Of a DNA stretch of 54,016 nucleotides, positions 1 through 54,016 are shown piece after piece (positions within the stretch are counted from its first letter, which is position 1; each line of letters begins with the position of its first letter). The stretch spans positions 1 through 54,016 of the IMG/VR virus record IMGVR_UViG_3300009093_000056; one strand, given 5' to 3'. Origin of the DNA: a virus. The notes under the pieces were generated by a model, which was given only the letters and a program-made list of their open reading frames with translations, did no database searches and had not been told where the DNA came from. The translations under genes were made by a program, and so were the position numbers.

Positions 1-4
1 CCCA

Positions 5-304
5 GTGAACGAGACGTTTCCTTGTTCAACACCGCATAAAGATGGGTGTTCGCTCGCTGCCCTCATCACCGAAGCCGAACAGGAGGCGCGAGAAGGCGGG
101 TGGAAGCCGGGAAGTGAGCCGCCGGAGGATGACAGGCTTGTGGAAATTACAACTTTGGCTTATTACTCAAACGGGCAGTGGTACAGCGAAAATGATTGCC
201 GTGTTCCAATGATGTACGAATGGAGACGCCGCCGCACGCCGCCGCCATTTCCCGGCAATCCCGACCTCCCGCCGCTGCTGGAGCAGAGCGAGGTGAAATC
301 GTGA
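5..304 (+). CDS. DUF551-like small phage protein
   Basis: 99-aa protein with a GTG start. Residues from about 31 on (GGWKPGSEPPEDDRLVEI, then GQWYSEND and a final tract containing PPPFPG) follow the pattern of the phage DUF551 family, where an N-terminal 'W.PVSE.LPEDG..VLV' is followed by 'W......V..WMPLPEPP'. Its function is unknown in the family. It is the first gene of a tightly overlapping rightward run; its TGA overlaps the GTG of the next gene. No good ribosome site is visible inside the window, and the gene could begin to the left of the edge. Confidence 0.6.
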   Translation: MNETFPCSTPHKDGCSLAALITEAEQEAREGGWKPGSEPPEDDRLVEITTLAYYSNGQWYSENDCRVPMMYEWRRRRTPPPFPGNPDLPPLLEQSEVKS

Positions 305-876
305 GCAAGTACCATTGTTCTGCCTGCGGCGTCGAACTCACGCCGTGGACACAGACGCCCTGCCCGAATAGTGAAAGTGGATTGCACCCGATCAACGATG
401 AAGACTTCAAAGCGCACAAGATTGAACAGCAAAAAGAATGGGAACGACTTCAGGTTGAGGCGGGTGTGCCGACATTTGAACCGAGCGCAGACGAGATGCT
501 GGATTGGCTTCAGAAGAAGCGTGAAGACGATGACCAATTCACGCAATGGTGCATCGATCTTGACCGGGAGGAACCGCTTCTGAGTTTCGCTGTGAGTGCG
601 TACAAAGCGCGGCATGGAGAATTTCTGTCGCTGGACATTCGCGAAGCAATCCGAGCAGCGATGAAAGCCGAGGAGATAAGCACGACCAGTCGCCCAGGCA
701 TCCACGCAGCATTCTTGTGTCCCCAATGTAAACAGCGAGCAGTCACGCCGCATCGATGCGACAAGGACGGGCCGGGCGAGTACGTCGTGGCGTTTGTGCG
801 CGATCCTGTGGTGCGTAGACCGCCTGTATTCCTTGACCCTCGAGACTTTGAAGACGACGAGGAGGCGGATCGATGA
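301..876 (+). CDS. Zinc-ribbon protein of unknown function
   Basis: 191 aa. The GTG start at 301 overlaps the preceding stop (GTGA) and has GAGGTG 7 nt upstream; an in-frame start further upstream would run through the previous gene. An N-terminal CSAC with a following CPN, and a late CPQCK near residue 143, suggest two half zinc-binding sites. The middle is acidic and helical (DEMLDWLQKKREDDD). No catalytic family is recognised. It sits among other Cys-pair proteins, which suggests a shared early-gene context. Confidence 0.65.
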   Translation: MSKYHCSACGVELTPWTQTPCPNSESGLHPINDEDFKAHKIEQQKEWERLQVEAGVPTFEPSADEMLDWLQKKREDDDQFTQWCIDLDREEPLLSFAVSAYKARHGEFLSLDIREAIRAAMKAEEISTTSRPGIHAAFLCPQCKQRAVTPHRCDKDGPGEYVVAFVRDPVVRRPPVFLDPRDFEDDEEADR

Positions 877-1091
877 CCGGCCCGCGCCGCCTCTGCAATT
901 CCTGCCGCCTCCGGCACGCTGAACCGTGGTCCACAGATTGCAAATTGTGCATGGGGCTAGAGAGGGAGCGGAGGAAGCCGAGGAGTTTCGTTCCACTTTT
1001 CGGTTCAGAGATCAGGGTGCTCCCAAACGTCGGCGAGTGTATACGGCACAGGCGCAGGGGATGTCAGGAATGTGTGGGGGAGAACAAATGA
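873..1091 (+). CDS. Small Cys-rich (zinc-finger-like) protein
   Basis: 72 aa, starting at an ATGA overlap with the previous stop. It has CNSC at residues 8-11, CKLC at 23-26 and two further cysteines near the C terminus (C56, C65, C68), a spacing that fits one or two zinc sites. It is basic in the middle (ERERRKPR). Function is not recognised. The overlap at both ends shows translational coupling in the left-edge operon. Confidence 0.6.
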   Translation: MTGPRRLCNSCRLRHAEPWSTDCKLCMGLERERRKPRSFVPLFGSEIRVLPNVGECIRHRRRGCQECVGENK

Positions 1092-1303
1092 CGTTCCCCG
1101 TTGAACGCCGATGCTTCTTTTGCCACAAGCCCTTCACGTCCCATGAATTGAGAGAGATCTATTGCTCAGCCGATTGTGTTCGGGCACGTGAGACGCAGGA
1201 GCGCGAGTCTAGGTGTCAAAAGCAGTGGGCTACTAGAAGGTCACTGCCGCAAACTGCCCGAACACGACCGTCTGAGCCGCACCGCCGCCCTTCGAATACG
1301 TGA
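1088..1303 (+). CDS. Small zinc-finger protein, converging with the late block
   Basis: 71 aa from the ATG overlapping the preceding TGA. It contains CFFC at about residues 9-12 and C..DC at 26-30 (YCSADC), a pattern seen in short phage zinc-finger proteins of the FYCSADCR type. The last about 24 residues lie over the 3' end of the opposite-strand gene ending at 1233, a tail-to-tail overlap of 71 bp. No terminator is visible between the converging units. Function unknown. Confidence 0.55.
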   Translation: MTFPVERRCFFCHKPFTSHELREIYCSADCVRARETQERESRCQKQWATRRSLPQTARTRPSEPHRRPSNT

Positions 1304-2636
1304 CGACCAGTTCCTTCAAAATCTGAGGGTACGGGTCTTTCGGATTGACGCCCCAACTCGGATCGCTCAGGCACGGGCCGTTGCCGTTGACGCTCGCATC
1401 CGAGTACACGAAGAAGGGTTTGCCAGCAGCCACAAGCGCCTGCACGACCGCCGTACAGTCTTTGAACGTCGTCGTGTTGGCTACCTGGCGGTACTTGGCG
1501 CTCAGGATCGTGATGGCGGTTCCGGTGTCGGTCGTTCCGCCGCCGCCGGTTCCTGCCAGCACCGCGTCAATCTTGGGCTGAACAGAAGTCTTCCACGCCT
1601 TGAGGTCGTTGATGTCGTTTTGAGCCTGTACTAAGGCTAACTGTGGATCAAGTAACATGTGCGCACAACTCCCTTGGATCGTTCCGTACATTTTCTTGGC
1701 GTAGTAGCCCGCCGCCCTCTGGACCGCACCGACAGGCTGACCCGCGAAAAACAAATGCAGCTGCTCCTGCCCCCACCAGTCGATGTAGCAGCAATTGCAG
1801 TAGGGCGTCGAGATCGCAGTGACCATCAGGTTGTCATCCGACCACCATTCATCTTGTTCGGAGCCGAAGATCACCTCCAGGTAAGCACCGGGGTTCGCGG
1901 CTCGCCATTCCTTGCTCGACCCGGTGTTATAGAGCCGGTTCCAAAACCCGCCGTCCAGGTTGATGTTACACATCACCGGCCGCGCCGCAATGATCGCCCA
2001 CTCGCCGTCCTGAAAGTCGTTGTTATCGCCTGTCTCGGTCAGGCCCGTCATCTCGTGCACGGTCCAGCCGGCAGGGATCTGCGCGCTTGCCCCTGCGCCA
2101 ATGTCGGCATAGGGTGGAAACGCGAAATGATCGTCTACCGCGACTTCCGGCGCATACAGAAATGGAAGCGGGTTCATCTGGTCGGTAAGCCAGTCCCTGT
2201 ATTTCTGCGCGCTTATCCGCGTATCCGTGCTCTCGACGTTGAATGGCCCGATTCGCCCGAACGCCCCGAAGGGATCAGCCTCAGGCTTGCTCGTCACGAT
2301 ATTTCCGCTATCGACCGTCATCGGCCCCGGCGCGAAGTAAATGCCGTCTCCAGGCACCGCGTCCGGCACGTGACCGAATGGGAACTCGTGAAGCACAGGG
2401 AATGGGATACTATCTCCCATCAAGTCGTTATAGTCGCATTGCCCCTGCGCTAGTATCCGATCCCGCAAAGCCGAAAGGCTCTCGCCTGGCTGCATGGTGA
2501 TGCGCGGCAGGACGGTGAAGCCGGAAGGGCAGGCCACGCTCTGCCGGAAATCGCGAAGATACTGCTCATAGGCCGGCAGCAGGTCGGCGCAGTCGGTTTC
2601 GATTTGCTGGTCTGTGATCAGCCTGTACGTGGGCAT
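1233..2636 (-). CDS. Hypothetical late protein
   Basis: 467 aa, last gene of the leftward late block, with GAGGGGG upstream of the ATG. No family recognised. Visible features are scattered cysteines (CNCCYIDWWGQ near residue 290), a short helical segment at about 335-365, a Gly/Thr linker (GTGGGGTTDTGT), and a beta-rich C-terminal domain. A linker followed by a small beta domain resembles virion appendage proteins. The position after the lysin would fit either a late structural protein or an accessory protein. Confidence 0.6.
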   Translation of the reverse strand: MPTYRLITDQQIETDCADLLPAYEQYLRDFRQSVACPSGFTVLPRITMQPGESLSALRDRILAQGQCDYNDLMGDSIPFPVLHEFPFGHVPDAVPGDGIYFAPGPMTVDSGNIVTSKPEADPFGAFGRIGPFNVESTDTRISAQKYRDWLTDQMNPLPFLYAPEVAVDDHFAFPPYADIGAGASAQIPAGWTVHEMTGLTETGDNNDFQDGEWAIIAARPVMCNINLDGGFWNRLYNTGSSKEWRAANPGAYLEVIFGSEQDEWWSDDNLMVTAISTPYCNCCYIDWWGQEQLHLFFAGQPVGAVQRAAGYYAKKMYGTIQGSCAHMLLDPQLALVQAQNDINDLKAWKTSVQPKIDAVLAGTGGGGTTDTGTAITILSAKYRQVANTTTFKDCTAVVQALVAAGKPFFVYSDASVNGNGPCLSDPSWGVNPKDPYPQILKELVVTYSKGGGAAQTVVFGQFAAVTF

Positions 2637-2791
2637 TTCATCCCCCTCACCACGCCCCTCACCACCGCCTCATCCATCAACCTTCTCCGCTCAACATAAG
2701 CCGCCAGAATGCGCTGCCTCGCGGCACGGCGGGCTGGAGGTTCGGGAGTGGGAAGGCGTTTGCGGTAGTTGGCGGTGTTGAAAGTTGGCAC
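2618..2791 (-). CDS. Small basic protein
   Basis: 57-aa reading frame not flanked by other candidates. GTG start with AAGGAG placed so that it overlaps the stop of the gene upstream, spacing about 8 nt. The protein is Arg-rich and helical in the middle (ARRAARQRILAAYVERRR). Its 3' end overlaps the start of the next gene by 19 nt, as in many junctions of this block. No homology recognised; support is the ribosome site and the tight packing. Confidence 0.5.
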   Translation of the reverse strand: MPTFNTANYRKRLPTPEPPARRAARQRILAAYVERRRLMDEAVVRGVVRGMKCPRTG

Positions 2792-2796
2792 GCGGG

Positions 2797-3150
2797 TTAC
2801 TCCTTCACGCCTCTGCGCACAAACCCGCCTAGCCGATCAGCGGCGTCACTGAAAGCCTTAAGCCGCTTGTCAATCTCGGCCCGAAGTTCCGGCGTCTGTT
2901 CCGCACTCTCGTAAAGATGCTCAAACGTTTCTCGTTCACAAACGTACGTCTCACCCATCGCGCCCTTGATGACCCAATCTCCAAGCCTGCACTCGTGGTC
3001 TCCACGAGGACAGGTAACGCGTATGGAGCCGCTGTTTCCGGGAAGTCCGTACGTCGGCAAATCGTGACCGATTAATGCAATGATGGGAGCCGTGTCGCCG
3101 GTCCACTGAACCGCTTCAATGACAATTGGCGTTCGGCGGAACTTGGGCAT
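2797..3150 (-). CDS. Conserved small phage protein (GDWVIKG family)
   Basis: 117 aa from the ATG at 3150, which overlaps the lysin stop as TGATG; a longer frame to 3168 is less likely. The N terminus (PKFRRTPIVIEAVQWTG) and the segment GDWVIKGAMGETYVCERETFE match a very widespread phage protein family of unknown function whose members read 'MKFRKKPVVIEAVQW...[21 protein letters not shown]'. Its place next to lysis genes is common for the family. Confidence 0.75.
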   Translation of the reverse strand: MPKFRRTPIVIEAVQWTGDTAPIIALIGHDLPTYGLPGNSGSIRVTCPRGDHECRLGDWVIKGAMGETYVCERETFEHLYESAEQTPELRAEIDKRLKAFSDAADRLGGFVRRGVKE

Positions 3151-3752
3151 CAGACCTTCACCATCCATCCGCCGCCGTTGCCACGGCTCACATCACCGTC
3201 CGCATTCATGCCCGCGATTGTGGCCGACGGGAGTTGCTTGAGGTTCCAATCGGCATAGTCGGCCCCGCTGTGTCCCGGTGATTGGTCTATCCATGTGAAC
3301 GAAACTAACCCTGCATCGTGCAGGAACTTGCAGACTGCGCCGGGTCCGTACACACCGACCTCGTACGTCGTCTTACCGATTTGACCGTGCCGCTGAAGGC
3401 TCTCTCGGACTGCCTGAAAATACTGGACTACTTTGGTCGGGTTGATGTCGAGATCGACCGCGTAGTAAATCGGTGAGTTGAACGGCTGTCCTAGATGTTG
3501 GCAAAAAGCGAATGAACCTGCTCCGTCCATTAGTCCCTGCGCCCGCGTGAAGTAGCTTTCCTGGTCGCCTATCTCCCACACGGTGCAGATGTAGATACCC
3601 GCCTTCGAAAGTGCCCGCACTTCCTCCGGTGTCATGTTCTTCCACGCACTGTGGGAGGCGTACCTGCACACGAAGGAGATGCCTGCCGCCTTGATCGCTG
3701 GAATATGGGGCGTGCAATCTTGAGTTGTATCGAGGCCGCGTGATGTGCTCAT
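3150..3752 (-). CDS. Endolysin-like DUF1906 glycoside hydrolase-like protein
   Basis: 200 aa. The ATG at 3752 overlaps the previous stop (ATGA) and has GGAG 9 nt upstream, so the longer frame upstream is rejected. GLDT at residues 6-9, an aromatic barrel strand VWEIGD at 58-63 and YYAVDLD at 96-102 fit the DUF1906 / Rv2525c-like TIM barrel, related to GH25 lysozymes and used by many phages for peptidoglycan degradation. Neighbouring small membrane proteins support a lysis role. No signal peptide, so export would need a holin. Catalysis is inferred. Confidence 0.75.
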   Translation of the reverse strand: MSTSRGLDTTQDCTPHIPAIKAAGISFVCRYASHSAWKNMTPEEVRALSKAGIYICTVWEIGDQESYFTRAQGLMDGAGSFAFCQHLGQPFNSPIYYAVDLDINPTKVVQYFQAVRESLQRHGQIGKTTYEVGVYGPGAVCKFLHDAGLVSFTWIDQSPGHSGADYADWNLKQLPSATIAGMNADGDVSRGNGGGWMVKV

Positions 3753-3955
3753 CTTATCGCACTCCAATCCTTGCCAGTCGTATCCACTCTCACCGGCCCC
3801 CGATTGTGCAGGATGTTCTCGCGCTTGCGCTCTTCTTCTGCGACGTTGTAGGGGATCGGTCCTATCTTTGGAAACCTGAACGGTGCGCGCAAGTGCAGAA
3901 CGATGCGTCTTTCGCCGCGCCATTGATCTTGGCGGGTTGTGGTGTCGATGCTCAT
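3749..3955 (-). CDS. Small hypothetical protein
   Basis: 68 aa beginning MSIDTTTRQDQWRGERRI. Start and stop both make ATGA overlaps, with the gene upstream (3952-3955) and the lysin downstream (3749-3752), so all three are translationally coupled. It is polar and lacks a membrane segment or recognisable motif. A role in lysis is possible only by position. Confidence 0.6.
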   Translation of the reverse strand: MSIDTTTRQDQWRGERRIVLHLRAPFRFPKIGPIPYNVAEEERKRENILHNRGPVRVDTTGKDWSAIR

Positions 3956-4386
3956 GGCGATTCGGCTCCAGACAAAGAAAAATCCGCCACCCGTTTGAGT
4001 AGCGGAACGTCGGGTACGTATTCGGTTTCGGCCTCGTGATAGCCGAACGGAGGTTCCTCGTTCAGCGGCGGATCGTGCTCCCACGGCGTGCCGCGCAGGT
4101 CGTAAGCCATCGCCTCGTTTCGGCGGCGCGTGTTCGATCCGTAGCATTCGCATTTACCGACGATACGCCAGCATTTCCCGCATTCGCGCCAACGCAAGCG
4201 ATCGCAATTCCAATTGCGGCCCTCGTTCCTCATGAACGAACGAAGTATGTCCTGCCAGCGCGCCCCGCGATAACGAGGGAACATGCTGCGCGCAACCTGG
4301 TCGTCGTTGAAATCATCCACGGCGCGGTTGTAGGCGGCCTTCGTGCGCTTCTCACGCTGCGGCCGCCGCCAGTCTCTTGTTCTCAT
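3952..4386 (-). CDS. Hypothetical Cys-cluster protein
   Basis: 144 aa with a strong ribosome site (AGGAGGAGACGA) before the ATG. The first half is basic; a cluster CDRLRWRECGKCWRIVGKC at about residues 61-79 offers four or five cysteines that could hold zinc. The C-terminal half is acidic and Pro-rich. It is the first gene of the lysin operon and lies just after a terminator hairpin and the S1 RNA element, so its expression may be controlled by read-through. Confidence 0.65.
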   Translation of the reverse strand: MRTRDWRRPQREKRTKAAYNRAVDDFNDDQVARSMFPRYRGARWQDILRSFMRNEGRNWNCDRLRWRECGKCWRIVGKCECYGSNTRRRNEAMAYDLRGTPWEHDPPLNEEPPFGYHEAETEYVPDVPLLKRVADFSLSGAESP

Positions 4387-4469
4387 TCGTCTCCTCCTGT
4401 AAGTGCTAAGACAGCCTTACAGGAAGGTAAATCGCGGGGGCATGTGTGTTCTCCGGGTCTGGGCATGGG

Positions 4470-4501
4470 AAAAGCCTCCGCTCGGTGGTGAACGGAGGCT
4501 T
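4470..4501 (-). terminator. Hairpin terminator between S1 element and lysin operon
   Basis: On the minus strand, AAGCCTCCG pairs with CGGAGGCTT (9 bp, 4493-4501 with 4472-4480) around a 12-nt loop and is followed by TTCCC. The T tract is short, so this is a weak or regulated terminator. It lies directly after the S1 RNA structure and before the gene starting at 4386. Confidence 0.55.
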
Positions 4502-4513
4502 GATGGAAATGGT

Positions 4514-4661
4514 TTTGATCCTGCGGGCCGGGTCGTGTCCGGCTACAGTCGGCGGCTTTGCGGGCCACTTGCAAACGCCGCTTGGTTTATCTAGAATTGA
4601 AAGCGGTCGGACTGTCAGGCTTTGCTTGAACGTGGACAACCCACGTTGCCGCAGGGTCAAA
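4514..4661 (-). ncRNA. Structured leader element S1
   Basis: A 148-nt segment closed by a 13-bp stem: 4514-4526 (plus strand TTTGATCCTGCGG) pairs with 4649-4661 (CCGCAGGGTCAAA) with a single G-T pair. Inside are GCCGG/CCGGC (4527-4531 with 4539-4543), ACAGTC/GACTGT (4545-4550 with 4611-4616), and a 7-bp hairpin AACGTGG/CCACGTT (4629-4647). The same closing stem and flanking hairpins recur in S2 at 4890-5062. In minus orientation a terminator follows immediately. I read it as a structured leader of unknown class; strand is inferred from context. Confidence 0.5.
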
Positions 4662-4737
4662 TCGCTAATCCCAGCTCTACGTTTAAGTTCGCACGGCGGA
4701 GCGGGTCACGCCTCGATCACACCGGGGGCGGTTGGCC

Positions 4738-4884
4738 TTAATGCGAGCTTCTCTTTACGGTTTTAATCAGGGAGTTCAATTCCTTCACTATGCCGCTTAC
4801 GCAATAGCAGATATACCACCAGAGCAATTGCGTTTGCAGAACTACGAGTAGTGTAAGTACAAGCCATATTAACACTTGCCGCAT
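4738..4884 (-). CDS. Small single-pass membrane protein
   Basis: 48 aa from the ATG at 4884. The N-terminal half is one strongly hydrophobic helix (QVLIWLVLTLLVVLQTQLLW, about residues 3-22), the C-terminal half is short and basic. The possible ribosome site AGGA lies in the 3' strand of the S2 closing stem, 8-10 nt before the start. Size and location near the lysin allow a holin or inhibitor role, but nothing proves it. Confidence 0.5.
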   Translation of the reverse strand: MRQVLIWLVLTLLVVLQTQLLWWYICYCVSGIVKELNSLIKTVKRSSH

Positions 4885-4889
4885 TGGTT

Positions 4890-5062
4890 TTGATCCTGCG
4901 GGCCGGTCGCTACTCCGGCTTCCCTGTTGCACATCGGTGGCACGTCGGCCTTTTGCCCTGAACCGTCGCTCAGAACTCAGCCGCGCGTGTGTCTACTAAC
5001 CCCGTAAGGTCGGGCGCCTCGTACTGGCAGCGTGTCTGCTTTCCACGCTGCCGCAGACCAAA
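4890..5062 (-). ncRNA. Structured leader element S2
   Basis: Second copy of the S1 architecture, 173 nt. Closing stem: 4890-4902 (TTTGATCCTGCGG) with 5051-5062 (CCGCAGACCAAA, one bulge). Adjacent hairpin GCCGG/CCGGC (4903-4920) and a 9-bp hairpin GGCAGCGTG/CACGCTGCC (5026-5052). The interiors differ from S1 while the stems are kept. A -10 like TATAAT lies about 30 nt upstream on the minus strand and the 3' strand of the closing stem contains the AGGA before the 4884 start, so the fold could hide that ribosome site. Confidence 0.5.
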
Positions 5063-5090
5063 TCGGTAAATTGAACGAGTGTCTGTGACT

Positions 5091-5100
5091 ATTATACCCT
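5091..5100 (-). promoter_or_regulatory. Promoter -10 (GGGTATAAT type)
   Basis: Minus strand AGGGTATAATAG just after the stop of the 5105 gene. The TATAAT is perfect, but no TTGACA-like -35 is seen at 16-18 nt. The expected start falls near 5084, a few nt before the S2 structure. The same GGGTATA(A/C)T core recurs at 6293, 7701 and 11211. Confidence 0.45.
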
Positions 5101-5104
5101 GCCA

Positions 5105-5491
5105 CTAAACTTCTTCTATGCTCAACGTCACCCAGTCGATAGCGTTTATGGCTTTCTTCAATCCTTCTGAACGGGGCGTGTCTCCGTAGACATCGTTCAG
5201 AATTATCTTGAGATTCCAGTTGTAGCCTTCAGCAACAATGTGTTTGCTGAATACAGTTGAGTGTGCCCGTTTACTATCAATCTCAGATACCATGATTCGG
5301 CGCGCAAGGTGTTCGACTACCGTATCATCCTCGTGAGTGAACCACACGCTAGGCCAATCTACGCCATGCCCCGAGCACGAAGAATTGGTCACAAATCCAA
5401 TCGCGTTCATGGCATCACAAAGAGGTACAATCTCTTCATCCAACTTTTCGGGATAGTCGGGATCATATCTGACTGTATGCCAATCAGCCAT
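5105..5491 (-). CDS. Hypothetical protein with SCSGHG motif
   Basis: 128 aa from the ATG at 5491 (MADWHTVRYDPDY). An alpha/beta-looking protein whose best motif is GFVTNSSCSGHG at about residues 32-43, followed by WPSVWF. Similar SC.GHG segments occur in uncharacterised phage and bacterial proteins. The start overlaps the last codons of the gene upstream. It is the last gene before the S2 leader and its promoter. No function is assigned. Confidence 0.6.
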   Translation of the reverse strand: MADWHTVRYDPDYPEKLDEEIVPLCDAMNAIGFVTNSSCSGHGVDWPSVWFTHEDDTVVEHLARRIMVSEIDSKRAHSTVFSKHIVAEGYNWNLKIILNDVYGDTPRSEGLKKAINAIDWVTLSIEEV

Positions 5492-5765
5492 TTCCACCGC
5501 CCCCACTGCCCGCCGTCTCCACCGGCTCGGCAGGTTTCTCTATCATATCAGGCCCGACCGGAACCGGAACATCGCTCTGATGAATAGGACTGGGCGTGAT
5601 GTACAGACCACTCGCAATCAGCCCAACCAGGATCGCATCGATCGTCACGCGCCATTCTTCGGGCAGTTGGTGCGTGTTGGCGGAGTAGTAGCCGACCCCG
5701 GCACAGATAGCCGTGCCTATCATCTTCGCGACCCGGTAGAACGTGCGCCATTGATCTTGTGTCAC
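5484..5765 (-). CDS. Holin-like membrane protein
   Basis: 93 aa, GTG start overlapping the previous stop (GTGA). Residues about 12-28 (AKMIGTAICAGVGYYSA) and 42-58 (IDAILVGLIASGLYITP) are two candidate membrane helices, followed by a Pro-rich tail ending GSGGGGNG. Two short helices, a polar tail and a late position near the lysin fit a class II holin. Several other small membrane proteins nearby compete for that role. Confidence 0.5.
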   Translation of the reverse strand: MTQDQWRTFYRVAKMIGTAICAGVGYYSANTHQLPEEWRVTIDAILVGLIASGLYITPSPIHQSDVPVPVGPDMIEKPAEPVETAGSGGGGNG

Positions 5766-5983
5766 GGCTGCGCATCTCCTGGTTGTGGCGGAGTAGGAGG
5801 GTCCGGTATCACCGGCTGCATCGTGTGGTAGATTGCGGGCGGGTTGGTCGTCAAGATCGGCGGCAGGTCAACGTCCACCATCGGCGCGAAGTGAAGCGCG
5901 ATCTCCGCAATTTCCTCGGCGGTTGCTTCGATGCGCTTGCCGGTCTTGAGTGTCCAGATTTCGCGGGTGCTTTGGACTTTCAT
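5762..5983 (-). CDS. Small hypothetical protein
   Basis: 73 aa, ATG at 5983 with GAGGAG about 13 nt upstream, a rather long spacing. The N-terminal part resembles a small structured domain (REIWTLKTGKRIEATAEEIAEIALHF) and the end is Pro-rich (PPTPPQPGDAQP). It is the first leftward gene after a divergent rightward gene at 6003, so 5984-6002 holds both its ribosome site and the rightward -10. Confidence 0.55.
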   Translation of the reverse strand: MKVQSTREIWTLKTGKRIEATAEEIAEIALHFAPMVDVDLPPILTTNPPAIYHTMQPVIPDPPTPPQPGDAQP

Positions 5984-5990
5984 GGAGTGC

Positions 5991-5996
5991 TATAAT
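5991..5996 (+). promoter_or_regulatory. Promoter -10 for leaderless gene at 6003
   Basis: TATAAT at 5991-5996 is followed by exactly 6 nt and then ATG, so a transcript would start at or within a base of the A of the start codon. TTGGAC at 5972-5977 is -35-like but only 13 nt away. No ribosome site lies between. Confidence 0.5.
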
Positions 5997-6002
5997 CTCC
6001 TC

Positions 6003-6194
6003 ATGGAACCTAATCTTGACGGCTGGCTAATCAGCGACGCTATCGCCCACCTGCTGAAACTCGCAGCCCCGCCTCTAAAAGCCCCGGAACCGCACGTAGA
6101 AGCCACGCACAGCGTCAATACGGACGAGGGTGGGCATTGGGGCTTCTGTGACGTGTGCGAGCATACGTGGCAGTTCTGTGAGTGTGACGACTGA
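6003..6194 (+). CDS. Moron-like small zinc-binding protein
   Basis: 63 aa, on the plus strand within the leftward late block. The N-terminal half is helical (LISDAIAHLLKLAAPPLK) and the C-terminal end carries H-W-G-FCDVCEHTWQFCECDD, four cysteines and histidines typical of a small zinc site. It has its own TATAAT 6 nt before the ATG and a hairpin 15 nt after the stop, the layout of a moron that can be expressed from a prophage. Start at 6003 chosen from that promoter. Function unknown. Confidence 0.6.
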   Translation: MEPNLDGWLISDAIAHLLKLAAPPLKAPEPHVEATHSVNTDEGGHWGFCDVCEHTWQFCECDD

Positions 6195-6208
6195 CCGCCA
6201 AACAGCAA

Positions 6209-6239
6209 ACAGCCCGCATCTAAAAATAGTGCGGGCTGT
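6209..6239. terminator. 10-bp hairpin, possible two-way terminator
   Basis: ACAGCCCGCA (6209-6218) pairs with TGCGGGCTGT (6230-6239), loop TCTAAAAATAG. On the plus strand it closes the 6003 gene; on the minus strand the stem is followed by TTTG and could end or attenuate a transcript begun near 6286. T tracts are short on both sides. Confidence 0.5.
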
Positions 6240-6292
6240 CGCCAGGAAGTAACTTGAAACAAAACAACGGTCTGAGGGCCGAAGTTGCGTAC

Positions 6293-6300
6293 AGTATACC
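6293..6300 (-). promoter_or_regulatory. Promoter -10 (GGGTATACT)
   Basis: Minus strand CGGGTATACTG directly after the stop of the 6307 gene. It belongs to the same motif group as 5091. Together with the hairpin at 6209-6239 it would give an RNA of about 80 nt or a leader for the 5983 operon. No clear -35. Confidence 0.4.
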
Positions 6301-6306
6301 CGACGA

Positions 6307-6711
6307 CTAGGGAAAAGCTCTGCCGTCTAGCCGCACATCCTGCCTCACCCCGTTCAAATCATAGATCAACTCGATCGAGAACTTCACCGAAAAGAGTTGA
6401 ATAATCGGCCTCACCGCAATCCGCGCATTCGCCTCGGAAACGCCGTCGAGCGTGATCGTCGCGTGCCCCTTCGCGTCAATCGTCGCCTTGATCGTATCGA
6501 CCTTCGAAGGGTCTACGAGGTCGGCGTACGTCCACGAGGCAGTCGCGACCTGATGAACAACATCGAAGCCCACGCTGTGCGCCGTGACCTTCGCCTTCTG
6601 GACGCCCTGGAAAGAAACGTGATCCCACCGATCAGGCGGCAGGGCTTTGAACGCGCCGACCGGCAGGTTCCCGGCAAGCCCCTTGATTTCGTTGAATAGG
6701 TCTATGCTCAT
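6307..6711 (-). CDS. Hypothetical protein
   Basis: 134 aa with GAGGAG before the ATG. It looks like a compact beta-rich protein (KATIDAKGHATITLDGVSEA; SVKFSIELIYDLNGVRQDV) without signal peptide or membrane helix. No family recognised. It follows the membrane-protein pair at 6722-7311 and is followed by a promoter and hairpin, so it ends the first lysis sub-operon. Confidence 0.6.
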   Translation of the reverse strand: MSIDLFNEIKGLAGNLPVGAFKALPPDRWDHVSFQGVQKAKVTAHSVGFDVVHQVATASWTYADLVDPSKVDTIKATIDAKGHATITLDGVSEANARIAVRPIIQLFSVKFSIELIYDLNGVRQDVRLDGRAFP

Positions 6712-6721
6712 TGTTTTCTCC

Positions 6722-6910
6722 TCAGTACCTCGGATACCAGAACCCCGGCGCGATGTGCAGGAACACCTGCAACAGCCAGATCAAGCACAGGACCGCAAGC
6801 ACGACCTGCACGACCTGCTTCACCTTCGCGTCGAGCGGTAGTTGCCCCAATATGTAAAAGAACAGCCATATCACCAGTGCTGTTATAAGTAAACTGATTA
6901 TCAAACTCAT
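6722..6910 (-). CDS. Two-helix membrane protein, Thivi_2564-like, putative holin
   Basis: 62 aa, ATG in an ATGA overlap at 6907-6910. Two hydrophobic helices at about residues 2-22 and 34-53, separated by LPLDAKVKQVVQ. The layout and the 'P.D.K.K.....V' link resemble the Thivi_2564 family of small membrane proteins found in bacteria and phages. Its short size, two helices and the coupled coiled-coil membrane protein upstream make it a good holin candidate. Confidence 0.6.
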   Translation of the reverse strand: MSLIISLLITALVIWLFFYILGQLPLDAKVKQVVQVVLAVLCLIWLLQVFLHIAPGFWYPRY

Positions 6911-7311
6911 TTCTTGCCTCCGTCTACCTCGTGTACCAAGATCGGGTTCTCTGGCGTTTGGATCAGCTCAACCTGCTGGATCACCGGCAACGCCGCCGCG
7001 AGTTCCGCGACGGCCGCAATCTTCTCGTTAAAGCCGTTCGCTTTTTCAAGCGCCTCGACGTTGACCTGCGTGTTCGCACGCAACTCACGCTTTACATCCT
7101 CGATTTCCCGCTTCAATAGCGCCGCGTGCTCTTCCACGAGCTTTTGGGACAGTTCAAGGTTGCTTGCGATCTCGGACTGCCTTTTCTCCTCCCGCGCTTC
7201 CATGCGTCGCTTCTGGAGCCACGAGAAGATGCTGTTAATCAAAATAAGAACGGCCAGCAGAAGCTGGCCGTAGATTTGCGGGAGATGCAGCGCCCAGTGC
7301 GGGAGTGTCAC
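6907..7311 (-). CDS. Membrane-anchored coiled-coil protein
   Basis: 134 aa, GTG start. An N-terminal membrane helix (YGQLLLAVLILINSIFSWL, about residues 14-32) is followed by a long heptad-rich helix (RMEAREEKRQSEIASNLELSQ and on, about 36-95) and a short C-terminal tail. This is the shape of an i-spanin or other envelope-spanning lysis protein, or of a type II membrane holin partner. Coupled to the two-helix protein downstream. Confidence 0.6.
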   Translation of the reverse strand: MTLPHWALHLPQIYGQLLLAVLILINSIFSWLQKRRMEAREEKRQSEIASNLELSQKLVEEHAALLKREIEDVKRELRANTQVNVEALEKANGFNEKIAAVAELAAALPVIQQVELIQTPENPILVHEVDGGKK

Positions 7312-7323
7312 AGTTTCAGTCCT

Positions 7324-7563
7324 CTAGTGATGGAGTAGTTGCCGGATACTGTCGAGCAGCCAATACGCTGCAAGCGCGCACATCGCGATACGCGAGATGT
7401 CTTTCACGAGACCGAACAAGCAGATGTGTTCGACCACCTGCTTAAGAACAAACGCTTTCATCGTTCTTGCCTTGCCGAAAAGTGCGACAGGCAGGGCCGC
7501 AGGTATCTCCATCACGACAATGCGGGGCCGCGACGGAGAGCATCTATTGTCAAGCGTCGTCAC
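7324..7563 (-). CDS. Small membrane protein, first gene of lysis operon
   Basis: 79 aa. The GTG at 7563 is chosen because AAAGGTGG lies 7 nt upstream; a TTG at 7581 and ATG codons at 7512 and 7461 are alternatives. One hydrophobic helix near the C terminus (ISRIAMCALAAYWLL). It is the first gene after a sigma70-like promoter at 7632-7659, so it opens the lysis and accessory operon. Function unknown. Confidence 0.5.
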   Translation of the reverse strand: MTTLDNRCSPSRPRIVVMEIPAALPVALFGKARTMKAFVLKQVVEHICLFGLVKDISRIAMCALAAYWLLDSIRQLLHH

Positions 7564-7631
7564 AGAGTTTCCACCTTTCAAGGTTTTTCTTTGTTGTTAG
7601 CGGATAATGACGCGCCAGATATGTAACTTAG

Positions 7632-7659
7632 GTTATACCACTCTTTGCGATGATTGCAA
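7632..7659 (-). promoter_or_regulatory. Sigma70-like promoter for the lysis operon
   Basis: Minus strand TTGCAA (7654-7659), 16-nt spacer, TATAAC (7632-7637). It lies about 70 nt before the GTG at 7563 and after the terminator that closes the fibre genes, so lysis genes can be transcribed independently of the tail operon. Confidence 0.5.
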
Positions 7660-7702
7660 GATTAAATTTTAGAGCGTGACCCGAACCGCACACGTAATCG
7701 GG

Positions 7703-7844
7703 TATAATAGATACTGTTGTACGGCATTGCGAAGCGGCGCGTGCTACGGTCCAGCCTGGTCTTCTATTGCAAAGCCGAGTTTCGTCCTCCGATGTTAAGT
7801 CATGTAGTGCAAGGAAAGCCCGTCTAATCTTTCAGACGGGCTTT
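7703..7844 (+). ncRNA. Candidate small RNA, promoter to terminator
   Basis: In a 260-bp gap without a gene, plus strand CGGGTATAATAG has its TATAAT at 7703-7708, and an 11-bp hairpin terminator lies at 7815-7844. The predicted RNA would be about 130 nt (start near 7715). No open frame with a ribosome site is seen and I could not fold it as a tRNA. No -35 is seen, so this rests on the two end signals. Confidence 0.35.
7815..7844. terminator. Terminator closing the tail-fibre operon
   Basis: AAAGCCCGTCT (7815-7825) pairs perfectly with AGACGGGCTTT (7834-7844), loop of 8 nt. On the minus strand it overlaps the TAA stop of the 7843 gene and is followed by CCTTG. It can work in both directions. 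Confidence 0.7.
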
Positions 7845-8187
7845 ATAACGTGACCCTGATCCCGAGCGCGCCAACCTGCCTGTCGTCCCCGTCGCTCGGT
7901 GTCGCCGTAAACTTCATCACATACAGGTCGCTCACAAGGCCCACCGTGGACGGATCGAAATCCTCGAACCCGACCGTCCAGACGGTATCCGTCCCGCTCC
8001 CGCCGCTCGAATTCAGGAACGTACCAGGGGCGTCGTCGATCGGATCGCTCCCGGCGAGCGTCGTCTCATCGGCCTTATAGAGCGAGCACGAGACGGCGCT
8101 GACGATCGTGGTGCTCTTGAACGTGACGATAATCGCGAGGTTGGTCACGCTCGTCAGTCGGCGCTCACAGTAGGCATCGCAAGGCAT
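7843..8187 (-). CDS. Hypothetical tail-region protein
   Basis: 114 aa, ATG with AGAAGGAACAGCCC upstream. A beta-rich, Ser/Thr-rich protein (SVTNLAIIVTFKSTTIVSA; DTVWTVGFEDFDPSTVG; DLYVMKFTATPSDGDDRQ) that looks like an Ig-like or fibre-associated domain. It is the last gene of the fibre operon and its stop is inside a terminator. The composition fits a virion decoration or fibre chaperone. Confidence 0.6.
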   Translation of the reverse strand: MPCDAYCERRLTSVTNLAIIVTFKSTTIVSAVSCSLYKADETTLAGSDPIDDAPGTFLNSSGGSGTDTVWTVGFEDFDPSTVGLVSDLYVMKFTATPSDGDDRQVGALGIRVTL

Positions 8188-8199
8188 GGGCTGTTCCTT

Positions 8200-8385
8200 C
8201 TAGTCTGCCGAACCGAATGTCGCGTTGTTGGGTGCGCTGCTAAACGTAGCGTCGTCGGTTGCGCCGCTGAATTTGGCGGGGTTGTAGGGTGGTGTGACAG
8301 CGGGCGCACCCGGAGTGAACCCGCGCAGGACGAGTTTAGGCGTGCTGCCGAACCCGCGTAGGATGATCGTGCTCTGAAGCGCCAT
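8200..8385 (-). CDS. Small tail-region protein
   Basis: 61 aa, start overlapping the preceding stop (TAATG). It begins ALQSTIILRGFGSTPKLVLRGF, with two ILRGFG/VLRGFT repeats, then a Pro-rich stretch and two near-repeats in the tail (FSGATDDATFSSAPNNATFG). Short sequences of this style often lie between phage fibre genes. No function recognised. Confidence 0.6.
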   Translation of the reverse strand: MALQSTIILRGFGSTPKLVLRGFTPGAPAVTPPYNPAKFSGATDDATFSSAPNNATFGSAD

Positions 8386-9482
8386 TACGTCGCTCTCGTG
8401 ATGCTCGTGGGGGTCGTAGCATCATTGGTATTGAGCGTGAAGGCGGTCGTTGTGCCGTCGAGCTTCTTGACAGTAACGACCGTCCCAGCCGCGCTCATTT
8501 CTGTAAGCATCTGCATGAGTACGAAGAGGGATTGAACCGGTGTCGGTGCCGCGCCGTCTGCGTTGTAACTCTCGGCCATCGCGACCGTGCCTTTTGCGAA
8601 GTCGTAGGCATTCGTGAGTGTCATTGCGGACCCGACAGCGGCGGGTGAGGAAGGTAGGTTGTCGGTTTTCGCTTTAATCGCTGCGATCTCGGTATCCACG
8701 AGTGGGTAAACGTCGCCAGTCTGTGGAGTGTTGCCGGTGAGCGTTGTCACGGTATCGACCAACACCAGGTGATCCATCGTCGCAGCAGGAGTAGCGATGT
8801 TGAAGAACTTTTTGAACGCCGCCGCGATCTGGCCCGCCGTCTCAGTCAGCGCGGTGCCAAGAATCTGCGCGAGATTGGCTTTCACCACGCCGTTGGTGAA
8901 GTCGAGCTGCCCGGTTCCCGTCCCCGTACTCAGAAGCACGCTCGCGCCAATATCGCGCCCGGTCTGCGCCGTTCCGCCGATGTTGACCGCGTTGACCCCG
9001 ATCTGCGCCGAGGAGGCTGAGACAGCCGCCCCCGCCACGCCCACCATATCGGTCTTGACGAGCGCCGAGCCTGCCGTGCCGGTGAAGTTGGTTGGCTGGG
9101 TGGTGCCAACGTTGGCGTTGACCGTGGTCGCTGTCGAAGCCGCGAGCAGTCCGCCATTGGTATTTGTGGCATTCGTGACGATCGCATCGTAGACCGTCGC
9201 CGGAACCACCTGCCGCTCGATCATCGGCATCTGATAAGTTGACTTGTTGCAGGTAATCTGGAAAGCACCGAGGGTGTCGGTGTTGCCGGTCGTGAGCACG
9301 AGAATATATTGACCGTTCGCGATGACTGTCAGAGAAGCAGCAGAAGCAAGTGCAGTGAGCGTCCCGCCGTTCTTCGAGATCGACAGGTCGCCGATGACGG
9401 CGCTCGCGTACTCTGCGCCCGTGCTGTCGAGGATGGGGCCGACGACAAGCGTTAGGGCTGTTGATTGTTTGGCGAGCAACAT
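8385..9482 (-). CDS. Tail fibre / baseplate appendage protein
   Basis: 365 aa from the ATG at 9482 (TGATG overlap). The N terminus LLAKQSTALTLVVGPILDS followed by 'LSISKNGG' is the usual start of a family of phage fibre proteins in which a small beta domain is followed by an Ala/Thr/Val-rich repetitive shaft. Here the shaft has repeated N-T/T-G segments to residue about 280. The C terminus has a short beta domain. Low complexity and gene order support an appendage protein. Confidence 0.7.
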   Translation of the reverse strand: MLLAKQSTALTLVVGPILDSTGAEYASAVIGDLSISKNGGTLTALASAASLTVIANGQYILVLTTGNTDTLGAFQITCNKSTYQMPMIERQVVPATVYDAIVTNATNTNGGLLAASTATTVNANVGTTQPTNFTGTAGSALVKTDMVGVAGAAVSASSAQIGVNAVNIGGTAQTGRDIGASVLLSTGTGTGQLDFTNGVVKANLAQILGTALTETAGQIAAAFKKFFNIATPAATMDHLVLVDTVTTLTGNTPQTGDVYPLVDTEIAAIKAKTDNLPSSPAAVGSAMTLTNAYDFAKGTVAMAESYNADGAAPTPVQSLFVLMQMLTEMSAAGTVVTVKKLDGTTTAFTLNTNDATTPTSITRAT

Positions 9483-10324
9483 CAGGCGATACTCCCTGCA
9501 CAGAGGATGCGGCGGCGGCGGTTGCCGGTTGCGATGACGACTGGTATCGACCAAAACCGCCCCGTCTCCAGCCAGTTCCAGCGGTTGGGGTTGCCAGCCT
9601 TGGTTTCTTGGTAGAGAGCTTTACACTCCGCGTCTACAAGTCCTCGGTTGTAAATCGAAACACGACTCACCCATGATCCATTGGCAAGAGGAAAGGTGCC
9701 TGTTGACCGCTTGCCAATCGTTGTTGCTAAGCTCCTGCTCGTAAAAGTTAAAGTCGGTGACGATCCGGCTTTATTCACGCCGTTCAAAAATGTCTTGCCA
9801 AGATTATTCACCGCGCCTGAAACCGACACGATTAAATTGTATGGCGTGTTTGTCGCAATAGAGCCCGCAGTAGTAAACGAGTTAGCTCCGTAGCATCCCG
9901 CCATAAGCCGCGTGGTGCCATCAACAAAAACCTCAAATGAATTACCGTCGCTGGTGTACGAGGACAATAGGCCCTGGAAGGCAGACGTGCTAGTAACCAG
10001 AAAGTCAACGACGACTGTAAAATCGCTACTCGGCCAAATTCCCGCGGGTAACGAAATCTTGCTTGATCCGTCGAACTGGACGCGGCCATAGCTTCCAGGT
10101 GCTGCGCCACCGCGCCACCCAGACGGTGTGATCGCAGTGTCCAACGTGCCATCATGTGCATTCCTGCCCCCACGCACCAGGTCGCGGAAAGTCTGGCCGC
10201 CGCGCCACCCTGAGTTTGGCGGGATTGCCCACTCACTAGTTAGGCCAATGTTCAGCGGGTGCGACCAGTCAATCGGGCACGCAGGGTCCACTATCGCAGA
10301 AGTGCCGGGAATAATCCTCGCCAT
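9482..10324 (-). CDS. LamG / concanavalin-A-like tail protein
   Basis: 280 aa, with GGAGTGCC 4-5 nt before the ATG. A jelly-roll lectin pattern is clear: GRVQFDGSSKISLPAG, DFTVVVDFLV, a middle strand NTPYNLIVSVSG, TFLNGVNKAG, and IGKRSTGTFPL before SRVSIYNRGL. Phage LamG proteins of this type bind sugars or stabilise fibres. The final LYQETKAGNPNRW resembles a common phage LamG C terminus. Probably part of the receptor-binding apparatus. Confidence 0.75.
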   Translation of the reverse strand: MARIIPGTSAIVDPACPIDWSHPLNIGLTSEWAIPPNSGWRGGQTFRDLVRGGRNAHDGTLDTAITPSGWRGGAAPGSYGRVQFDGSSKISLPAGIWPSSDFTVVVDFLVTSTSAFQGLLSSYTSDGNSFEVFVDGTTRLMAGCYGANSFTTAGSIATNTPYNLIVSVSGAVNNLGKTFLNGVNKAGSSPTLTFTSRSLATTIGKRSTGTFPLANGSWVSRVSIYNRGLVDAECKALYQETKAGNPNRWNWLETGRFWSIPVVIATGNRRRRILCAGSIA

Positions 10325-10336
10325 CTAAGGCACTCC

Positions 10337-10855
10337 TTACGCGATTGGCGTCCTTCGATACCAGGGCCTTATCGTGATGATTGTCTCGCCGTCTACGTTG
10401 CTCGTGGTTTGCCCTGACGAGTTTTGGAAAACGGGGATGACGTACTCGGCTTTCGGCTTGACCTCGAACCGCTGCCTCTGCACGCCCGTTCCAAGCGCGT
10501 TACTCAGAATAATGCTTCCGACTAATACCAACTGCGGCAACTGATCGGCATTACCTACCGCTGCGTCCGCGCCCGTCAAGCCGCCTGGGTTTTCACTGCC
10601 GGCGGTCGCGTTCTTGGAAAATCCGAGATAGATAGGACACTCATTTCCAGCAGTCGGCGCTGACTGAACTTTGGTCTCAGCGATGATCTCCAGCACTTCG
10701 GGAAACCCCTTCGTGCCATCAACCAGCGTTGTTGACTTGCCTCCCTCGCGAATTCCCGCCGTCGCAAGTGCCTTCATGTTCATCAGGTTAGTGCCGCCTG
10801 TGTTCATCCAGGTAATCGCAGTTCCCGGCGTCAGGTCGGAATAGTTCACAGCCAT
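10337..10855 (-). CDS. Hypothetical structural protein
   Basis: 172 aa, AGGAGG 9 nt before the ATG. Rich in Gly, Thr, Val and Ala, with beta-strand patterns (GKSTTLVDGTKGFPEVLEI; QRFEVKPKAEYVIPVFQN; VDGETIITIRPWYRR). No signal peptide. It lies between two small tail proteins and LamG, and looks like a virion or fibre-attached protein. Family not recognised. Confidence 0.6.
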   Translation of the reverse strand: MAVNYSDLTPGTAITWMNTGGTNLMNMKALATAGIREGGKSTTLVDGTKGFPEVLEIIAETKVQSAPTAGNECPIYLGFSKNATAGSENPGGLTGADAAVGNADQLPQLVLVGSIILSNALGTGVQRQRFEVKPKAEYVIPVFQNSSGQTTSNVDGETIITIRPWYRRTPIA

Positions 10856-10860
10856 CTAAA

Positions 10861-11172
10861 CTAGCCTCCTGCCGAGAACGCGAACACGTTGACAGCGCTG
10901 TTCACTGCGGCCTGAATTGATGCATCAGAAACACCCTGCAACTGCGCCAGTGTCAGGGTAGAGTTCGCCGCAAGCACTGCCGGGAGCATTCGAGAGGCTT
11001 CAGCAGCAGGATTGGCAAAGGTTGCCTTAGCCCAATTGAGCCGAGCGGCGTGATTTGCCGTATTCGTCGCTTCGACATATATCGCTTGGGCTGCAATGAC
11101 GCAAGCCGCCTGCACTTTTGGCAGGAGACCCGCGTCGGCAAAAAGCCCCTGAAGTTCTGAAAGTGTCGCCAC
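10861..11172 (-). CDS. Hypothetical helical tail-region protein
   Basis: 103 aa, GTG start with GGGAGG upstream. Almost all helix, Ala-rich (ACVIAAQAIYVEATNTANH; AEASRMLPAVLAANSTLTL), without membrane helix. Proteins with this pattern, 'KVQAACVIAAQAI..E....NHA.R..WA', occur among phage baseplate-region genes with unknown function. It is followed by the fibre group. Confidence 0.6.
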   Translation of the reverse strand: MATLSELQGLFADAGLLPKVQAACVIAAQAIYVEATNTANHAARLNWAKATFANPAAEASRMLPAVLAANSTLTLAQLQGVSDASIQAAVNSAVNVFAFSAGG

Positions 11173-11212
11173 TGCTTACCTCCCGTGATGATCCGAACAA
11201 AAAAAGACCGGG

Positions 11213-11218
11213 TATAAT
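11213..11218 (+). promoter_or_regulatory. Promoter -10 for leaderless gene at 11225
   Basis: CGGGTATAAT on the plus strand, TATAAT at 11213-11218, then exactly 6 nt to the ATG. No convincing -35 and no ribosome site. Same spacing as the gene at 6003 and the cro-like gene at 52697. Confidence 0.5.
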
Positions 11219-11224
11219 CCGGCC

Positions 11225-11410
11225 ATGCCACCAACCAGCAAACAAATCGGCTTCTGCTCCTGCATCACCATCCTGGCCCTCTTCGTCGCCGCCTTCGCCA
11301 TCCTCCGCCTGTTCGTAGACCGCGAGACGGCCGCCAACATCGAGGCGGGTGTGATCCTCGGGGCGATTGTGGTGGTGGGCTTGGTGGCGGGGGTGACTAA
11401 AAGAACGTAG
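11225..11410 (+). CDS. Moron-like two-helix membrane protein
   Basis: 61 aa on the plus strand, in a 225-bp gap of the leftward tail operon. Two membrane helices at about residues 10-30 and 40-57 (VILGAIVVVGLVAG) with a short polar N terminus and the basic end TKRT. Its own -10 lies 6 nt before the ATG, indicating a leaderless mRNA. It overlaps the 3' end of the 11397 gene by 14 nt. A prophage-expressed membrane protein could act in superinfection exclusion, by analogy only. Confidence 0.5.
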   Translation: MPPTSKQIGFCSCITILALFVAAFAILRLFVDRETAANIEAGVILGAIVVVGLVAGVTKRT

Positions 11411-12089
11411 ACCCGCACCGCCGTCTTGCCACCGCCGTTACCACCGTCTCGAATAGGAAGTCGTCGCTGTAAACAAAGTCGGCCCCAGTTCCTCGCTGCA
11501 TCGAGATGCCCGATTTCCCGACCCCGGAGATGCTGCTGTCCGTCACGGTTATCGCATCCTGCTGACCGGTCACGAATGATCCGCTGCTATTCAGCCACTT
11601 GCCGTCTGAGACCCGCTTCACGCGCAAGATGATGGTCGTACCGACCGTGCGGCAGTAAAGTACGTAACTGTCAGTGAGCGAGAGCGTGAGGCTGCCAATC
11701 GTCCCGAGTAGTGTCGCGGTACCGCCGACGAGCTTCCGCAGAAACACCGCAGGTCCGCCCGCTCCCGCAAAGTGGAGTTGCGAGACGTAGCTCGTGATCC
11801 CCGACTGAAGCGTGCTCGCCGTCGTCATCCTGCAGAAGACATAGCACGCGATGTTCGTCCCCGCGCCGCTGAACAGGAAGGTGGCGCTCGTCATCGCATC
11901 GCCGCCGTTGCCGTCGTTGTTCGTATTCCAGAAGGCGACCGTCGTAACGGCAGTAGTCGTATTCTGAACGCCGTTTGCAGCCGAAGCGAAAACCGATGTC
12001 TCGCTCCCCCACGCCGCAACGGTAGACCATCCCGATGGGATCGCCGGTGCCGTGACACCATCCCAGCTTTCGGCCTTCACGATTGCCAT
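11397..12089 (-). CDS. Putative lectin-like tail protein
   Basis: 230 aa, with strong beta-sandwich character: SATFLFSGAGTNIACYVFCR, LHFAGAGGPAVFLRKL, SLTDSYVLYCRTVGTTIILR, and an end reading YSDDFLFETVV. This resembles concanavalin-A-like (LamG) domains seen in phage fibres, less clearly than the 9482 gene. It follows the large fibre protein at 12093. Expected to be displayed on the tail tip. Confidence 0.6.
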   Translation of the reverse strand: MAIVKAESWDGVTAPAIPSGWSTVAAWGSETSVFASAANGVQNTTTAVTTVAFWNTNNDGNGGDAMTSATFLFSGAGTNIACYVFCRMTTASTLQSGITSYVSQLHFAGAGGPAVFLRKLVGGTATLLGTIGSLTLSLTDSYVLYCRTVGTTIILRVKRVSDGKWLNSSGSFVTGQQDAITVTDSSISGVGKSGISMQRGTGADFVYSDDFLFETVVTAVARRRCGSTFF

Positions 12090-12092
12090 CGA

Positions 12093-13529
12093 CTACTGCT
12101 GCTCCAAGATTACGTCGATATTCCATCCAGTCGCGGTAGCCAAGGTCGTAACAGAAAATCTCAACTTGTCGCCGGATGCAACCGTTCCAAGCGCAGATGT
12201 AACCTCACCCTCATAATCTCCGCTACTGAACGTAATCGTTCCGACTGTCGAGCCGCTCCCGAACACAGCATTTCCCACGGTACTCTTCTGGATAACCACG
12301 ACCGGTGCCCCGCCCGCCGTGTTCACTCGCAGGAAGATGCTCTTGACGTTCCACGTGATCGAACTACCGTCGGTCGGATTGAACGGGACGCGCTTCTCAC
12401 CGATGTCGGCTCCGGTCCCCGCCGGAGTAAACGCCTCGCACAGTGAAATCACGCAGGCACGTTTCTGCGAAATTCCGTAGGCGTCGTTCGTGATAATCCA
12501 CTCATCTGCCGCGATCTTGCTCAAGATCATCGAAGCGTACTGCTGGATCGCACTCAACCCACCGCTGTTGTGGAGCGTGACGCCGCCTGCTGGAGAGAGC
12601 GTGACGAGCCCGGTCCCTAGCTGTCGAACCACGATTCTTGCGCCGATCGGGATCGCTACCGAGGCGAACGTTGGAACCGTCACCGTGATCGCCGAAGAGT
12701 TGTTGAACGCCTGCACGCTGCCCGTGTCGCCCGCCGCCAGCGTATAGGTCGTGCCCGTCCTGATGCGTAGGTATTCGAGGCTCGGGTTCAGCGTCGTCAC
12801 GCGCCAAATCCCGTCTGAGCCGGAACCTTTCAGCCCCCTTAGTTCCCAATACTGACCCGGCCCCATCGTCAGCGTGCTCACCGCTTCGATCATATCGCCC
12901 GAGAACGCGGCCACGATGATGTTGAAAGCACTGTTGTTGACGAACATGTACGTGATCTGCTTATCGCCGCTCGCGATCAACTGCGGGAGCGTGAAGTTCA
13001 CATCCGCCGCCACGCCGGAATTGTACATGTAGGTGTAGAGGTCGCCGTTGCTCGTGATCGTGACGCCGGTATCGAGCAGTCCGCCGATGGTTGCGGTGTT
13101 GGTCTCGCCGATCGTGAACGTCTTGCCTGACCGCGAGATCGTGACGTTAGCGCCCGGATCGAGGATCAGGTCGCCTTGCTGCCCGGTCGTCTCGCCGGTC
13201 TTCCTGATGCTGTTGACGCCCGCGCTCTCGACGACCTGATTGGTGTTACCGCCGCCGACCTGAGCGCCCGACCCCGAAACAACTGAGTACGGGCTGCTGT
13301 TCGTCCGCAAGAGCGGCACGATGTCGTTGAACTGCGGTGGCGTCTGAGGCGTGTACGGAACGCCGTGCATGTAGACCCCGCCCCCGTTCGCATCGATCAT
13401 CCCGACATCGAGGATGAGTTCCTTGGCAGTCTTGTCGATCAAGATGACGCGGCCGGATTGGATCGACCGGTCGGCACGAGCGCCGTAATCGCTCTTGTCT
13501 GCGGTCTGGATGAGGTTCTTGATAAGCAT
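12093..13529 (-). CDS. Tail fibre / upper baseplate protein
   Basis: 478 aa. Beta-rich throughout, with a Gly-rich segment (GSGAQVGGGNTNQ) and a middle domain ending in 'GVTLHNSGGLSAIQQYASM', followed by 'ADEWIITN'. That motif pair (V.L.S.GG.....QYA...L....DEW.I) is common in phage fibre proteins. A third domain fills residues about 360-478. It is coupled closely to the hub gene upstream, as expected for an appendage attached to the hub. Confidence 0.7.
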   Translation of the reverse strand: MLIKNLIQTADKSDYGARADRSIQSGRVILIDKTAKELILDVGMIDANGGGVYMHGVPYTPQTPPQFNDIVPLLRTNSSPYSVVSGSGAQVGGGNTNQVVESAGVNSIRKTGETTGQQGDLILDPGANVTISRSGKTFTIGETNTATIGGLLDTGVTITSNGDLYTYMYNSGVAADVNFTLPQLIASGDKQITYMFVNNSAFNIIVAAFSGDMIEAVSTLTMGPGQYWELRGLKGSGSDGIWRVTTLNPSLEYLRIRTGTTYTLAAGDTGSVQAFNNSSAITVTVPTFASVAIPIGARIVVRQLGTGLVTLSPAGGVTLHNSGGLSAIQQYASMILSKIAADEWIITNDAYGISQKRACVISLCEAFTPAGTGADIGEKRVPFNPTDGSSITWNVKSIFLRVNTAGGAPVVVIQKSTVGNAVFGSGSTVGTITFSSGDYEGEVTSALGTVASGDKLRFSVTTLATATGWNIDVILEQQ

Positions 13530-13532
13530 TGG

Positions 13533-16010
13533 CTACGGTATCACGCACGATGTGTGGTTGCCACGCACCGGTTTCCACGAGCGCGTATTCACGCTATTCC
13601 AAATCTGCCAATATAGGGTCACACCGGAAAGGTTCGTAGTGGTCCTCATAGTGATCCTAAAATCTAATTGGCCGAATGTTACGTTGTCCCACTCACGCCC
13701 TTGTAAAATCCGATTTGGAGCCCACCAGTGCCACGCTCCGTCGCCGATAAGCCATCCGTGGTCGAGATCAGCAGGAACGCTCAGATTAGCGCGCCAGTAC
13801 CCTTGCGTGAAGCCACATCCAGGCGCAGTATGCAGGCTCAGGAATTGGTAGGTGTAGTAGCCTTGCGCGTCAGGGCCTTCGACTGAAACTACGCCGATAG
13901 TAAAATCGGTGATCGTGTAGCAAGTGATGTTTCCGCTGATGCTTCCCGGCGTAGCCGAAAGGACCGCGCTTGCTAAACTCTCGTTTCCTTCGGCATCCAC
14001 TGAAGTGAGGTACACCCACACCTGCCCGGAAAGTCCAGGGCCGAGGATGCGGGCACCGGCTGCAGGGGTTGCGGTCGTGTAGAGAGAAAATCCGGTAAAC
14101 TCGCTGGTGGTCGAAAGGTAGACGTTGATGCTCACCACGAGCGGGTCGGTCGGAATGTCGTAAATCGCGGTCAACTCCGTGGGATCGCCTCCCACGATGT
14201 TGAGTTGCGTAAAGTTCGGTGCAGCAGTCGGCTGCGAAACGTAGGGAACCCACTCGGCATCTGCCGTCCACTGGCCGTACGTGATGTTGTGCTGCACGCT
14301 CACGAGGCTCCAGAGTTCACGGTTCCGTTTCGCTCCGGCGACGGTGCTCGGGCGAGAGAATAAGTTTGGGCGGGCAGGCGCGCGAAACCCGAAGATTTGC
14401 TTCAGCGCCGTCTCGAATGTCGGGCGAATGGTGTTCGTGAGTGTCTGCAGGTTCCACGCGTAGTCGCGGAGGAAGAACTGCGCGACCTTCAGGCGCAGGT
14501 CGGTTGTCGCTGCGAGCGGATCGGTGATCCTCGTCGTGCGCGTCCCGAACCTAGCGATGCTGTTTGGGTCGGAAAGTGTCAGGCTCCCGCTCCCGCTCTC
14601 CTTGCTCTTCCCGGTTTGAACGATCACGCGATTGCGCATGTTTTTGCCGGTACGATGCCGCTGACAGTTATAGACATCGTAGTTGCCGTCTGTAGCGGAA
14701 ACGCACACTCGATCGGGCAGTTTCTGGGTGTACGGCGGCTCGGTCGCGGTCATTGTGCCGTTTCCGTCGGCCAAGAAGTTCCAACCGACGACCGCAAATA
14801 GTTCCTGGCAGTACCCGAGGATGCTGTTCGTTTGCCCCTGCCACAGCGGGTACTGCAGGCCGGTCAGCCCGCTTCCACTCGACCACGCGATCTCCGAAAG
14901 CAGGAGCGGGTCGTTGTACCCCTCCTTCGCCGATTGGTTCCAATAAGCGGTCGAGGTCAACAGGCTGTGAACGATGTCGCCGAGTTCGACGCCGCCCGCA
15001 CTCGTGAGACGGTACGGGGCCGTCAGAAAAACGTCGTTGTTGTCTGCGAGCTTCTTGAGTGCATCGACCGCCACGCACTTCACGAGGCCCGCATTGCTGA
15101 AGTCGATCTGGTCGCCCATGTAACCGGTGAACAGATTTCCGCCGAGCGCGGTAAACTGACTGCCCCCGTAGACCGAGAGTTCGTCAATCCAGATCGTCTG
15201 AGCGCTGGTCGGTGTGACCGTAAACTTCACGTAGCGACCGGTCGTCTGCAAATCGCAGAACGCGAACTCCGGGATGTTCCCGGACGCGCTGTCGTCCCAG
15301 TCTCCGGGAGTGACGCCAGGGCTTCCCGCCCCGCCCACAGGACGCGCAGGCCAATCACGATAAACAAAACTGTCCGTGCTGACGCTCACCTGCACAGAAG
15401 AGGGGAGCGTGCAGGTGCCGGTCAGCGTTGCGAACCGGATCGCGGCGTGTTTTACATCTTTGCTTGATCCAAGATCGACGATCAGGGCAAACGGCGACGC
15501 GCTCGGTGCGTTGAAATGGCAATAGAGCGACGGCGCAAGAACCGCAGTCGTATCAAGTACGCCGTCGGTGAGCGCCGAGAGCGCAGCGGAACTGCCGCCT
15601 GAAGTCGCGAGCGTGCTGGTCGGAGTGATCCCGCTCGCGAGGTTGCTGTAGCAGTGCGCGCCGACGCGCAGGACGATCTTCCTCGCCTCGTCGAGCAATG
15701 GATCGTAGGCACCCGCTCCGTTGTAGTTGTAGGTGCTGTTTAAGTTCTCGCTGGCGTAGTTCCCGTCCGGGTCGGGCAGCGTAAATCCGAGCGTTGCGGG
15801 CTGCTTGAATGCCTGCGTCAGCACGAGCCCGGTGTCGGGTCCCGCGAACGGCTGCAGCGGGAATAGGTGCCACAGCGAGTCGCGCTTATACCAGAGTTCG
15901 ATTTCGTGCTCGACGTGAGCGGCGATCCGGTGCGTGCGCGCGGAGAGAGATTGCGCTGTGTTTCCGATCTCCGTGACTTTTGTGCCGGTAAGCGTGAAGG
16001 GGTTTGCCAT
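13533..16010 (-). CDS. Baseplate hub / tail-associated protein with discoidin and FN3 domains
   Basis: 825 aa. Residues about 115-283 look like an F5/8 type C (discoidin) domain (SALTDGVLDTTA, LIVDLGSSKDVKHAAIRF, RYVKFTVT, IWIDELSVYGG), a galactose-binding-like fold. The middle has the hub-type segment with ADGNGTMTATEPPY. Residues about 610-690 form a fibronectin III-like domain (VVSINVYLSTTSEFTGF, GQVWVYLTSVDAEGNES). It follows the tape measure, which is the standard place for the hub or Dit/Tal proteins. Confidence 0.75.
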   Translation of the reverse strand: MANPFTLTGTKVTEIGNTAQSLSARTHRIAAHVEHEIELWYKRDSLWHLFPLQPFAGPDTGLVLTQAFKQPATLGFTLPDPDGNYASENLNSTYNYNGAGAYDPLLDEARKIVLRVGAHCYSNLASGITPTSTLATSGGSSAALSALTDGVLDTTAVLAPSLYCHFNAPSASPFALIVDLGSSKDVKHAAIRFATLTGTCTLPSSVQVSVSTDSFVYRDWPARPVGGAGSPGVTPGDWDDSASGNIPEFAFCDLQTTGRYVKFTVTPTSAQTIWIDELSVYGGSQFTALGGNLFTGYMGDQIDFSNAGLVKCVAVDALKKLADNNDVFLTAPYRLTSAGGVELGDIVHSLLTSTAYWNQSAKEGYNDPLLLSEIAWSSGSGLTGLQYPLWQGQTNSILGYCQELFAVVGWNFLADGNGTMTATEPPYTQKLPDRVCVSATDGNYDVYNCQRHRTGKNMRNRVIVQTGKSKESGSGSLTLSDPNSIARFGTRTTRITDPLAATTDLRLKVAQFFLRDYAWNLQTLTNTIRPTFETALKQIFGFRAPARPNLFSRPSTVAGAKRNRELWSLVSVQHNITYGQWTADAEWVPYVSQPTAAPNFTQLNIVGGDPTELTAIYDIPTDPLVVSINVYLSTTSEFTGFSLYTTATPAAGARILGPGLSGQVWVYLTSVDAEGNESLASAVLSATPGSISGNITCYTITDFTIGVVSVEGPDAQGYYTYQFLSLHTAPGCGFTQGYWRANLSVPADLDHGWLIGDGAWHWWAPNRILQGREWDNVTFGQLDFRITMRTTTNLSGVTLYWQIWNSVNTRSWKPVRGNHTSCVIP

Positions 16011-16013
16011 AGG

Positions 16014-19000
16014 TCAGATCGGAATGTAGCGGTCGCGGGTCGTGTTGCCGAGATTGACGTTCAGGCTGCTGCCCTGGCTATTGATAACCTGCTGCGCCGC
16101 CACTTTCGCGCCATCGACGAATACATTCACGATTGGCACGTTCGTCGGCTTGACGGCAAATCCGACGTTCTGGAGAGTGGGGAACTTACCGTAAGCCGAA
16201 TAATCGTAAGCGGCGACGTTGAAGTTGCTGGGCGCGTTGTAGTACGCAGGGTTCAGGTCCTGCGGGGTTGCCGTCGGCTTATTGCTCTTGTGGAAGAGAC
16301 CGCCGATGAGATCGACCACACCGCCAATGCCTGCGCCAATAAGTGCGCCCGCTCCGCCAAACGTCGCGCCAATCGAGGAGCCGGTGGCTACGCCGCCAAG
16401 GAGATTGCCGAGATTAACTCCTTGTGACGCGCTGGTTGAGGCAATGCTATAAGCCGCCAAACCTGCGCCGAGACCTTTTTGTAGGTCGCTCTGTCCGGTG
16501 TTTCCCCGCTTCTTCGCGCCCGGTGCCTGCGTGCCGTCTGCTCCGGCTTCCAGTCCGCCAACCGCACCAGCAGCCGCCGCTGCCGCTCCCGCACCGAGTG
16601 CCTCCGCGACGCCGCCCGTGCTTGTCAGGTTGCCCGTGAAGGTTCCGGGGCCGCTTCCTGACAATGTGCTGTTGAGCGTGTCTAGCGAGACGCTTACCTT
16701 ATCCAGCGACAAGATTTCCTTCGTCGTTGCAATCACGAGCGGGTTGGTCAGTGATTTCACGAACGGCTGAAGCGCCGCGTTCACAATCTCGTCGCCCAGC
16801 CCCTTGAAGAGATCGCCGACATTCCCCTGACCATGTAAGAAACCGAGCACGGTTTGTTGTGCTCGGTTCTGGATCGGGCCGAGTACGCCCTGAACCTTGG
16901 CGCGGTCGAATTGTTCGAGTGCGAGGTTCGCCTGCTTGCGCGCGATGTCGGCGTTCTCGATGTCTTGCTTCGTCTTCTGCGACTGAGGCGCGCCATTCAG
17001 GAACGTAGAGACGAGGCTGAGTTGCGTGATGTCGGTGTACTTCTGTTGCGCAAACTCGGCCTGCTTGACGAGTTTCTGACGCTCCGGGAGAAGGGAACTC
17101 TCGATGTCGTTGATCTTGCGGGCGTACTTATCGTTGACTTCGGCGAACGTGGTCACGATGCCGCGCTGAAGGGTCTCTTCGGCAAGCCGCCTCTGCTGCG
17201 CCGCGTTATCTTCAAGCGCGTCGCGGAAGTGGGCAAGCCCTGCGACCACTTCCGGCAGGAATTGGTTCATCCCGCTCAGTTTGTCAATCGTGGCCTGAAT
17301 GTCGGCGGCATCCGCCTTGAGTGCATCCGACTGCGCAGCGGACTGGTCGCCGTAGAGGTCAGTAGACGGCAGTCCGCGCTGTCGCGACCGAATACTTTGA
17401 TCCGTCGCCTCTCCGAGATTGCGCGCCACGGCGTCGAGTATCTTGTCCCACGGGATCGACATATCTCCAAACGACGGTATCTGCCGCTCAAGCACGCCTT
17501 GGCGCTTGCTCGCAAATTCCGCCCCCGTGCCCTCTAAGCCGCCCCGAAGCCTGCGAAGCTTGTCCGTGTCACCTGACGCGATTGCGGCCGCTTCTTCGGC
17601 GCGCTGTGCCGCCGCTGCCGCCGCGCCCGTTGCGCCTCCGTTCGGTCCACTGAACAGCCCGTGCTTCTGGAGCGCGAGGTCGTAGTCAGTACGCGCGGAT
17701 TTCTCCATGCTGTCGCGCAGATTACGGTACTTCTCTTGCGCGTCCTTGAGTTGTTCTTCGGTCTGTTGCTTACTCTCAGCGTTCGTATCCGCGAGGTTTC
17801 CAGAAAGCCCGAGCCGCAATCGTCGGCGCGTGTCTTCATCGCCCGCCGCTGCCGCCGCTGCATCTGCCGCCGCCGCTGCCTGTTTTGTTTCCGGGAAGTC
17901 GGGGCCATAAAGTTTCTTGACGAACTCGAACTGCGTTTGCAGGCGCTTCGCTGTTTCGTCGAGCGCCTCCTGGCGCGCTTTCTCGGCTTCGTCGGCTGCT
18001 TTCTGCGCCGCTTTGTCGGGAGGCGGAGTGTAGCCCCCCTTGACGTGGAGTGTGCTGGAATTTGGGTTTGCAGGCTGAAGTCCGGAATTTCGACCGAAAG
18101 ATGGTGACTGGAGTTGCCCGTTCAATCGATCGTATTCTGCTTGCATGGCCGCAAGATCAAACGTTACGTCGCGTACTCCAGGACCCGCCAAGGCACCCTG
18201 CGTGGGCGCAAACTGCATAAACCGCTGAAGATATCCTCGTTCCTGGGCCGTCTTGTTGCGATACAGATCGTACACGCCGCCGTCGTTACCGAAGTGTGCA
18301 GCGCCCCCGAACATTTCGGTAGTGGTTACGTTTCCGTGTACGCCCGCTCCTCGCGCAGCCTCAAGCATCTCCTGCAGAGTGGCGCGCTGCATCCTTGCCT
18401 GGCTGTTAACTGCTCTAGGGTCGCCGGGGAACGCACCTCGCCCAGACAATATGCCGCCCATTGTGCCGTTGTTCGTCGCTATGTTTCGCGACTCGTTGTT
18501 GATCCTCTGAATGCCGTCGGCGATGTCCCGCAGGAAGTTGCGCAGCCCGCTAGCGTCGATCGCATTCGAAATCGCCGTCATTGCACCGCCCCAGGCTCTT
18601 TGAAACTCCTGCGCGGTCGTGGTCATTGTCTGGCGAAGTTTATCGGTCTCGGTAGTCAGTCCATGCGTGCTCTTTGTGGCATCGTCTAGCTTTTCCTGAA
18701 TAACACGGAGGAACTCGGGATTGACGGTCCCGAAGAGCCTCCACGCGTTTTGCGTCCCACTGATCGCTTGCGAAAACTTCTGAGCAGTCGCGACCGGCAT
18801 ATGGCTCGCGACTTCGTTGAAGTTCTTCATCGTCTGGATAAGGTCGAGACCGCCGGAAGGAGTTAGCCCTGCCTGCAGAGTCGCGCCCTTATTCGAGATC
18901 ATGCCCGTCGCGGGATTGAAGTTCTTGATGATCTGGCTGATTAACTGGCCGGACTCTGTTCCTCCCATTCGACCCCGGACACCTTCGAAGGTGAGTGCGG

Positions 19001-19784
19001 AGATCGTCGCCGCAACCTGCTCAAGCGGAACGTGTGCGGCTTCAGCGATCGGGCCAAGATATTTGAGCGCCGCCGTTATCTCTGAAATCTCAGCCGCTGA
19101 ACCCTTCCACATAATCGCAAGCAGTTCGCCCGCCCGCCTCATTTTCTCGCTCTGGTCAACGTTCTTGCCAAGCTGGTCGCCGAACTGGTTGTAGACCTGC
19201 AGCATGGCGCGCGTCGTGTCGCGGGCGTCGCTCTCGGTGCCGATCACGAGATTGAGCGAGGTTCGTAGAGCCGAGAACGCGACCGTGTTATCCTTGATCT
19301 GCGTCTTGAGCTGGTAGTAAGCCTCGCCAATGTCCTTGACATCGGCCCCGGTCCGCGCCGCCTCTTCTGCGATGTCGGCTCGAATGCTCGGAGTGCTCCC
19401 GCTCGGAGACACCCGCTGAACCCGCGCCGCCTGCTTCTCCATCTCGCGCATTGCGTCGATGGTGCCGGTGATCGCTTTCGTAACGCCTTCGAACACAAGC
19501 CCGACGGCACGGTACTGCAGCATCGTGCCGAGCAAGCCACTCATCGACCGACCCATGCTGTTCACGTTGTTAGTCGTGGTGTTGGTCGTGTTATTGAAGG
19601 TGTTGAAGTTGTTCGTGATCGTGGTGATCGACGATCCGAGTTGACCGGTCGCGCCGTTGAACGCCTGGTAACTCGACGTGAGCTGCTGGATAATCTTGTT
19701 GTGGGCGTTTAAGGCGGTGTTCGCCTGCTGAAGAATTGCAAGGCCCTGAACATCGATCGTTATAGTCGTTCTTCGGTCTGCCAT
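16014..19784 (-). CDS. Tape measure protein
   Basis: 1,256 aa from the ATG at 19784 with GGGTGGA upstream; a TTG at 19799 lies in the terminator tract and is rejected. The N-terminal 220 residues show the phage_tail_TMP-like pattern (GRSMSGLLGTMLQYRAVGL, IADEAARTGADVKDIGEAYYQ, LGPIAEAAHVPLEQVAATISALT). The middle is a long Ala-rich coiled coil; the C-terminal third is Gly-rich and hydrophobic. Length scales to a siphovirus tail near 190 nm, using about 0.15 nm per residue. Confidence 0.9.
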   Translation of the reverse strand: MADRRTTITIDVQGLAILQQANTALNAHNKIIQQLTSSYQAFNGATGQLGSSITTITNNFNTFNNTTNTTTNNVNSMGRSMSGLLGTMLQYRAVGLVFEGVTKAITGTIDAMREMEKQAARVQRVSPSGSTPSIRADIAEEAARTGADVKDIGEAYYQLKTQIKDNTVAFSALRTSLNLVIGTESDARDTTRAMLQVYNQFGDQLGKNVDQSEKMRRAGELLAIMWKGSAAEISEITAALKYLGPIAEAAHVPLEQVAATISALTFEGVRGRMGGTESGQLISQIIKNFNPATGMISNKGATLQAGLTPSGGLDLIQTMKNFNEVASHMPVATAQKFSQAISGTQNAWRLFGTVNPEFLRVIQEKLDDATKSTHGLTTETDKLRQTMTTTAQEFQRAWGGAMTAISNAIDASGLRNFLRDIADGIQRINNESRNIATNNGTMGGILSGRGAFPGDPRAVNSQARMQRATLQEMLEAARGAGVHGNVTTTEMFGGAAHFGNDGGVYDLYRNKTAQERGYLQRFMQFAPTQGALAGPGVRDVTFDLAAMQAEYDRLNGQLQSPSFGRNSGLQPANPNSSTLHVKGGYTPPPDKAAQKAADEAEKARQEALDETAKRLQTQFEFVKKLYGPDFPETKQAAAAADAAAAAAGDEDTRRRLRLGLSGNLADTNAESKQQTEEQLKDAQEKYRNLRDSMEKSARTDYDLALQKHGLFSGPNGGATGAAAAAAQRAEEAAAIASGDTDKLRRLRGGLEGTGAEFASKRQGVLERQIPSFGDMSIPWDKILDAVARNLGEATDQSIRSRQRGLPSTDLYGDQSAAQSDALKADAADIQATIDKLSGMNQFLPEVVAGLAHFRDALEDNAAQQRRLAEETLQRGIVTTFAEVNDKYARKINDIESSLLPERQKLVKQAEFAQQKYTDITQLSLVSTFLNGAPQSQKTKQDIENADIARKQANLALEQFDRAKVQGVLGPIQNRAQQTVLGFLHGQGNVGDLFKGLGDEIVNAALQPFVKSLTNPLVIATTKEILSLDKVSVSLDTLNSTLSGSGPGTFTGNLTSTGGVAEALGAGAAAAAAGAVGGLEAGADGTQAPGAKKRGNTGQSDLQKGLGAGLAAYSIASTSASQGVNLGNLLGGVATGSSIGATFGGAGALIGAGIGGVVDLIGGLFHKSNKPTATPQDLNPAYYNAPSNFNVAAYDYSAYGKFPTLQNVGFAVKPTNVPIVNVFVDGAKVAAQQVINSQGSSLNVNLGNTTRDRYIPI

Positions 19785-19794
19785 TAATCCACCC

Positions 19795-19827
19795 AACAAA
19801 AAAGCCCGCCGACACCCGGCGGGCTTT
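19795..19827 (-). terminator. Strong terminator just upstream of the tape measure gene
   Basis: Minus strand AAAGCCCGCC (19818-19827) pairs with GGCGGGCTTT (19801-19810), 10 bp, 7-nt loop, followed by TTTTTTGTT. It lies between the 77-aa gene and the tape measure start. It could lower tape measure expression relative to the tail genes upstream unless an antiterminator acts. Confidence 0.75.
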
Positions 19828-19841
19828 CAATGCTTATCGTC

Positions 19842-20075
19842 TTAGACGCTTCTTAGCAATTCGTCTTCATCGCTCGGTGGCGGCTTCTTGCGCGTGATCG
19901 CCTTTACTGCTTCGATCATCGTCTGAACCAGACCGGTGCGCGGCGGATCATACATGACTGGCGCACCACTGCGCTGACTCGGCACCACGATGAAGTTATT
20001 CGTGACGTTATTGACCGTGTTGTTCACGATCTTGACATTGTTCGTCACGATGACGATTTTCGGCGGCTCGCTCAT
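19842..20075 (-). CDS. Asn-rich small protein before the tape measure
   Basis: 77 aa, ATGA overlap with the lipoprotein. Residues 8-31 are an unusual Asn/Val/Thr repeat (VTNNVKIVNNTVNNVTNN), followed by a polar tail with PPRTG and KKPPPSDEDELLRS. The N/T/V repeat is echoed near the N terminus of the tape measure (ITNNFNTFNNTTNTTTNNV). Function not recognised; position suggests a tail-assembly role. Confidence 0.55.
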   Translation of the reverse strand: MSEPPKIVIVTNNVKIVNNTVNNVTNNFIVVPSQRSGAPVMYDPPRTGLVQTMIEAVKAITRKKPPPSDEDELLRSV

Positions 20076-20497
20076 TGGCGTACCAGGTCAATCGCCATGT
20101 TCGACGGTACATCCGCCTGCGGGTTCTGGATGCGAAGCGAGCCTGTGAGATGACTGTCGGTTGCTGCGAGCTCGCCCGTTCCGGGTAGCACTGTTTGATC
20201 GGGACCGGTCACGAGAATATTGACGCTCTGACTCCCGTTTCCTGAAATCGTCCACGTCGCGCCGTTCACGAGATAGGTTCCGGTAATGTGGTCGGATGCA
20301 TCGTACATCAGCGTCATTGCCCCGGATTGGGACGGAACGCCGCCGTACCGCCAGCCGCCTACAGTGCCCTTCCAGGTTCCTGCGCGGCTCGTGTTGACCA
20401 CGGGAGGCGGGTTGTTCCCTCCACCTGTGGCCGGAGCCGACCCTCCACCACACCCCGCAAGAATGCACAGCCCTAACAGCAAAAATAGTCGTCGCAT
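20072..20497 (-). CDS. Phage-encoded lipoprotein
   Basis: 141 aa, AAAAGGAGATTGCC before the ATG. A clean lipoprotein signal: MRR then a hydrophobic stretch and lipobox LAGC with Cys16, then GGGSAP and a Gly/Pro linker. The mature part looks like a beta barrel (GTWKGTVGGW, GAMTLMYDASDHITGTYLVN). It lies inside the tail operon right before the tape measure, not with lysis genes. Phage lipoproteins such as TP-J34 Ltp, T5 Llp and Cor block superinfection; a similar role is inferred. Confidence 0.75.
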   Translation of the reverse strand: MRRLFLLLGLCILAGCGGGSAPATGGGNNPPPVVNTSRAGTWKGTVGGWRYGGVPSQSGAMTLMYDASDHITGTYLVNGATWTISGNGSQSVNILVTGPDQTVLPGTGELAATDSHLTGSLRIQNPQADVPSNMAIDLVRQ

Positions 20498-20551
20498 GGC
20501 AATCTCCTTTTCAAGAGACGCCGTTTCTGTGTGCGGCCCGACAATTCCTTG

Positions 20552-21004
20552 TTACAGCCCCATCTCCTGCACAATGATGTCTCCCATGAGATCGGCAAGT
20601 TTATCTTCTACTAAGTCGAGACCTTTACCGAGATAATCAGTAATATCCTCAAAGTGCTGGGCGTAATCGAATCCTTCAGGGGATGTACCCGCCTTGTCAT
20701 CCACGTGAACGATGAACCCGTCGCCGTCAGCCACGACATCGATGTTGTCATATATTCCTTGCCCGCTTAGGATAAGCGGCTGATCCGCCGATTTTCCCGC
20801 GACCCGCCGAAACCCCTTCATGTGCGGCTTGCGCGCGGCGTACTCGGGCGAAAGGCTGTAGATCGACGACTGCCCGAGTATCGAACGTACGCTATCCACG
20901 ATCAGCGCACCCGCCTCCTGCATGAACCGGGCACGCACCCGCGCGACGATCGACGGTCCGATGTTGAACGGAACGGCAGGAGCGGTAATCTTCAGTTGGA
21001 TCAC
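20552..21004 (-). CDS. Head-tail or tail completion protein candidate
   Basis: 150 aa, GTG start overlapping the previous stop (GTGA). It begins QLKITAPAVPFNIGPSIVARVRARF and contains YAARKPHMKGFRRVAGKSADQPLILSG as separated basic and 'PLILSG' segments, a pattern found in HK97 gp10-like or Mu gpG-like tail completion proteins ('TLKPSTIKRK...LILTG.L'). The position between tail chaperone and tape measure is unusual for that family. Medium confidence. Confidence 0.5.
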   Translation of the reverse strand: MIQLKITAPAVPFNIGPSIVARVRARFMQEAGALIVDSVRSILGQSSIYSLSPEYAARKPHMKGFRRVAGKSADQPLILSGQGIYDNIDVVADGDGFIVHVDDKAGTSPEGFDYAQHFEDITDYLGKGLDLVEDKLADLMGDIIVQEMGL

Positions 21005-21300
21005 TTGTTCGCCTTCGTCTCAAGCCGCAGTCCGTATTCCTGGTGGAGTGCGTAGATCGCAGCGGGGCCGTGGAGCATGGTTGTCTTGTTCGTGTTCGTG
21101 TTTACGTACTCATAAGAATGCCCTTCCTCAAGGCACATTCTCAAGAACTCACGATACATCTTCAGTTCACCACTCGCCTGCTGAAGCGCCTGGACCCGCG
21201 CCAGCCAGTCGAGGATGCCGACGCACCAATACGGCAGGTCGGGCTGATTGATGACGATCCCGGTCATTCGAAGATTGAGCGGGTCGCCGAGCCGGTACAA
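21001..21300 (-). CDS. Tail assembly chaperone, downstream (T-like) part
   Basis: Up to 99 aa, helical (DWLARVQALQQASGELKMYREF). The only starts are a TTG at 21300 and an ATG at 21267, both with poor ribosome sites. The frame stays open backward without a stop from 21300 to about 21468, across the end of the chaperone gene at 21336, and is in the -1 frame relative to it. This is the arrangement of lambda G/GT-type frameshifted chaperones. The slip site is not obvious. Confidence 0.55.
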   Translation of the reverse strand: MYRLGDPLNLRMTGIVINQPDLPYWCVGILDWLARVQALQQASGELKMYREFLRMCLEEGHSYEYVNTNTNKTTMLHGPAAIYALHQEYGLRLETKANK

Positions 21301-21335
21301 ACCCGAAAGCCCCGCCGTGCCGAGTACACGACGGG

Positions 21336-22013
21336 CTAGGTAGGGATGTCGGCGTGCGTCACCGTCGCGAGTTCCTCGAAGTAGAAGCGGCAGAGCGATT
21401 GCAGAACGTCGTCGTCCGCATCCTCTACTGCGACGACGTTCGGGAAGTAGCGCACGGAGTGATCGTAGTCACGCCGTACGGCGCGCTGAAGGGTCTCCAG
21501 CACAAATCGCTTACTGTAGGCGGTCGCCCACTGCAGAGATACCCAGGCCGCGTAAGCACGATCGATGCGCGTCTTCGCGGTCAGCGTGAGCGCCTTCTTC
21601 ACTTCCTCGGCGTACCGCTTCTGCTGAAACGCGAGCCGCTTCTCTTCCGCCTTCCTGCACTCTTCCTCCCACTTCGTGACTGCTTCGATGTCCTTGACCG
21701 CATCCTCGCCCGACGCGTTCGGTTTCTCGGGAACCGGGTGCTTCGCTTCCGACTCGCTCTTGATCGCTCGGAACTCGCCGTCGGCGATCAGTTCCGCTTG
21801 CTCGGTCGCAGGCTTGCCGCGTATCTCGGCCATGACCGCCGAATAGTCGGCACCGCCCTTCGAGATCGGCCTGCACTTTTTCGCAGTAAAGAAACTCGTC
21901 TCTTCGCGGACTTCATCGCTTAGGAGTGAATTAAGGGTACAAACCCATACCGTGTCGTCGTTCGGGAGCCTTAGTTCGGCCGCCGTGCGACGCGGGAACG
22001 TAGCATCACTCAT
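21336..22013 (-). CDS. Tail assembly chaperone, upstream (G-like) part
   Basis: 225 aa between the tail tube and the tape measure, the standard place for the chaperone. It starts with a small folded region (LRLPNDDTVWVCTLNSLLSDEV), has a long charged coiled coil (about residues 105-150) and an acidic C terminus (VEDADDDVLQSLCRFYFEEL). No strict homology recognised, assignment is by gene order and helical, acidic composition. A -1 frame remains open over its end, see the next gene. Confidence 0.6.
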   Translation of the reverse strand: MSDATFPRRTAAELRLPNDDTVWVCTLNSLLSDEVREETSFFTAKKCRPISKGGADYSAVMAEIRGKPATEQAELIADGEFRAIKSESEAKHPVPEKPNASGEDAVKDIEAVTKWEEECRKAEEKRLAFQQKRYAEEVKKALTLTAKTRIDRAYAAWVSLQWATAYSKRFVLETLQRAVRRDYDHSVRYFPNVVAVEDADDDVLQSLCRFYFEELATVTHADIPT

Positions 22014-22093
22014 AGATCGCGCCGCCTCCTATACGGCTTGATCTTCCCGCCCGAACACGCGATAGGAGCGCGGTCCAGGCGGGAAGAGGGGAA

Positions 22094-23314
22094 TTAGCTC
22101 GCGTCCCAGCCACCCATACCACCACCGGTGTAAGTCCCGCTGCCACCGAGCAGCGCGGCGTGGGTGTAGCTGTTCTGGAGGGTGATCTTACAGGAGTAGC
22201 CGAACGACGGGTCTTTCTCGGCCTGGAAGGTCGAGTTAACCATCATCGTTTTCTGCATTCTGGTCACAGGCGCGTTCAGTAGTTTCACGCGCGGCAGATG
22301 GACTTCGTAGCTGTAGTAGAAGCCAGTCGATCCGATCTGAGCGCCGATGTACTGGCAGTTGATGCCGAACTTGCAGTTCGTGAGATTGGCCCGCGCAATC
22401 GTGTTGTCGAGGAACAGGAAGTCCATCTTCCCGCTTGCGCTAAAAACGTTGCCAACAGGGTCGGTCGGGTCGAATCCACTCCCGCCCGACATGTGGCTCT
22501 CAATGTCGCGGATGAGGTCAAGCACCCACCCTGGCTGAATGCGCGCATCGACCGCCGAATCGTTGAGCGTTACGAAGGTGTTCGAGAACCCCGACTCGTT
22601 GCCGAACCGCATGTTCCCCCACACCAGCGGCCCGTTCCCACAGTTTCCCTCGGCCACGTCGATTGCGGTCGGTGCGAGGTTGAGTTTCACCTGCTTCGTT
22701 CCATCCCCGCCGAGCTGCGATGGAAGAAGTGCGGCTGCGTTCGTGAAATCGTAGTCCGTGTCAACGTTGCCGCCCGCAGGATAGCGGTTGGGTATCTGCC
22801 GGTGCGCGTAATAGTCGGCCTGCCATGTCAGGACCGCTCCGTGCGTGATGTGAAGACCAGGGAAAATCAGTCCGGTCGAGAGTCGTCCGCTCGACGCATC
22901 CCCGTACTGCTCCTCCATCACAAAAGAGGGCATGTGCCGCACTGTCGGCGTAAAGACGTGCTTGAGGGCACCCGCTGCAAGCGTCGATTCTACATCGCGC
23001 CCGAAGACACCGAGTGCCGGATAATACAGATTTTCAGGGTCGAGCTTGGCGCTGTCCTTCCCCTGGTAATTCTTCCCGGTGAGTGTTACGCGATGGATTT
23101 CGGAGTCACCGTCCTGCTCGTCCGTTCCGACATCCTTCGTCGTGCCATCGGAGAAGCCGCCGCCCGGCTCCGCGATGAAGAAGCGCATCGGGTTTGTGTT
23201 AACGATCCCGACGTTGTAAACGTTCCCACCAAGCGAGGTAAGCGGTGCGGACCGGAACGCCGATTCGATGCCAAGTCCCACGATGCTCTGACGACCTGAT
23301 TGCGGGTTTGCCAT
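22094..23314 (-). CDS. Major tail tube protein
   Basis: 406 aa, GAGGAGAATGAC before the ATG. Beta-rich, beginning QSGRQSIVGLGIESAF, with PTVRHMPSFVMEEQYG and GLHITHGAVLTWQADYYA and later QPGWVLDLIRDIESH. This order of beta strands is that of phage tail tube proteins of the large, two-domain class ('gp10-like, TTP_3'). It directly follows the neck proteins and precedes the chaperone. The length above 400 aa implies an extra surface domain. Confidence 0.7.
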   Translation of the reverse strand: MANPQSGRQSIVGLGIESAFRSAPLTSLGGNVYNVGIVNTNPMRFFIAEPGGGFSDGTTKDVGTDEQDGDSEIHRVTLTGKNYQGKDSAKLDPENLYYPALGVFGRDVESTLAAGALKHVFTPTVRHMPSFVMEEQYGDASSGRLSTGLIFPGLHITHGAVLTWQADYYAHRQIPNRYPAGGNVDTDYDFTNAAALLPSQLGGDGTKQVKLNLAPTAIDVAEGNCGNGPLVWGNMRFGNESGFSNTFVTLNDSAVDARIQPGWVLDLIRDIESHMSGGSGFDPTDPVGNVFSASGKMDFLFLDNTIARANLTNCKFGINCQYIGAQIGSTGFYYSYEVHLPRVKLLNAPVTRMQKTMMVNSTFQAEKDPSFGYSCKITLQNSYTHAALLGGSGTYTGGGMGGWDAS

Positions 23315-23365
23315 GTCATTCTCCTCAAACCGCCAGAGCGGTATGCATACGGTAATAAGACCTGC

Positions 23366-23923
23366 TTACGCGTCGCAGGTCGGGTTCCAACTGTAGTGAA
23401 TGCGGACCGGTACGATCGCGATCCCTTCCGCCGATTGCTGAGTGCCGCCGCCGGTGGCCGTCGTCCAGACGCGTTCGTTCGTGATGCTCCCGGCCCCGCC
23501 GGGCATCTCTAGTCCGTACCAGTAGTCCGTCACGACGATCTGGGTCATCAGGATCACCTTCACGTTTCGGCGCAGTTGGTTGCGCATCTTCCGAGCGGTG
23601 TACTTGTCCGTCGCGAGGCACGTGATGTAGAGCGGCACGGTGAGGAGGCGTAACTCGACGCGCCCGGCCCCGGATTGCACTTCGAACTCCTCGTCGTCGG
23701 TCGCTTCCAGTCCGCGCGTCCCGACGTAGATACCCGGACTATGCCCCACGCCATCCGTGTCGTGCGACTTGTCGAAGAGGTTCACATAGCCTGCTGTCGG
23801 TGTGTCCCCGAGCGACTCGCGCTTGACGCCCGTCCAGCCAGGGGCATAAGAATTCCCGCCTGCGTAAAGGCGGGAATCGGCAGCGAGGATCGTTAGCAGT
23901 TTTTCGCTTATCTTCTGGATCAT
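23366..23923 (-). CDS. Tail terminator / minor tail protein candidate
   Basis: 185 aa from the ATG at 23923, ATGA overlap with the gene upstream. It has an alpha/beta layout: N-terminal helix (QKISEKLLTILAADSRLY), then strands (VELRLLTVPLYITCLATDKY), a helix ARKMRNQLRRN, and strand VKVILMTQIVVTDYWYG. A single N-terminal helix followed by a beta sheet is the fold of tail terminators (gpU-like), which sit at this position. Confidence 0.55.
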   Translation of the reverse strand: MIQKISEKLLTILAADSRLYAGGNSYAPGWTGVKRESLGDTPTAGYVNLFDKSHDTDGVGHSPGIYVGTRGLEATDDEEFEVQSGAGRVELRLLTVPLYITCLATDKYTARKMRNQLRRNVKVILMTQIVVTDYWYGLEMPGGAGSITNERVWTTATGGGTQQSAEGIAIVPVRIHYSWNPTCDA

Positions 23924-24261
23924 TGAGTAGTCAGCACCACGAGAACCGTAACCGCTGCGAATGTGTTCCCGACGTGGTGGGGGATCATGCCCCTTACCAC
24001 GCCCGTCCATCCGTCGAGCGTCCGCTTGATCTCAGAACCGTTCGAGAGCAGGTATGGGCTTGCGAGCGCACTCGCCTGGAACCGTATCTCGTAGCTCTCT
24101 TTGTTGTATTCATTCTCGCTGAGGAAGGTTTGAATGCGCTCCATCCCGGCTTCCGTCCACACAGCAGGAACTGCGGCCGAACCATTAATGGTTGTCAGAC
24201 AGCCCTTCTGCTTGATGCGCTTCGTCGCGAGCCGCTTCGCCTTCGCCGCAGAGATGCCCAT
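23920..24261 (-). CDS. Head-tail joining protein candidate
   Basis: 113 aa, small and beta-rich after a basic N terminus (ISAAKAKRLATKRIKQKG). Strands NKESYEIRFQASALA, GSEIKRTLDGWTGVV and NTFAAVTVLVVLTTQ fit a stopper or joining protein. It is between the connector candidate at 24263 and the tail terminator candidate at 23366, as in most siphovirus neck modules. Confidence 0.5.
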   Translation of the reverse strand: MGISAAKAKRLATKRIKQKGCLTTINGSAAVPAVWTEAGMERIQTFLSENEYNKESYEIRFQASALASPYLLSNGSEIKRTLDGWTGVVRGMIPHHVGNTFAAVTVLVVLTTQ

Positions 24262-24262
24262 G

Positions 24263-24979
24263 TCAGCTCATCCTCTTGCCCGCTGCAATGCGCTTGAGTT
24301 TATCGTTGCCACGGCTTCGGTAGGCCATAATGACGTTTGCGAAATTCTTCTGAAGCTGCGGCACGCTCGCGGAGTTCATCCAGTTCTTAGCGCCCCCGCT
24401 CGTGTCAACCTCAAAACTCCCGATCTTCAGCGACTCGCCAGCGCCGTCCAACCCCAGGTCCTGATACCGCAGGATGCGTGCCGTGCACTCGTCGAGAATG
24501 GCCTGCGAAACGTCGTTCGGAAGCGTCGCCGCGAAGCCCCACGTCGTCGTGACGCTGATGTTCTGGATGCCGAGCGCAAAGATGCCCGAAAGCCCGTAGG
24601 AGGCCCCGAGGATCGCGCCCGACGACTGCGGACGGATGAGAGTGTTATGGCCGCGATTGTAGCCGTTGTACTTCAAGAGCACGTCGGGATAGGCAGCGCC
24701 GTAACAGGTCACGGTGAGTGGCGTGCCCGGAACGATGTCGTCCACTGGTAGTTCAGGATAGCCATTGCCGTCGAAAATGCGCGTCTCGGTCGTCGGAACG
24801 AACTGCCTCCCTGTGCCGCCCGCCCCGTGCAGTCCGACCGGCGCTTGCAGTTCACCGAGCACCTGCACGAGCACGCGCTCCGCCTGCACCCCCACCCACG
24901 TCTGATCGAGGTCTGGGTCCTGGATGTGGACCTCAAGCCCGATTTCCGAGACGTAGGGTATGTTCAGCGAATCGGGCAC
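24263..24979 (-). CDS. Head-tail connector candidate
   Basis: 238 aa from the GTG at 24979 (AGAGGTAGAACC upstream), overlapping the glycosyltransferase-like gene by 16 nt. It has an early beta segment (IGLEVHIQDPDLDQTWVGV), a middle with VPTTETRIFDGNGYPELPVDD typical of head-tail connector proteins (the 'TRYFDG.G...LPVDD' pattern common to gp6/gp7-like connectors), and a helical C terminus. The role is adaptor between portal and tail. Confidence 0.65.
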   Translation of the reverse strand: MPDSLNIPYVSEIGLEVHIQDPDLDQTWVGVQAERVLVQVLGELQAPVGLHGAGGTGRQFVPTTETRIFDGNGYPELPVDDIVPGTPLTVTCYGAAYPDVLLKYNGYNRGHNTLIRPQSSGAILGASYGLSGIFALGIQNISVTTTWGFAATLPNDVSQAILDECTARILRYQDLGLDGAGESLKIGSFEVDTSGGAKNWMNSASVPQLQKNFANVIMAYRSRGNDKLKRIAAGKRMS

Positions 24980-25983
24980 GGTTCTACCTCTTCCAGCCAC
25001 GGATACACGGCGTTCAGGAAGTCGTCGAATTCGGTGTCAACGCCCATATACTTCATGCGCTCGCCTCGCATCAGGAACCGCGTGTAATAGCTCGTGATGA
25101 ACTTCGACGCCATGTTCCCGACGCAAAACGCCTTCTGCTTCTGGATCACCGACCACAGCGCGACGTTGTTCGGCGTGCTGATGACCGCATCGCACCGCTC
25201 GGAGAGCGCGAGCATCTCCATGTTTCCCGGCGTCTTACCGATCATGTTCACGAGCCGGTCGTTCTCACAGAGTCGGTCGATGGGCTGTAATCCGGTCACG
25301 ACGTAGGTATGCGGCGTCGTCAGAAGGAGGCGCTCGATCGCTGCCTTCCAGTGCGGCCAGTGGTTCTGAGAAGTCTCGCTCCACGTGCTTACCGGATGGA
25401 TGTGGATTACTTTTCCGGGGCCGTCGAGACCGTTTTCAATGCTCGCGTTCCGAGCCCACCGTCGCGCGCTCTCGGGCAGTTTCGCGTCATGCCAGAGTTG
25501 CACCGCCTGTTTGTGGAACCACTTCATGTTGATGTGGGTCTGCGTGACTTTGCACGGATCTGGCAGGTTCGGCTCGATCGGTTGAATGACTGCAAGCCAA
25601 TCGGCAGGTTCCGTGCCAGGGCGAGCGGCAATCTGCCAGAACCTCGGATATACGTCCACGCCGGTGATCTTGACCGCGATCACGTCGCAAACAAACTCCT
25701 GTTCACGAAACCAATCCGCGATCGAAGGGTCGGGGCCAACGTAGAGCACATTGCACAGCGGTTGCCCTGTGTGCTTGAGCATGGCTTTCATAACGCCCGC
25801 ACACATAAAGGCATCGCCCCAGTGCCCGAACGCCGTCGTCCACGTGATCGGTCGCTCGGGTAGATCGACGCCTCCCATAAAACTCTCGACGAGTTCGATG
25901 TCGTCGGTCATAAACTGGTTGCAGCCGGGGCAGAGTGGCGTTTCCAGCGTCCATCGGCACTGCGAGCAGGTATATTGAGCCAT
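24964..25983 (-). CDS. Heptosyltransferase-like glycosyltransferase with N-terminal zinc ribbon
   Basis: 339 aa. Residues 6-21 are a zinc ribbon (CSQC at 6-9, CPGC at 18-21). The body is a two-domain GT-B-like protein: FGHWGDAFMCAGVMKAML at 52-69 recalls the 'GDvl.a.p.l..L' start of GT9 enzymes, and IHIHPVST (193-200) with HWPHWKAAIERL (208-219) recalls their 'i.i.pG....K.WP...w..l' core. GT9 enzymes transfer heptose or related sugars. It sits between major capsid and connector genes. Fusion to a zinc ribbon is unusual. Confidence 0.6.
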   Translation of the reverse strand: MAQYTCSQCRWTLETPLCPGCNQFMTDDIELVESFMGGVDLPERPITWTTAFGHWGDAFMCAGVMKAMLKHTGQPLCNVLYVGPDPSIADWFREQEFVCDVIAVKITGVDVYPRFWQIAARPGTEPADWLAVIQPIEPNLPDPCKVTQTHINMKWFHKQAVQLWHDAKLPESARRWARNASIENGLDGPGKVIHIHPVSTWSETSQNHWPHWKAAIERLLLTTPHTYVVTGLQPIDRLCENDRLVNMIGKTPGNMEMLALSERCDAVISTPNNVALWSVIQKQKAFCVGNMASKFITSYYTRFLMRGERMKYMGVDTEFDDFLNAVYPWLEEVEPCPIR

Positions 25984-25984
25984 C

Positions 25985-26185
25985 TCAGGCGGCCTGCCCC
26001 TTCGGGCCTTCGGACTTCTGCATCATAGGCGCAACAATCTGCTCAAGCGCCTCGACCCGCTTCGCGAGATCGTCGAGGGTGTTCCCGCCAATCGCCCCGC
26101 ACTGCGGACACTTCCACTCCCGCAAGCCCCACGGGTGCTTCTCGACATTGCATTCCGGGCACTTCGGCCCTTGCACCAGTCCCAT
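25985..26185 (-). CDS. Zinc-ribbon and coiled-coil small protein
   Basis: 66 aa, GGGAGGGAACA before the ATG. CPEC and CPQC (about residues 9-12 and 26-29) form a four-Cys zinc ribbon, followed by a short coiled coil (DDLAKRVEALEQIV). Its stop is 1 nt before the start codon of the zinc-ribbon glycosyltransferase-like gene, and both share the ribbon design, so they probably interact or arose together. Possible capsid-associated adaptor, inferred only. Confidence 0.6.
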   Translation of the reverse strand: MGLVQGPKCPECNVEKHPWGLREWKCPQCGAIGGNTLDDLAKRVEALEQIVAPMMQKSEGPKGQAA

Positions 26186-26198
26186 TGTTCCCTCCCCA

Positions 26199-26285
26199 GA
26201 GAACGACCTAATCGAAGGCTGCGCACCGGCTGCGGTAGGTCGCCGCTTTTCCCCGTCGGGTGCCGGTGCGCAAGGTGAGAACGAC
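26199..26285. repeat. 9-bp direct repeat around an 11-bp inverted repeat, 3' of the capsid gene
   Basis: GAGAACGAC occurs at 26199-26207 and again at 26277-26285. Between them TGCGCACCGGC (26220-26230) is the perfect reverse complement of GCCGGTGCGCA (26262-26272). The 31-nt interior can form two more short hairpins (GCGG/CCGC and CCC/GGG), giving a three-way junction. It ends exactly at the capsid gene's TAA. Confidence 0.6.
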
Positions 26286-27254
26286 TTACGCGGCGGTCTG
26301 GATCTGGACGCCGTGGGTCGGTCGCATCATCGTGTAGCCGTACAGGACATCCAGAGTCAGGACGTGCGCGCCCTGGAGGTGCTGGTAGGAGTGCATGAGG
26401 CGCAGAGAAATCCCGCTCTCGGGATCGGTGATGACCGTCGCCTGCACGCCAAGGTTGCCGTCCGGGTTCTCCAGTGGACGAGAGGCGAACAGTATCGCAT
26501 CCTCCGAGAAGAACGCGTTCCTGTCGTAGAGCGGGCTGGCGGCGTTCGGGATGAGCTGCGTCACCGCGAGTTCGAAGTTGTACAGCTTGCCGAGCGCGCC
26601 CGCCATCGTAAACGGACCGGCCCCACTCGCGCCGCCGACCTGCGCGTTCGTGATGTCGTTGGACACACCGAGCGAGTCGTAGCGCACGAGCCGGTCGATC
26701 TGGAAGAGCGCCTGCGCCTGGCTGACGCCGCAGATGCCGTACTTCTTCATGCTCGCGGGAACCTGCGCGGTCACGAGGTACCCCCACGCTGTGATGATGT
26801 TCGCTTCCGTGATGTTGCCCGCGTTGACAATCGTGCCGCCCGTGAAGGAGGTCACGAGGCTCAACAGATCGACATCGATCTGTTCTGCCAATGCGATGCA
26901 CGCATCCTCGACATACCCCTGGATCACGTTCTGATTGGCCGTCGCGATTGCGCGCGACTCCACGCCGAACGTGACTTCCTTGTGCTTGTTGAGTGTCAGG
27001 TCAACGGTCGAGGAAGAGGGGTTCTGAACCGTGTAGTTCTGGTTCTCCGCCTTGTCGTTGACCGAGAGGCTGCCGCGCTTCGGCAGGTGCAGGGTCTGCC
27101 CGACGTTGAACTTCTGCGTGCTGTCGAGATCGGTGTCCCGAGTAACACACTTCTGGATTGTCAGGTAGTTGCGCAGTCGTCCGAGTGCGACGTTCAGCCA
27201 GACTTCGGGGATGAACCCGCTGGCTTGAGAAGTCGTGATGTTGGTATTTGCCAT
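26286..27254 (-). CDS. Major capsid protein (P22 coat-like / HK97 fold)
   Basis: 322 aa, GGGAGAGTAATCGGAC before the ATG. The opening SGFIPEVWLNVALGRLRNYL, then VGQTLHLPKRGSLSVNDKAEN, and VTFGVESRAIATANQNVIQGYVEDACIALAE split over residues 95-125, follow the P22 coat family (gp5-like) common in siphoviruses, in which 'fvpe.ws..l...l.....' is followed by 'G.tv.ip' and a long spine helix. The C-terminal GVQATVITDPESGISLRLMHSY fits a P domain end. Downstream of a scaffold protein, as expected. Confidence 0.9.
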   Translation of the reverse strand: MANTNITTSQASGFIPEVWLNVALGRLRNYLTIQKCVTRDTDLDSTQKFNVGQTLHLPKRGSLSVNDKAENQNYTVQNPSSSTVDLTLNKHKEVTFGVESRAIATANQNVIQGYVEDACIALAEQIDVDLLSLVTSFTGGTIVNAGNITEANIITAWGYLVTAQVPASMKKYGICGVSQAQALFQIDRLVRYDSLGVSNDITNAQVGGASGAGPFTMAGALGKLYNFELAVTQLIPNAASPLYDRNAFFSEDAILFASRPLENPDGNLGVQATVITDPESGISLRLMHSYQHLQGAHVLTLDVLYGYTMMRPTHGVQIQTAA

Positions 27255-27281
27255 GTCCGATTACTCTCCCAGGCAGGCAAC

Positions 27282-27307
27282 AAAAAAGCCCCGATCGCTC
27301 GGAGCCT
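27282..27307 (-). terminator. Terminator directly before the capsid gene
   Basis: Minus strand GCTCCGA-GCGA-TCGGGGC with one U-G pair, extendable by two pairs, followed by TTTTTTG (27282-27287). It lies 30 nt upstream of the capsid start and after the scaffold stop. There is no room for a separate promoter, so it would attenuate the capsid message or require antitermination. Confidence 0.6.
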
Positions 27308-27358
27308 GTTCATCTGCCTATTCGATTGTTAGCCTGCCCGTGAGAGGGTCAGGAGGGG

Positions 27359-27952
27359 TTAGCGGTTGATGCGCCCTTCGCGCATCGCCGCCATGATGTC
27401 TTTCTCGTTCGCTCTAAAAAACACGGGGTCTGAGAGCTGCTCCTTGGTGTAAGTCGCGCCCTTCGGCCCCTGGTCGTTCGTCGGGTTGGTGGGAGTGCCC
27501 ACCTTCGGCCGCGCCTTCGTGAAACCTTTCTGCACAAGGTCCTCGGCGTCAGCACGGATAGCCGCCTCGTCAGTCCCGATGAGGCGCGGGATCATCTCGT
27601 CGCGCAGGTTGAACTCGCGGCCTATCTTGTCGCGTAGGGCGTTCATTCGGAACCCCTCGACTTCTGCGGCAAGTTGGTCGCGCTCTTCCTTGATGCGGGC
27701 TTCGTCGGAGAGCTTCGCTTTACGCGCCTCTTCCGCTGCCGCCTTCGACTCTTCGTCGCGACGCTTGTAGGCTTCGTTTTCACGGCGAAGGGCTTCGAGT
27801 TCTGCCTTCCGCTTTTCCTCACGAGCCGCATACGCCTCGCGCGCTCGCTCAGCTTCCGTCTTGACAACTGCCTCGGGTTCCTGCCCGGCAGATTCATCAA
27901 CCGTCTCCGCCGTGGTGTCTTCAGCGGGATTCGCTACTTCGAGATCGGCCAT
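27359..27952 (-). CDS. Scaffold protein
   Basis: 197 aa immediately before the capsid gene. Acidic Ala/Glu/Thr-rich start (AEDTTAETVDESAGQEPE), a continuous coiled coil at about residues 32-98 (REAYAAREEKRKAELEALRR), then a small basic region and the end TYTKEQLSDPVFFRANEKDI. This composition and position fit the head scaffold. Its 'DP.FF..N..DI..A...GRI' C terminus is seen in many phage scaffold proteins. Confidence 0.8.
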   Translation of the reverse strand: MADLEVANPAEDTTAETVDESAGQEPEAVVKTEAERAREAYAAREEKRKAELEALRRENEAYKRRDEESKAAAEEARKAKLSDEARIKEERDQLAAEVEGFRMNALRDKIGREFNLRDEMIPRLIGTDEAAIRADAEDLVQKGFTKARPKVGTPTNPTNDQGPKGATYTKEQLSDPVFFRANEKDIMAAMREGRINR

Positions 27953-28056
27953 ATTCGTTGCAACCCTTCTCCCGTTTTAGAGCCTGGGGGAGGCTTCGTC
28001 TCATGCGTTTCGGGCCTGCATGGTGGGCGCTATTTTCCTGGTGCGCTTCTTCTTCG

Positions 28057-28395
28057 TTAAACTGGCGGCGCTTCGTCCGCTGGTGGAGGGTTTTCAGGTG
28101 CCGGGGCCGGTGCGGGTGCAGGCGGGATAAGCGCCTCAAGAGCATCGACCTGCGCGTTCAGCCGAGCGGCGTCTGCACTCTCGCCAGCGGCGATCTGTGC
28201 CTGCAGGTCGGCGATTGTCGCATCATCTGCGACCGACTTGGCTTCCAGGTCGCTAACGACCTTGTTGAGTGCTGGAATATCTTTGTCCAGTCTGTCGAGG
28301 GCATCCGTTAATAGGCTCAAGATTTGCTCCATTCTGTGCATGTACATCCCGCGAAGGATGCGGTACGCTTCGTCGATGTCGTGGGTCTTACTCAT
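28057..28395 (-). CDS. Coiled-coil head-region protein with Pro-rich tail
   Basis: 112 aa from the ATG at 28395 with GGGAGGGCGC upstream. Almost entirely coiled coil (RMEQILSLLTDALDRLDKDI; SDLEAKSVADDATIADLQAQ), ending with PAPAPAPAPENPPPADEAPP. The 'IADLQAQIAAG' segment is like short phage coiled-coil proteins of unknown function found near capsid genes. Could be a head fibre or assembly cofactor. Confidence 0.65.
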   Translation of the reverse strand: MSKTHDIDEAYRILRGMYMHRMEQILSLLTDALDRLDKDIPALNKVVSDLEAKSVADDATIADLQAQIAAGESADAARLNAQVDALEALIPPAPAPAPAPENPPPADEAPPV

Positions 28396-28417
28396 GCGCC
28401 CTCCCAATCCGGCGCTC

Positions 28418-28615
28418 TTACTTCTGCGCTTTCATCGCCGCCGCAGTCCCGGCGTCCTGCGGCCCCGTCTTGCTCGGCCCTGCAGGAGCATCGCCTGCCC
28501 CTGCCACGCCGCCTTTGTTTCTTAGCGCCGCCTGCGTACCCGCCTCCAGAGTGCCCGTAGGTTGCCCCGCAGTCGCCGCGTTCGGATTGCGGTTCGCTCC
28601 GTCAGTGATTGCCAT
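28418..28615 (-). CDS. Small Ala/Gly-rich protein
   Basis: 65 aa, ATG preceded by AGGTTAAACAGTT. Low-complexity composition (NPNAATAGQPTGTLEAGTQ, GGVAGAGDAPAGPSKTG) and no cysteines or membrane helix. It overlaps the end of the gene at 28522 by 94 nt in another frame; one of the two ends may be misread. Appearance is of a small virion-associated disordered protein. Confidence 0.45.
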   Translation of the reverse strand: MAITDGANRNPNAATAGQPTGTLEAGTQAALRNKGGVAGAGDAPAGPSKTGPQDAGTAAAMKAQK

Positions 28616-29043
28616 AACTGTTTAACCTTTCTGATTTGGTTCGTGCCGATATGTCGCCACGAAGGTATTTCGTAGGCTGGCACATCGGCCAACGCCCATA
28701 CGTGAAGTGTCAGGATGATGCGCATGAAAAACCATCGCCATGCGTTCACGACGATAAGTGCCGTTTTATGCAACATCCACCGGTACGGCCACGGTGTGAC
28801 GCACATGTAAAGAGCGTCTGCGTACGCCATTCGCTCTTCCAGAAGTCGCCAGTCAAGGCCCATCATTCCGATCTTCTTCGGGAACGCTTTGCAATCTAGC
28901 GAGATGTGTCTTAACGCGTAATATGAAATGGCGATAGGTGCTCGCAGGTCGCCTTCAATGCGGACAGGAATGTGATGATGCACGTTTGCCCGCAAAGGGT
29001 CAGGAACGGCTTCCATAACGATCTGACAAGTCTTCATGGTCAC
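28522..29043 (-). CDS. Hypothetical protein in the glycan cassette
   Basis: 173 aa from a GTG that overlaps the stop upstream (GTGA); an ATG at 29037 is an alternative. It has HHHIPVRIEGDLRAPIAISYY near the start, a hydrophobic stretch (ALIVVNAWRWFFMRIILTLHV) at about 95-115, and a very Arg-rich C terminus (RTRRLRGNLRALWRRVRRRR) lying over the next gene. Possibly a membrane-associated enzyme or cofactor. Family not recognised. Confidence 0.5.
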   Translation of the reverse strand: MTMKTCQIVMEAVPDPLRANVHHHIPVRIEGDLRAPIAISYYALRHISLDCKAFPKKIGMMGLDWRLLEERMAYADALYMCVTPWPYRWMLHKTALIVVNAWRWFFMRIILTLHVWALADVPAYEIPSWRHIGTNQIRKVKQLWQSLTERTAIRTRRLRGNLRALWRRVRRRR

Positions 29044-29195
29044 GGCTTCTTCTTCGACTTTCGGTTTTTCGCCTTGGGAGGCGTTGTACGCGCCTTAATC
29101 TCGCGCATCCCCCATTGAAATAGTTCTGTTGCAGCGAGGCTCAGAACAGCGATTAGAACAGCCTCGGTTATCTGCTTCTTGCCATTAGCCTGCAT
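29040..29195 (-). CDS. Small membrane-associated protein
   Basis: 51 aa. The ATG follows the preceding TAG without a gap and GAGGTGGG is upstream; the stop overlaps the next start (GTGA). One helix (EAVLIAVLSLAATELFQW) and a very basic tail (NRKSKKKP). Too short for standard calling, supported by the coupling at both ends. Function unknown. Confidence 0.55.
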   Translation of the reverse strand: MQANGKKQITEAVLIAVLSLAATELFQWGMREIKARTTPPKAKNRKSKKKP

Positions 29196-30227
29196 CTATC
29201 CCACCTCATCCTGTTCTCGAAACAACCCTAAATCGAGTCCCGTCGGCCTGTTCCAATCGTGCGCCGCCACGGTATCCAGCACATACTGCGCCGTCGCTCG
29301 CTCGGTGAGGTGCGTCATGCAGTGGTCGTAACCGCGTTCGTAGATGCCGAACGACCGTTCCGGGTCGGCAAGTGCGGAGTGCAATTTCTGGCAAACATCC
29401 GTCCCGAGGAACTCCTCACCGTCGCTTTCGACATCGTAGGCGACGGACGTCACACCATCTTCTAAGGGCGCGCGCGTGCGAATCGACAGCGGCCCTTGCA
29501 GGAGGAGCGTTCGCACGAGAACCTCGGTCATCCGAAACGAACCGGAACCGTAGCCGTCGAAGGAAACGCTTGCCTTCGCGGATCGCGTGCGGCTGAAGAA
29601 CTCGTCTTGCGGCATCCTCGGAACCTGCTCGCCTGCCTGGTCATTCAGGACGCGGATTTCCGATTTTACGTGACACCCACGCAGCGCGTCCGTGATGTGC
29701 ATCCGCCACGGGTGCGATGCGCCCCAGCTTACGAACAAATCCTGCTCGCGGCGTAAGTACTCCTCGCGGTCAGGGCGATCGTGACAGACCGAGAATGCGT
29801 AGAGCGGGTAGTCGATCGGATGGTACTCGCTCGGAAACTCGATGTACTTGCTGTGCTCGCGCAGGAAGTAGGGGAACGACTTGCCCTGCAAGAACCGCCT
29901 CAGTTTCTCCTGCTCACCGCAATCCTTCGTGTCGTGGCTCATGCTTCCCGGCGCAAAAGCGTTCGCGTAGTGCCGGATGATGTTCGGGAGCCGCTTGTAG
30001 TACCCGTACTCAGCACAATCGACGAATGCGATCGGCACGCTATCGTCCGGGAACGTCGGGTAGATGTATTCGCGGGTGTGGGCGGTCTGATTAAAAATCA
30101 GGACAAGATCGTAACCATTGCCGGGATTGAAGTACGTGACTTCGTGGCCGAGTTCTTGCAGGCCCCGGAAGAGACCGACTTGCAGCGGGCTCCCGCCGAG
30201 TGTCGAGAGGTAGAGTGCGATCTTCAA
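29196..30227 (-). CDS. Putative GT-B glycosyltransferase
   Basis: 343 aa, TTG start in a TTGA overlap with the radical SAM gene. The N terminus KIALYLSTLGGSPLQVGLFRGLQELGHEVTYF, read in two parts, has the GT-B start with a GGSP loop and helix. LIFNQT, an FVDCAEYGYYKRL core, and a late GYGSGSFRMTEVLV segment resemble CgeB/YkvP-like glycosyltransferases ('g.gs.R..E.......'). It is adjacent to the radical SAM and PLOD-like genes, so it should take part in the same glycan pathway. Confidence 0.5.
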   Translation of the reverse strand: MKIALYLSTLGGSPLQVGLFRGLQELGHEVTYFNPGNGYDLVLIFNQTAHTREYIYPTFPDDSVPIAFVDCAEYGYYKRLPNIIRHYANAFAPGSMSHDTKDCGEQEKLRRFLQGKSFPYFLREHSKYIEFPSEYHPIDYPLYAFSVCHDRPDREEYLRREQDLFVSWGASHPWRMHITDALRGCHVKSEIRVLNDQAGEQVPRMPQDEFFSRTRSAKASVSFDGYGSGSFRMTEVLVRTLLLQGPLSIRTRAPLEDGVTSVAYDVESDGEEFLGTDVCQKLHSALADPERSFGIYERGYDHCMTHLTERATAQYVLDTVAAHDWNRPTGLDLGLFREQDEVG

Positions 30228-31726
30228 GCGTTCACCAACTGCCTCTCGGTTGTCCTCAAGATGTTCGGCGGCAGCGGCCCCGACTGACCCATGCTGTGCT
30301 CGTACGAAAGCCCGACGCCGCCCGCGTTGTACGGAATTCCGAGCGCCGCCCGCACTTCCGCCTCCAGCGCGTCGCGCAACTCCACGATCCGCTCAGCGCT
30401 CAGATGATCGGTGAAGACGTAGGACACGTAATCGCCAGGCACGCCTTTGTAGTACTCCGCCACGCGGTTAAAATCGACCTCGTAGGCGTGGAGACGGTCG
30501 CCGGACTTCGGCGCGGTGTACGTCCATGTTCCCGGAGCGGTCTCGGTCGCCTCATCGTAATACGGCGTTCCTGGATAGGTGCTGATCACCGTGCAATCAA
30601 AATCGTCGGGCCGCTCTTGCAGAAGCCACTGCTTCGTCGCTCCGATCGTCTCGGCGCTCTCCCCGGCGTGCCCGATGGACATTAGGGCTTTCACCTTCAG
30701 CCCGTGCCGCCTCGCAATCGCCATGCACTCGCTGTTCTGCTCGCGCGTCGCCTTCTTCTGGATGTTCTCCAGGATGCGCGGACTACCGCTCTCGAAGCCG
30801 ATCAGTATCCACCGGAACCCGGCGCGGACCATCGCTCGCGCTTGCTCGTCGGTGAAGAGGTTACTCTTGACGAAGCCGCGAAGCCGAAACTCGACGCCCA
30901 ATTCCGCCTGCAGTGCCGCAATCGCGTCCATCAGTTCGACCATGCTCTTGCTGACGTTGAGTTCGTCGTCGTAGAACATGAAGCCGGTAACGCCGTACAG
31001 CTCGTAGAGGTGCCGCACTTCCGCGACCACATTCTCGGTCGAGCGGGTGCGGATGCGTCGCAGCATCGGGGAGTTGCGGCCCCCACAAAAGGCACACATG
31101 TACGGGCATCCGAGCTGTCCGATCAGCGACGTTGCGCGGTGGCTCTCGATCGCGTAATGATAGCTCTCCATGTCCACGAGGTGACGCGCCGGGAGCGGGA
31201 GTTCGTTGAGCCGGTCGTTCGTCAGGAACAATCTGCTCGCGGCATCGTCGCCGTCGATTAACTTCGGCGCATCCGGCATGAGTGCATGAAAGATGCTATC
31301 TTCGCCGTCACCTGCCACCAGCACATCGAACATTTCTGCCAGAACGTCAAACGCACGAACCGCGCGCCCCGTGATCTCATGCTTCACCTCTCGCTTCCGT
31401 GCTGCATTTACGAGCGTGACGTGCGGACCGCCGAGGATCACCTTCGCATCCGGCCGTGTTTCTCTCAGAACCGCTGCAATCTTGGCTGTGGCGGGCATCT
31501 GCGGGGTCGTCGCGGTCAAACCGAACACCGTCGCGTTCGTGCGGCTCGCGTGGTCCCGAACGGCCTCCTCGTAGTTCTCGACACCATTTAGGTCCAAATG
31601 CTCGACGGTGTATCCGTCTGCCTCCAGAACCGCCCCGACCCGGAGTATGCCGAGCGCAACAAAAACCCGAGCGTCTAAGAGGAAGACGCTCGGGGGAGTG
31701 ATGAGACAGATTGTCGGCTTATTCAC
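30224..31726 (-). CDS. Cobalamin-binding-type radical SAM enzyme
   Basis: 500 aa from the GTG at 31726 (GTGA overlap); a longer frame to 31738 is possible. Residues 1-145 form a B12-binding-like Rossmann domain beginning PTICLITPPSVFLLDARVF and with ILGGPHVTL at 97-105. The radical SAM core has CPYMCAFC (Cys207, Cys211, Cys214), the CxxxCxxC cluster site. The DxHxxG cobalamin-ligand motif is not evident. Such enzymes make unactivated-carbon methylations or ring changes. A strong hairpin lies in its 5' coding end. Substrate unknown; sugar or peptide of this cassette inferred. Confidence 0.8.
   Translation of the reverse strand: MNKPTICLITPPSVFLLDARVFVALGILRVGAVLEADGYTVEHLDLNGVENYEEAVRDHASRTNATVFGLTATTPQMPATAKIAAVLRETRPDAKVILGGPHVTLVNAARKREVKHEITGRAVRAFDVLAEMFDVLVAGDGEDSIFHALMPDAPKLIDGDDAASRLFLTNDRLNELPLPARHLVDMESYHYAIESHRATSLIGQLGCPYMCAFCGGRNSPMLRRIRTRSTENVVAEVRHLYELYGVTGFMFYDDELNVSKSMVELMDAIAALQAELGVEFRLRGFVKSNLFTDEQARAMVRAGFRWILIGFESGSPRILENIQKKATREQNSECMAIARRHGLKVKALMSIGHAGESAETIGATKQWLLQERPDDFDCTVISTYPGTPYYDEATETAPGTWTYTAPKSGDRLHAYEVDFNRVAEYYKGVPGDYVSYVFTDHLSAERIVELRDALEAEVRAALGIPYNAGGVGLSYEHSMGQSGPLPPNILRTTERQLVNA
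31661..31694 (-). terminator. Perfect terminator-like hairpin inside the radical SAM gene
   Basis: Minus strand CCCGAGCGTCT (31684-31694) and AGACGCTCGGG (31666-31676) pair over 11 bp, loop TCCTCTT, followed by TTTTTG. It lies in codons about 11-22 of the radical SAM gene and encodes conserved residues of the B12 domain start. Confidence 0.6.
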
Positions 31727-32253
31727 TTGTGGACCCATCGGAGCGTGACGACCGTCGTCCCTTCGGGTGCGGGGCCGAAAACTTCATCGACCGCCCGCTT
31801 CACGCCCTGAAAGTGATCGTGGCCGTAGTCGTGGAAGACGATCACGCCGCAGGGCCTCACTCGCGGCCACCACCTCGCGATGTCGGCGACCACATCCTCG
31901 TACGTGTGCATCGCATCGAGGAAGATCATATCGTAGTCGTCGGTCAGGCATCCCGCCGCCGTCTCGCTCGAATAGAGGCGGTATTCGACGTTCAGGAACC
32001 GCGCCGTGGCCGTCCGGAAGTCGTCGAGCGTCTGAACGCTCTCCATCTGTTCCTGCCCGGCGGAATTGGCCGAAAACGTGTCGCAGCACATCAGCGATTT
32101 CGCGGTGATCGCCATGCAGAACGCCGACAGCCCCTTGAACGAGCCGATTTCGAGCACGTCGCGGTTTGCAGCCAGTTCCGCGAGCTTGTCCATCTCGCTC
32201 GGATGGAGGAACCCTTCAATCCCTATTGATTTCGTCGTCTCAAGTAGGTCCAA
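31723..32253 (-). CDS. Class I SAM-dependent methyltransferase
   Basis: 176 aa, TTG start following the PLOD-like gene. Motif I VLEIGSFKG at residues 33-41, an acidic strand-end CCDTF at 56-60, then YDMIFLDAMHTYEDV at 107-121 and GVIVFHDYG at 136-144. This matches the Methyltransf_24 type, which includes sugar O-methyltransferases and cephalosporin hydroxylase-like proteins. The conserved LDAxH and HD residues suggest a metal-assisted O-methyl transfer. Overlap (GTGA) with the radical SAM gene. Confidence 0.75.
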   Translation of the reverse strand: MDLLETTKSIGIEGFLHPSEMDKLAELAANRDVLEIGSFKGLSAFCMAITAKSLMCCDTFSANSAGQEQMESVQTLDDFRTATARFLNVEYRLYSSETAAGCLTDDYDMIFLDAMHTYEDVVADIARWWPRVRPCGVIVFHDYGHDHFQGVKRAVDEVFGPAPEGTTVVTLRWVHK

Positions 32254-32254
32254 T

Positions 32255-32983
32255 TTAAGACAGTCCCCATTTCTTCAGAAACTTCGGCATGAGCTTGTCC
32301 TTAGACCCGCCATTAAAATGAAAAACACCGGGTGTCGTCCCGGTGATCCGGTTACGAATACGTTCGCCTCGCGTATCGAACTCTTTCACGAACGACGCGC
32401 TCAGGCACTGCGCCAGCTCGCACGCGGTATCGACGACCATATCGACCGGCTGCGCGATATAGGCGATCTGGCCCTGTTCCTGGTCGTCGGGGTAGATCCA
32501 TCCGGTATCGTCTGCGTTTCGCCGGTCAAAACCGAGCGCATCGAGGTTCTGCCACTCTAGGCACGCGAGCATCTTCTCGGCCGGGCCACAAAAGAAGCCG
32601 TTGTTCAAGAACCGCCACGGCGACCCGGTATCCGGGAAGTGGTCGGCAAGATCAGTGCGCGGCCAGCACGCTTTTTCTGCGTTGAACACGATCGCATCGC
32701 CGTAGAGAGACGCGGCGCGCTCGTCGATCGACTGCGGGTGCTCGCAGAACACGATGTCCCAGGCGTCGCACACAATAATCCGATCCGCTTTGTTCTTTCC
32801 AGCCCGCAGCCAGTTGCGCAGCAGGTTCGGCTTGGTAATCAAACCGCCCCACGGCTCGTTCATCCCTAAAATCACAGGCTTGAACTGGAAGCGCTTCAGG
32901 CTTTCGAGGTAGGTCGAGAAACGATAGTACGGCTCCGTTGGCACGCGGCTCGAAACCGACACAACTTGCACCGATTTAACCAA
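32255..32983 (-). CDS. PLOD-like glycosyltransferase, copy 2
   Basis: 242 aa if the TTG at 32983 is used (GGAAGG 7 nt upstream); the codon overlaps the previous stop. DRIIVCDAWDIVF at about 68-79 carries the DxxD/DxD metal site, and WRFLNNGFFCGPAEKM at 123-138 follows the pattern of PLOD/procollagen-type glycosyltransferases ('fLNsGl.iG.a'). DDQ at 163-165 is the usual later acidic motif. Clearly paralogous to the gene upstream. It should transfer a UDP-sugar such as galactose or glucose. No signal peptide. Confidence 0.75.
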   Translation of the reverse strand: MVKSVQVVSVSSRVPTEPYYRFSTYLESLKRFQFKPVILGMNEPWGGLITKPNLLRNWLRAGKNKADRIIVCDAWDIVFCEHPQSIDERAASLYGDAIVFNAEKACWPRTDLADHFPDTGSPWRFLNNGFFCGPAEKMLACLEWQNLDALGFDRRNADDTGWIYPDDQEQGQIAYIAQPVDMVVDTACELAQCLSASFVKEFDTRGERIRNRITGTTPGVFHFNGGSKDKLMPKFLKKWGLS

Positions 32984-33683
32984 GTGCGAGCCTTCCGTAG
33001 AACGCGGGACCGCAAATCTCCTTCGCGCCGCCGTTGAAGTGGAAGACGCCAGGGGCCGAACCCGCGATTTTGTTCGTGATTTCGTCTCCCGAGAGGTCAA
33101 ACTCGCTCAAATCACACGCCGAAAGTGTCTGCGCGAGCCTGCACTGCGTGTCAACGACCATTTCGACCGGCTGTTTGGCAAAAAGCGCCTGATATTCGCC
33201 CTGATCGTTAGGATAGGGACCGCCAGGCGGGTCAAAACCGATGCTTTCGATGTCCATCGCGTTCAAAAGTGCGAGAATTTGGCTTGCGGGACCACACATG
33301 AATCCGGAATTCAAAAACCGCCACGGACTGCCATCGTCCGGGAAGCAGTCGCGCAGGTCTTCGCGCGGCCAACAGCCCTTTTCACCGTTAAACACCACTG
33401 CGTCCCCGAACCACTCGGCGCACCGGTCGCCGATCCCGTGCGGATGCTTCGCGAAGATGATGTCGAAGGCGTCACAGACGATCAGTCGGTCACTCGTGTT
33501 GTGCCCGTTCCGCAGCCATTCGCGAAGAAGGTAGGGCTTCGTCATCAATCCTTGCCACGTGCCGTTCATTCCGAGGACCGTCGGCGTCTCAGCGAAGCGC
33601 GCGAGGCTTTCGATGAACAGGTCGAAGCGATAGTACGGCTCTGCGGGAACCCGGCTCGCTACGGTAACAACTTGTGCGTTCAT
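32976..33683 (-). CDS. PLOD-like glycosyltransferase, copy 1
   Basis: 235 aa, ATGA overlap with the methyltransferase gene. SRVPAEPYYRFDLFIESL near the start, DRLIVCDAFDIIF at 65-77 (metal site), WRFLNSGFMCGPASQ at 121-135 and NDQGEYQALF in the second half. These are the landmarks of PLOD/COLGALT-type glycosyltransferases. The downstream paralogue shares order and motifs, so this is a tandem duplication that has diverged, probably giving two specificities. Confidence 0.75.
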   Translation of the reverse strand: MNAQVVTVASRVPAEPYYRFDLFIESLARFAETPTVLGMNGTWQGLMTKPYLLREWLRNGHNTSDRLIVCDAFDIIFAKHPHGIGDRCAEWFGDAVVFNGEKGCWPREDLRDCFPDDGSPWRFLNSGFMCGPASQILALLNAMDIESIGFDPPGGPYPNDQGEYQALFAKQPVEMVVDTQCRLAQTLSACDLSEFDLSGDEITNKIAGSAPGVFHFNGGAKEICGPAFYGRLALG

Positions 33684-34441
33684 GCCACCCTCGCCGACAC
33701 AGTTTCGTGCCCTGAAGTCCATCGACCGAACTTGATCGCCTCAAAAGCCGCCCATTCCAACATCATAGTCACGTGCTTGACACTGTGGACGTAGACATGC
33801 TCGGCAGGGCAGAAGAACCGCTCTGTGACTTCCTCGCCCGGACTGACCATCGGAAGCATGAGCAGCAACTGCCCGCCATCCTTCAGCAGCCGTTTGCATT
33901 CGGTCAGGAACGGACCGGGATCGTGAATGTGCTCAAAGAGGTCGAGCGCGACGATCAGAGAAAACGAGCCGGGATTGATCCGCGCCGTAACCTCCGGGAA
34001 GTACCCGAACATTAAGTGCGCTTCCGGCCCCGCCGTTTCCTGGATGTACTCGCGGTACGAGCGATCAACGTCGATCCCGAAGACAGGCGTAAACCCGGCA
34101 TCGTGAAGCCTGCGAAGGAGGTTCCCAGGAGCGCAGGCGATTTCAAGCGCGCCCCCGCCCGCTCCCTCGATCTGCCCCATCACGTACTCGTTCTTCGTGA
34201 CGCCGCACTCGTGGTGACTGTCTACGTTGAAGGACTGCTCGGCGATTGTGGAACGACCATTCTCGTGCGTCCAGTAGTCACGCTCGTAGATCGCCGCAGG
34301 GTCCACTGGAGCCATGCTGACGTACGTCCCACACAGCGTGCAGATTTGATAGTCCTGCACGCTGCACGGGCACAGATTGTGTGCGCATGGGATGATCGGT
34401 GTACGCGGGTCTTCGGCTATCGGCGCTGCTTTTCTCCTCAT
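33680..34441 (-). CDS. SAM methyltransferase with N-terminal zinc module
   Basis: 253 aa, ATGA overlap. Cysteines at 19, 24, 26, 34 and 37 (CPC and CTLC) form a zinc-binding head, as in class I methyltransferases acting on nucleotide-linked or terminal sugars (13-type C-methyltransferase relatives). Motif I ALEIACAPGNLL at 98-109, FGIDVD at 121-126, LIVALDLFEHI in the middle and LLKDGGQLLLMLP as motif III region. Coupled to another methyltransferase upstream and a glycosyltransferase downstream, fitting sugar methylation. Confidence 0.75.
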   Translation of the reverse strand: MRRKAAPIAEDPRTPIIPCAHNLCPCSVQDYQICTLCGTYVSMAPVDPAAIYERDYWTHENGRSTIAEQSFNVDSHHECGVTKNEYVMGQIEGAGGGALEIACAPGNLLRRLHDAGFTPVFGIDVDRSYREYIQETAGPEAHLMFGYFPEVTARINPGSFSLIVALDLFEHIHDPGPFLTECKRLLKDGGQLLLMLPMVSPGEEVTERFFCPAEHVYVHSVKHVTMMLEWAAFEAIKFGRWTSGHETVSARVA

Positions 34442-34986
34442 CCTGGCACCTGCGGTTCCGGGACCGGCTTTCTGCCGATGTACAGGATACTGTAGCAGTC
34501 CGGGTTGTCATCTACGAAGTCGTCGCGGATCGCTTCGTAGGTATGCAGGTAGGCGGTCAGTTCTCCGACGTGGCTCTCGTGTCGGTGATTCCCGTTGTCG
34601 CAGTCGTAGGGCGGGTTCGCCTCCAATCCGCGCAGGACGTTGCGCCGAAAACGCAACCGGTCCGGGACCGCAATCAGCATGTACCCGCCCGGCTTCAGCA
34701 CCCGATCCCACTCGCGCAGGACCGGCCCCCAGTCCGCGAAGTCTTCGAGGAGGTGGCTCGCGTGCACGAAGTCGAGGGTGTGATCCTTGAACGGCAGGTC
34801 AGTCGCGTCGCCCTGGTAGTGGATGTTGCCACGCTCCCGGTTCGGGTTATACGACTTGAACTGCTCGTCGGGGAGGTCGAGCTGGATCGCCCACGGCGCG
34901 ATTGGAGACCCGTCGCTGCCAAGATCGACGCCGTTCCCTTGAACGTACTCGGTCACAAGATGACGATGCCTGTCTGTCTCGCTCAT
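34438..34986 (-). CDS. Class I SAM methyltransferase
   Basis: 182 aa, ATGA overlaps at both ends. NGVDLGSDG near residue 18, a long gap, then YQGDATDLPFKDHTLDFVH and EWDRVLKPGGYMLIAVPD. These are the Methyltransf_11 landmarks, with the 'D..dLpf.d.slDfv.s.h.leh' segment often seen in LPS- or glycan-linked methyltransferases. It follows the small coiled-coil protein and precedes a second methyltransferase. Confidence 0.75.
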   Translation of the reverse strand: MSETDRHRHLVTEYVQGNGVDLGSDGSPIAPWAIQLDLPDEQFKSYNPNRERGNIHYQGDATDLPFKDHTLDFVHASHLLEDFADWGPVLREWDRVLKPGGYMLIAVPDRLRFRRNVLRGLEANPPYDCDNGNHRHESHVGELTAYLHTYEAIRDDFVDDNPDCYSILYIGRKPVPEPQVPG

Positions 34987-35174
34987 CGTCCCGTCTCGAC
35001 TTTCTGCAGACGGGCTTCCGTCAACAGTATTGGGAATAACGTCTCCATCTCAAGTAACTGAGTGTAGCGCTCCCTCGTGATAGTTACGCCGACCACTCCT
35101 TCAACCAGTTTGGAAAGTCGTTCGACTTCACGCTCCAATTCTGACAATCTGTCGTTCGTACTTGGTTTTCTCAT
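34983..35174 (-). CDS. Small coiled-coil protein
   Basis: 63 aa with GGAGGCGGCGACTG before the ATG. A coiled coil (NDRLSELEREVERLSKLVEG) followed by ITRERYTQLLEMETLFPILL. No catalytic motif. Being placed between the isomerase and a methyltransferase, it may be an assembly or dimerisation partner, but no evidence beyond position. Confidence 0.6.
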   Translation of the reverse strand: MRKPSTNDRLSELEREVERLSKLVEGVVGVTITRERYTQLLEMETLFPILLTEARLQKVETGR

Positions 35175-35191
35175 CAGTCGCCGCCTCCTAT

Positions 35192-35884
35192 TCAGCCCTT
35201 GATCCTCTCCATCAGCCCGAGAAACAGCATGTGAAGGATCACCATGTGAACGTCTTCCGCTTGCTGCATACTCTCGGTGGGAACGTGGATCGAGATGTCA
35301 ACCGTCTTCGCCAGCACGCCGCCGTCGAAGCCTGAAAGTCCGATCGTCGTCACACATTCACTCTCACTCGCGACCTGTACGGCGTTGAGAACATTCGCGC
35401 TGTTCCCGCTCCCCGACACGGCCACCAGGACCGCCCCGCATTCGTTCCACGTTGCCACTTGCGGGGCAAAGACGTTCGACCATGCGCTGTCGTTGGCCCA
35501 TGCGCTCACAAGCGGCGTAGCGTCGTTCAGACAGATCGCCTTCAGCGGCTTGCCGGTCTCTAGGCCGATATTCTTTTGCAGATCATTAACGATGTGGGAA
35601 CATGATGACCCGCTACCGCCGTTGCCGCAGAACATGACGACTTTGTTGTTTTGCCAGGCTCCGTAGAGTGCGTCTACAGCCTTAATCACCTCGAATATGT
35701 CTATCCACTGTACAAGCGTCGCAACCTGCTCGCTGTACTTCACAAAGCGCCGAACAATCGGACTATCTGTGCCGTACTGTCCGTATCCCTCGTGCTGAGA
35801 CATCTTGGTGCACTCTTGCAATTTCTGTTTGAGGCGTACTCGTTTGTCGCCCCTCAATTCCTCCGAAATCTCTGGTAAAGCCAT
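35192..35884 (-). CDS. GmhA-like SIS-domain sugar-phosphate isomerase
   Basis: 230 aa from the ATG at 35884, AGGAGGCGGCGGAACG upstream; the longer frame overlaps the portal stop. The SIS domain is clear: FCGNGGSGSSCSHIVNDL at 85-102, AVSGSGNSANVLNAV at 155-169, IGLSGFDGG at 181-189, VPTESMQQAEDVHMVILH at 201-218. These match sedoheptulose-7-phosphate isomerase (GmhA), including the distal His. GmhA makes D-glycero-D-manno-heptose 7-phosphate. No other heptose-pathway gene is here, so the host would supply later steps. Confidence 0.8.
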   Translation of the reverse strand: MALPEISEELRGDKRVRLKQKLQECTKMSQHEGYGQYGTDSPIVRRFVKYSEQVATLVQWIDIFEVIKAVDALYGAWQNNKVVMFCGNGGSGSSCSHIVNDLQKNIGLETGKPLKAICLNDATPLVSAWANDSAWSNVFAPQVATWNECGAVLVAVSGSGNSANVLNAVQVASESECVTTIGLSGFDGGVLAKTVDISIHVPTESMQQAEDVHMVILHMLFLGLMERIKG

Positions 35885-35907
35885 CGTTCCGCCGCCTCCT
35901 ACACGGC

Positions 35908-37458
35908 TCACGCGCTGATGTTACTCCCCTGGCTCGCGTCAACAAGCAGCGAACTCGCTTCGCCTGCAGTATCCGCACTCGTCGGGGTCATCCCCTTCGC
36001 CTGCATCGCGATGATCTTCGCTTCCGTCTCCTGCTTCTGCGTCAACGACTCCGCCTGAACGGTCTTGATCTCGTTCGGCGGAATTTTCTCCGCCCGCGCT
36101 ACCCGCTCGACGCCGCGAGCGTGCGGCAGGAGGTGGTTGTTGACCTGGCTTATCGTCCGGTCGGTCGTTGCCTGCAAATCCCTCGGCGTCTCTGCGAAGT
36201 ACGTGGGCCAATCGCACGAGACTTCCATCTCCGGGTCCCACGTCCGAATTTGTGGAAATCCGCCCATGTTCTGCAGGGCGGTCAGGACCTGGTGAAAGAA
36301 GAGGCACAGGCCAGACGCGCCCCAGAGTTCGCGCTTGCGATCGGCGGTCGCGATCGTCCGGGAAAACGTCATCGCGAAAGCCAGGCTCGTCATGTTCCCT
36401 TTGTTCGTGATCGCGGCAGGGTCCACCCGCGAAAGGCCAACGCCCCGGTACAGCAAATCCTCCATCCGGTCGGCGTATGATCCGCTGTATGCGCGCGCCG
36501 CCCCGGAGGGTTCCAGCAGTTTCGCGTCGGCCCGGACATCCGGGTTATCGTTACGAATGCTCAGTGGTTCACCGGGCAGCAGCGGCCCCTCGTTATCGAC
36601 ATCTGCATTCGTGACCACCAGGTTCGGCTCGCTGTGCATCTGGTTGCCGCGATCTTCGCCGTGCATCGTGAGGGCGATACGATCGATCAGGCGAAACACG
36701 CGCCAGCAGTCGCCTTCTCCGAGCGGATTACCGGCCACGGCTTTGTTGCGAATGACCGTGATCGGAATGACGCCGAGCGGGTTCTCCTCCTCGCTCTCGA
36801 TCTGCCAGCGTCCTGGGTCGTCGGTGTCGCCAAGGTGCGTCCTGTAGCCGGGCAGGGAACCGATCCCCGCAATATCCGACGCGCCTGCAGGCAGCGGCAC
36901 GTACTTGACGAACTTCTCGTCTGTCCACTCCTCGCGGTAGTAGTACCAGTTGCCGTCGGTAAGGCTCCGGTACGGGTACTGGATGCGCGCCATAAGTAGG
37001 TTCAGGCGGTCGTGCGGGTCGATCCAGACGCGACACTCGGTCGGGATCTTCAAGAAACTGATCTTGACCGGGCAAGCCTTGTCATTCGGATCGACCATGA
37101 ACTTCGCCGCGAGCGCGCCCTGGTTGCCTGCGTCCTCCGCGAGCGGGATGTACTGGCTCGGCAATCCGTTGCGCTTGATGATCGTCTGCAGGAAGTCGTC
37201 GAGGTTCGGGTCGTCCGGGACCGAGAAGGTCGGGACGCCGTTCCTGAACGTGAATTCCGCGAGTTCCGAGACCATCATGCCCACGTAGGGTAGGGGCGTC
37301 GGCTGCGGCCCCTTTTCTCTCGGCCACTGGCTCGTGCCGAACGCGTGGGTCGGGTACGGGCGCATGTTATAGTAGTCAAACGACTGCCAGGCGGCGAGTG
37401 CGGTTTCCAACTGAAACGGGGCAGGCGTCGTCGTGTTTATGAGATCGTTACCGGTCAC
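35908..37458 (-). CDS. Portal protein (SPP1 gp6-like)
   Basis: 516 aa, GTG start with AGAAGGGG 6-7 nt upstream. The N-terminal half has PYVGMMVSELAEFTFRNGVP typical of gp6-like portals; a helical stem region follows (LIDRIALTMHGEDRGNQ), then VDPAAITNKGNMTSLAFAM and RKRELWGASGLCLF. It is directly after the large terminase gene. This is the ring through which DNA passes. Confidence rests on order and on the portal-type segments. Confidence 0.85.
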   Translation of the reverse strand: MTGNDLINTTTPAPFQLETALAAWQSFDYYNMRPYPTHAFGTSQWPREKGPQPTPLPYVGMMVSELAEFTFRNGVPTFSVPDDPNLDDFLQTIIKRNGLPSQYIPLAEDAGNQGALAAKFMVDPNDKACPVKISFLKIPTECRVWIDPHDRLNLLMARIQYPYRSLTDGNWYYYREEWTDEKFVKYVPLPAGASDIAGIGSLPGYRTHLGDTDDPGRWQIESEEENPLGVIPITVIRNKAVAGNPLGEGDCWRVFRLIDRIALTMHGEDRGNQMHSEPNLVVTNADVDNEGPLLPGEPLSIRNDNPDVRADAKLLEPSGAARAYSGSYADRMEDLLYRGVGLSRVDPAAITNKGNMTSLAFAMTFSRTIATADRKRELWGASGLCLFFHQVLTALQNMGGFPQIRTWDPEMEVSCDWPTYFAETPRDLQATTDRTISQVNNHLLPHARGVERVARAEKIPPNEIKTVQAESLTQKQETEAKIIAMQAKGMTPTSADTAGEASSLLVDASQGSNISA

Positions 37459-37470
37459 GCGCGCCCCTTC

Positions 37471-39009
37471 TCAAGCAAACGTAAACTTATTCCGAACCTT
37501 GCCGCTCGCCCGCTCGACCCGGTTCACCTGTGGCGGAAGTGCGAACGCCAGATTGAGCGCGTCCGCGTCGTCCGGGCTTCTCTTGATCCGCTTCTTCGTG
37601 TCCGCCTTCTTTTCGACTTCGCGACGGCCCTGGCTGTCCACCTTCCATGTCGGCGACATGCACTGGGAGCGCAGGAGGGACTTGGAGTGGGGGGTCAGGC
37701 GCGATAGGTCGAGGTCGCCCGCATCGGCTCTCTCGGCGACCGTAAACCACAACTCCGACCGCTTGTTCGGATAGTCCTTACGCGCAACTGCGTTGTTCGC
37801 GCTGTTGATTTCCTTGAAATCGTAGGGGCCGCGCAGGTCCACGACGCCTCCCTGAACGTCGTCGATCTGGCACTTGACCTGGTGCGGACTCTCACCCTTC
37901 GCGTGGAAGCGCTCCGCGAGCTGCTTGAGACGGCCAGCAATCTGCAGGTTATCCCAGCCGTTGTGCGTCTCGTGGTGCAGGACACAGCAATCGCGGCGCA
38001 CGATGAAGCTCGTGAAGTCGTCGCCGAAACGCGCCTTGTCGCACCCGATAAACGTCGTTCCTTCTTCCGGCAACTCCTGCTCGTGCATGGCTGCCTGCCA
38101 CGCCGCATCACTCCAGACCGAGGTTGCACCGGTAGACGGCCACCTGCCCAGCAACCGGCTCTCGCCGAGCGGCCCAGGCCGGTACCACGTCCCGCTCCCT
38201 TTCGGAAACTCGAAGTCCCGGCTCCTCTTGTCCTCGTGGCTGACCGGCTCGCACCACTCCCGGATGCGCCCCTCCACCCAGTCGAGGTCAACCGCCTTAG
38301 GGAAGGGCTTCGGCTTGCCTGCGAGTTCAGCGGCGATATTCGGGTGGTCGAGGCACGAGATGTCAATGACGTGCCACTTGCCGGAGCTGATGCATTCGTC
38401 GTACGCGACTGACGAGGTGTCGGTCGGATTGCAGAGCGCCAGCCAGTACGCGACATCCGAAGACATCATCGCCTCGCCCGCTATCCAGTAATCCGACTGG
38501 ATGCCCACGCACTCATCGTAGAGCAGGAATACCGCCTGCTCGTGCCGTCCCTGGAAAGCCGCGTCACTGGAGGCCGTCAAGCCCATCGCGACATGATCGG
38601 GGCTGCTCTCCATCCTCGGCGCTTTCGGCAACATGCAGTGACGGAGCGACGGCGGCCGCTGCAGTCGTATCTCTTTCCAGATGACATCGACCACAGAGTT
38701 CTTTGTCGGGGCCGTCGTGATGCACTGTCCGACCGGATAGGCGTCGTAGAACCAGTTCACGAGGCCGCCCGCAAGGTGGGACTTCCCTACACTGTGTCCG
38801 GCCTTGACCAGCACTCTCTTGTGCTTCAGGAGCGCCTCGACAATCTCGACCTGCTTCGGCCACCACACGACCTTCAGGACTTCACGCGCGTACGTCACCG
38901 GATCGGTCCGGTACTCCTGGCACGCGATGTCGGCCACGAGGCGCGACGAGAGGTCCGAGAACCACGATTGGGCGAGCGTGCGGCCGTCTTTTAGTGTGGC
39001 TGCTGGCAT
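37471..39009 (-). CDS. terL: Terminase large subunit
   Basis: 512 aa, ATG in a TGATG overlap. ATPase domain: Walker A GHSVGKS at 71-77, TTAPTKNSVVD at 98-108, Walker B FLLYDE at 161-166, and LALCNPTD at 190-197 as motif III. Nuclease domain: IGCDKARFGDD at 321-331, with Asp324 and Asp331 as metal ligands. The spacing and the 'CD.ARFGDD' motif are standard for the large terminase that cuts and pumps DNA. All late genes run downstream of it. Confidence 0.95.
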   Translation of the reverse strand: MPAATLKDGRTLAQSWFSDLSSRLVADIACQEYRTDPVTYAREVLKVVWWPKQVEIVEALLKHKRVLVKAGHSVGKSHLAGGLVNWFYDAYPVGQCITTAPTKNSVVDVIWKEIRLQRPPSLRHCMLPKAPRMESSPDHVAMGLTASSDAAFQGRHEQAVFLLYDECVGIQSDYWIAGEAMMSSDVAYWLALCNPTDTSSVAYDECISSGKWHVIDISCLDHPNIAAELAGKPKPFPKAVDLDWVEGRIREWCEPVSHEDKRSRDFEFPKGSGTWYRPGPLGESRLLGRWPSTGATSVWSDAAWQAAMHEQELPEEGTTFIGCDKARFGDDFTSFIVRRDCCVLHHETHNGWDNLQIAGRLKQLAERFHAKGESPHQVKCQIDDVQGGVVDLRGPYDFKEINSANNAVARKDYPNKRSELWFTVAERADAGDLDLSRLTPHSKSLLRSQCMSPTWKVDSQGRREVEKKADTKKRIKRSPDDADALNLAFALPPQVNRVERASGKVRNKFTFA

Positions 39010-39251
39010 CAGACGATCTGCAATCCCTGCATCGGCCCTCGATAGATCGCATCAACGAACGGCTGGAACACAATATCGCGCCAGTTCGTCCCCCACAGCA
39101 CCTTTTGTTCGATCTCGTAATTTTCGAGTTGAAACGCCTTACTCAACTGCTCGTTAAGCGCGGAGCAAATTGCATCGCGGATTTGCTGGATGGCTTCCTT
39201 CTTCATCTTTCGAATATCGTCGTCAATGAACTCATCGATTGGGTTTAGCAC
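39009..39251 (-). CDS. Small hypothetical protein before terminase
   Basis: 80 aa, GTG start with GAGGGGG about 10 nt upstream. Helical, Glu/Lys/Gln-rich first half (DDIRKMKKEAIQQIRDAICS) then a beta-like section (VLWGTNWRDIVFQPFVDAIY). No family recognised. It overlaps both neighbours. A role as terminase-associated protein is possible by position. Confidence 0.6.
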   Translation of the reverse strand: MLNPIDEFIDDDIRKMKKEAIQQIRDAICSALNEQLSKAFQLENYEIEQKVLWGTNWRDIVFQPFVDAIYRGPMQGLQIV

Positions 39252-39369
39252 GCCTCACAATCCCCCTCAAAAACCACCACTGGCACAGCACGTCCATGTC
39301 CGCAACCGTCTGCATACGGGCGTACGGGGTCTTCAGGAAGGCTTGCCAGATGCGGTCGCGGTGGGTCAC
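39232..39369 (-). CDS. Small hypothetical protein
   Basis: 45 aa, below usual length cutoffs. GTG overlaps the previous stop (GTGA) and the end overlaps the next gene by 20 nt. THRDRIWQAFLKTPYARMQT then ADMDVLCQWWFLRGI. The HRDRIWQAFLKTP segment is a helix. Support is the coupling pattern shared by all neighbours. Confidence 0.5.
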   Translation of the reverse strand: MTHRDRIWQAFLKTPYARMQTVADMDVLCQWWFLRGIVRRAKPNR

Positions 39370-39638
39370 TTGTTGTAATTCACGCGCCAGCACGCGCCTT
39401 TCAACTCAGGATCGACAAGCACCGGCAGCCCCATCAACCCCTTCACGTCTGTGGTTCTCACAAAACCTTCTTCACGCAGGTTCGCCTTGAACAAGTCGAT
39501 GTAGTCAGGATGGACCGAAACCGAAACCGCCATCGCAGGCATTCGGTCGGCGAACCAATCCATGATCTGCTTAACGGTTTCCAGCGAGCAAGGCTCAGTC
39601 GCGGCATCTGAATAGGTACTGTTCGTGAAGTCGATCAC
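39366..39638 (-). CDS. Hypothetical protein
   Basis: 90 aa from the GTG at 39638, chosen because it forms a GTGA overlap with the upstream stop as in neighbouring genes; a GTG at 39653 with a weaker ribosome site would add 5 residues. Contains PCSLETVKQIMDWFADRMP and a two-strand region MAVSVSVHPDYIDLF, ending CWRVNYNK. Possibly an alpha/beta fold. No family recognised. Confidence 0.6.
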   Translation of the reverse strand: MIDFTNSTYSDAATEPCSLETVKQIMDWFADRMPAMAVSVSVHPDYIDLFKANLREEGFVRTTDVKGLMGLPVLVDPELKGACWRVNYNK

Positions 39639-39907
39639 TTCAATCCATCCCACCGCTTAAACGTCACCATCGGGACTTCCGGCACTTCCGCGTACTCCGG
39701 CACCAACTCGTATGCCGCACTGTGAATAAACACCTGAAAGCAGTTCCGCATGGCGTCGTACGACGATCCGACCGCGCGGGCATCTTCCGGCAGCGCATTC
39801 CCGATCACCTGCCACGGCTCGTTCGACCGGCACATTAAGACGAGCATTTCCGGCGTCACCGGCATTCGCATGACACGGCGGTCTGTGTGTTCGCGCTTGA
39901 TTATCAT
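39635..39907 (-). CDS. Hypothetical protein
   Basis: 90 aa from the ATG at 39907 (ATGA overlap). It reads as a small alpha/beta protein: VTPEMLVLMCRSNEPWQVIG, RNCFQVFIHSAAYELVPEY. The stop overlaps the downstream GTG. Function unknown; part of the coupled run upstream of the terminase. Confidence 0.6.
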   Translation of the reverse strand: MIIKREHTDRRVMRMPVTPEMLVLMCRSNEPWQVIGNALPEDARAVGSSYDAMRNCFQVFIHSAAYELVPEYAEVPEVPMVTFKRWDGLK

Positions 39908-40158
39908 CGTTTCACCTCGCGATACTCCAGACACCGGCGGCAGTAGAACAAATCAACGTCGCCGATCCGTATCTTCTTGTCCGATTCAGGAACATCAGCA
40001 AGGACAGTATCTGACCGTAAATGCTCGAAATAGTGCTCGCACGGCTTCGTCGGCCGCTGACCGATCGGAATGCCGTCGGGCACAATCTCCGTCACGCTCG
40101 ATGACGGTGGAACACGATCCTCTGGCTTCGCAGTATTGATTGGTCGGTATCCGGTCAT
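39904..40158 (-). CDS. Small Cys/His zinc-site protein
   Basis: 84 aa from the ATG at 40158 (ATGA overlap). The C-terminal half contains CEHYFEH and YCRRCLEYREV, giving Cys and His ligands for one zinc site (about residues 41-80). The N-terminal half is polar (NTAKPEDRVPPSSSV). Function unknown, coupled on both sides. Confidence 0.6.
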   Translation of the reverse strand: MTGYRPINTAKPEDRVPPSSSVTEIVPDGIPIGQRPTKPCEHYFEHLRSDTVLADVPESDKKIRIGDVDLFYCRRCLEYREVKR

Positions 40159-40694
40159 TCCGCCACCACTTTCCCGACATACCGCCGCCCGTAATGATCC
40201 ACAAGCCGAACCTCCCAGACACCCTCGACTTCCAGCGTTTCGACCACCTTGAGCGGAATATCCGGTCGTTGTTTCTCGATCTTCGCTGGACCGTCCGGCG
40301 GCGTCTTGATGTGCCAGTTCCAACTCTTGTCCGCGCGGCGCTTGCCGATTGGCCACTTCTCGGCGACCCAGCCACACCGCCGAACGTCGTTGAAGACCTT
40401 CGACCCGAACTTCCGCTTGAAAGCCTTCGCAAACTGGATTTCGTTGCCGAAACGCCTGCGTGCCTGGCTGTAGGCGTCTCCCTGGCAGAAGCAGGACCGG
40501 AGCCGCGTCTGAGCCTCCACGTCACGCACCGCGCTTATCGCCGCAAACACCTCTTCGTCAGAACTCTCTGACGAAACACTCATCCCGATCTCGTGAACAC
40601 GGACAGCGTGACCCGTCAGCGCATCCACGATCACATTCTTGACACGCAAACCCATAGCAGGTACACTTGAACCGTCGGTCGTTGTAGCCAGCAC
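40155..40694 (-). CDS. Hypothetical protein, first of the terminase operon
   Basis: 179 aa. The GTG at 40694 is chosen because AAGGAGG lies 5-6 nt upstream; an ATG at 40733 would lie inside the leader hairpin. It has DVEAQTRLRSCFCQGDAYSQ, a middle FGNEIQFAKAFKRKFGSKVF and KSWNWHIKTPP, and ends in beta strands (LEVEGVWEVRLVDHYGRRYV). No known family. It follows the long non-coding region, so it opens a second part of the late operon. Confidence 0.6.
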   Translation of the reverse strand: MLATTTDGSSVPAMGLRVKNVIVDALTGHAVRVHEIGMSVSSESSDEEVFAAISAVRDVEAQTRLRSCFCQGDAYSQARRRFGNEIQFAKAFKRKFGSKVFNDVRRCGWVAEKWPIGKRRADKSWNWHIKTPPDGPAKIEKQRPDIPLKVVETLEVEGVWEVRLVDHYGRRYVGKVVAE

Positions 40695-40715
40695 TGCAAC
40701 CTCCTTCACGTTATA

Positions 40716-40746
40716 AGAGCCGATCCTCCGCAAAAGGATCGGCTCT
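40716..40746. terminator. 11-bp hairpin in the leader of the 40694 gene
   Basis: AGAGCCGATCC (40716-40726) pairs with GGATCGGCTCT (40736-40746), loop TCCGCAAAA. In minus orientation it lies 9 nt before the ribosome site and has no T tract. On the plus strand it is followed by CGTTGTTTCTTT, so it may act as a terminator there, or as a leader structure. Confidence 0.5.
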
Positions 40747-41123
40747 CGTTGTTTCTTTACCCAAACTCTGTTCAGAGTCTGAACACTTTTCTAACCTTCT
40801 AAAACGCGCACGCGCGCTATCTACACTGTATTAGTATATTAACTCTCTAATACATAGGCAGAACAGAATTCCCAAGGTGGTACTAATCCGCCACCATCGC
40901 CGTATTTACGATCCAACCTCGACCGAAAAATTACCGCGACTTTTTTGGGGGTCGTTTCCCACCACGGCCTACCCCCTCGCCGTTCATGACGCCACGGGTA
41001 CCGGGTAGGGGTCCTGACTTGCAGCCACGCGTCTACTGTTAGGAATGACTGGTACTAGACTACGTAACATACCGTTTATTATCGGACGTTGCGCACACGT
41101 GATAACTGCAGACGTGTGTCTGC
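40747..41123. other. Long non-coding region between terminase genes
   Basis: About 375 bp with no gene. It holds a 17-bp interrupted palindrome TGTTCAG-AGT-CTGAACA (40769-40785), a GTATTAG/CTAATAC inverted repeat in an AT-rich stretch (about 40829-40854), GC-rich inverted CTACCC/GGGTAG (about 40968-41011), and a 6-bp hairpin GCAGAC-GTGT-GTCTGC (41108-41123) right after the stop of the putative small terminase gene. Location beside terminase genes is typical of cos or pac sites; no specific site can be proven. Confidence 0.5.
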
Positions 41124-41816
41124 CTACTTTGGAGGGGCGTTGACCAGTTGCGCAAGCTCGCGACTGATGCCGTCAAGGGCTTTCGGGTCCGTCACGTGCG
41201 TACGTATGATGTGAGTTACCGCGCCGAGCATAACCATTGCCTGCTGTACGCTTATCATTTGCTGGCTGTCTACGAGGTGTTTCCGCTCGCTCTCCTTCAG
41301 CAGCCGTATTTCCTGCGTTATCTGGCGTAACTCTTGCCACGCAGCCCGCTCGTTGTATCCTGCGTCTATCGCATCCAGGATGGCATTTAAGGCGCGTTCG
41401 CGTGTCTGTGCTGCATCCTTGCCAAAGGCGTTACGGTAGGTCTGTGCGTGGTCGTGAAGGGCTTGCCAGAGCGCTCCACTCTCCTCTTGTGAAGTGGCGG
41501 ATAGTACATCCCAGAAGCGTGCCTGAAGCAGAGCAATAGCAGATGTGAGCGAAAGGATGTTCGGATCGTTCATCGATTCACGGTAGCTGTCCTGCAGTCT
41601 AGCCGGGATGAACTTGCTACTGCCACCATGTTTATAGGTAGCAGATGCGATACCGCCAGGCGACCTTCCGCCGTGGTGATAGCAGACCGACTTGCCTATC
41701 ATCGCGGGTCGTCCGCACGGTCCTCCGTGGCGTTTTGACTTTGCTGTACACATCCGATTGACACCGGGTGTCTGTTGTGACATAGACTGTTGCACGGCTA
41801 TCGCCAGGTCTTCCAC
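41124..41816 (-). CDS. Putative small terminase / HGG-motif protein
   Basis: 230 aa, weak GTG start at 41816 (ATG at 41783 is an alternative). The start has a Cys/His module, CTAKSKRHGGPCGRPAMI followed by CYHHGGRSPGG, of the 'C.a.sk..g..C...a..g...C..HGG..P.G' type frequent in phage proteins near terminases. The rest is helical (ALWQALHDHAQTYRNAF; RAAWQELRQITQEIRLLKE). First gene of the leftward late block, divergent from the early operon. Small-terminase role is inferred. Confidence 0.55.
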   Translation of the reverse strand: MEDLAIAVQQSMSQQTPGVNRMCTAKSKRHGGPCGRPAMIGKSVCYHHGGRSPGGIASATYKHGGSSKFIPARLQDSYRESMNDPNILSLTSAIALLQARFWDVLSATSQEESGALWQALHDHAQTYRNAFGKDAAQTRERALNAILDAIDAGYNERAAWQELRQITQEIRLLKESERKHLVDSQQMISVQQAMVMLGAVTHIIRTHVTDPKALDGISRELAQLVNAPPK

Positions 41817-41838
41817 GGTATTACCTATCCCTCATTAT

Positions 41839-41867
41839 TTGACAAACCCTAACAGATAGTGTATCCT
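41839..41867 (+). promoter_or_regulatory. Early promoter P1 with internal operator
   Basis: TTGACA (41839-41844), 17-nt spacer, TATCCT (41862-41867). The spacer holds CCCTAACAGATAGTG (41847-41861), an imperfect copy of the palindrome in P2. It drives the 67-aa gene at 41890. Confidence 0.75.
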
Positions 41868-41889
41868 CTTATACGGAGGATTATCGACA

Positions 41890-42093
41890 ATGGACGAAAC
41901 CGAGAAAATTCGCGAAGTGATGTCTATCCTCGGATCGCGAACATCCGAGAAGAAGAAGAAACAGAGTGCCGACAACGGCCGCGCTTCTGCTGATCTCCAA
42001 CGTGGCCGCGTATTCAGCGCCGAGACGCGCGCCAAGATGAAGGCAGCGCAAGCGGCACGGCGAGCGCGAGAAGCGGCCGAAGAGACCACCTAG
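41890..42093 (+). CDS. Small protein with NUMOD3-like motif
   Basis: 67 aa, GGAGG about 10 nt before the ATG. The segment GRVFSAETRAKMKAAQAARR at about residues 38-57 fits the NUMOD3 DNA-binding motif ('G..fs.eTr.kms.a...r') found in homing endonucleases and phage regulators. The preceding part is basic (SEKKKKQSADNG). It stands first in the early operon behind P1, so it is a good candidate regulator or DNA-binding accessory protein. Confidence 0.6.
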   Translation: MDETEKIREVMSILGSRTSEKKKKQSADNGRASADLQRGRVFSAETRAKMKAAQAARRAREAAEETT

Positions 42094-42133
42094 GTTTTTT
42101 TCAACTATTTTCTACATGTAGACAAAATATGTC

Positions 42134-42162
42134 TTGACACACGCTAACAGATAGCGTATACT
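42134..42162 (+). promoter_or_regulatory. Early promoter P2 with palindromic operator
   Basis: TTGACA (42134-42139), 17-nt spacer, TATACT (42157-42162). The spacer contains the perfect 15-bp palindrome CGCTA-ACAGA-TAGCG (42142-42156). P1 has the same element, 3 mismatched positions, at the same distance. Confidence 0.8.
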
Positions 42163-42263
42163 GTAGATGTGAGAACGAACTAAATACAGAGACATCCCGG
42201 AACGGTACCAACCTCTACCTGCAACCCCGAAGTGGACAAGCAGGAAAAGCCGAGATGTGACCA

Positions 42264-42314
42264 CTAGCAGACAGAGGATGGATTGCAGGCTCGCTGCCTG
42301 CCTGCTGGTTTATC
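42264..42314 (+). ncRNA. Leader RNA element B1 (TCGCT loop)
   Basis: Outer stem AGCAG (42266-42270) with CTGCT (42302-42306), a 14-nt one-sided bulge ACAGAGGATGGATT (42271-42284), inner stem GCAGGC/GCCTGC (42285-42290 with 42296-42301) and loop TCGCT, then GGTTTATC. B2 at 42605 has the same plan. It lies in the 185-nt leader of the 42348 gene. Confidence 0.55.
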
Positions 42315-42347
42315 GTACGCATCGACAAACACAAGGAGCCAGAGACA

Positions 42348-42596
42348 ATGGCAAGCACGAACGGCATGGGCGCTCACTACCACGCGCTAGTCATCATGCA
42401 AAACGGAACCGTTCACCGGGTCGCAACAAAGCAGACGGCCGAACAATGCGCAACGTACCTTGCGTTACGGTTTACCCCTCCGCTTTGGAATGAGGCTCGG
42501 GTTCGCCGCGATCTCATCAAAATTGGTACGGTAGAGATCGAAGACGACAAGTCGCTCATCGTTGAAAGCTGCAACGACGTTTGTTGCCACATCTAA
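42348..42596 (+). CDS. Early hypothetical protein
   Basis: 82 aa with AAGGAGCCAGAGACA before the ATG. It looks like a small alpha/beta protein (HYHALVIMQNGTVHRVATKQ; AEQCATYLALRF; RRDLIKIGTVEIEDD) ending CNDVCCHI. No family recognised. It is the second early gene behind P2 and carries B1 in its leader. Confidence 0.6.
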   Translation: MASTNGMGAHYHALVIMQNGTVHRVATKQTAEQCATYLALRFTPPLWNEARVRRDLIKIGTVEIEDDKSLIVESCNDVCCHI

Positions 42597-42604
42597 GACT
42601 GTTA

Positions 42605-42656
42605 CCGCCGTCAGAGAATGGACCCTCCGCTCGCTGCGGAACGGCGGTTTGATCCT
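42605..42656 (+). ncRNA. Leader RNA element B2 (TCGCT loop)
   Basis: Outer stem CCGCCGT (42605-42611) with ACGGCGG (42641-42647), a 14-nt bulge CAGAGAATGGACCC (42612-42625), inner stem TCCGC/GCGGA around loop TCGCT (42626-42640), then TTTGATCC. The stems share almost no sequence with B1 while bulge length, CAGAGRATGGA, loop and the GGTTTRATC flank are kept. Precedes the 42694 gene. Confidence 0.6.
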
Positions 42657-42693
42657 GGTATCGCACACATCACATCATGGAGGTTTTGAGACA

Positions 42694-42906
42694 ATGACAC
42701 GGCAGGAACAAATCGAATTCGTTCGCGAGCTTTCGAACAACGTCGCGAACAGCATCATTGAGCAAATCGAACGAGATCGCGTTCTGGCAGACTGGGACGG
42801 CAAGGAGTTGCGTCTGCTGCTCGCAGACAAGCATTCCGAATGGGACATGGCAACACGCGCAGACAAGCGCCGATACCGCAACACGGTCGCCATTCGCGGC
42901 TTGTAA
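42694..42906 (+). CDS. Early hypothetical protein
   Basis: 70 aa from the ATG at 42694 with GGAGG about 10 nt upstream. Helical: QEQIEFVRELSNNVANSII and KELRLLLADKHSEWDMATRA, ending in ADKRRYRNTVAIRGL. No family recognised. The preceding spacer holds B2. The upstream in-frame codons belong to that element rather than to coding sequence. Confidence 0.55.
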   Translation: MTRQEQIEFVRELSNNVANSIIEQIERDRVLADWDGKELRLLLADKHSEWDMATRADKRRYRNTVAIRGL

Positions 42907-42995
42907 GTCACACAAGCAAAAGCTGCCGGGTTTCGAACCTGCACAGTTCCCCCGGCCGCACGTCCCCTCATGGTCACGAAAGGACAGTTAAGATT

Positions 42996-43163
42996 ATGGC
43001 ACAGACGGATTATGAGCGCGCCGTTCAGCGCGTGGCAGAAGTTCTCAAGCGCAAATCGCCGCAAACGTTGGCTGCTATTCGCTCATGGGTTAAGGCGGTC
43101 GGATCGGACGCTATCCTATCCGCAACGAAGCGCGATATTCGCGAATGCGCAGGAGCGTTCTAA
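42996..43163 (+). CDS. Early small helical protein
   Basis: 55 aa, AAAGGACAG before the ATG. Helical and basic (YERAVQRVAEVLKRKSPQTL; IRSWVKAVGSDAILSATKRD). It overlaps nothing and ends 2 nt before the ParB start codon, suggesting coupling to it. Its leader contains GGTTTCGAACC (palindrome) and a GCCGGG/CCCGGC pair. No family recognised. Confidence 0.55.
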   Translation: MAQTDYERAVQRVAEVLKRKSPQTLAAIRSWVKAVGSDAILSATKRDIRECAGAF

Positions 43164-43165
43164 CC

Positions 43166-44314
43166 ATGAACGACCGAATATTACAGATCCCACTCCATGA
43201 GATCATAGCCGGTGAAAACGACCGGCTGCAATTCAATCAGGACGCGCTCCGCGAACTGGCAGAGAGCATTCAATCAATAGGGCTTGCGCAACCGATTACC
43301 GTTCGGCCGATCATGCAGGACGGCGAACACATCGGACTGTACGAGATCGTAGCGGGCGAACGGCGATTCCGAGCGTGCAAGCTGCTAGGGATGGAAACAA
43401 TTCCGGCGCTCGTTCGCGAAATGACCGACGAGAGTGCAGTCGCAATTATGCTGGCTGAGAACCTACAGCGCGTAGACATCAGCCCGCTTGAGACCGCGAA
43501 AGCGTTCCGCAAACGGATCGATCAATTCGGATGGACGCACGAAGAGATAGCCAGTCACGCGAACGTCAGCGCGTCCCTAGTCGCGCGCCGTCTTAAACTC
43601 CTCGGCTTATGCCCGGAAGCCGCATTCCTACTCGAAAAGCAGAACCTTCCGATCGGACATGCCGAAGTCATGGCGCAACTCGACAGTAACCGGCAAATGC
43701 TTGCGCTCCGGCTATTCCAGGGCAGCCGCGCACCGAGCCTGCAAGAGTTCAGAACTTATTGTTCGCATCTCATGGCCGAACAGACACAAGAGTCTATGTT
43801 CGATCTTACCGAGTGCATGTATCAGACGCAGGTCGCAGCCGTGGCGGAAGTCACCACGAAACGCGGCGCGGGCGTGCAGACACACCCGAACTTGCCGACC
43901 GCGAAAGCGAAAAAGACGATCGCGGAGACAATCGAGCAGTACATCGCGGATCTATCCGCCGTCGGGCAGTCGGGTATGGCGCTCGCGATATGCAATCTGT
44001 ACGACGCGCTCGTATCGAACGGAATGACGAACGTTCCGGCCTCTCGCCTCTTGCCGTCGTCGCTGATTGATAGCGGCGAAGTTGTCAGACCGACCTACTT
44101 TAACCGCGCACGACCGGCGCAGAATGGCACAGGTGACAGCATGAACACGACTACCGCCGAACTGCTATCCGCACTCGAAACCGCACAGAAGATCATTGCC
44201 ACCGCGCGCCAATACTTCCCGAAGTCAATTCGGAACTCGGATCGGTTCGCGCTTGAGGCCGCATCAGCAGAGATCGGCAAAGCTATTCATAAGGCAACGG
44301 AGGTAGAAGCATGA
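43166..44314 (+). CDS. ParB-family partition protein
   Basis: 382 aa, with AGGAG about 11 nt upstream. N-terminal ParB/Srx-type domain: LAESIQSIGLAQPITVRP at 31-48, GERRFRA at 64-70 (CTP-binding box) and AENLQR at 97-102. The HTH domain follows (WTHEEIASHANVSASLVARR at 123-142), then a linker and a C-terminal domain. This is a CTP-dependent clamp that loads at parS. No ParA or parS is present next to it. Phage ParB proteins can also act as regulators. Confidence 0.85.
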   Translation: MNDRILQIPLHEIIAGENDRLQFNQDALRELAESIQSIGLAQPITVRPIMQDGEHIGLYEIVAGERRFRACKLLGMETIPALVREMTDESAVAIMLAENLQRVDISPLETAKAFRKRIDQFGWTHEEIASHANVSASLVARRLKLLGLCPEAAFLLEKQNLPIGHAEVMAQLDSNRQMLALRLFQGSRAPSLQEFRTYCSHLMAEQTQESMFDLTECMYQTQVAAVAEVTTKRGAGVQTHPNLPTAKAKKTIAETIEQYIADLSAVGQSGMALAICNLYDALVSNGMTNVPASRLLPSSLIDSGEVVRPTYFNRARPAQNGTGDSMNTTTAELLSALETAQKIIATARQYFPKSIRNSDRFALEAASAEIGKAIHKATEVEA

Positions 44315-44385
44315 TCCTAACCACGCTCGCCGGCCTCCTCCTGCTGCTCTGCGTCGTGTTCGGCGCGAAAGGAGATACGCCGTGA
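44311..44385 (+). CDS. 24-aa membrane peptide
   Basis: ATG in an ATGA overlap with the ParB stop and a very good ribosome site (GGAGGTAGAAGC). The peptide is one hydrophobic helix (ILTTLAGLLLLLCVVFG) with a short tail GAKGDTP; the stop is shared with the next GTG (CCGTGA). Too short for ordinary gene calling. Support is the ribosome site and coupling on both sides. Function unknown. Confidence 0.5.
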   Translation: MILTTLAGLLLLLCVVFGAKGDTP

Positions 44386-44687
44386 ACGAGATACCACTCC
44401 ACATCCAACACGCCATCAGCAACAGCCCGGTGTTCGCCGAAATGACGATCAAGCTAAACCAGATCGTACAGCTCTGCAACCACGAAGGCACGACGCTCGC
44501 CACGGAACAGCGCGAAAGCTTGGAGGTTGTTCGCGTGCTGACGACGATCAAAGATGATCCGCGCGTGTTCCGGCTTTACGCGGACTACGTGGCGGAACAG
44601 GTACACGCAGAGATCAACAAGAGGGAGACAAATGAATTCGCGCGATCTCGACAAAGCCAGCAGACTTGCCGACAAACACACTTCTGA
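44382..44687 (+). CDS. Early hypothetical protein
   Basis: 101 aa, GTG start with AAAGGAG. Helical (HIQHAISNSPVFAEMTIKLN; ESLEVVRVLTTIKDDPRVF), acid and basic residues in balance. The last 18 codons overlap the next gene. No family recognised. Lies in the early operon after ParB. Confidence 0.6.
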   Translation: MNEIPLHIQHAISNSPVFAEMTIKLNQIVQLCNHEGTTLATEQRESLEVVRVLTTIKDDPRVFRLYADYVAEQVHAEINKRETNEFARSRQSQQTCRQTHF

Positions 44688-44847
44688 AGAACTGGGACAG
44701 ATGTGCATGGAAACTGTTGGCAACAAGAAACAATCCGATATTCTCGCGTGGGCCGTGACCCTGCGACTCGCCGCGAACCGGGCCGCTGCTGGCAATCCTG
44801 TTCCCACTTGCGGATACTCTGGACGACAAACTAACCGGCGGCGCTAA
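44632..44847 (+). CDS. Early hypothetical protein
   Basis: 71 aa from the ATG at 44632 with GAGGGAGACAA upstream. Helical first two thirds (RDLDKASRLADKHTSEELGQ; KKQSDILAWAVTLRLAANRA), then GNPVPTCGYSGRQTNRRR. Overlaps the previous gene by 56 nt. Possibly a small regulatory or host-takeover protein; no family recognised. Confidence 0.55.
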   Translation: MNSRDLDKASRLADKHTSEELGQMCMETVGNKKQSDILAWAVTLRLAANRAAAGNPVPTCGYSGRQTNRRR

Positions 44848-44861
44848 CAAGGAGATTGGAA

Positions 44862-45056
44862 ATGGAAACACTCTGCACGATCATCTGCAAAGGTAACGAC
44901 CTGTACGAAGACTACGTTTATACCTGCGTGCCTCTCAAAGAGGCTATCGAAAACGCCGAAGAAGCACTCTGCACCGAGAAATACAAATTCGTCCGCGTCT
45001 ACGCCGAGACCAACAACGGCACAACGCTAACGCTCATCTACTCACCCACACCCTGA
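44862..45056 (+). CDS. Early hypothetical protein
   Basis: 64 aa, AAGGAG 7 nt before the ATG at 44862. Small alpha/beta: TLCTIICKGNDLYEDYVYTC, then helix KEAIENAEEALC, then FVRVYAETNNGTTLTLIYS. The strand-helix-strand plan resembles a small beta-alpha-beta sandwich. Last gene of this early sub-operon, followed by two hairpins. Confidence 0.6.
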   Translation: METLCTIICKGNDLYEDYVYTCVPLKEAIENAEEALCTEKYKFVRVYAETNNGTTLTLIYSPTP

Positions 45057-45063
45057 GAAAAGG

Positions 45064-45198
45064 AAGCGGCCACGCCCGGAAAGGAGTAAACCGAGCGCGG
45101 CCGCTTTAGAGCCGTCGGGGGACAGGCGACGGGAGTGGGGCGGAAGGAAGGCGGACACAAAGAAAACAGGCTCGCGTCCACAATGGATGGCGAGCCTG
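45064..45198 (+). terminator. Two hairpins ending the early sub-operon
   Basis: First: AAGCGGCC (45064-45071) with GGCCGCTT (45099-45106), followed by TAGAG. Second: CAGGCTCGC-g-TCCA-CAA-TGGA-tg-GCGAGCCTG (45167-45198). Neither has a strong T tract; together they mark the transcript end in a 370-bp gene gap. The rest of the gap holds a promoter and element A1. Confidence 0.4.
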
Positions 45199-45300
45199 CT
45201 CTGTGCAAAGGTGTGAGACGCAACTATCTCCACTGCAATTCTACTGCAAGCAGTTCAATTTTGTCAAGTGCTCGGTTTTTTGTGTAACTATTTTTCAGTT

Positions 45301-45355
45301 TTTTACAAAATACCTAGTTTTACCCCTTGACAACCGGTACTAGGTATTGTAAAAT
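45301..45355 (+). promoter_or_regulatory. Early promoter P3 within a long inverted repeat
   Basis: TTGACA (45327-45332), 17-nt spacer, TAAAAT (45350-45355). TACCTAGT (45311-45318) and ACTAGGTA (45339-45346) are perfect inverted arms; they extend to TTTTACAA(AA) on the left and TTGTAAAA on the right, about 16 bp in all with a 2-nt insertion. The right arm covers the spacer and the -10, so a bound protein would block transcription. Confidence 0.7.
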
Positions 45356-45375
45356 TAACCTATCACAAACACACA

Positions 45376-45403
45376 GGCGAGCCGCGCTGGAACCGCGATC
45401 GCC
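45376..45403 (+). ncRNA. Hairpin A1 with CTGGAAC loop
   Basis: GGCGA (45376-45380) pairs with TCGCC (45399-45403) and CGCG (45383-45386) with CGCG (45394-45397), around the loop CTGGAAC (45387-45393). 24 nt later is the start of the 45427 gene. Confidence 0.55.
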
Positions 45404-45426
45404 GCGACGAAGAGGAGACTACGAAG

Positions 45427-45642
45427 ATGATTAAGGCAAAACTGTTTGACAGCCCAGCAGACAAGTATGGATGCGATGTGATCGCGCATTTTCCAACAGA
45501 CGGTAAGCCTTATCTGACCTATAGTGACGGCACGCGAATTCGCGGCAAGGCAATCGCCGACGTTTTCGCGTCTGGCTTGACCGCAAGCCAGATCGAACTT
45601 CTGAAGTCCGCAAATTACCCCATCGTCGGAACTAAGGAGTAA
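45427..45642 (+). CDS. Early hypothetical protein
   Basis: 71 aa with GAGGAG before the ATG. Begins IKAKLFDSPADKYGCDVIAH, then GKPYLTYSDGTRIRGKAIAD and helix TASQIELLKSANY. A small beta-rich domain with a C-terminal helix. Family not recognised. First gene behind promoter P3, with hairpin A1 in its leader. Confidence 0.6.
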   Translation: MIKAKLFDSPADKYGCDVIAHFPTDGKPYLTYSDGTRIRGKAIADVFASGLTASQIELLKSANYPIVGTKE

Positions 45643-45644
45643 TC

Positions 45645-45989
45645 ATGGACACATTAAGCCCAGTTGAGTTTTTAAAGTCGTTTGACAACACGAGACTCGT
45701 CCACTGCATCCAGACGCCGTTATCCGTCGCAGGGCTGAATAACCTGCTGGAAGAGCATAACGGCGCAGGGGACTTCATTTCGAAATCTGATTGGCCGAGG
45801 GCTGTAGAAGCAGCAACTTACAATGAGCGGTTAATCCGAGACGGGATCGGATTGACCTACGAAAACGGATGGCTCGTGATGTACCACGGCTCGCAGCGCA
45901 AAGCGTATCGAGGATCGTCGGTGGAAGGTTGGGGCAGCGGTCTAACTGACAGCGACCGCGAATATGCCAGATCGTTTTTCGAGAAGTAG
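45645..45989 (+). CDS. Early hypothetical protein
   Basis: 114 aa, AAGGAG before the ATG, 2 nt after the previous stop. It has PVEFLKSFDNTRLVHCIQ, SDWPRAVEAATYNERLIRD and DGIGLTYENGWLVMYHGSQR. Mixed alpha/beta. No family. The stop lies 9 nt before hairpin A2. Confidence 0.6.
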   Translation: MDTLSPVEFLKSFDNTRLVHCIQTPLSVAGLNNLLEEHNGAGDFISKSDWPRAVEAATYNERLIRDGIGLTYENGWLVMYHGSQRKAYRGSSVEGWGSGLTDSDREYARSFFEK

Positions 45990-45997
45990 GGTTAGTC

Positions 45998-46025
45998 GGG
46001 GCGCGCCGCTGGAACCGGCCGCCCC
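45998..46025 (+). ncRNA. Hairpin A2 with CTGGAAC loop
   Basis: GGGGCG (45998-46003) with CGCCCC (46020-46025) and GCCG (46005-46008) with CGGC (46016-46019), loop CTGGAAC (46009-46015), one bulged C. The stem sequence differs from A1 but the loop is identical. The 46048 gene starts 22 nt later. Confidence 0.55.
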
Positions 46026-46047
46026 CGGACGACAAAGGACAAAAAAA

Positions 46048-46314
46048 ATGAACTATGTGATTTCATCCAAGCAACGATTTAACACCGCCGAAGAGGTGTT
46101 CTCGGCAGCATCGGACCCGATCGGTATGCGCGGTAACCTCTGCGTAGAGCAAATCACGCAATCGCCGCGCCGCACTCGCATTGTGGTTGAGTGCAACGCT
46201 AAAGGGGCATGGTACGGATCACTTGGCGGCTACTACAATGCCGCGCAATTACTGGCCCATGACATGGGCGCAAAAATTAGGGAAGCAAAAGAGAGTGATT
46301 TGCGGGGCGCGTGA
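46048..46314 (+). CDS. Early hypothetical protein
   Basis: 88 aa from the ATG at 46048 (AAAGGACAAAAAAA upstream). RFNTAEEVFSAASDPIGMRG, then RIVVECNAKGAWYGSLGGYY and the helix NAAQLLAHDMGAKIREAKE. Its stop lies inside hairpin A3. Small alpha/beta protein of unknown function. Confidence 0.6.
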   Translation: MNYVISSKQRFNTAEEVFSAASDPIGMRGNLCVEQITQSPRRTRIVVECNAKGAWYGSLGGYYNAAQLLAHDMGAKIREAKESDLRGA

Positions 46315-46330
46315 CTGGACTCACCGCCCC
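46304..46330 (+). ncRNA. Hairpin A3 with CTGGAC loop
   Basis: GGGGCG (46304-46309) with CGCCCC (46325-46330) and GTGA (46311-46314) with TCAC (46321-46324), loop CTGGAC (46315-46320), one bulged C. The 5' stem includes the stop codon of the 46048 gene. It precedes the 46381 gene by 50 nt. Confidence 0.5.
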
Positions 46331-46380
46331 CGGCCCGCCAGGAGACAGCGGGCATACTCAGTTTACCAGGGAGACAACCA

Positions 46381-46557
46381 ATGCCGCGATACATCCTATC
46401 CAACATCAAAGGCCGCGTCGTGTTCGTGCGGCCAGATATGCCCCGGACGCCGATTATCCAGGTGTTTAGCCACTACGGACAGGCCGAAACGAAACGCGCG
46501 GTAGAGCTGATCCAGAAGGCCCTTGAGGCGGAGGAACAAACCAGTGGGCAAGATTAA
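46381..46557 (+). CDS. Early small protein
   Basis: 58 aa, below the usual cutoff, with CAGGGAGACAACC before the ATG. It reads PRYILSNIKGRVVFVRPDMP, then IIQVFSHYGQAETKRAVEL and an acidic helix EAEEQTSGQD. Overlaps the next gene's GTG by 14 nt. Function unknown, but the good ribosome site, the leader hairpin and coupling support it. Confidence 0.6.
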   Translation: MPRYILSNIKGRVVFVRPDMPRTPIIQVFSHYGQAETKRAVELIQKALEAEEQTSGQD

Positions 46558-46741
46558 GGACCGTCGCGCCGTCACCAGCCCGGTCAACGCCCGCAAGGGT
46601 GGCAGGCCGCGCACAGTCGGCGACGGCGAAATCTACAGCATCAAACTCCCGCGCACGCTCTACGACTGGCTGCGCTCCTTGCCCACCGAGGAGGTGCGGA
46701 GCCGTCTGACGCGGTGGATGGTCGAAGAGCATATTGTCTAG
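46544..46741 (+). CDS. Ribbon-helix-helix-like early protein
   Basis: 65 aa from the GTG at 46544 with GGAGG 9-10 nt upstream. Basic N terminus (GKIKDRRAVTSPVNARKGG) then EIYSIKLPRTLYDWLRSLPT and RSRLTRWMVEEHIV. Strand (YSIKLP), helix, helix is the ribbon-helix-helix plan of CopG/Arc regulators. It ends where a leftward gene converges. A candidate for the operator-binding protein at P1-P3. Confidence 0.55.
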   Translation: MGKIKDRRAVTSPVNARKGGRPRTVGDGEIYSIKLPRTLYDWLRSLPTEEVRSRLTRWMVEEHIV

Positions 46742-47214
46742 AGACGTTTCCGGCTGTGACGGTCTACGGCCCCGACCACGCGCAGCCGGTCGTCGTCCCA
46801 CGTAGACTTATCTGTCGTCACGACCCCCGCCGCCGTCGGGTTACCTACATCACGGACTTTGCTGCCTTGTGCAATCGCGATCTTGTATCGCTCGCGCTCG
46901 ATCGGGTCCGACGGGTCGCGCATAATCATCTTCGCCTCTCGTATCTTATCGCGCACAAGCTCCGCCCACCGAAACAGCGTACTCTCGTGACGGTACCGGT
47001 CCTTACGCACCAGGCTCGGATAATCGCACTGCATCTCCTTAAACGTTTCGCCGTCTTGACTGCGCCGCCAGACTTCCACCTTCAACTGCCACGACGCTGC
47101 GCCCGTTTCGCGCTCGGACAAGAAACCGTTCCTGCCGAGCCAGCGCGCTAAATCGACATCGCGCGACACGCACAGCCGCCGCGCAATAACCTCGTCCGTG
47201 TTTGATTTGTCCAT
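46738..47214 (-). CDS. Hypothetical leftward protein
   Basis: 158 aa, weak ribosome site. The N-terminal half suggests a helix-turn-helix-like start (VIARRLCVSRDVDLARWLGR) followed by SWQLKVEVWRRSQDGETFKE, then RHESTLFRWAELVRDKIREA. The end is charged and loop-like (RLRVVGAVDRHSRKR). It forms a leftward island with the HNH and ribbon-helix-helix genes. Family not recognised; a small-terminase-like or replication-related role cannot be excluded. Confidence 0.5.
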   Translation of the reverse strand: MDKSNTDEVIARRLCVSRDVDLARWLGRNGFLSERETGAASWQLKVEVWRRSQDGETFKEMQCDYPSLVRKDRYRHESTLFRWAELVRDKIREAKMIMRDPSDPIERERYKIAIAQGSKVRDVGNPTAAGVVTTDKSTWDDDRLRVVGAVDRHSRKRL

Positions 47215-47248
47215 AAATCAAAATCAGTCGAGATTTGGAAATGTCCTT

Positions 47249-47452
47249 CTACTGATGCTCAAGCCCCTCCCGCGCCAGCGCGATCAACTCCCGACACCGA
47301 TCGCACGGCGCTTCGTAGTAGCCGTGTGCGAGGATCGTGGCAGGTTCCGTGTCGGCGATTGCCTGGAGTGTATTGCTAAATCGGGCATTCTGTGCGAGCA
47401 ATTCGTGAATAGCTTCCCAAGCGGTTTCCAAGTCCGTAATTGGTCGGTTCAT
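47249..47452 (-). CDS. Small helical protein with CxxC
   Basis: 67 aa. RPITDLETAWEAIHELLAQN then SNTLQAIADTEPATILAH, YYEAPCDRCRELIALAREGL. The CDRC pair alone is not enough for a zinc site unless the protein dimerises. Overlaps the HNH gene stop by 4 nt (ATGA). Function unknown. Confidence 0.55.
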   Translation of the reverse strand: MNRPITDLETAWEAIHELLAQNARFSNTLQAIADTEPATILAHGYYEAPCDRCRELIALAREGLEHQ

Positions 47453-48012
47453 TCTGCTCCACCTCCTCCCTCTCGCCCCGCTCGCCGTCGCTGTCGTCGT
47501 GCCCCGCTCGCGCCGTCGGTGGTGGTGGGCGTGGTGGGGCGGCGTGGATAGTAAACGCGGGTACGCGCTTTATAGGCAACAACGTCAGCACGACTGAGCA
47601 TCTTGCGACCTTCGATATGGGTCAGAATACGGATGTGACCCCTCTTGATTGCCTGATAAACAGTGATCGTTTTTAACTGAAGCAGATCAGCAGCAGCGGG
47701 AATATCGATAAGATCGGCTATGTCAACACCGTTGTTATATGCGCAAGCGCCATTGAATGACGAAGGGTCCTTGCCACACTTGCGAATGTTGCAGGCAGGA
47801 TGCGTTACCTGCATGTTTTCAGCGTTGTTCGATCCACCTAGCACCTCAGGCTGTCGGTGGTCTAGGTGCATTCGATCAAAATCAACCGGCGTACCGCACA
47901 AAGCACAGATGCCGCCGTCACGCTCATAAATCATCCGCCGAAATAAATGATCCTTCTCCGCATGCAGCAAAGAAGTAAAACGTGAATCTGTAATGCCGCG
48001 ATAGTATTTCAC
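47449..48012 (-). CDS. HNH endonuclease fused to a helix-turn-helix
   Basis: 187 aa, GTG start in a GTGA overlap. HNH domain: RMIYERDGGICALCG at 26-40 with Cys36/Cys39, MHLDHRQPEVLGGSN at 48-62 (catalytic His52), HPACNIRKCGKD at 71-82. A MerR/excisionase-like HTH follows (LIDIPAAADLLQLKTITVYQ and on, 101-147), then a low-complexity Gly/Arg tail. Phage HNH nucleases act in packaging or as selfish elements; the HTH suggests site specificity. Confidence 0.8.
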   Translation of the reverse strand: MKYYRGITDSRFTSLLHAEKDHLFRRMIYERDGGICALCGTPVDFDRMHLDHRQPEVLGGSNNAENMQVTHPACNIRKCGKDPSSFNGACAYNNGVDIADLIDIPAAADLLQLKTITVYQAIKRGHIRILTHIEGRKMLSRADVVAYKARTRVYYPRRPTTPTTTDGASGARRQRRRAGREGGGGAE

Positions 48013-48152
48013 TTCTGCTCACCGTCCTTCTGTATCTTCTGCTCCAAAGAACGGATCAACTCGCGCACAATCTCGGTCTGAGAACGACCTTCCTGCGCTG
48101 CGTACGTCTCAAGGATTTGCTTCTCCTTGGGCGTAATCCTAATACCAATCAT
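48009..48152 (-). CDS. Ribbon-helix-helix (CopG-like) protein
   Basis: 47 aa from the ATG at 48152, GGAGAA just upstream. IGIRITPKEKQILETYAAQE, then RSQTEIVRELIRSLEQKI: a classical strand-helix-helix CopG/Arc protein. A start at 48164 would add four residues. First gene of the leftward island, coupled to the HNH gene; probably an autoregulator or a nuclease-linked DNA-binding protein. Confidence 0.65.
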   Translation of the reverse strand: MIGIRITPKEKQILETYAAQEGRSQTEIVRELIRSLEQKIQKDGEQK

Positions 48153-48223
48153 GTTCTTCTCCATGCTAACAATTTTACTGCAAAAATTAAAACTTCCGAA
48201 CACATCCTATGATAGCATATTTA

Positions 48224-48253
48224 TTGACAAATTGCTAGCGATCGTGCTACAAT
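48224..48253 (+). promoter_or_regulatory. Early promoter P4
   Basis: TTGACA (48224-48229), 18-nt spacer, TACAAT (48248-48253). It drives the rightward genes from 48279 and is divergent from the ribbon-helix-helix gene at 48152. Confidence 0.7.
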
Positions 48254-48278
48254 ACTAAAACATCGAAAGGATACTACA

Positions 48279-48512
48279 ATGCCCAAGACTTACGAAATCG
48301 TACCGTGCAACCCGTTCTACAATTCGGCGTTCGAGCAAGTGGCAGGCTACTGCGCCGCCGCGCCGAATTGTAGGCTCGAAGACAAGGATGAAGCGATTCG
48401 CCGATGCAATGCATTGCAAGCAGAATTCCCGGCGTGGCAATGGGAAGTCAACGAGCACGAGGGAAGGTTCTACAATCGCATCCATTCGGCACAGAAGAAA
48501 GCAGCGCAATGA
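48279..48512 (+). CDS. Early hypothetical protein
   Basis: 77 aa, GAAAGGATACTACA before the ATG. YEIVPCNPFYNSAFEQVAGY, then CNALQAEFPAWQWEVNEHEG. Mixed alpha/beta with scattered cysteines. Stop overlaps the next start (ATGA). Function unknown. Confidence 0.6.
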   Translation: MPKTYEIVPCNPFYNSAFEQVAGYCAAAPNCRLEDKDEAIRRCNALQAEFPAWQWEVNEHEGRFYNRIHSAQKKAAQ

Positions 48513-48820
48513 GCAGAAGTATATTCGGATGGTCGTATCCGCCAGGATGCAGCGGGCCGCCTGATTATCCCGACGAAGCGGACGCTGTTCAACCGCAATG
48601 CTCGTGCGGCGCGTATCTCTCGTGGAAGCCGCACAGAACCGAGCGCGTAGACATCATGGCTAACTGTCCAGGGTTTACCGAGGAGGATGCTGAATTCATG
48701 TGGGAATCTGAATGCGGGAACAATAAGCCGCATGAGCCACACAAGTTTTTGTACGAGTACCGCACCGTGCTGATATGGGATTGCAAGCGATGCAAGAAGG
48801 AATATCGGTACACCGGATAG
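48509..48820 (+). CDS. Early Cys-rich protein
   Basis: 103 aa from the ATG at 48509. Cysteine pairs CSCGAYLSW (about 31-39) and CKRCKKEYRYTG at the end form a likely zinc ribbon around a middle of MANCPGFTEEDAEFMWESEC and HEPHKFLYEYRTVLIWD. A zinc-ribbon phage protein, function unknown. Confidence 0.6.
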   Translation: MSRSIFGWSYPPGCSGPPDYPDEADAVQPQCSCGAYLSWKPHRTERVDIMANCPGFTEEDAEFMWESECGNNKPHEPHKFLYEYRTVLIWDCKRCKKEYRYTG

Positions 48821-48855
48821 GAACAGGGGCGGAAGCAGGGAGAGAGCGAGACGCC

Positions 48856-49068
48856 GTGAAACACATATCAACAGTGGTCGATTACATCATTACATGCTCT
48901 AGGTGCGGTGAAAACCAGAGCATCATCGACGCGGGCTTAGTAGCATCATCAAAACGAGAAGCGGAAATAATGTTCCGCGCCGACGGATGGAAGATCGGCA
49001 AAGAAGCACTCTGCGAACGATGTTCGGGAAACATGATAGAGGATAAAGAGGAGACCGATAAGGCATGA
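48856..49068 (+). CDS. Early zinc-ribbon protein
   Basis: 70 aa, GTG start with AGGGAGAGAG upstream, spacing long. DYIITCSRCGENQSIIDAGL and ALCERCSGNMIEDKEETD give CxxC twice, a zinc ribbon. Between them KREAEIMFRADGWKIGKEA. The stop overlaps the next start (ATGA). Confidence 0.6.
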   Translation: MKHISTVVDYIITCSRCGENQSIIDAGLVASSKREAEIMFRADGWKIGKEALCERCSGNMIEDKEETDKA

Positions 49069-49475
49069 CCGACACCACACCCGCACCGCCGACCGACACG
49101 GCCGACCTGAACGTACAGATAGCGACACTGCGCGGCTGGACCGACGCCGTGACCGTGGACCCGGAAGGCAACGAATGGAATATCGTGCGCAACCAAGACA
49201 CTGATGAGGAAGAGTACGACTGGAGCGCGCTGCCCAACTACGCAAGCGATCCGGCCGCTGCGTTTGAACTTCTGGATCACGCTCTCACAATCCGGCAAGT
49301 GTTCAAGCACGAGATTAGCAAGGGTCTACCAGACGGCCCACACAGGTATTGCCGCATCTATACTGCTTTCGGGACTTTTGTTGGATGTGCGGACACGCTA
49401 CCGCTCGCCATTGCGCTCGCCTGCCGTGACGCGCTCAGCAGTCTGCAAGGAGACACCGACAATGGAACAGACTGA
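49065..49475 (+). CDS. Phage ABA sandwich-domain-like protein
   Basis: 136 aa. After an acidic N terminus, LNVQIATLRGWTDAVTVDPE, then DWSALPNYASDPAAAFELLD and the end GCADTLPLAIALACRDALSS. The spacing of 'P.Ys.d..aa..ll' and 'a.ap.Aic.AaL.al' fits the phage ABA sandwich family, of unknown function. Coupled upstream by ATGA. Confidence 0.65.
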   Translation: MTDTTPAPPTDTADLNVQIATLRGWTDAVTVDPEGNEWNIVRNQDTDEEEYDWSALPNYASDPAAAFELLDHALTIRQVFKHEISKGLPDGPHRYCRIYTAFGTFVGCADTLPLAIALACRDALSSLQGDTDNGTD

Positions 49476-50052
49476 ACTCGACGCCGCCAAGAGCCGAGCG
49501 TTCGACGCAATTGCACGGATGGTCGGCATGACGCACTACCCGGCGAATGAAATCCTGCACGGCGTTCGTGCTGAAATCGATATGACTGTGCAGAAGTACG
49601 GCCAGCCTGACACCGCGCCGCCGCCGCCGACCGAGGCGCAAGAACCGCAGGGATTATGCTACGTTCTGTCGGAAGCAGCGAGAAAATGCGAAGTGTACCC
49701 AGTAATGTCTAGAACGTACCAACATTCATCTAACCTAGCTGTTCCGTGGGAGCAGAAACGCCTCGCCGCCGAAACCCGCGTGAAGGATCTGGAAACCACA
49801 GTCGCAGGCCAAAATCTCTACATCGCGTCCTGCCACATCGGGACCGATAACAACCTCAACGAACTCGCCACCCTCCGCACCCGCCTGGAGCGAGCTGAAG
49901 AGGCGCTGCGCCAGATACTTGAGGCATATCTCAATCGAAACCTTAGTAATTCAGAAACATTCGAAAGAATGTCGAATATCGCAGCCGCCTACTTCCTGCC
50001 GCCGTCATCGGACGCAGTGGAGGCGGGTGGCGAGGAGGGAGGAGGAGCGTGA
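49462..50052 (+). CDS. Early hypothetical protein with coiled coil
   Basis: 196 aa from the ATG at 49462 with AAGGAGACACCGACA upstream. Helical start (DAAKSRAFDAIARMVGMTHY), a Pro-rich linker (DTAPPPPTEAQEP), a conserved-looking middle (CYVLSEAARKCEVYP), and a coiled coil (RLAAETRVKDLETTVAGQN; LNELATLRTRLERAEEALRQ). Acidic Gly-rich end. Function unknown. Confidence 0.6.
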   Translation: MEQTELDAAKSRAFDAIARMVGMTHYPANEILHGVRAEIDMTVQKYGQPDTAPPPPTEAQEPQGLCYVLSEAARKCEVYPVMSRTYQHSSNLAVPWEQKRLAAETRVKDLETTVAGQNLYIASCHIGTDNNLNELATLRTRLERAEEALRQILEAYLNRNLSNSETFERMSNIAAAYFLPPSSDAVEAGGEEGGGA

Positions 50053-50351
50053 AAGTTCAGGACTGTACGCGAGTTCACGCGCTGAAGATACTGCCGAGAT
50101 ATTTCGCAGCCATTCAGCGCGGAACTAAAACGTTTGAAGTCCGAAAGAACGACCGGAACTTTGCTGAGGCCGATACGCTCATGCTTCGTGAATGGTCCGA
50201 CGAACTCGGATATACAGGGCGAACTCTTAGAGTGCGCGTCAACTACGTCATGCACGGCGGACAGTTCGGGCTTGAGGAAGGGTACTGCGTTATGGCAATC
50301 GCCCCTGAGATGCTCGTCCACAACCACGGCCCCGAAGTGCATGGGGAGTGA
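50049..50351 (+). CDS. DUF3850 (ASCH/PUA-like) protein
   Basis: 100 aa, GTG in a GTGA overlap with GGGAGGAGC upstream. HALKILPRYFAAIQRGTKTF, then EVRKNDRNFAEADTLMLREW, GYTGRTLRVRVNYV and EGYCVMAIAP. These are the landmarks of DUF3850, an ASCH-like beta-barrel that probably binds RNA or modified nucleotides. A frequent early gene in phages. Confidence 0.85.
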   Translation: MKVQDCTRVHALKILPRYFAAIQRGTKTFEVRKNDRNFAEADTLMLREWSDELGYTGRTLRVRVNYVMHGGQFGLEEGYCVMAIAPEMLVHNHGPEVHGE

Positions 50352-50368
50352 ATGGAAAGGGAGGGAGC

Positions 50369-50689
50369 GTGAGCATTCAACCACAGATTTATAATGTCAC
50401 GAAAGTCCATGGCGACGGCCAAGAAACCGCAATCATCGTCCCGATCCAGTACCCGATCGTACAGTTCCGTGTGAGAGTCGGTAAAGGATGGTGTGCAGAG
50501 GGCTACGAGTTCGCGGAACACAACGCTCCAATCCGCGACCATTTAGACGACATCTACAGCGCCATCCAACAGCAATTCAATCTCGCCGACTTGGTATCAC
50601 AATACTACTCTATCCCATCAACGGTTGAAGAGTTAGAGGAATGGGATGAGGAGTTTTGGGACTACGGCTGCCGATGGTTCGAAGTTTGA
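50369..50689 (+). CDS. Early hypothetical protein
   Basis: 106 aa from the GTG at 50369 with GGGAGGGAGC upstream, similar to the previous gene's ribosome site; a GTG at 50348 (GTGA overlap) is an alternative. QPQIYNVTKVHGDGQETAII, then IQYPIVQFRVRVGKGWCAEG and an acidic end EELEEWDEEFWDYGCRWFEV. Beta-rich. Overlaps tail-to-tail with a leftward gene by 28 nt. Confidence 0.55.
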   Translation: MSIQPQIYNVTKVHGDGQETAIIVPIQYPIVQFRVRVGKGWCAEGYEFAEHNAPIRDHLDDIYSAIQQQFNLADLVSQYYSIPSTVEELEEWDEEFWDYGCRWFEV

Positions 50690-50829
50690 GCCTCCCGCAA
50701 CGCCCTAAGCGCCGCCTCCTTTGGCCCCATTGCCGCCCGCTTCTTAACCGTCGCGGGCTTCTCATGGCGTACCGGGCCGGTGCCGAGGGTGGTTCGGATT
50801 TGGGTGATGTTGGGGTTGGGGTTTTTCAT
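50662..50829 (-). CDS. Small basic protein downstream of integrase
   Basis: 55 aa, ATGA overlap with the integrase stop and AAGGAGAATACCCAG before the ATG. KNPNPNITQIRTTLGTGPVR, then KKRAAMGPKEAALRALREAQ. A basic, helical C-terminal half. Coupling to the integrase suggests a recombination accessory role (excisionase-like function), inferred only. Shorter than typical gene cutoffs. Confidence 0.6.
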   Translation of the reverse strand: MKNPNPNITQIRTTLGTGPVRHEKPATVKKRAAMGPKEAALRALREAQTSNHRQP

Positions 50830-51857
50830 CTGGGTATTCTCCTTCTGTAAGATGCCTGACGGCGGGTCGGCATGGATTGTTGTATGCGTGGATCAATAGG
50901 CGTCGGGTCTGCCTCGACCTCCATCGCCGCGATAAGCGAGTAGAGTTCCTGCTGATCGATCCCCAGGTACTCGTAACTTTGAGACGGATCAGAATGCCCG
51001 TAGAACGCCTGAATATGCTTGATCGTACACCCCTTGACCTTCATGAGCGCCGTCCCCGCGAACCGTCGAAACGCGTGCGCTGAAAGCGGAACGCTTTGCT
51101 CGATGCCCGCGATCCGACAGAGCGAAACGAGTATCCCCTTCATACGCTGCTCGCTCATCGGCCGCACGACCGGAACGCCCTCCTGCGAAAACACCGGCAC
51201 CGCAAACAGCCGCTCGTGCTCGTGCGGCCGACTCTCGATCCATGCGCGGACGTGCTTAACGGCGTTCGGATGCAGCGGGAGAGTTCTGTTCTTATCGCCC
51301 TTCCCCTTCCGAACCGTGATCGTCGTGAAAGTACCCGCAATGTCCACGTCGGCCATGTGGAGCGCGCACACCTCGGCACGGCGAAGCCCGGTGTAGGCCA
51401 ATATCGCGACAACTGCCGTCGCGAGCTGCGCGCGGTACACCTGGTTATCGCCGCGCCCGTCGATTAGGCGCGGGCACGCGTCGAACAGCGACTGCACTTC
51501 CTCGCGCGTCGCCCAGCGCTTACGCGGCTTCTCCGTGACCTTCACCTTAATCTGCCCGATCCCCGCACACTGCTCCAACCCGATCAATTTTCGCTCATAC
51601 AGCCACTTCGCGAAACTCTGTATAGCCGCCATACCCGCCGCCCGCGTCCGCTGCGCCTTCCCCGCCCTCTTCCGCAGCGTGTCGTACGTCCGCACAAAGT
51701 CTGCCGTGACATCCGCAGGCTCCGGCACCCGCCCGATCTTGCCAACCAACCACGCCACCAGCCCGTTCAAATGCGACACGTAGGCGCGACCGCTCGCCAG
51801 CGACCAACCCATCTTGTTGCACTTGTCGGCACGGAACGCCTCGATTAGTTCGTTCAT
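50826..51857 (-). CDS. int: Tyrosine integrase
   Basis: 343 aa from the ATG at 51857 with AGGAGGATAAAGCAG upstream. Residues 1-110 form the SAM-like core-binding domain. Catalytic domain: TGLRRAEVCAL with Arg159, a beta-hairpin Lys near 186-189 (KGKGDKN), HAFRR with His261 and Arg264, YGHSD with His288, and the nucleophile in SYEYLGI (Tyr295 or 297). It integrates the phage at attB. A host att site or attP repeat could not be identified nearby. Confidence 0.9.
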   Translation of the reverse strand: MNELIEAFRADKCNKMGWSLASGRAYVSHLNGLVAWLVGKIGRVPEPADVTADFVRTYDTLRKRAGKAQRTRAAGMAAIQSFAKWLYERKLIGLEQCAGIGQIKVKVTEKPRKRWATREEVQSLFDACPRLIDGRGDNQVYRAQLATAVVAILAYTGLRRAEVCALHMADVDIAGTFTTITVRKGKGDKNRTLPLHPNAVKHVRAWIESRPHEHERLFAVPVFSQEGVPVVRPMSEQRMKGILVSLCRIAGIEQSVPLSAHAFRRFAGTALMKVKGCTIKHIQAFYGHSDPSQSYEYLGIDQQELYSLIAAMEVEADPTPIDPRIQQSMPTRRQASYRRRIPR

Positions 51858-52170
51858 CTGCTTTATCCTCCTAAAGTTAAGTATACACCCGTCTACTAAT
51901 AACAAAGTGCCTAAACAAGAAATTAATAAAAACGCGTGGAAATACTGTAGGTATCTTTACCGTCTTTGTGTCTACTGCCGCCTATCGGATTAACTCGGAT
52001 TATATGTCAGGTGTCTACGTGATCGGAGATTAAGGAGGGTCTTAAATGCGGGGAAAGTCGGGTATGATTGCTGGAATTAGCTGTTAAACTGTTTTAAGGG
52101 ATGAGCCGGTTTACTTTGACTGGCTATGGCGAACCGGACGAGGAATTAACGTTTGGCGTTAATGGGCGAG
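51858..52170. other. Integrase-repressor gap
   Basis: 313 bp without a supported gene. It has an inverted repeat ATTAACG-TTTGG-CGTTAAT (about 52145-52163), CCGGTT/AACCGG arms (about 52107-52138), a plus-strand CGGGTATGAT (52059-52068) of the GGGTATAAT group, and a 13-codon ORF with AAGGAGGG upstream (52046-52087) that I regard as too short to call. AttP would be expected here, but no site is recognised. Confidence 0.4.
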
Positions 52171-52527
52171 TTAAACACCTGCTGCCTGGTAAACGGATGC
52201 AGCCGCCTTCACCAGTTGCACGAATTCGGCCCTCCGTCCGGGCGGTACGGACCGCGACGCTGAGATGATCTCTACGTCCTCCTTGCTCATTGACGGTTTT
52301 TCGGCCCCAAGAACCATAAACGCCTCGCGCTCAGATTTTCCGATTGCCTGCGCCAACTTGATGACCATTTCGTAAGTCGTGCGCGACTTTGCGTCAATTA
52401 TGTTGCCGACCTGTGTTGGGCTTAGCTCGACGCGTCGGGCCAGCTCACGGTTAGACATTGAACCTTTGGTTTCGTCTATCCACCGCCCGAACGCCGACCA
52501 ATCCAACATGGGATTGTTCAGCTCCAC
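52171..52527 (-). CDS. HTH repressor (CI-like)
   Basis: 118 aa, GTG start with an unusually strong AAAGGAGGTGATACA. MSNRELARRVELSPTQVGNI at residues 24-43 is an XRE-type helix-turn-helix. No peptidase-type LexA-like C terminus; the remaining 60 residues are helical (RRAEFVQLVKAAASVYQ). It is divergent from the cro-like gene with repeated operators between, so it is the likely lysogeny repressor. Induction would therefore not be by self-cleavage. Confidence 0.8.
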   Translation of the reverse strand: MELNNPMLDWSAFGRWIDETKGSMSNRELARRVELSPTQVGNIIDAKSRTTYEMVIKLAQAIGKSEREAFMVLGAEKPSMSKEDVEIISASRSVPPGRRAEFVQLVKAAASVYQAAGV

Positions 52528-52546
52528 TGTATCACCTCCTTTATAT

Positions 52547-52562
52547 CTGACAACTGTCCAAT
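52547..52562. promoter_or_regulatory. Operator O1
   Basis: CTGACAACTGTCCAAT, one of four copies of a roughly dyad-symmetric motif TTG-ACA-nnn-TGTCCAAT between repressor and rightward genes. It lies about 20 bp upstream of the repressor GTG, near the start of the repressor transcript. Confidence 0.6.
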
Positions 52563-52564
52563 GT

Positions 52565-52593
52565 ATATTACACTATACACTGACACTTGACAA
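52565..52593 (-). promoter_or_regulatory. Repressor promoter
   Basis: Minus strand TTGTCA (52588-52593), 17-nt spacer, TAATAT (52565-52570). Operator O2 overlaps the -35, and O1 lies just after the start point, so autoregulation is likely. Confidence 0.6.
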
Positions 52594-52602
52594 GTGACCA
52601 AT
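52587..52602. promoter_or_regulatory. Operator O2
   Basis: TTGACAAGTGACCAAT, part of a 13-bp palindrome CACTT-GAC-AAGTG. It covers the -35 of the repressor promoter. Confidence 0.6.
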
Positions 52603-52660
52603 AGTTATATTACTGGGAAAATACCGGTATTTTTTGTACCGGACGAACATGAAATTTCGC

Positions 52661-52690
52661 TTGACAACAGTCAACCGTGCATTGTATGAT
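52661..52690 (+). promoter_or_regulatory. Promoter of cro-like gene with operator O3
   Basis: TTGACA (52661-52666), 18-nt spacer, TATGAT (52685-52690), then 6 nt and ATG, so the mRNA is predicted leaderless. The -35 lies in TTGACAACAGTCAACC (52661-52676), a degenerate copy of the operator motif. Confidence 0.75.
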
Positions 52691-52696
52691 AGACGC

Positions 52697-52945
52697 ATGG
52701 ATACTCAGACAAATACCCAACAAGATCAAAAGCCCCGATACCATCGTCTGAACGCCGCACAGATGCAACTCGTGCAGGATCGCCTGAACGACCGCACGCT
52801 GAATATCACCGAAGTGGCAAAAGACTGCGAACTTTCGCGCGCCATGTTCTATTACATAACCCGTGGTCAATCATCAACCACCCCCGCCAAGTTAGAGCGA
52901 ATCGCGCTACGCCTGAACATAGATCCGAAAATACTTTGCTCCTAA
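52697..52945 (+). CDS. Cro-like HTH protein
   Basis: 82 aa from the ATG at 52697, chosen because the -10 lies 7 nt upstream and an upstream start would lie over the promoter. After a polar N terminus, AAQMQLVQDRLNDRTLNITE, then AKDCELSRAMFYYITRGQSS, a helix-turn-helix of XRE-like type, ending with PAKLERIALRLNIDP. It opposes the repressor. No ribosome site, as expected for a leaderless mRNA. Confidence 0.75.
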   Translation: MDTQTNTQQDQKPRYHRLNAAQMQLVQDRLNDRTLNITEVAKDCELSRAMFYYITRGQSSTTPAKLERIALRLNIDPKILCS

Positions 52946-52963
52946 CCTAATTTATTTCGGTGA

Positions 52964-53008
52964 AATGTCCAATATGCACTTGACATATGTCCAATATTGG
53001 CGTATACT
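52964..53008 (+). promoter_or_regulatory. Promoter of the 53045 operon with operators O4 and O5
   Basis: TTGACA (52980-52985), 17-nt spacer, TATACT (53003-53008). AATGTCCAAT (52964-52973) and TTGACATATGTCCAAT (52980-52995) are further copies of the repressor operator, the second overlying the -35 and followed by CCAATATTGG (52991-53000). This is probably a repressor-controlled early promoter. Confidence 0.75.
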
Positions 53009-53044
53009 CTAATCAGTCGAACGAACTGAGAGGAGACACCCGAA

Positions 53045-53299
53045 ATGTCACAGACAGCGACCAACAGCCTGACCGCCATGATGGAAGAGACGATGTTCGA
53101 GGCGATTAGCAAGCACCAGCCGCGCATGATCCCCATCATCCGCGAACTGCTGGACCGGGGCGAGACCCCGAAGCGGATCGAGGCGCAGTGTCGGCGCATG
53201 GTTCCGACGCACCCCGGTATGGACGGTGGCGAGTTGACGATGAACGCGATCTTCTACGCCGCATCCTACATCAAGAAGCACAAGAGGGCGGGACGATGA
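53045..53299 (+). CDS. Early hypothetical protein
   Basis: 84 aa with GAGAGGAGACACCCGAA before the ATG. Helical: QTATNSLTAMMEETMFEAIS, RMIPIIRELLDRGETPKRIE, then PGMDGGELTMNAIFYAASYI. The IRELLDRGETPKRIEA segment suggests a helix-turn-helix-type contact helix. First gene behind an operator-rich promoter. Function unknown. Confidence 0.6.
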   Translation: MSQTATNSLTAMMEETMFEAISKHQPRMIPIIRELLDRGETPKRIEAQCRRMVPTHPGMDGGELTMNAIFYAASYIKKHKRAGR

Positions 53300-53991
53300 C
53301 GACAACACCCATTCTCGCCTGGCATTTTCGAGATGCAGGCGGCACAACGAGCCGATTAGCCAAGCCCGAACATGTCGGCGTTCGCTATTCCGTCACACCG
53401 CCCGTTGTCTGCTGCTCAAACGGGCTTCACGGCTCGATCCGAGCGATCGACGCTCTGGAATACGCATCCAGCACCACCGCGATTATCTGCCGAACTTCCC
53501 ACGAAGGCGAGATTGACAGGCAGCACGACAAACTCGCGTCTGAGCACCGGACGGTTCTGTGGCAAGCGGACTGCACGATGGCACTCCACGAGTTCGCGTG
53601 TCTGTGCGCCGAGCAGTCGTTCGAGATCATCAAGAAACGCGGGTCAGTAGTTGCGCCGGAAATGCTGGCTTGCGTTGATGCAAAGCGCAAGTGGATGCGC
53701 GGAGAGATCAATTCGGAAGAATTGGCCGCTGCCAGGGACGCTGCCTGGGACGCTGCCAGGGACGCTGCCTGGGACGCTGCCAGGGACGCTGCCAGGGACG
53801 CTGCCTGGGACGCCGCCTGGGACGCCGCCTGGGACGCTGCCAGGGACGCTGCCGCTAATGCGGCATCGGAAATCCAAGGCGCCAAGCTTCTCCGCGAGCA
53901 CGGAGAACCTTTCTTCTTTCTCCCGATGTTCGGCTTCGACAGCCCGGAAGCGATTCCGGCGCGCCCGAGCAACTACGGGCAGACTGCCTAG
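53296..53991 (+). CDS. DUF7666-type protein with AAWDAARD repeats
   Basis: 231 aa, ATGA overlap. ILAWHFRDAGG, VTPPVVCCSNGLHGSIRAID, LHEFACLCAEQSFEI and DAKRKWMRGEINSEELAAAR are landmarks of DUF7666, a widespread phage family with unknown function that often ends in a run of AAWDAARDAA helix repeats; here the run covers about residues 143-195. Last complete gene in the window. Confidence 0.75.
   Translation: MTTTPILAWHFRDAGGTTSRLAKPEHVGVRYSVTPPVVCCSNGLHGSIRAIDALEYASSTTAIICRTSHEGEIDRQHDKLASEHRTVLWQADCTMALHEFACLCAEQSFEIIKKRGSVVAPEMLACVDAKRKWMRGEINSEELAAARDAAWDAARDAAWDAARDAARDAAWDAAWDAAWDAARDAAANAASEIQGAKLLREHGEPFFFLPMFGFDSPEAIPARPSNYGQTA
53732..53856 (+). repeat. 12-bp tandem repeat in the DUF7666 gene
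   Basis: About ten copies of GACGCTGCC(A/T)GG with a few C/T changes. They encode the repeat DAA(R/W). Length change by replication slippage is likely. Confidence 0.8.
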
Positions 53992-54016
53992 CGCTCCCCA
54001 GAGGGCGGGCGCACTC

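Follow-up and report, generated by a model that had tools for sequence, protein, structure and literature searches.

Why would a phage keep enzymes of sugar and methyl transfer amid the genes that build its head, and what would they modify? The question is raised by the window, i.e., the whole stretch of DNA analysed here, which comprises 54,016 nucleotides of IMG/VR virus record IMGVR_UViG_3300009093_000056 (positions 1 to 54,016). Its terL, portal, scaffold and major head protein (26286-27254) genes were identified, with a tail protein at 22094-23314 and a neck protein at 23366-24010, and it contains an integrase, from which the phage looks temperate. Among annotated phages the portal has no match, and terL has only matches of 25-29% identity, in actinophages, a Methanosarcinales-linked phage and others.

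Gene content of the island

Between portal and scaffold, all on the minus strand, lie genes for an SIS isomerase, three methyltransferases, two PLOD-type glycosyltransferases, a B12-binding radical SAM enzyme and a GT-B-like protein. They are co-oriented and mostly joined by stop/start overlaps read directly in the sequence: ATGA at 34983/34438 and at 33683, the start of the first PLOD-type gene; GTGA at 31726, the start of the radical SAM gene; TTGA at the GT-B-like gene; and GTGA at 29043. Together with the Pfam and PHROG matches, these overlaps confirm the coupled isomerase, methyltransferase, PLOD-like and radical SAM genes of the preliminary description, and lend good support to its glycan and methylation cassette within a virion operon. 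Near-identical copies of cassette genes exist in other records (L003/L014, L004, L002). With dN/dS mostly 0.01-0.2 in comparisons to these close copies, and 0.11-0.18 in those to more distant homologues, the cassette genes are under purifying selection.

The island opens, at its 5′ end, with a GmhA-like SIS-domain sugar-phosphate isomerase (35192..35911, minus strand; SIS_2 1.5e-11, phrog_14703 1.8e-30), which starts either at a GTG overlapping portal or at an ATG 27 nt further on, at 35884. The protein matches phosphoheptose isomerase structures from 2e-22, but falls under the NCBIfam GmhA equivalog cut-offs (109.3 against 276 and 98.3 against 209.45 bits). In alignments to GmhA, whose zinc ligands we take to be H61, E65, Q172 and H180, both histidines of the metal site are retained, while the glutamate is replaced by aspartate and the glutamine by glutamate. 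A small conserved ORF follows (34983..35174, minus strand; 100% identical in L003, 51% in L002).

Likewise on the minus strand, the class I methyltransferases match three different families: Methyltransf_11 (34438..34986; 4.7e-14), with homologues of 60% identity in L061 and 39% in L081; Methyltransf_23 (33680..34441; 2.3e-12); and Methyltransf_24 (31723..32253; 3.5e-17), whose homologues adjoin a PLOD-type gene in L061 (62%) and L081 (59%).

Two PLOD/LH3-type glycosyltransferases, also on the minus strand, lie among them: a GT-A enzyme (PLOD1, 32976..33722, coupled start at 33683; GT_PLOD 8.8e-24), which has distant homologues in cyanophages, and a second one (PLOD2, 32255..33100, likely start near 32983; GT_PLOD 5.5e-27), which matches human LH3 at 1.4e-14 and mimivirus R699 at 5.3e-10. 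Both pass the gathering score of GT_PLOD, PF25342 (95.0 and 84.5 bits against 27), and both carry the Mn-binding DxxD (DAWDIVF/DAFDIIF) and the gating tryptophan (AEKACWP/GEKGCWP), roles described in PMC9546862. The poly-Asp catalytic pair of LH3 (Asp190/191) may correspond to PDDQ in PLOD2 and to PNDQ in PLOD1 and L061, in a region where the alignment to LH3 is loose. Lysyl hydroxylation was considered as an associated activity and rejected, given that the record has no PF13640 match to a 2OG-Fe(II) hydroxylase and the window no long GXY run of a collagen-like substrate.

The B12-binding radical SAM enzyme (30224..31738, minus strand, coupled GTG start at 31726) exceeds the Pfam cut-offs for both of its domains (79 against 29.5 and 57.3 against 32.1 bits; Radical_SAM 6e-22, B12-binding 1.7e-15), and its translation contains the CxxxCxxC motif as CPYMCAFC. 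Its nearest PDB structure is AprD4 (2.8e-20); however, it misses all the named equivalogs, i.e., PhpK, HpnJ, AprD4 and BchE, the best score being 106.6 against 600 bits. A literature search on phage B12-dependent radical SAM enzymes found nothing relevant.

For the putative GT-B-fold glycosyltransferase (29196..30227, minus strand) no family match was obtained, and the assignment comes from a structure model built from five homologues (pTM 0.77, pLDDT 69.6). GT-B enzymes are the best PDB matches of this model (1.6e-5), in keeping with the earlier proposal, but with a low TM-score of 0.37. L061, L084 and L081 have homologues, and L086 has one next to its capsid gene; in a 343-kb phage a homologue directly follows the gp23-type major head protein. 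Further on, still on the minus strand, come a 51-aa ORF (29040..29195) and a 173-aa protein (28522..29043; 94% identical in L003, no family match). Each has one moderately hydrophobic stretch just under the usual transmembrane threshold.

At the 3′ end, beyond the capsid gene, stands a conserved 339-aa protein with a CxxC...CxxC N-terminus (24964..25983, minus strand), which has homologues of 50-51% identity in L173/L174. It had been called heptosyltransferase-like, but Pfam, a record-wide PF01075 search, PDB sequence and profile-profile searches gave no support for GT9. The structure model failed too (pLDDT 35), and the comparison of the protein's profile with a phage GT9-like protein gave an E-value of 0.06 and a probability of 0.9%.

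Recurrence and exchange in other phages

The combination had seemed without phage precedent; it is not unique to this phage. Two more lineages of phages, L061/L080 and L081, have a four-gene core whose order matches that of the window (PLOD, Methyltransf_24, B12 radical SAM, GT-B), at 45–66% identity. In both it shares the strand of the structural genes and lies among late genes: in L061/L080 a virion structural protein is encoded 4 kb downstream, and in L081 the core follows the tape measure. Among annotated actinophages, the GT-B, PLOD and radical SAM proteins have no homologue except a distant radical SAM protein in Streptomyces phage SF3 (31% over part of the protein), which was set aside as it lies near an integrase, in a different context.

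Moreover, the inner genes of the island are exchanged. L173/L174 have the tail module of the window, while their head genes have no detectable similarity to those of the window. They keep homologues of the SIS isomerase and of the 24964-25983 protein as bookends, the latter closing a different island: between them are other methyltransferases, other glycosyltransferases and another radical SAM enzyme. The two bookend homologues co-occur in the same viral records; the SIS gene is 76-91% conserved in phages with another island, and its allele is exchanged in L002. For L177, neither the GT2-like nor the radical SAM proteins had a match in PDB sequence searches.

The radical SAM family has a wider distribution. 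Homologues were found at 71 viral loci and at least 80 genome loci, the family being common to phages and many bacterial phyla. Several adjoin head genes: in L016 the gene is flanked by prohead protease and major head protein, in L052 it precedes the major head protein, and in L009 and L044 it lies downstream of one; in L069 it abuts terL. That the radical SAM family associates with head genes as a general rule was rejected: it is no closer to terL than chance would have it (21 records, Fisher p=0.90; among the 8 of them shorter than 80 kb, p=0.29). The sugar locus of L048 was retained as weak evidence only, its radical SAM protein being identical over the aligned columns to a copy on an Aurantimonas MAG contig.

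What the island may decorate

Family-level gene identities, operon overlaps, conservation, recurrence and exchange are established here. On balance, we lean towards a glycan-synthesis island of exchangeable content that is co-expressed with virion genes and decorates the virion, perhaps at its neck or tail. The sugar, its linkage, the order of steps, the target and the benefit we infer as follows. The SIS isomerase would feed a sugar phosphate, possibly of heptose type, into a nucleotide sugar with the help of the host; a short glycan would be assembled by the PLOD-type pair together with the GT-B enzyme; its methylation would fall to the three methyltransferases and to the radical SAM enzyme, unless the latter deoxygenates it instead. 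Attachment to a virion protein would take place in the cytoplasm, during assembly, and swapping the inner enzymes would alter the surface chemistry of the particle. Because the bookends accompany the conserved tail module even where the head module is a different one, a neck or tail protein would be no less suitable a target than the capsid.

The most likely alternative to virion decoration, though we hold it doubtful, is modification of the host envelope: the enzymes would remodel its surface glycan, either in a lysogen or towards the end of an infection, and so prevent superinfection or the re-adsorption of progeny. The integrase would suit such a role, as would the company kept by the radical SAM family elsewhere: chromosomal homologues adjoin sugar genes, including GT2, GT4 and GDP-mannose dehydratase families, with SIS directly after the radical SAM gene in two alphaproteobacterial loci, and in large T4-like and jumbo phages the gene is separated from terL by tens to hundreds of kb and belongs to islands that also encode SIS, PfkB kinase, epimerases and cytidylyltransferases. 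Islands of this kind in jumbo and cyanophages are ascribed to alteration of the outer polysaccharide (PMC7824862). Nevertheless, the cassette of the window is inside the late head operon and overlaps it, rather than adjoining repressor or integrase, it lacks membrane components of the GtrA/GtrB kind, and lysis would follow late expression too soon to leave much time for a surface change. Nor does the core recur as a chromosomal surface-polysaccharide locus where this was examined: a PLOD or GT-B gene was found in none of 80 chromosomal radical SAM loci, and the GT-B gene in none of 32 radical SAM-bearing bacterial genomes, nor in the 396 Acidobacteriota genomes searched. Virion decoration is the likeliest reading, but only probably so, because the radical SAM family, taken as a whole, has no statistical preference for packaging genes, and its large-phage copies lie in islands read in the literature as altering the host surface (PMC7824862).

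The other two readings concern protein and DNA. That the radical SAM enzyme and the methyltransferases modify residues of a virion protein directly (C-, N- or O-methylation), glycosylation being a separate layer, seems improbable. B12-dependent radical SAM protein methylases are known, e.g., TIGR04014, the Mcr glutamine methylase, and the L016 and L052 copies stand alone, with portal or protease on one side and major head protein on the other, on short contigs that lack any glycosyltransferase; these contigs are, however, fragments of 10 and 6 kb, sugar genes lie beside the chromosomal and most viral homologues, and the weak family matches, among them enzymes of sugar, lipid and antibiotic pathways (AprD4, HpnJ, PhpK), all stay below cut-off. 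Glycosylation of modified bases of the phage genome, as occurs in some phages, is very improbable: the base glucosyltransferase 1y8z is among the low-ranked fold matches of the GT-B model (E 7e-3), but the family scan of window genes found no base-hypermodification enzyme, the location is late rather than early, and PLOD-type enzymes of known activity target protein (PMC9546862).

Late operons carry unrelated cargo genes too, and no acceptor protein was picked out; both count against virion decoration, as do the null result for distance to terL, the sugar-island copies of large phages and the chromosomal surface-sugar neighbourhoods.

To our knowledge, glycosylation of phage particles has been demonstrated in only a few phages; antibody binding is reportedly altered by it. 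In a bolder and more tentative form, virion decoration would amount to a "glycotype" island: phages would exchange whole sets of glycosyltransferases, methyltransferases and radical SAM enzymes within fixed borders, a conserved isomerase on one side and, on the other, a likewise conserved protein of a new or unrecognised transferase type. The neck, the tail or the capsid would then bear a PLOD-linked glycan, either C-methylated or deoxygenated, in a form of phage protein glycosylation with serotype-like switching. If true, an island kept in the virion operon across unrelated phages, with its chemistry swapped, would mean that tailed phages in general have in their virion glycans a surface trait able to evolve, and would name for testing a PLOD-type transferase devoid of hydroxylase and a phage B12-dependent radical SAM enzyme.

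Comparison with known systems

Several components can be set against a characterized relative. The isomerase shares with GmhA the SIS fold family, the serine-rich SGSGNS loop, the metal-site histidine and the C-terminal histidine, and differs by its scores below the equivalog cut-offs and its substituted metal-site residues. The radical SAM enzyme has both domains and the cluster motif in common with AprD4, HpnJ, PhpK/BcpD and BchE, but misses every equivalog cut-off by a wide margin. PLOD-type enzymes with measured activity, LH3 and mimivirus R699, act on protein (PMC9546862); the two of the window resemble them in family score, DxxD, CWP tryptophan and H-x-N-G motif, though with no lysyl hydroxylase domain, 2OG oxygenase or long collagen-like repeat.

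As a system, the cassette differs from the gtrABC genes of lysogenic conversion in having no Pfam or PHROG match to the GtrA flippase, the GtrB bactoprenol transferase or an integral-membrane Gtr, and no clear transmembrane segment in any of its glycan enzymes. The sugar islands of cyanophages and jumbo phages combine epimerases, kinases, nucleotidyltransferases, transferases and methyltransferases (PMC7824862), and the radical SAM family of the window occurs in such islands; they are, however, away from terL, whereas that of the window is part of the head operon, and most nucleotide-sugar enzymes are missing from it. Another likeness is to the F1 mycobacteriophages Che8 and Rita, whose capsids are reported to be glycosylated (Freeman et al. 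2023, as cited in PMC11256854). There too the glycosyltransferases are phage-encoded, and a covalent glycan is reported on the major capsid protein. According to that source, the transferases are near the genome 3′ end in the F1 phage described, unlike the head-operon island of the window, and neither a PLOD-type transferase nor a B12-dependent radical SAM enzyme is reported there for the F1 system. Altogether, the individual components are known, while their combination and their bookended swapping appear to be new.

The island within the late operon

The window is a 54-kb virus record. On the minus strand, the late operon of the window phage carries the genes for terL (37471-39009), the portal (35908-37458), the island of glycan and methylation enzymes, the scaffold (27359-27952), the major head protein (26286-27254), a head-tail adaptor-like protein (24263-25000) and the tail, tape measure included. 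A terminator-like hairpin (27286-27307, minus), identical in the related viral loci L014 and L004, separates scaffold and major head protein. The integrase at 50826-51905 suggests a temperate phage.

Family scans confirmed the enzymes named in the preliminary description: an SIS isomerase (35192-35911), Methyltransf_11 and Methyltransf_23 proteins, two GT_PLOD glycosyltransferases (32976-33722 and 32255-33100), a Methyltransf_24 protein (MT24, 31723-32253) and a B12-binding radical SAM enzyme (rSAM, 30224-31738). Their junctions mostly overlap or almost do so, through ATGA, GTGA and TTGA stop/start overlaps, and the two PLOD-type proteins are 56% identical, which is consistent with a tandem duplication. 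The protein encoded at 29196-30227 had no match in family searches; its alignment-based model (pTM 0.77) has GT-B glycosyltransferases as top PDB matches (E 1.6e-5), with TM-scores only near 0.4 and one stretch poorly modelled, and a GT-B fold is likely. Beyond the major head protein, the gene at 24964-25983 had been read as a heptosyltransferase, for which none of the methods tried gave confirmation; its product presents a zinc-ribbon-like CxxC...CxxC at the N-terminus. A small conserved ORF (34983-35174) adjoins the SIS gene.

A strong terminator-like hairpin (31666-31694, minus; 11-bp stem, -21.9 kcal/mol, followed by TTTTT) lies inside the rSAM gene, about 30-60 nt downstream of the start of its coding sequence; it is identical in L014 and L004, even with an overall dS of 0.32 for the L004 rSAM, and absent from the more distant loci L061, L081 and L084. 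It could possibly act as an attenuator inside the head operon.

Gene exchange and bookended islands in related phages

Near-identical cassettes occur in L003/L014 (72.5 kb), L004 and L002, and in these close pairs most cassette and head genes have a dN/dS of 0.005-0.2. The order PLOD, MT24, rSAM, GT-B is repeated, at 45-66% identity, in L061/L080 and in L081, the latter with one extra gene ahead of rSAM; against L061 and L081 the dN/dS of these core genes is 0.11-0.18, with dS near saturation. In L061 a gene for a cytidylyltransferase-like protein (CTP_transf_like 1.2e-16) lies just upstream of the core. The L081 phage has a GT9-like, heptosyltransferase-like gene (L170 8631-9704; PDB WaaC 9e-7) in its head region, downstream of portal and head maturation protease, and in a 343-kb phage the gp23-type major head protein gene is directly followed by a GT-B homologue of 43% identity (L086 10001-11002). 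In L086, a second glycosyltransferase-like ORF (2652-3905) is found upstream of the gp21-type protease gene.

Within the island, sequence comparison indicates that single genes are swapped in place: the SIS gene of L002 is 57% identical over its core and its neighbours 97-99%, and the rSAM of L080/L084 shares 62% identity with the L061 enzyme, most genes on either side being 88-100%.

The SIS gene and the 24964-25983 gene, each used as a query, retrieve the same viral records, L004 and L002 being fragments that hold one of these two bookends each. Two of these, L173/L177 and L174/L178/L181, have the tail module in common with the window phage, with 48-74% identity for the tape measure and 46-90% for most of the remaining tail proteins, but nothing similar to its portal, terL, major head protein or scaffold was detected in them. 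Their islands, located between head-tail connector-like genes and tail genes, contain between SIS and the 24964-type gene different enzymes, named from sequence motifs rather than family scans: at least two methyltransferases, a GT2-like protein, accompanied in one phage by another glycosyltransferase-like protein, and a radical SAM protein with no match to the window rSAM. The islands share one design, in which an isomerase gene and a conserved closing gene frame methyltransferases, transferases and a radical SAM enzyme; the enzymes that fill it are largely non-homologous.

The radical SAM family in viruses and bacteria

The rSAM family comprises 71 viral and at least 80 bacterial loci, which are interleaved on a tree of 149 sequences; well supported branches force at least 11 virus/bacteria changes, and parsimony 20. 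The rSAM of L048, an IMG/VR contig, is identical over aligned columns to that of L158, an Aurantimonas coralicida MAG, which may reflect a wrong viral call, a wrong bin or a prophage.

In large phages the gene lies within islands with PfkB kinase, RpiB-nucleotidyltransferase, epimerase and cupin genes. In several smaller phages its neighbours, adjoining or close by, are head genes. The rSAM gene stands between prohead protease and major head protein in L016 (5510-6937, overlapping the protease stop; no glycosyltransferase was seen in this 10-kb contig), 5′ of the major head protein in L052, 3′ of one in L009 and L044, after a portal-like protein without family match in L062 and L064 (terL confirmed nearby), and abutting terL in L069. 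A PLOD-like gene lies about 1.2 kb from rSAM in L042 (about 12700-13300) and L047 (about 12600-13070). Since the rSAM-terL distance is not shorter than chance (p = 0.90 for 21 records with recognisable terL; p = 0.29 when only the 8 records below 80 kb are counted), rSAM is, over the whole family, a gene of glycan islands and not a head gene.

The preliminary description would have abandoned virion decoration had the cassette recurred as a chromosomal surface-polysaccharide locus. Chromosomal rSAM genes do stand beside sugar genes, including GT2, GT4 and GDP-mannose dehydratase families, and in two alphaproteobacterial loci an SIS gene comes directly after; but in the 80 chromosomal loci examined, no homologue of PLOD or GT-B was seen near rSAM. 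The GT-B profile found nothing in 32 whole genomes from the rSAM-bearing set or in 396 Acidobacteriota genomes, negatives that carry little weight unless the genomes include a positive control. Among annotated phages no GT-B homologue was found, and PLOD-type proteins are distant only, in cyanophages and one marine virus.

Proposed glycan acceptor and comparison with known systems

Most likely, the island enzymes would synthesise a short methylated glycan, which would be transferred to a virion protein as the particle assembles. The bookends stay with the same tail module even where the head is a different one, and for this reason the acceptor may just as well be a neck or tail protein as the capsid. 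Alternatively, the island would alter the host envelope, a reading to which we give about a quarter of the probability. The glycan enzymes of the cassette have no clear membrane segment, which fits a cytoplasmic protein acceptor and equally peripheral envelope enzymes.

The component families of the island are already known. In the literature searched, whose coverage is incomplete, we found no paper connecting a B12 radical SAM enzyme with a phage glycan, and no description of this island composition or of bookended swapping. Virion decoration, the preferred reading, has a parallel in the capsid glycosylation reported for phages Che8 and Rita (as cited in PMC11256854); cyanophage and jumbo-phage sugar islands have been interpreted as outer-polysaccharide systems (PMC7824862). 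For human LH3 and mimivirus R699, the PLOD-type transferases whose activity has been measured, the substrate is collagen hydroxylysine (PMC9546862). No hydroxylase partner of the window's PLOD-type proteins was found in the window, so that their linkage must differ from that of LH3 and R699, or the host supplies a step.

Follow-up and report, generated by a model that had tools for sequence, protein, structure and literature searches.

The window, that is, the whole stretch of 54,016 nt analysed here (IMG/VR virus record IMGVR_UViG_3300009093_000056, positions 1 to 54,016), carries an early operon in which structured elements lie in front of small genes (Table 1): a sigma-70-like promoter is followed by the leader E0, by the elements B1 and B2, each with a small cargo ORF behind it, and by E4 with a further ORF. 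The promoter at 42134-42162 is similar to another one at 41839-41867, and in both the hexamers enclose the repeat CTAACAGATAG, which may be a repressor operator and has a third, weaker copy at 45327-45355. A second family of repeated hairpins, R, is also located before early genes (stems GCGA..CGCG, GGGGCG..GCCG or GGGGCG..GTGA), its loop being conserved as either CTGGAAC or CTGGACT and CCCGCCAGGAGAC(T)AGCGGG often coming next; its members were seen in the window at 45379-45402, 45999-46025 and 46303-46330, in L238 around 10838, 14705, 15415, 16890, 17648 and 18832, and on the minus strand of L253 around 1270 and 150. The minus strand of L238 (3713-3783) also contains an int-alpA RNA (RF02996; 50.1 bits, exceeding the gathering score). 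Further down the window, at 53724-53855, a 12-bp tandem repeat (GGACGCTGCCWG) lies within an ORF with a DUF7666 match.

Table 1 Features of the early operon in the window
Feature	Position	Strand	Sequence and basis
Sigma-70-like promoter, early operon	42134..42162	+	TTGACA-17-TATACT; 11/12 consensus letters; ACGCTAACAGATAGCGT repeat between hexamers
E0, structured leader	42193..42258	+	CATCCCGG...CTCTACCTG...CAGGAAAAGCCGAGATG; same place in four phages; outer stem read by eye
B1 element	42261..42312	+	sequence; covariance model 73.5 bits, E 1.8e-17 (B1 is itself a model member); covariation
B1 outer stem	42263-42270 / 42302-42309	+	ACTAGCAG / CTGCTGGT; one U-G pair
B1 bulge	42271-42284	+	ACAGAGGATGGATT
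B1 inner stem	42285-42290 / 42296-42301	+	GCAGGC / GCCTGC
B1 loop	42291-42295	+	TCGCT
Cargo ORF a, 82 aa	42348..42596	+	no Pfam match; mostly deleted in G1
B2 element	42602..42652	+	sequence; covariance model 56.7 bits, E 6e-13 (B2 is itself a model member); covariation
B2 outer stem	42604-42611 / 42641-42648	+	ACCGCCGT / ACGGCGGT
B2 bulge	42612-42625	+	CAGAGAATGGACCC
B2 inner stem	42626-42630 / 42636-42640	+	TCCGC / GCGGA
B2 loop	42631-42635	+	TCGCT
Tail	42646..42677	+	GGTTTGATCCTGGTATCGCACACATCACATCA; homologous to the E3 tail in relatives (window-G2 and window-G3 blastn segments)
Cargo ORF b, 70 aa	42694..42906	+	no Pfam match
E4	42922..42959	+	GC-rich stem with small bulge, inner GAAC/GTTC stem, loop CTGCACA; kept in four phages
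ORF after E4, 55 aa	42996..43163	+	MAQTDYERAV...; read from sequence

An earlier inspection of the letters (the sequence-only reading) had proposed that B1 and B2 are built on one plan, and this can be read directly in the sequence: in both, an outer stem leads to a 5' bulge that contains CAGAGRATGGA, followed by an inner stem with the loop TCGCT, bulge and loop are kept while the stems differ in sequence, and the two elements precede the ORFs at 42348 and 42694, at a distance of about 40-45 nt from the next start codon. Two details of that proposal need amendment. The bulge comprises 14 nt in both elements of the window, as described, but in two relatives it is 13 nt long in B1 as well as in B2, and the GGTTTRATC tail ascribed to both is present in B2 (GGTTTGATC) but not in B1 (GGTTTATC). 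Since the bulge length changes by one base between copies, a coding role of B is argued against.

With zero mismatches, CAGAGRATGGA has B1 and B2 as its sole two sites. The layout as such is common; a descriptor demanding 7 or more outer-stem pairs, a bulge of 12-15 nt, 5 or more inner-stem pairs and a loop of 5 nt yielded 15 sites in the window versus 8.2 +/- 3.1 in shuffles. The same loop together with 10 matching bulge letters was found for one pair in the window, the best of 60 dinucleotide shuffles reaching 5 letters, and with a comparable pair in none of these shuffles the B1/B2 pair is confirmed to exceed chance. The TCGCT at 4907 (S2 hairpin), which had been pointed out beside the pair, is rejected as a third copy: as it sits in an 8-nt loop and the covariance model finds nothing there, it most likely is a chance 5-mer. 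The stretch 4885-4921 is conserved (97% in G1, 91% in G2) amid poorly conserved surroundings and contains two possible hairpins, CCGCA..TGCGG and GCCGG..CCGGC.

Beyond the pair in the window, five more copies and one truncated copy were found in three IMG/VR phages, so that third examples, whose absence from related phages the sequence-only reading had counted towards its refutation, do exist: G1 (G001; IMGVR 3300013307_000003, 72,529 bp), found by a pattern scan of IMG/VR, about 96% identical to the window over large parts and circularly permuted; G2 (G002; 3300025914_000010, 78,660 bp), found through the integrase; and G3 (L253; 3300009551_001102, 8,565 bp), found by a second pattern scan. 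Each of them contains B1 and then B2. A covariance model search of the four phages revealed no further convincing copy, and all real copies are located on the operon sense strand. In G1, B1 is intact and B2 is cut off after the TCGCT loop; in G2, B1 keeps its 5' half and loop, while the 3' half is replaced and the 3' outer strand is gone, so that single B copies are dispensable. Most of the 119 stretches of the first pattern scan and of the 85 stretches of a genome contig search were discarded as chance matches without the fold. Among named phages and plasmids no relative was found at the DNA level, ParB used as a probe retrieved none, and searching two sampled phyla for the integrase returned nothing, which shows little about the host.

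The suggestion that the motif represents a defined RNA fold is well supported. In the alignment of seven B copies from four phages, the proposed fold pairs 86.7% of the cells, the covariation score amounts to 0.469 versus 0.010-0.238 with slid partners, and six base pairs are changed on both sides and still paired; it should be noted that these double changes are in essence one B1-to-B2 divergence, as the B1 copies and the B2 copies are each nearly identical and come from four phages. Folded singly, window B1, G3 B1, G3 B2 and G2 B2 form both stems, and the damaged B1 of G2 does not adopt the proposed fold. For window B2 alone a rearranged fold beats the proposed shape, which in this copy therefore rests on the relatives. 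RNAalifold closes part of the bulge as a CA-GAGRA-UG mini-hairpin, giving a small three-way junction; its columns never vary, and hence this hairpin is without covariation support. A pseudoknot of the bulge AGAGR with the loop UCGCU, possible on paper, was rejected, with zero nucleotides left to cross the stem.

Throughout the four early regions the order of the elements is constant: E0, hammerhead (G2 and G3), B1, B2, E3 (G1, G2 and G3) and E4. Nucleotide homology between these regions is nearly confined to the elements and adjoining short UTR stretches and stops at the element edges in all pairwise blastn comparisons, the left edge of B1 (CCACTAGCAGACAGA) opening a homologous segment in six out of six. 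The ORFs between the elements, on the other hand, do not match each other over their full length when the phages are compared by blastp at E 1e-4, apart from one 99-aa gene shared by G1 and G2, which is placed between B2 and E3 in the former and between E3 and E4 in the latter. In G1, G2 and G3 a gene precedes B1. The fold z-score of E4 is -2.1 in the window, and -4.2 and -4.3 in two relatives. E3 was considered as a further member of the B family; its weak covariance model matches rest on the outer stem only, and it is thus regarded as a separate element of similar layout. Because the tail of window B2 matches the tail found after E3 in G2 and G3, this B2 probably is a B2/E3 hybrid, and it looks like a fusion that removed the intervening gene.

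The early leader of G2 also contains, according to a descriptor search, two complete sense-strand hammerheads, each with the core and its three stems, and at the position of the second one G3 has a variant with C3->U and G8->A, in which the core pair is kept (U3-A8). Across the 2.25 Mb searched the descriptor gave no other match, with none in the window (both strands) and none in G1. Since Rfam gives a weak and misplaced hammerhead score there, the assignment rests on the descriptor. B1 and B2 are not hammerheads themselves: they lack the CUGANGA...GAAA core, and the G2 matches and the G3 variant adjoin B and do not lie inside it. Ahead of B1 in G3 (L253) lies, at about 3660-3648 on the minus strand, TAAGTTTCCTC; these 11 nt repeat the 5' strand of this phage's hammerhead variant and end at the predicted hammerhead cleavage site. 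Hammerheads of prophages flank individual genes whose identities vary, and tested examples cleave (Perreault et al. 2011, PMC3088659).

Elements that fold, that are strand-specific and that stay in the same order while genes are replaced, in a leader that also contains hammerheads, point to a role at the RNA level in dividing the transcript. We give about an even chance to the reading that B1 and B2 are paralogous intercistronic RNAs, which would act at the RNA level by cleavage, directed cleavage or insulation, and would be recombination boundaries as well. They would act in cis as structured RNAs, each about 50 nt long and placed ahead of one small gene of a polycistronic early transcript, and each element would supply the next gene with a 5' segment of its own, whether it cuts itself, directs a nuclease or shields that segment; the hammerheads of the same leader would do likewise via self-cleavage, and the early transcript would thereby be split into separate gene units. 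Besides such a role in mRNA processing or insulation, we infer that the conservation of the elements drives gene exchange, short homologous boundaries being a consequence of their being conserved. Prophage hammerheads beside changing genes were described in 2011 without their function being settled. The present phage group provides a natural comparison, namely a leader with or without hammerhead beside a second, undescribed RNA family in conserved order, and this renders the idea of transcript cutting directly testable. Should gene exchange be guided by them as well, the elements would represent a concrete case of RNA-level selection creating recombination boundaries.

Conservation as DNA only, the elements being boundaries of homologous recombination or a recombinase site and the fold incidental, would explain why homology breaks at the element edges in all pairwise comparisons and how one gene could change its slot between G1 and G2, and recombination at short boundaries has been proposed as one origin of phage mosaicism (PMC3029335). 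DNA homology alone, however, does not require that pairing is kept despite the stem differences between B1 and B2; moreover, all copies have a single orientation relative to transcription and the GTTRRRY core of attC is absent from the four early regions, and we regard this explanation as improbable. It also seems unlikely that B1 and B2 are put-like antiterminators, folding on the nascent transcript and modifying RNA polymerase to pass later terminators. Two sequence-related copies indeed lie near the start of the early operon, their starts being about 100 nt (B1) and about 440 nt (B2) past the -10 box, but putRNAs consist of two long stem-loops and B of one bulged hairpin or a small three-way junction, the E3, E4 and R hairpins occupy similar places before later genes of the operon, G1 has a broken B2 and G2 a damaged B1, and, given the gene before B1 in G1, G2 and G3, the link to the promoter is not fixed.

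Only a small probability is assigned to control of the next gene's translation through a phage or host protein or a ligand (as in a translational operator or a riboswitch-like element). What invites it is the strong conservation of the unpaired CAGAGRATG and TCGCT on varied stems, together with the predicted mini-hairpin, whose GAGRA pentaloop is of the GNRNA kind. The genes behind the elements are unrelated, however, which makes gene-specific control unlikely and still allows global control, the mini-hairpin has invariant columns, and the neighbourhood with hammerheads in the leader points rather to RNA processing or insulation. A bolder version of the RNA-level reading, by analogy, is that B1 and B2 could be the founding members of a new class of small self-cleaving ribozymes, in an operon whose ordered set of different RNA elements provides fixed slots for exchangeable genes; we consider this quite unlikely. 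Twister sister, pistol and hatchet were discovered through their association with known ribozymes. Searches against Rfam 15, including its ribozyme families, gave no match at gathering scores, and none up to E 10 on 42200-42720. Inspection by eye for a nested pseudoknot of the HDV kind, and for similarity between UCAGAGAAUGACA and hatchet, led to the rejection of both: no matching downstream strand was seen and Rfam returned no match. Leaky intrinsic terminators or attenuators (GC-rich stems, then a few U) are very improbable, as in spite of the GGTTT after the outer stem in most copies the terminator scan lists neither B1 nor B2, and the U run, of at most 4, is not conserved and is lost in G2 B2 (GGTGTATC).

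Considered as intercistronic RNAs that may divide the early transcript, B1 and B2 share traits with several known systems. They differ from integron attC sites (folded sites flanked by the core sites GTTRRRY / RYYYAAC), GTTRRRY being found in none of the four early regions, and from intrinsic terminators, in which a U tract follows a GC-rich hairpin: the scan lists neither element and their U run is not conserved. In HK022, putL sits immediately downstream of PL and putR some 270 nt past the PR start; each is about 70 nt long, and their sequences are related (PMC9378689). Here, too, a related pair of leader RNAs lies close to the start of the early operon, but these measure about 50 nt and fold into one main hairpin plus an optional mini-hairpin in place of two long stem-loops. 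Like the boundary sequences of mosaic phages (PMC3029335), the elements are short conserved sequences between exchanged modules; unlike these, they fold, covary and are strand-specific. With the prophage hammerheads (PMC3088659) they have in common that structured elements, several per operon, stand between small phage genes of varying identities, and two of the four phages contain hammerhead sequences in the same leader, although the hammerhead core is lacking in B1 and B2. The SAS and ESAS of cluster K mycobacteriophages are likewise repeated conserved sequences just before start codons, often of different gene families, the ESAS being 17-bp imperfect inverted repeats with a spacer of mostly 4-13 bp, which usually adjoin the 13-bp SAS (Pope et al. 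2011, PMC3203893). The SAS itself (GGGATAGGAGCCC) has one two-mismatch match in the window, at 22059 (chance expectation 0.83), and none near B1/B2, and unlike the ESAS, B combines two stems and a fixed loop with a bulge conserved on one side, and its place among a series of different, ordered elements is fixed. Judged by analogy of position, SAS/ESAS is the nearest published analogue of B1 and B2.

Follow-up and report, generated by a model that had tools for sequence, protein, structure and literature searches.

A fixed-loop RNA hairpin recurs upstream of exchangeable early genes in a group of related viruses

What role do three short hairpins with nearly the same loop play in the spacers between early genes of an uncultured bacterial virus? 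The window, by which we mean the entire stretch of DNA analyzed here (54,016 bases of the virus record IMGVR_UViG_3300009093_000056), looks incomplete when judged against a 72.5-kb relative. A first-pass annotation of the sequence had described the hairpins, and its coordinates, loops, and stems were confirmed. They are listed here with their state in three related virus records, designated G001, G297, and G298:

45376 to 45403, plus strand: hairpin A1, loop CUGGAAC; identical in G001 and G298, with 1 base different in G297
45998 to 46025, plus strand: hairpin A2, loop CUGGAAC; starts 8 nt past a stop codon
46304 to 46330, plus strand: hairpin A3, loop CUGGAC; G001 and G298 have A2-type sequence at the same place

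All three share one design, consisting of an outer stem of 6 pairs, a bulged C on the 5′ side, an inner stem of 4 pairs, and the loop CUGGA(A)C. Aligned as 28-nt elements, they read GGCGAGCCGCGCTGGAACCGCGATCGCC, GGGGCGCGCCGCTGGAACCGGCCGCCCC, and GGGGCGCGTGACTGGA-CTCACCGCCCC, with A3 lacking one loop base. When each was folded alone, the same two-part stem was obtained, with minimum energies of −12.5 (A1), −19.0 (A2), and −16.7 (A3) kcal/mol. Fold z-scores reached −2.2 for A2 and −3.5 for A3 but a modest −1.3 for A1, so that for A1 fold energy alone is no proof. The one-sided bulge that had been claimed is not a pure one in A1: there the bulged C adjoins a G.A mismatch, and the two form an internal loop (GC/A).

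Pairing was scored against the consensus structure ((((((.((((.......)))))))))) over the three-row alignment of A1 to A3. Standard pairs filled 29 of 30 pair cells (96.7%). As had been proposed, stem letters differ while pairing is kept: among these three independent stems (most of the 13 copies described below are near-identical duplicates), 6 of 10 pairs had changed on both sides compared with 2.1 expected from shuffling, and 1 of 500 shuffles reached the observed count. The signal was lost when the partner was slid by 1 to 3 bases. With a hairpin defined for counting by the loop CTGGA(A)C, an inner stem of at least 4 pairs, and an outer stem of at least 5, the window holds three matches inside 955 bases, all on the plus strand. 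By the same definition, dinucleotide-shuffled windows gave 0.063 matches each, and 3.36 Mb of other loci gave 0.19 for every 54 kb.

We also searched for relatives of the virus. The terminase led to IMGVR_UViG_3300013307_000003 (G001; 72,529 bases), which is ~95% identical to the window over long stretches; matches between the two run across the ends of G001, which would be the case if the molecule were circular or circularly permuted. Two more records, 3300025914_000010 (G297) and 3300009551_001102 (G298), came from scanning IMG/VR with a pattern; in them, a covariance model built from A1 to A3 detected six copies (one degenerate) and two copies, respectively. The search for the loop in related phages that the first-pass annotation had proposed thus gave ten further copies, one degenerate, in three records. 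Across the four records, all 13 copies lie on the coding strand in the early region. Two of the G297 copies, both on contig L293, depart from the design: the 3′ arm is broken at 17041, and the bulged C is absent at 14816. Either an intact 3′ arm and the bulged C are not strictly required or these copies are decaying; in both cases they are natural variants useful as controls. Elsewhere on L293, positions 3114 to 3184 (minus strand) match the Rfam int-alpA RNA (RF02996) at 50.1 bits.

Beyond this group, searches were negative. The first IMG/VR pattern matches were at chance level, as were those in terminase relatives at 50 to 56% identity and in 291 genomes from the phylum to which a Chthonomonadales genome belongs. 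Three individual matches were dismissed: one genome match of 32.0 bits sits in a run of repeats, another of 31.7 bits differs in pairing pattern and loop, and a match in L034 (26.8 bits) resembles an ordinary terminator, T run included. From 2.9 million viral contigs, two scans of greater specificity returned contigs of G001, G297, and G298 only. The collection scans demanded stem letters, so that members whose stems are very unlike these may exist in other phages. Rfam 15 had no match in the window (the best over the region, at E = 4.3, was below the cutoff), a literature search on the loop sequence found nothing, and no DNA-level relatives of the window were found among sequenced phages and plasmids. 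The phage group carries an integrase. The nearest terminases in bacterial genomes (53% identical) belong to Chthonomonadales (Armatimonadota), which gives only a hint of the host.

The genes between the hairpins are largely exchanged among the four records, and the hairpins remain. The open reading frames (ORFs) concerned and those that follow them are:

45427 to 45642, plus strand: 71-amino-acid (aa) ORF behind A1; unrelated ORFs stand in its place in relatives
45645 to 45989, plus strand: 114-aa ORF within the exchanged segment
46048 to 46314, plus strand: 88-aa ORF whose TGA stop lies inside the 5′ arm of A3
46381 to 46557, plus strand: 58-aa ORF behind A3; kept in G001, with only its start present in G298, where the contig ends
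46544 to 46741, plus strand: 65-aa basic protein, 85 to 92% identical in G297 and G001; neighboring genes are not conserved

In G001, A1 is unchanged and is followed by an unrelated ORF that replaces the 71-, 114-, and 88-aa ORFs, and then by a hairpin of A2 sequence with an A3-type downstream flank. No family match was found for any of the three replaced ORFs.

The A3 locus offers a direct comparison of two stem states. The inner stem here is CCG/CGG in G001 and G298 versus TGA/TCA in A3, so that three neighboring pairs differ on both sides with pairing kept. The TGA in the 5′ arm is the stop codon of the upstream 88-aa ORF, the frame of which would otherwise continue through the hairpin. On the assumption that the A2-type sequence is older than the A3 state, this change amounts to a natural compensatory-mutation experiment, and it is the strongest single piece of evidence for selection on pairing. 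Selection on a hairpin at the RNA level is well supported because stem changes are compensatory, the loop is fixed, the element is retained despite gene turnover, and the orientation is that of the coding strand in 13 of 13 copies.

The copies fall into two classes by genomic context. The A1 class comprises five copies, each closely preceded by a sigma-70-type promoter and by operator-like repeats that resemble one another; in the window, these elements are:

45311 to 45318 (TACCTAGT) and 45339 to 45346 (ACTAGGTA), plus strand: operator-like inverted repeat, present in the sequence and flanking the −35 box
45327 to 45355, plus strand: sigma-70-type promoter TTGACA-17-TAAAAT upstream of A1, agreeing with the consensus at 11 of 12 positions

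A promoter of this type precedes every A1-class copy, and the hairpin lies ~15 nt from the predicted transcript start. The repeat is conserved with changes in relatives and is a putative operator. The block common to the class runs from promoter to hairpin to Shine-Dalgarno sequence to start codon, and the genes behind it differ. The remaining copies form the A2 class, which includes A3. These are located between genes, and a promoter scan found none of their own. By script count, they start 1 to 13 nt past the upstream stop codon or overlap it, with two exceptions in G297: the copy at 10239 is 102 nt from the upstream stop, and that at 14816 is 43 nt from the longest open frame, or 12 nt from the TGA of an ORF at 14546 to 14803.

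Homology between the phages follows these boundaries. Exchanged modules are bordered by homology that ends at the hairpin or shortly past the start codon. In most A2-class comparisons, the common DNA begins at, or a few bases from, the first G of the hairpin, and for the A2 leader homology stops within 3 nt of it. The hairpin itself is therefore the minimal shared unit. Such edges, with exchanged genes between them, are what would be seen if the repeats acted at the level of DNA, providing short homology for cassette recombination, with the hairpin incidental. We regard that explanation as distinctly improbable: recombination would conserve letters rather than pairing, whereas the stems vary with compensation and the loop alone is fixed, and the hairpin is always oriented with the gene.

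The position of the hairpin relative to the ribosome-binding site is also constrained. The first AGGAG or AAGGA downstream of each hairpin was taken as the Shine-Dalgarno-like sequence. It begins exactly 9 nt past the 3′ end of the hairpin in 10 of the 13 copies (11, 16, and 21 nt in the others), and the 9-nt gap is kept across three dissimilar spacers (GCGACRAAG, CGGACGACA, and CGGCCCGCC). The corresponding features of the window are:

45413 to 45417, plus strand: Shine-Dalgarno sequence AGGAG, 9 nt past A1
46035 to 46039, plus strand: Shine-Dalgarno-like sequence AAGGA, 9 nt past A2
46333 to 46353, plus strand: second hairpin GCCCGC-CAGGAGACA-GCGGGC, with AGGAG (46340 to 46344) in its loop, 9 nt past A3

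Start codons follow the hairpins by 23 (A1), 22 (A2), and 50 (A3) nt, in agreement with the 22 to 50 nt given previously. From the extent of the 30S footprint, the first two distances put the hairpin at the upstream edge of the initiating 30S subunit. In A3-type leaders in general, a second hairpin, GCCCGC-CAGGAGAC(T)A-GCGGGC, carries AGGAG in its loop. This AGGAG at +9 is not the Shine-Dalgarno sequence of the present gene, the start codon in the window being 50 nt away; in one A3-type copy of G297, an ATG lies 10 nt past it. The second hairpin may be a remnant or may serve as an additional point of control.

These constraints bear on two further explanations. The hairpin could form the 5′ end of mature early mRNA, protecting it or being cut by an RNase; this end would be the native one after a promoter (A1 class) and a processing cut between genes (A2 class). 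A role of this kind in stability or processing would explain why hairpins stand both at the 5′ end of a transcript and right after mid-operon stops, but alone it leaves the fixed loop, the bulge, and the 9-nt gap unexplained, and we consider it unlikely. We find it improbable that the hairpin is an antitermination site of the nut or put kind, loading a factor onto RNA polymerase or acting on it both early and mid-operon. Like putL and nut sites (PMC9378689), A1-class copies do follow early promoters directly, but there are many copies per operon, some of them in mid-operon, and terminator-like sites are few and no commoner than in shuffled sequence. Furthermore, put has two stem-loops against the one 28-nt hairpin here, and antitermination gives no reason for a fixed distance to the ribosome-binding site. 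The antiterminator offered as an example in the first-pass annotation is disfavored on these grounds.

We instead favor, with moderate confidence, the reading that the hairpin is a cis-acting RNA leader, most likely a translational operator for exchangeable early genes. Taken together, the sequence comparisons favor the initiation of translation as the step concerned and a leader of cassette-like character, which one genome alone could not reveal. A shared RNA operator is suggested because the fixed loop, the near-constant bulge, the paired but variable stems, the orientation, and a single Shine-Dalgarno distance recur before unrelated genes. The structure, compensatory changes, recurrence, orientation, and spacing of the hairpin were computed; from them we infer protein binding, translation as the controlled step, and the direction of effect. 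The earlier proposal of a protein-binding RNA hairpin thus stands as to an RNA hairpin under selection, and its protein-binding part is suggested by the fixed loop and bulge.

Several other identities were considered for the hairpin and rejected. No T run follows A1, A2, or A3 on the coding strand, as an intrinsic terminator would have. The loop of 6 to 7 nt and stem of 6 plus 4 pairs do not fit a lambda-type nut boxB (a 5-pair hairpin with a GNRA-like pentaloop), and a 28-nt hairpin with loop CTGGAAC/GTTCCAG misfits an integron attC site (GTTRRRY and RYYYAAC boxes; folded site of >50 nt). An anticodon-loop reading (CUGGAAC as 7 nt with anticodon GGA) does not suit the 6-nt loop of A3, and support for it was not found. 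Loop-loop antisense control by the phages was not supported, the complement GTTCCAG being absent from the examined parts of G001, G297, and G298.

Other conserved elements lie nearby. A putative small RNA on the minus strand of the window (45275 to 45150), conserved in all four records, has a divergent consensus promoter (45267 to 45238) and, after it, a segment that contains a small hairpin at the 5′ end, TTGCGTCTCACACCTTT, and a hairpin rich in GC, the last with a T run in the window and G001. As a partner of the leaders it was rejected: it pairs no better with them than with shuffled leaders. Three more conserved potential hairpins (42241 to 42300, 42604 to 42648, and 42920 to 42960) each precede an early start codon; they are common to the related phages, their adjoining genes differ, and their loops are unlike those of A1 to A3.

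Among known systems, the arrangement is closest to the Start-Associated Sequences (SAS) and Extended SAS (ESAS) of Cluster K mycobacteriophages. These short repeats lie just upstream of many nonstructural start codons and occur in phages that differ in the genes that follow; a role in translation initiation has been suggested for them (PMC3203893). Likewise, all 13 hairpins here precede early genes in the coding orientation. SAS is asymmetric and 13 bp long, and ESAS is an inverted repeat of 17 bp that is conserved in sequence with a variable spacer (PMC3203893). The hairpins here, in contrast, keep the loop constant and change letters in the stem without loss of pairing. The 13-bp SAS sequence GGGATAGGAGCCC, which sits at the ribosome-binding site, is not present in the leaders examined. 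The proposed local mechanism is closest to the gp43 operator of T4 and RB69, a conserved-loop hairpin just upstream of the ribosome-binding site; that operator is a single autoregulatory site, a hairpin of 16 to 18 bases with a UAAC-type loop (PMC3014915). The present element differs in its loop and in its many copies before unrelated genes, and its repressor protein is putative.

The coat-protein operators of MS2 and PP7 have a bulged A and cover the start codon of one gene. Like them, the hairpins described here stand where translation starts and have one bulged base on the 5′ side, a few pairs beneath a small loop, but the bulged base is C, the loops are different, and no coat-like RNA-binding protein was identified, so that the "coat-type binding site" of the earlier annotation fits as a geometric analogy only. 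PeSL units of T4-type phages combine an early promoter and a terminator stem-loop at gene boundaries, in regions where genes are intensely shuffled (cited in PMC4503421). Compared with these units, the present hairpins are similar in being repeated stem-loop units at the boundaries of exchanged modules and different in having no terminator tail, no promoter in the A2 class, and a fixed loop. The HK022 put RNA (~70 nt) has two stem-loops and acts on RNA polymerase (PMC9378689); A1-class leaders are likewise structured RNA directly after an early promoter, but with one stable 28-nt stem-loop at a fixed distance from the ribosome-binding site. Because a defining feature of sequence or structure is missed in each case, the hairpin falls outside SAS/ESAS, put, and PeSL. 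With the repressor of a gp43-type operator putative here, we place it among phage leader elements as a new variant and assign it to none of these systems.

Which protein would read such an operator? One possibility is a host regulator of the CsrA type, for which every loop offers a GGA upstream of the Shine-Dalgarno sequence. CsrA/Rsm sites present GGA in the loop of a hairpin, usually as ANGGAN. Of five terminase-related Armatimonadota genomes, two encode csrA; however, the gene was found neither in the phages nor in any of the three Chthonomonadales genomes tested, and two positions before GGA the hairpins have C where A is preferred. We consider this assignment highly improbable.

The first phage-encoded candidate regulator is the conserved 65-aa basic protein, which has an invariant basic N-terminal stretch. 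It looks more like a DNA-binding ribbon-helix-helix protein and may act on the promoter. Of two conserved neighboring proteins with predicted structures, this one gave at most a weak ribbon-helix-helix-like model, and the model of the other was unusable. Elsewhere in the window, positions 43145 to 44314 encode a ParB-like protein with ParB_N and HTH_ParB domains, and the C-terminal part of the protein encoded at 53308 to 53991 is a tandem repeat of the AARDAAWDAARDAAW type. The exchanged cassette genes of G297 include a short ORF with a near-cutoff ParB_N match. Neither the 71-aa ORF nor the ParB-like protein yielded usable relatives when searched singly.

In the mechanism that we propose, a putative trans-acting RNA-binding protein, encoded by the phage or the host, would read the loop and bulge, and the bound protein would alter access of the 30S subunit to the adjacent ribosome-binding site. 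Any gene set behind the leader element would then enter one regulon. As a translational operator, the 28-nt element would be all that the phages need to put newly gained accessory genes under a single control, and it would be half of a new RNA-protein pair whose loop and bulge are defined. More tentatively, the phages may possess a plug-and-play regulon composed of one RNA-binding protein, a standard leader (hairpin, 9 nt, Shine-Dalgarno sequence), and interchangeable accessory genes. Were this true, newly acquired early genes would fall under common translational control at once. The element would link gene-cassette shuffling with sequence-specific RNA control, which are usually seen apart in phages.
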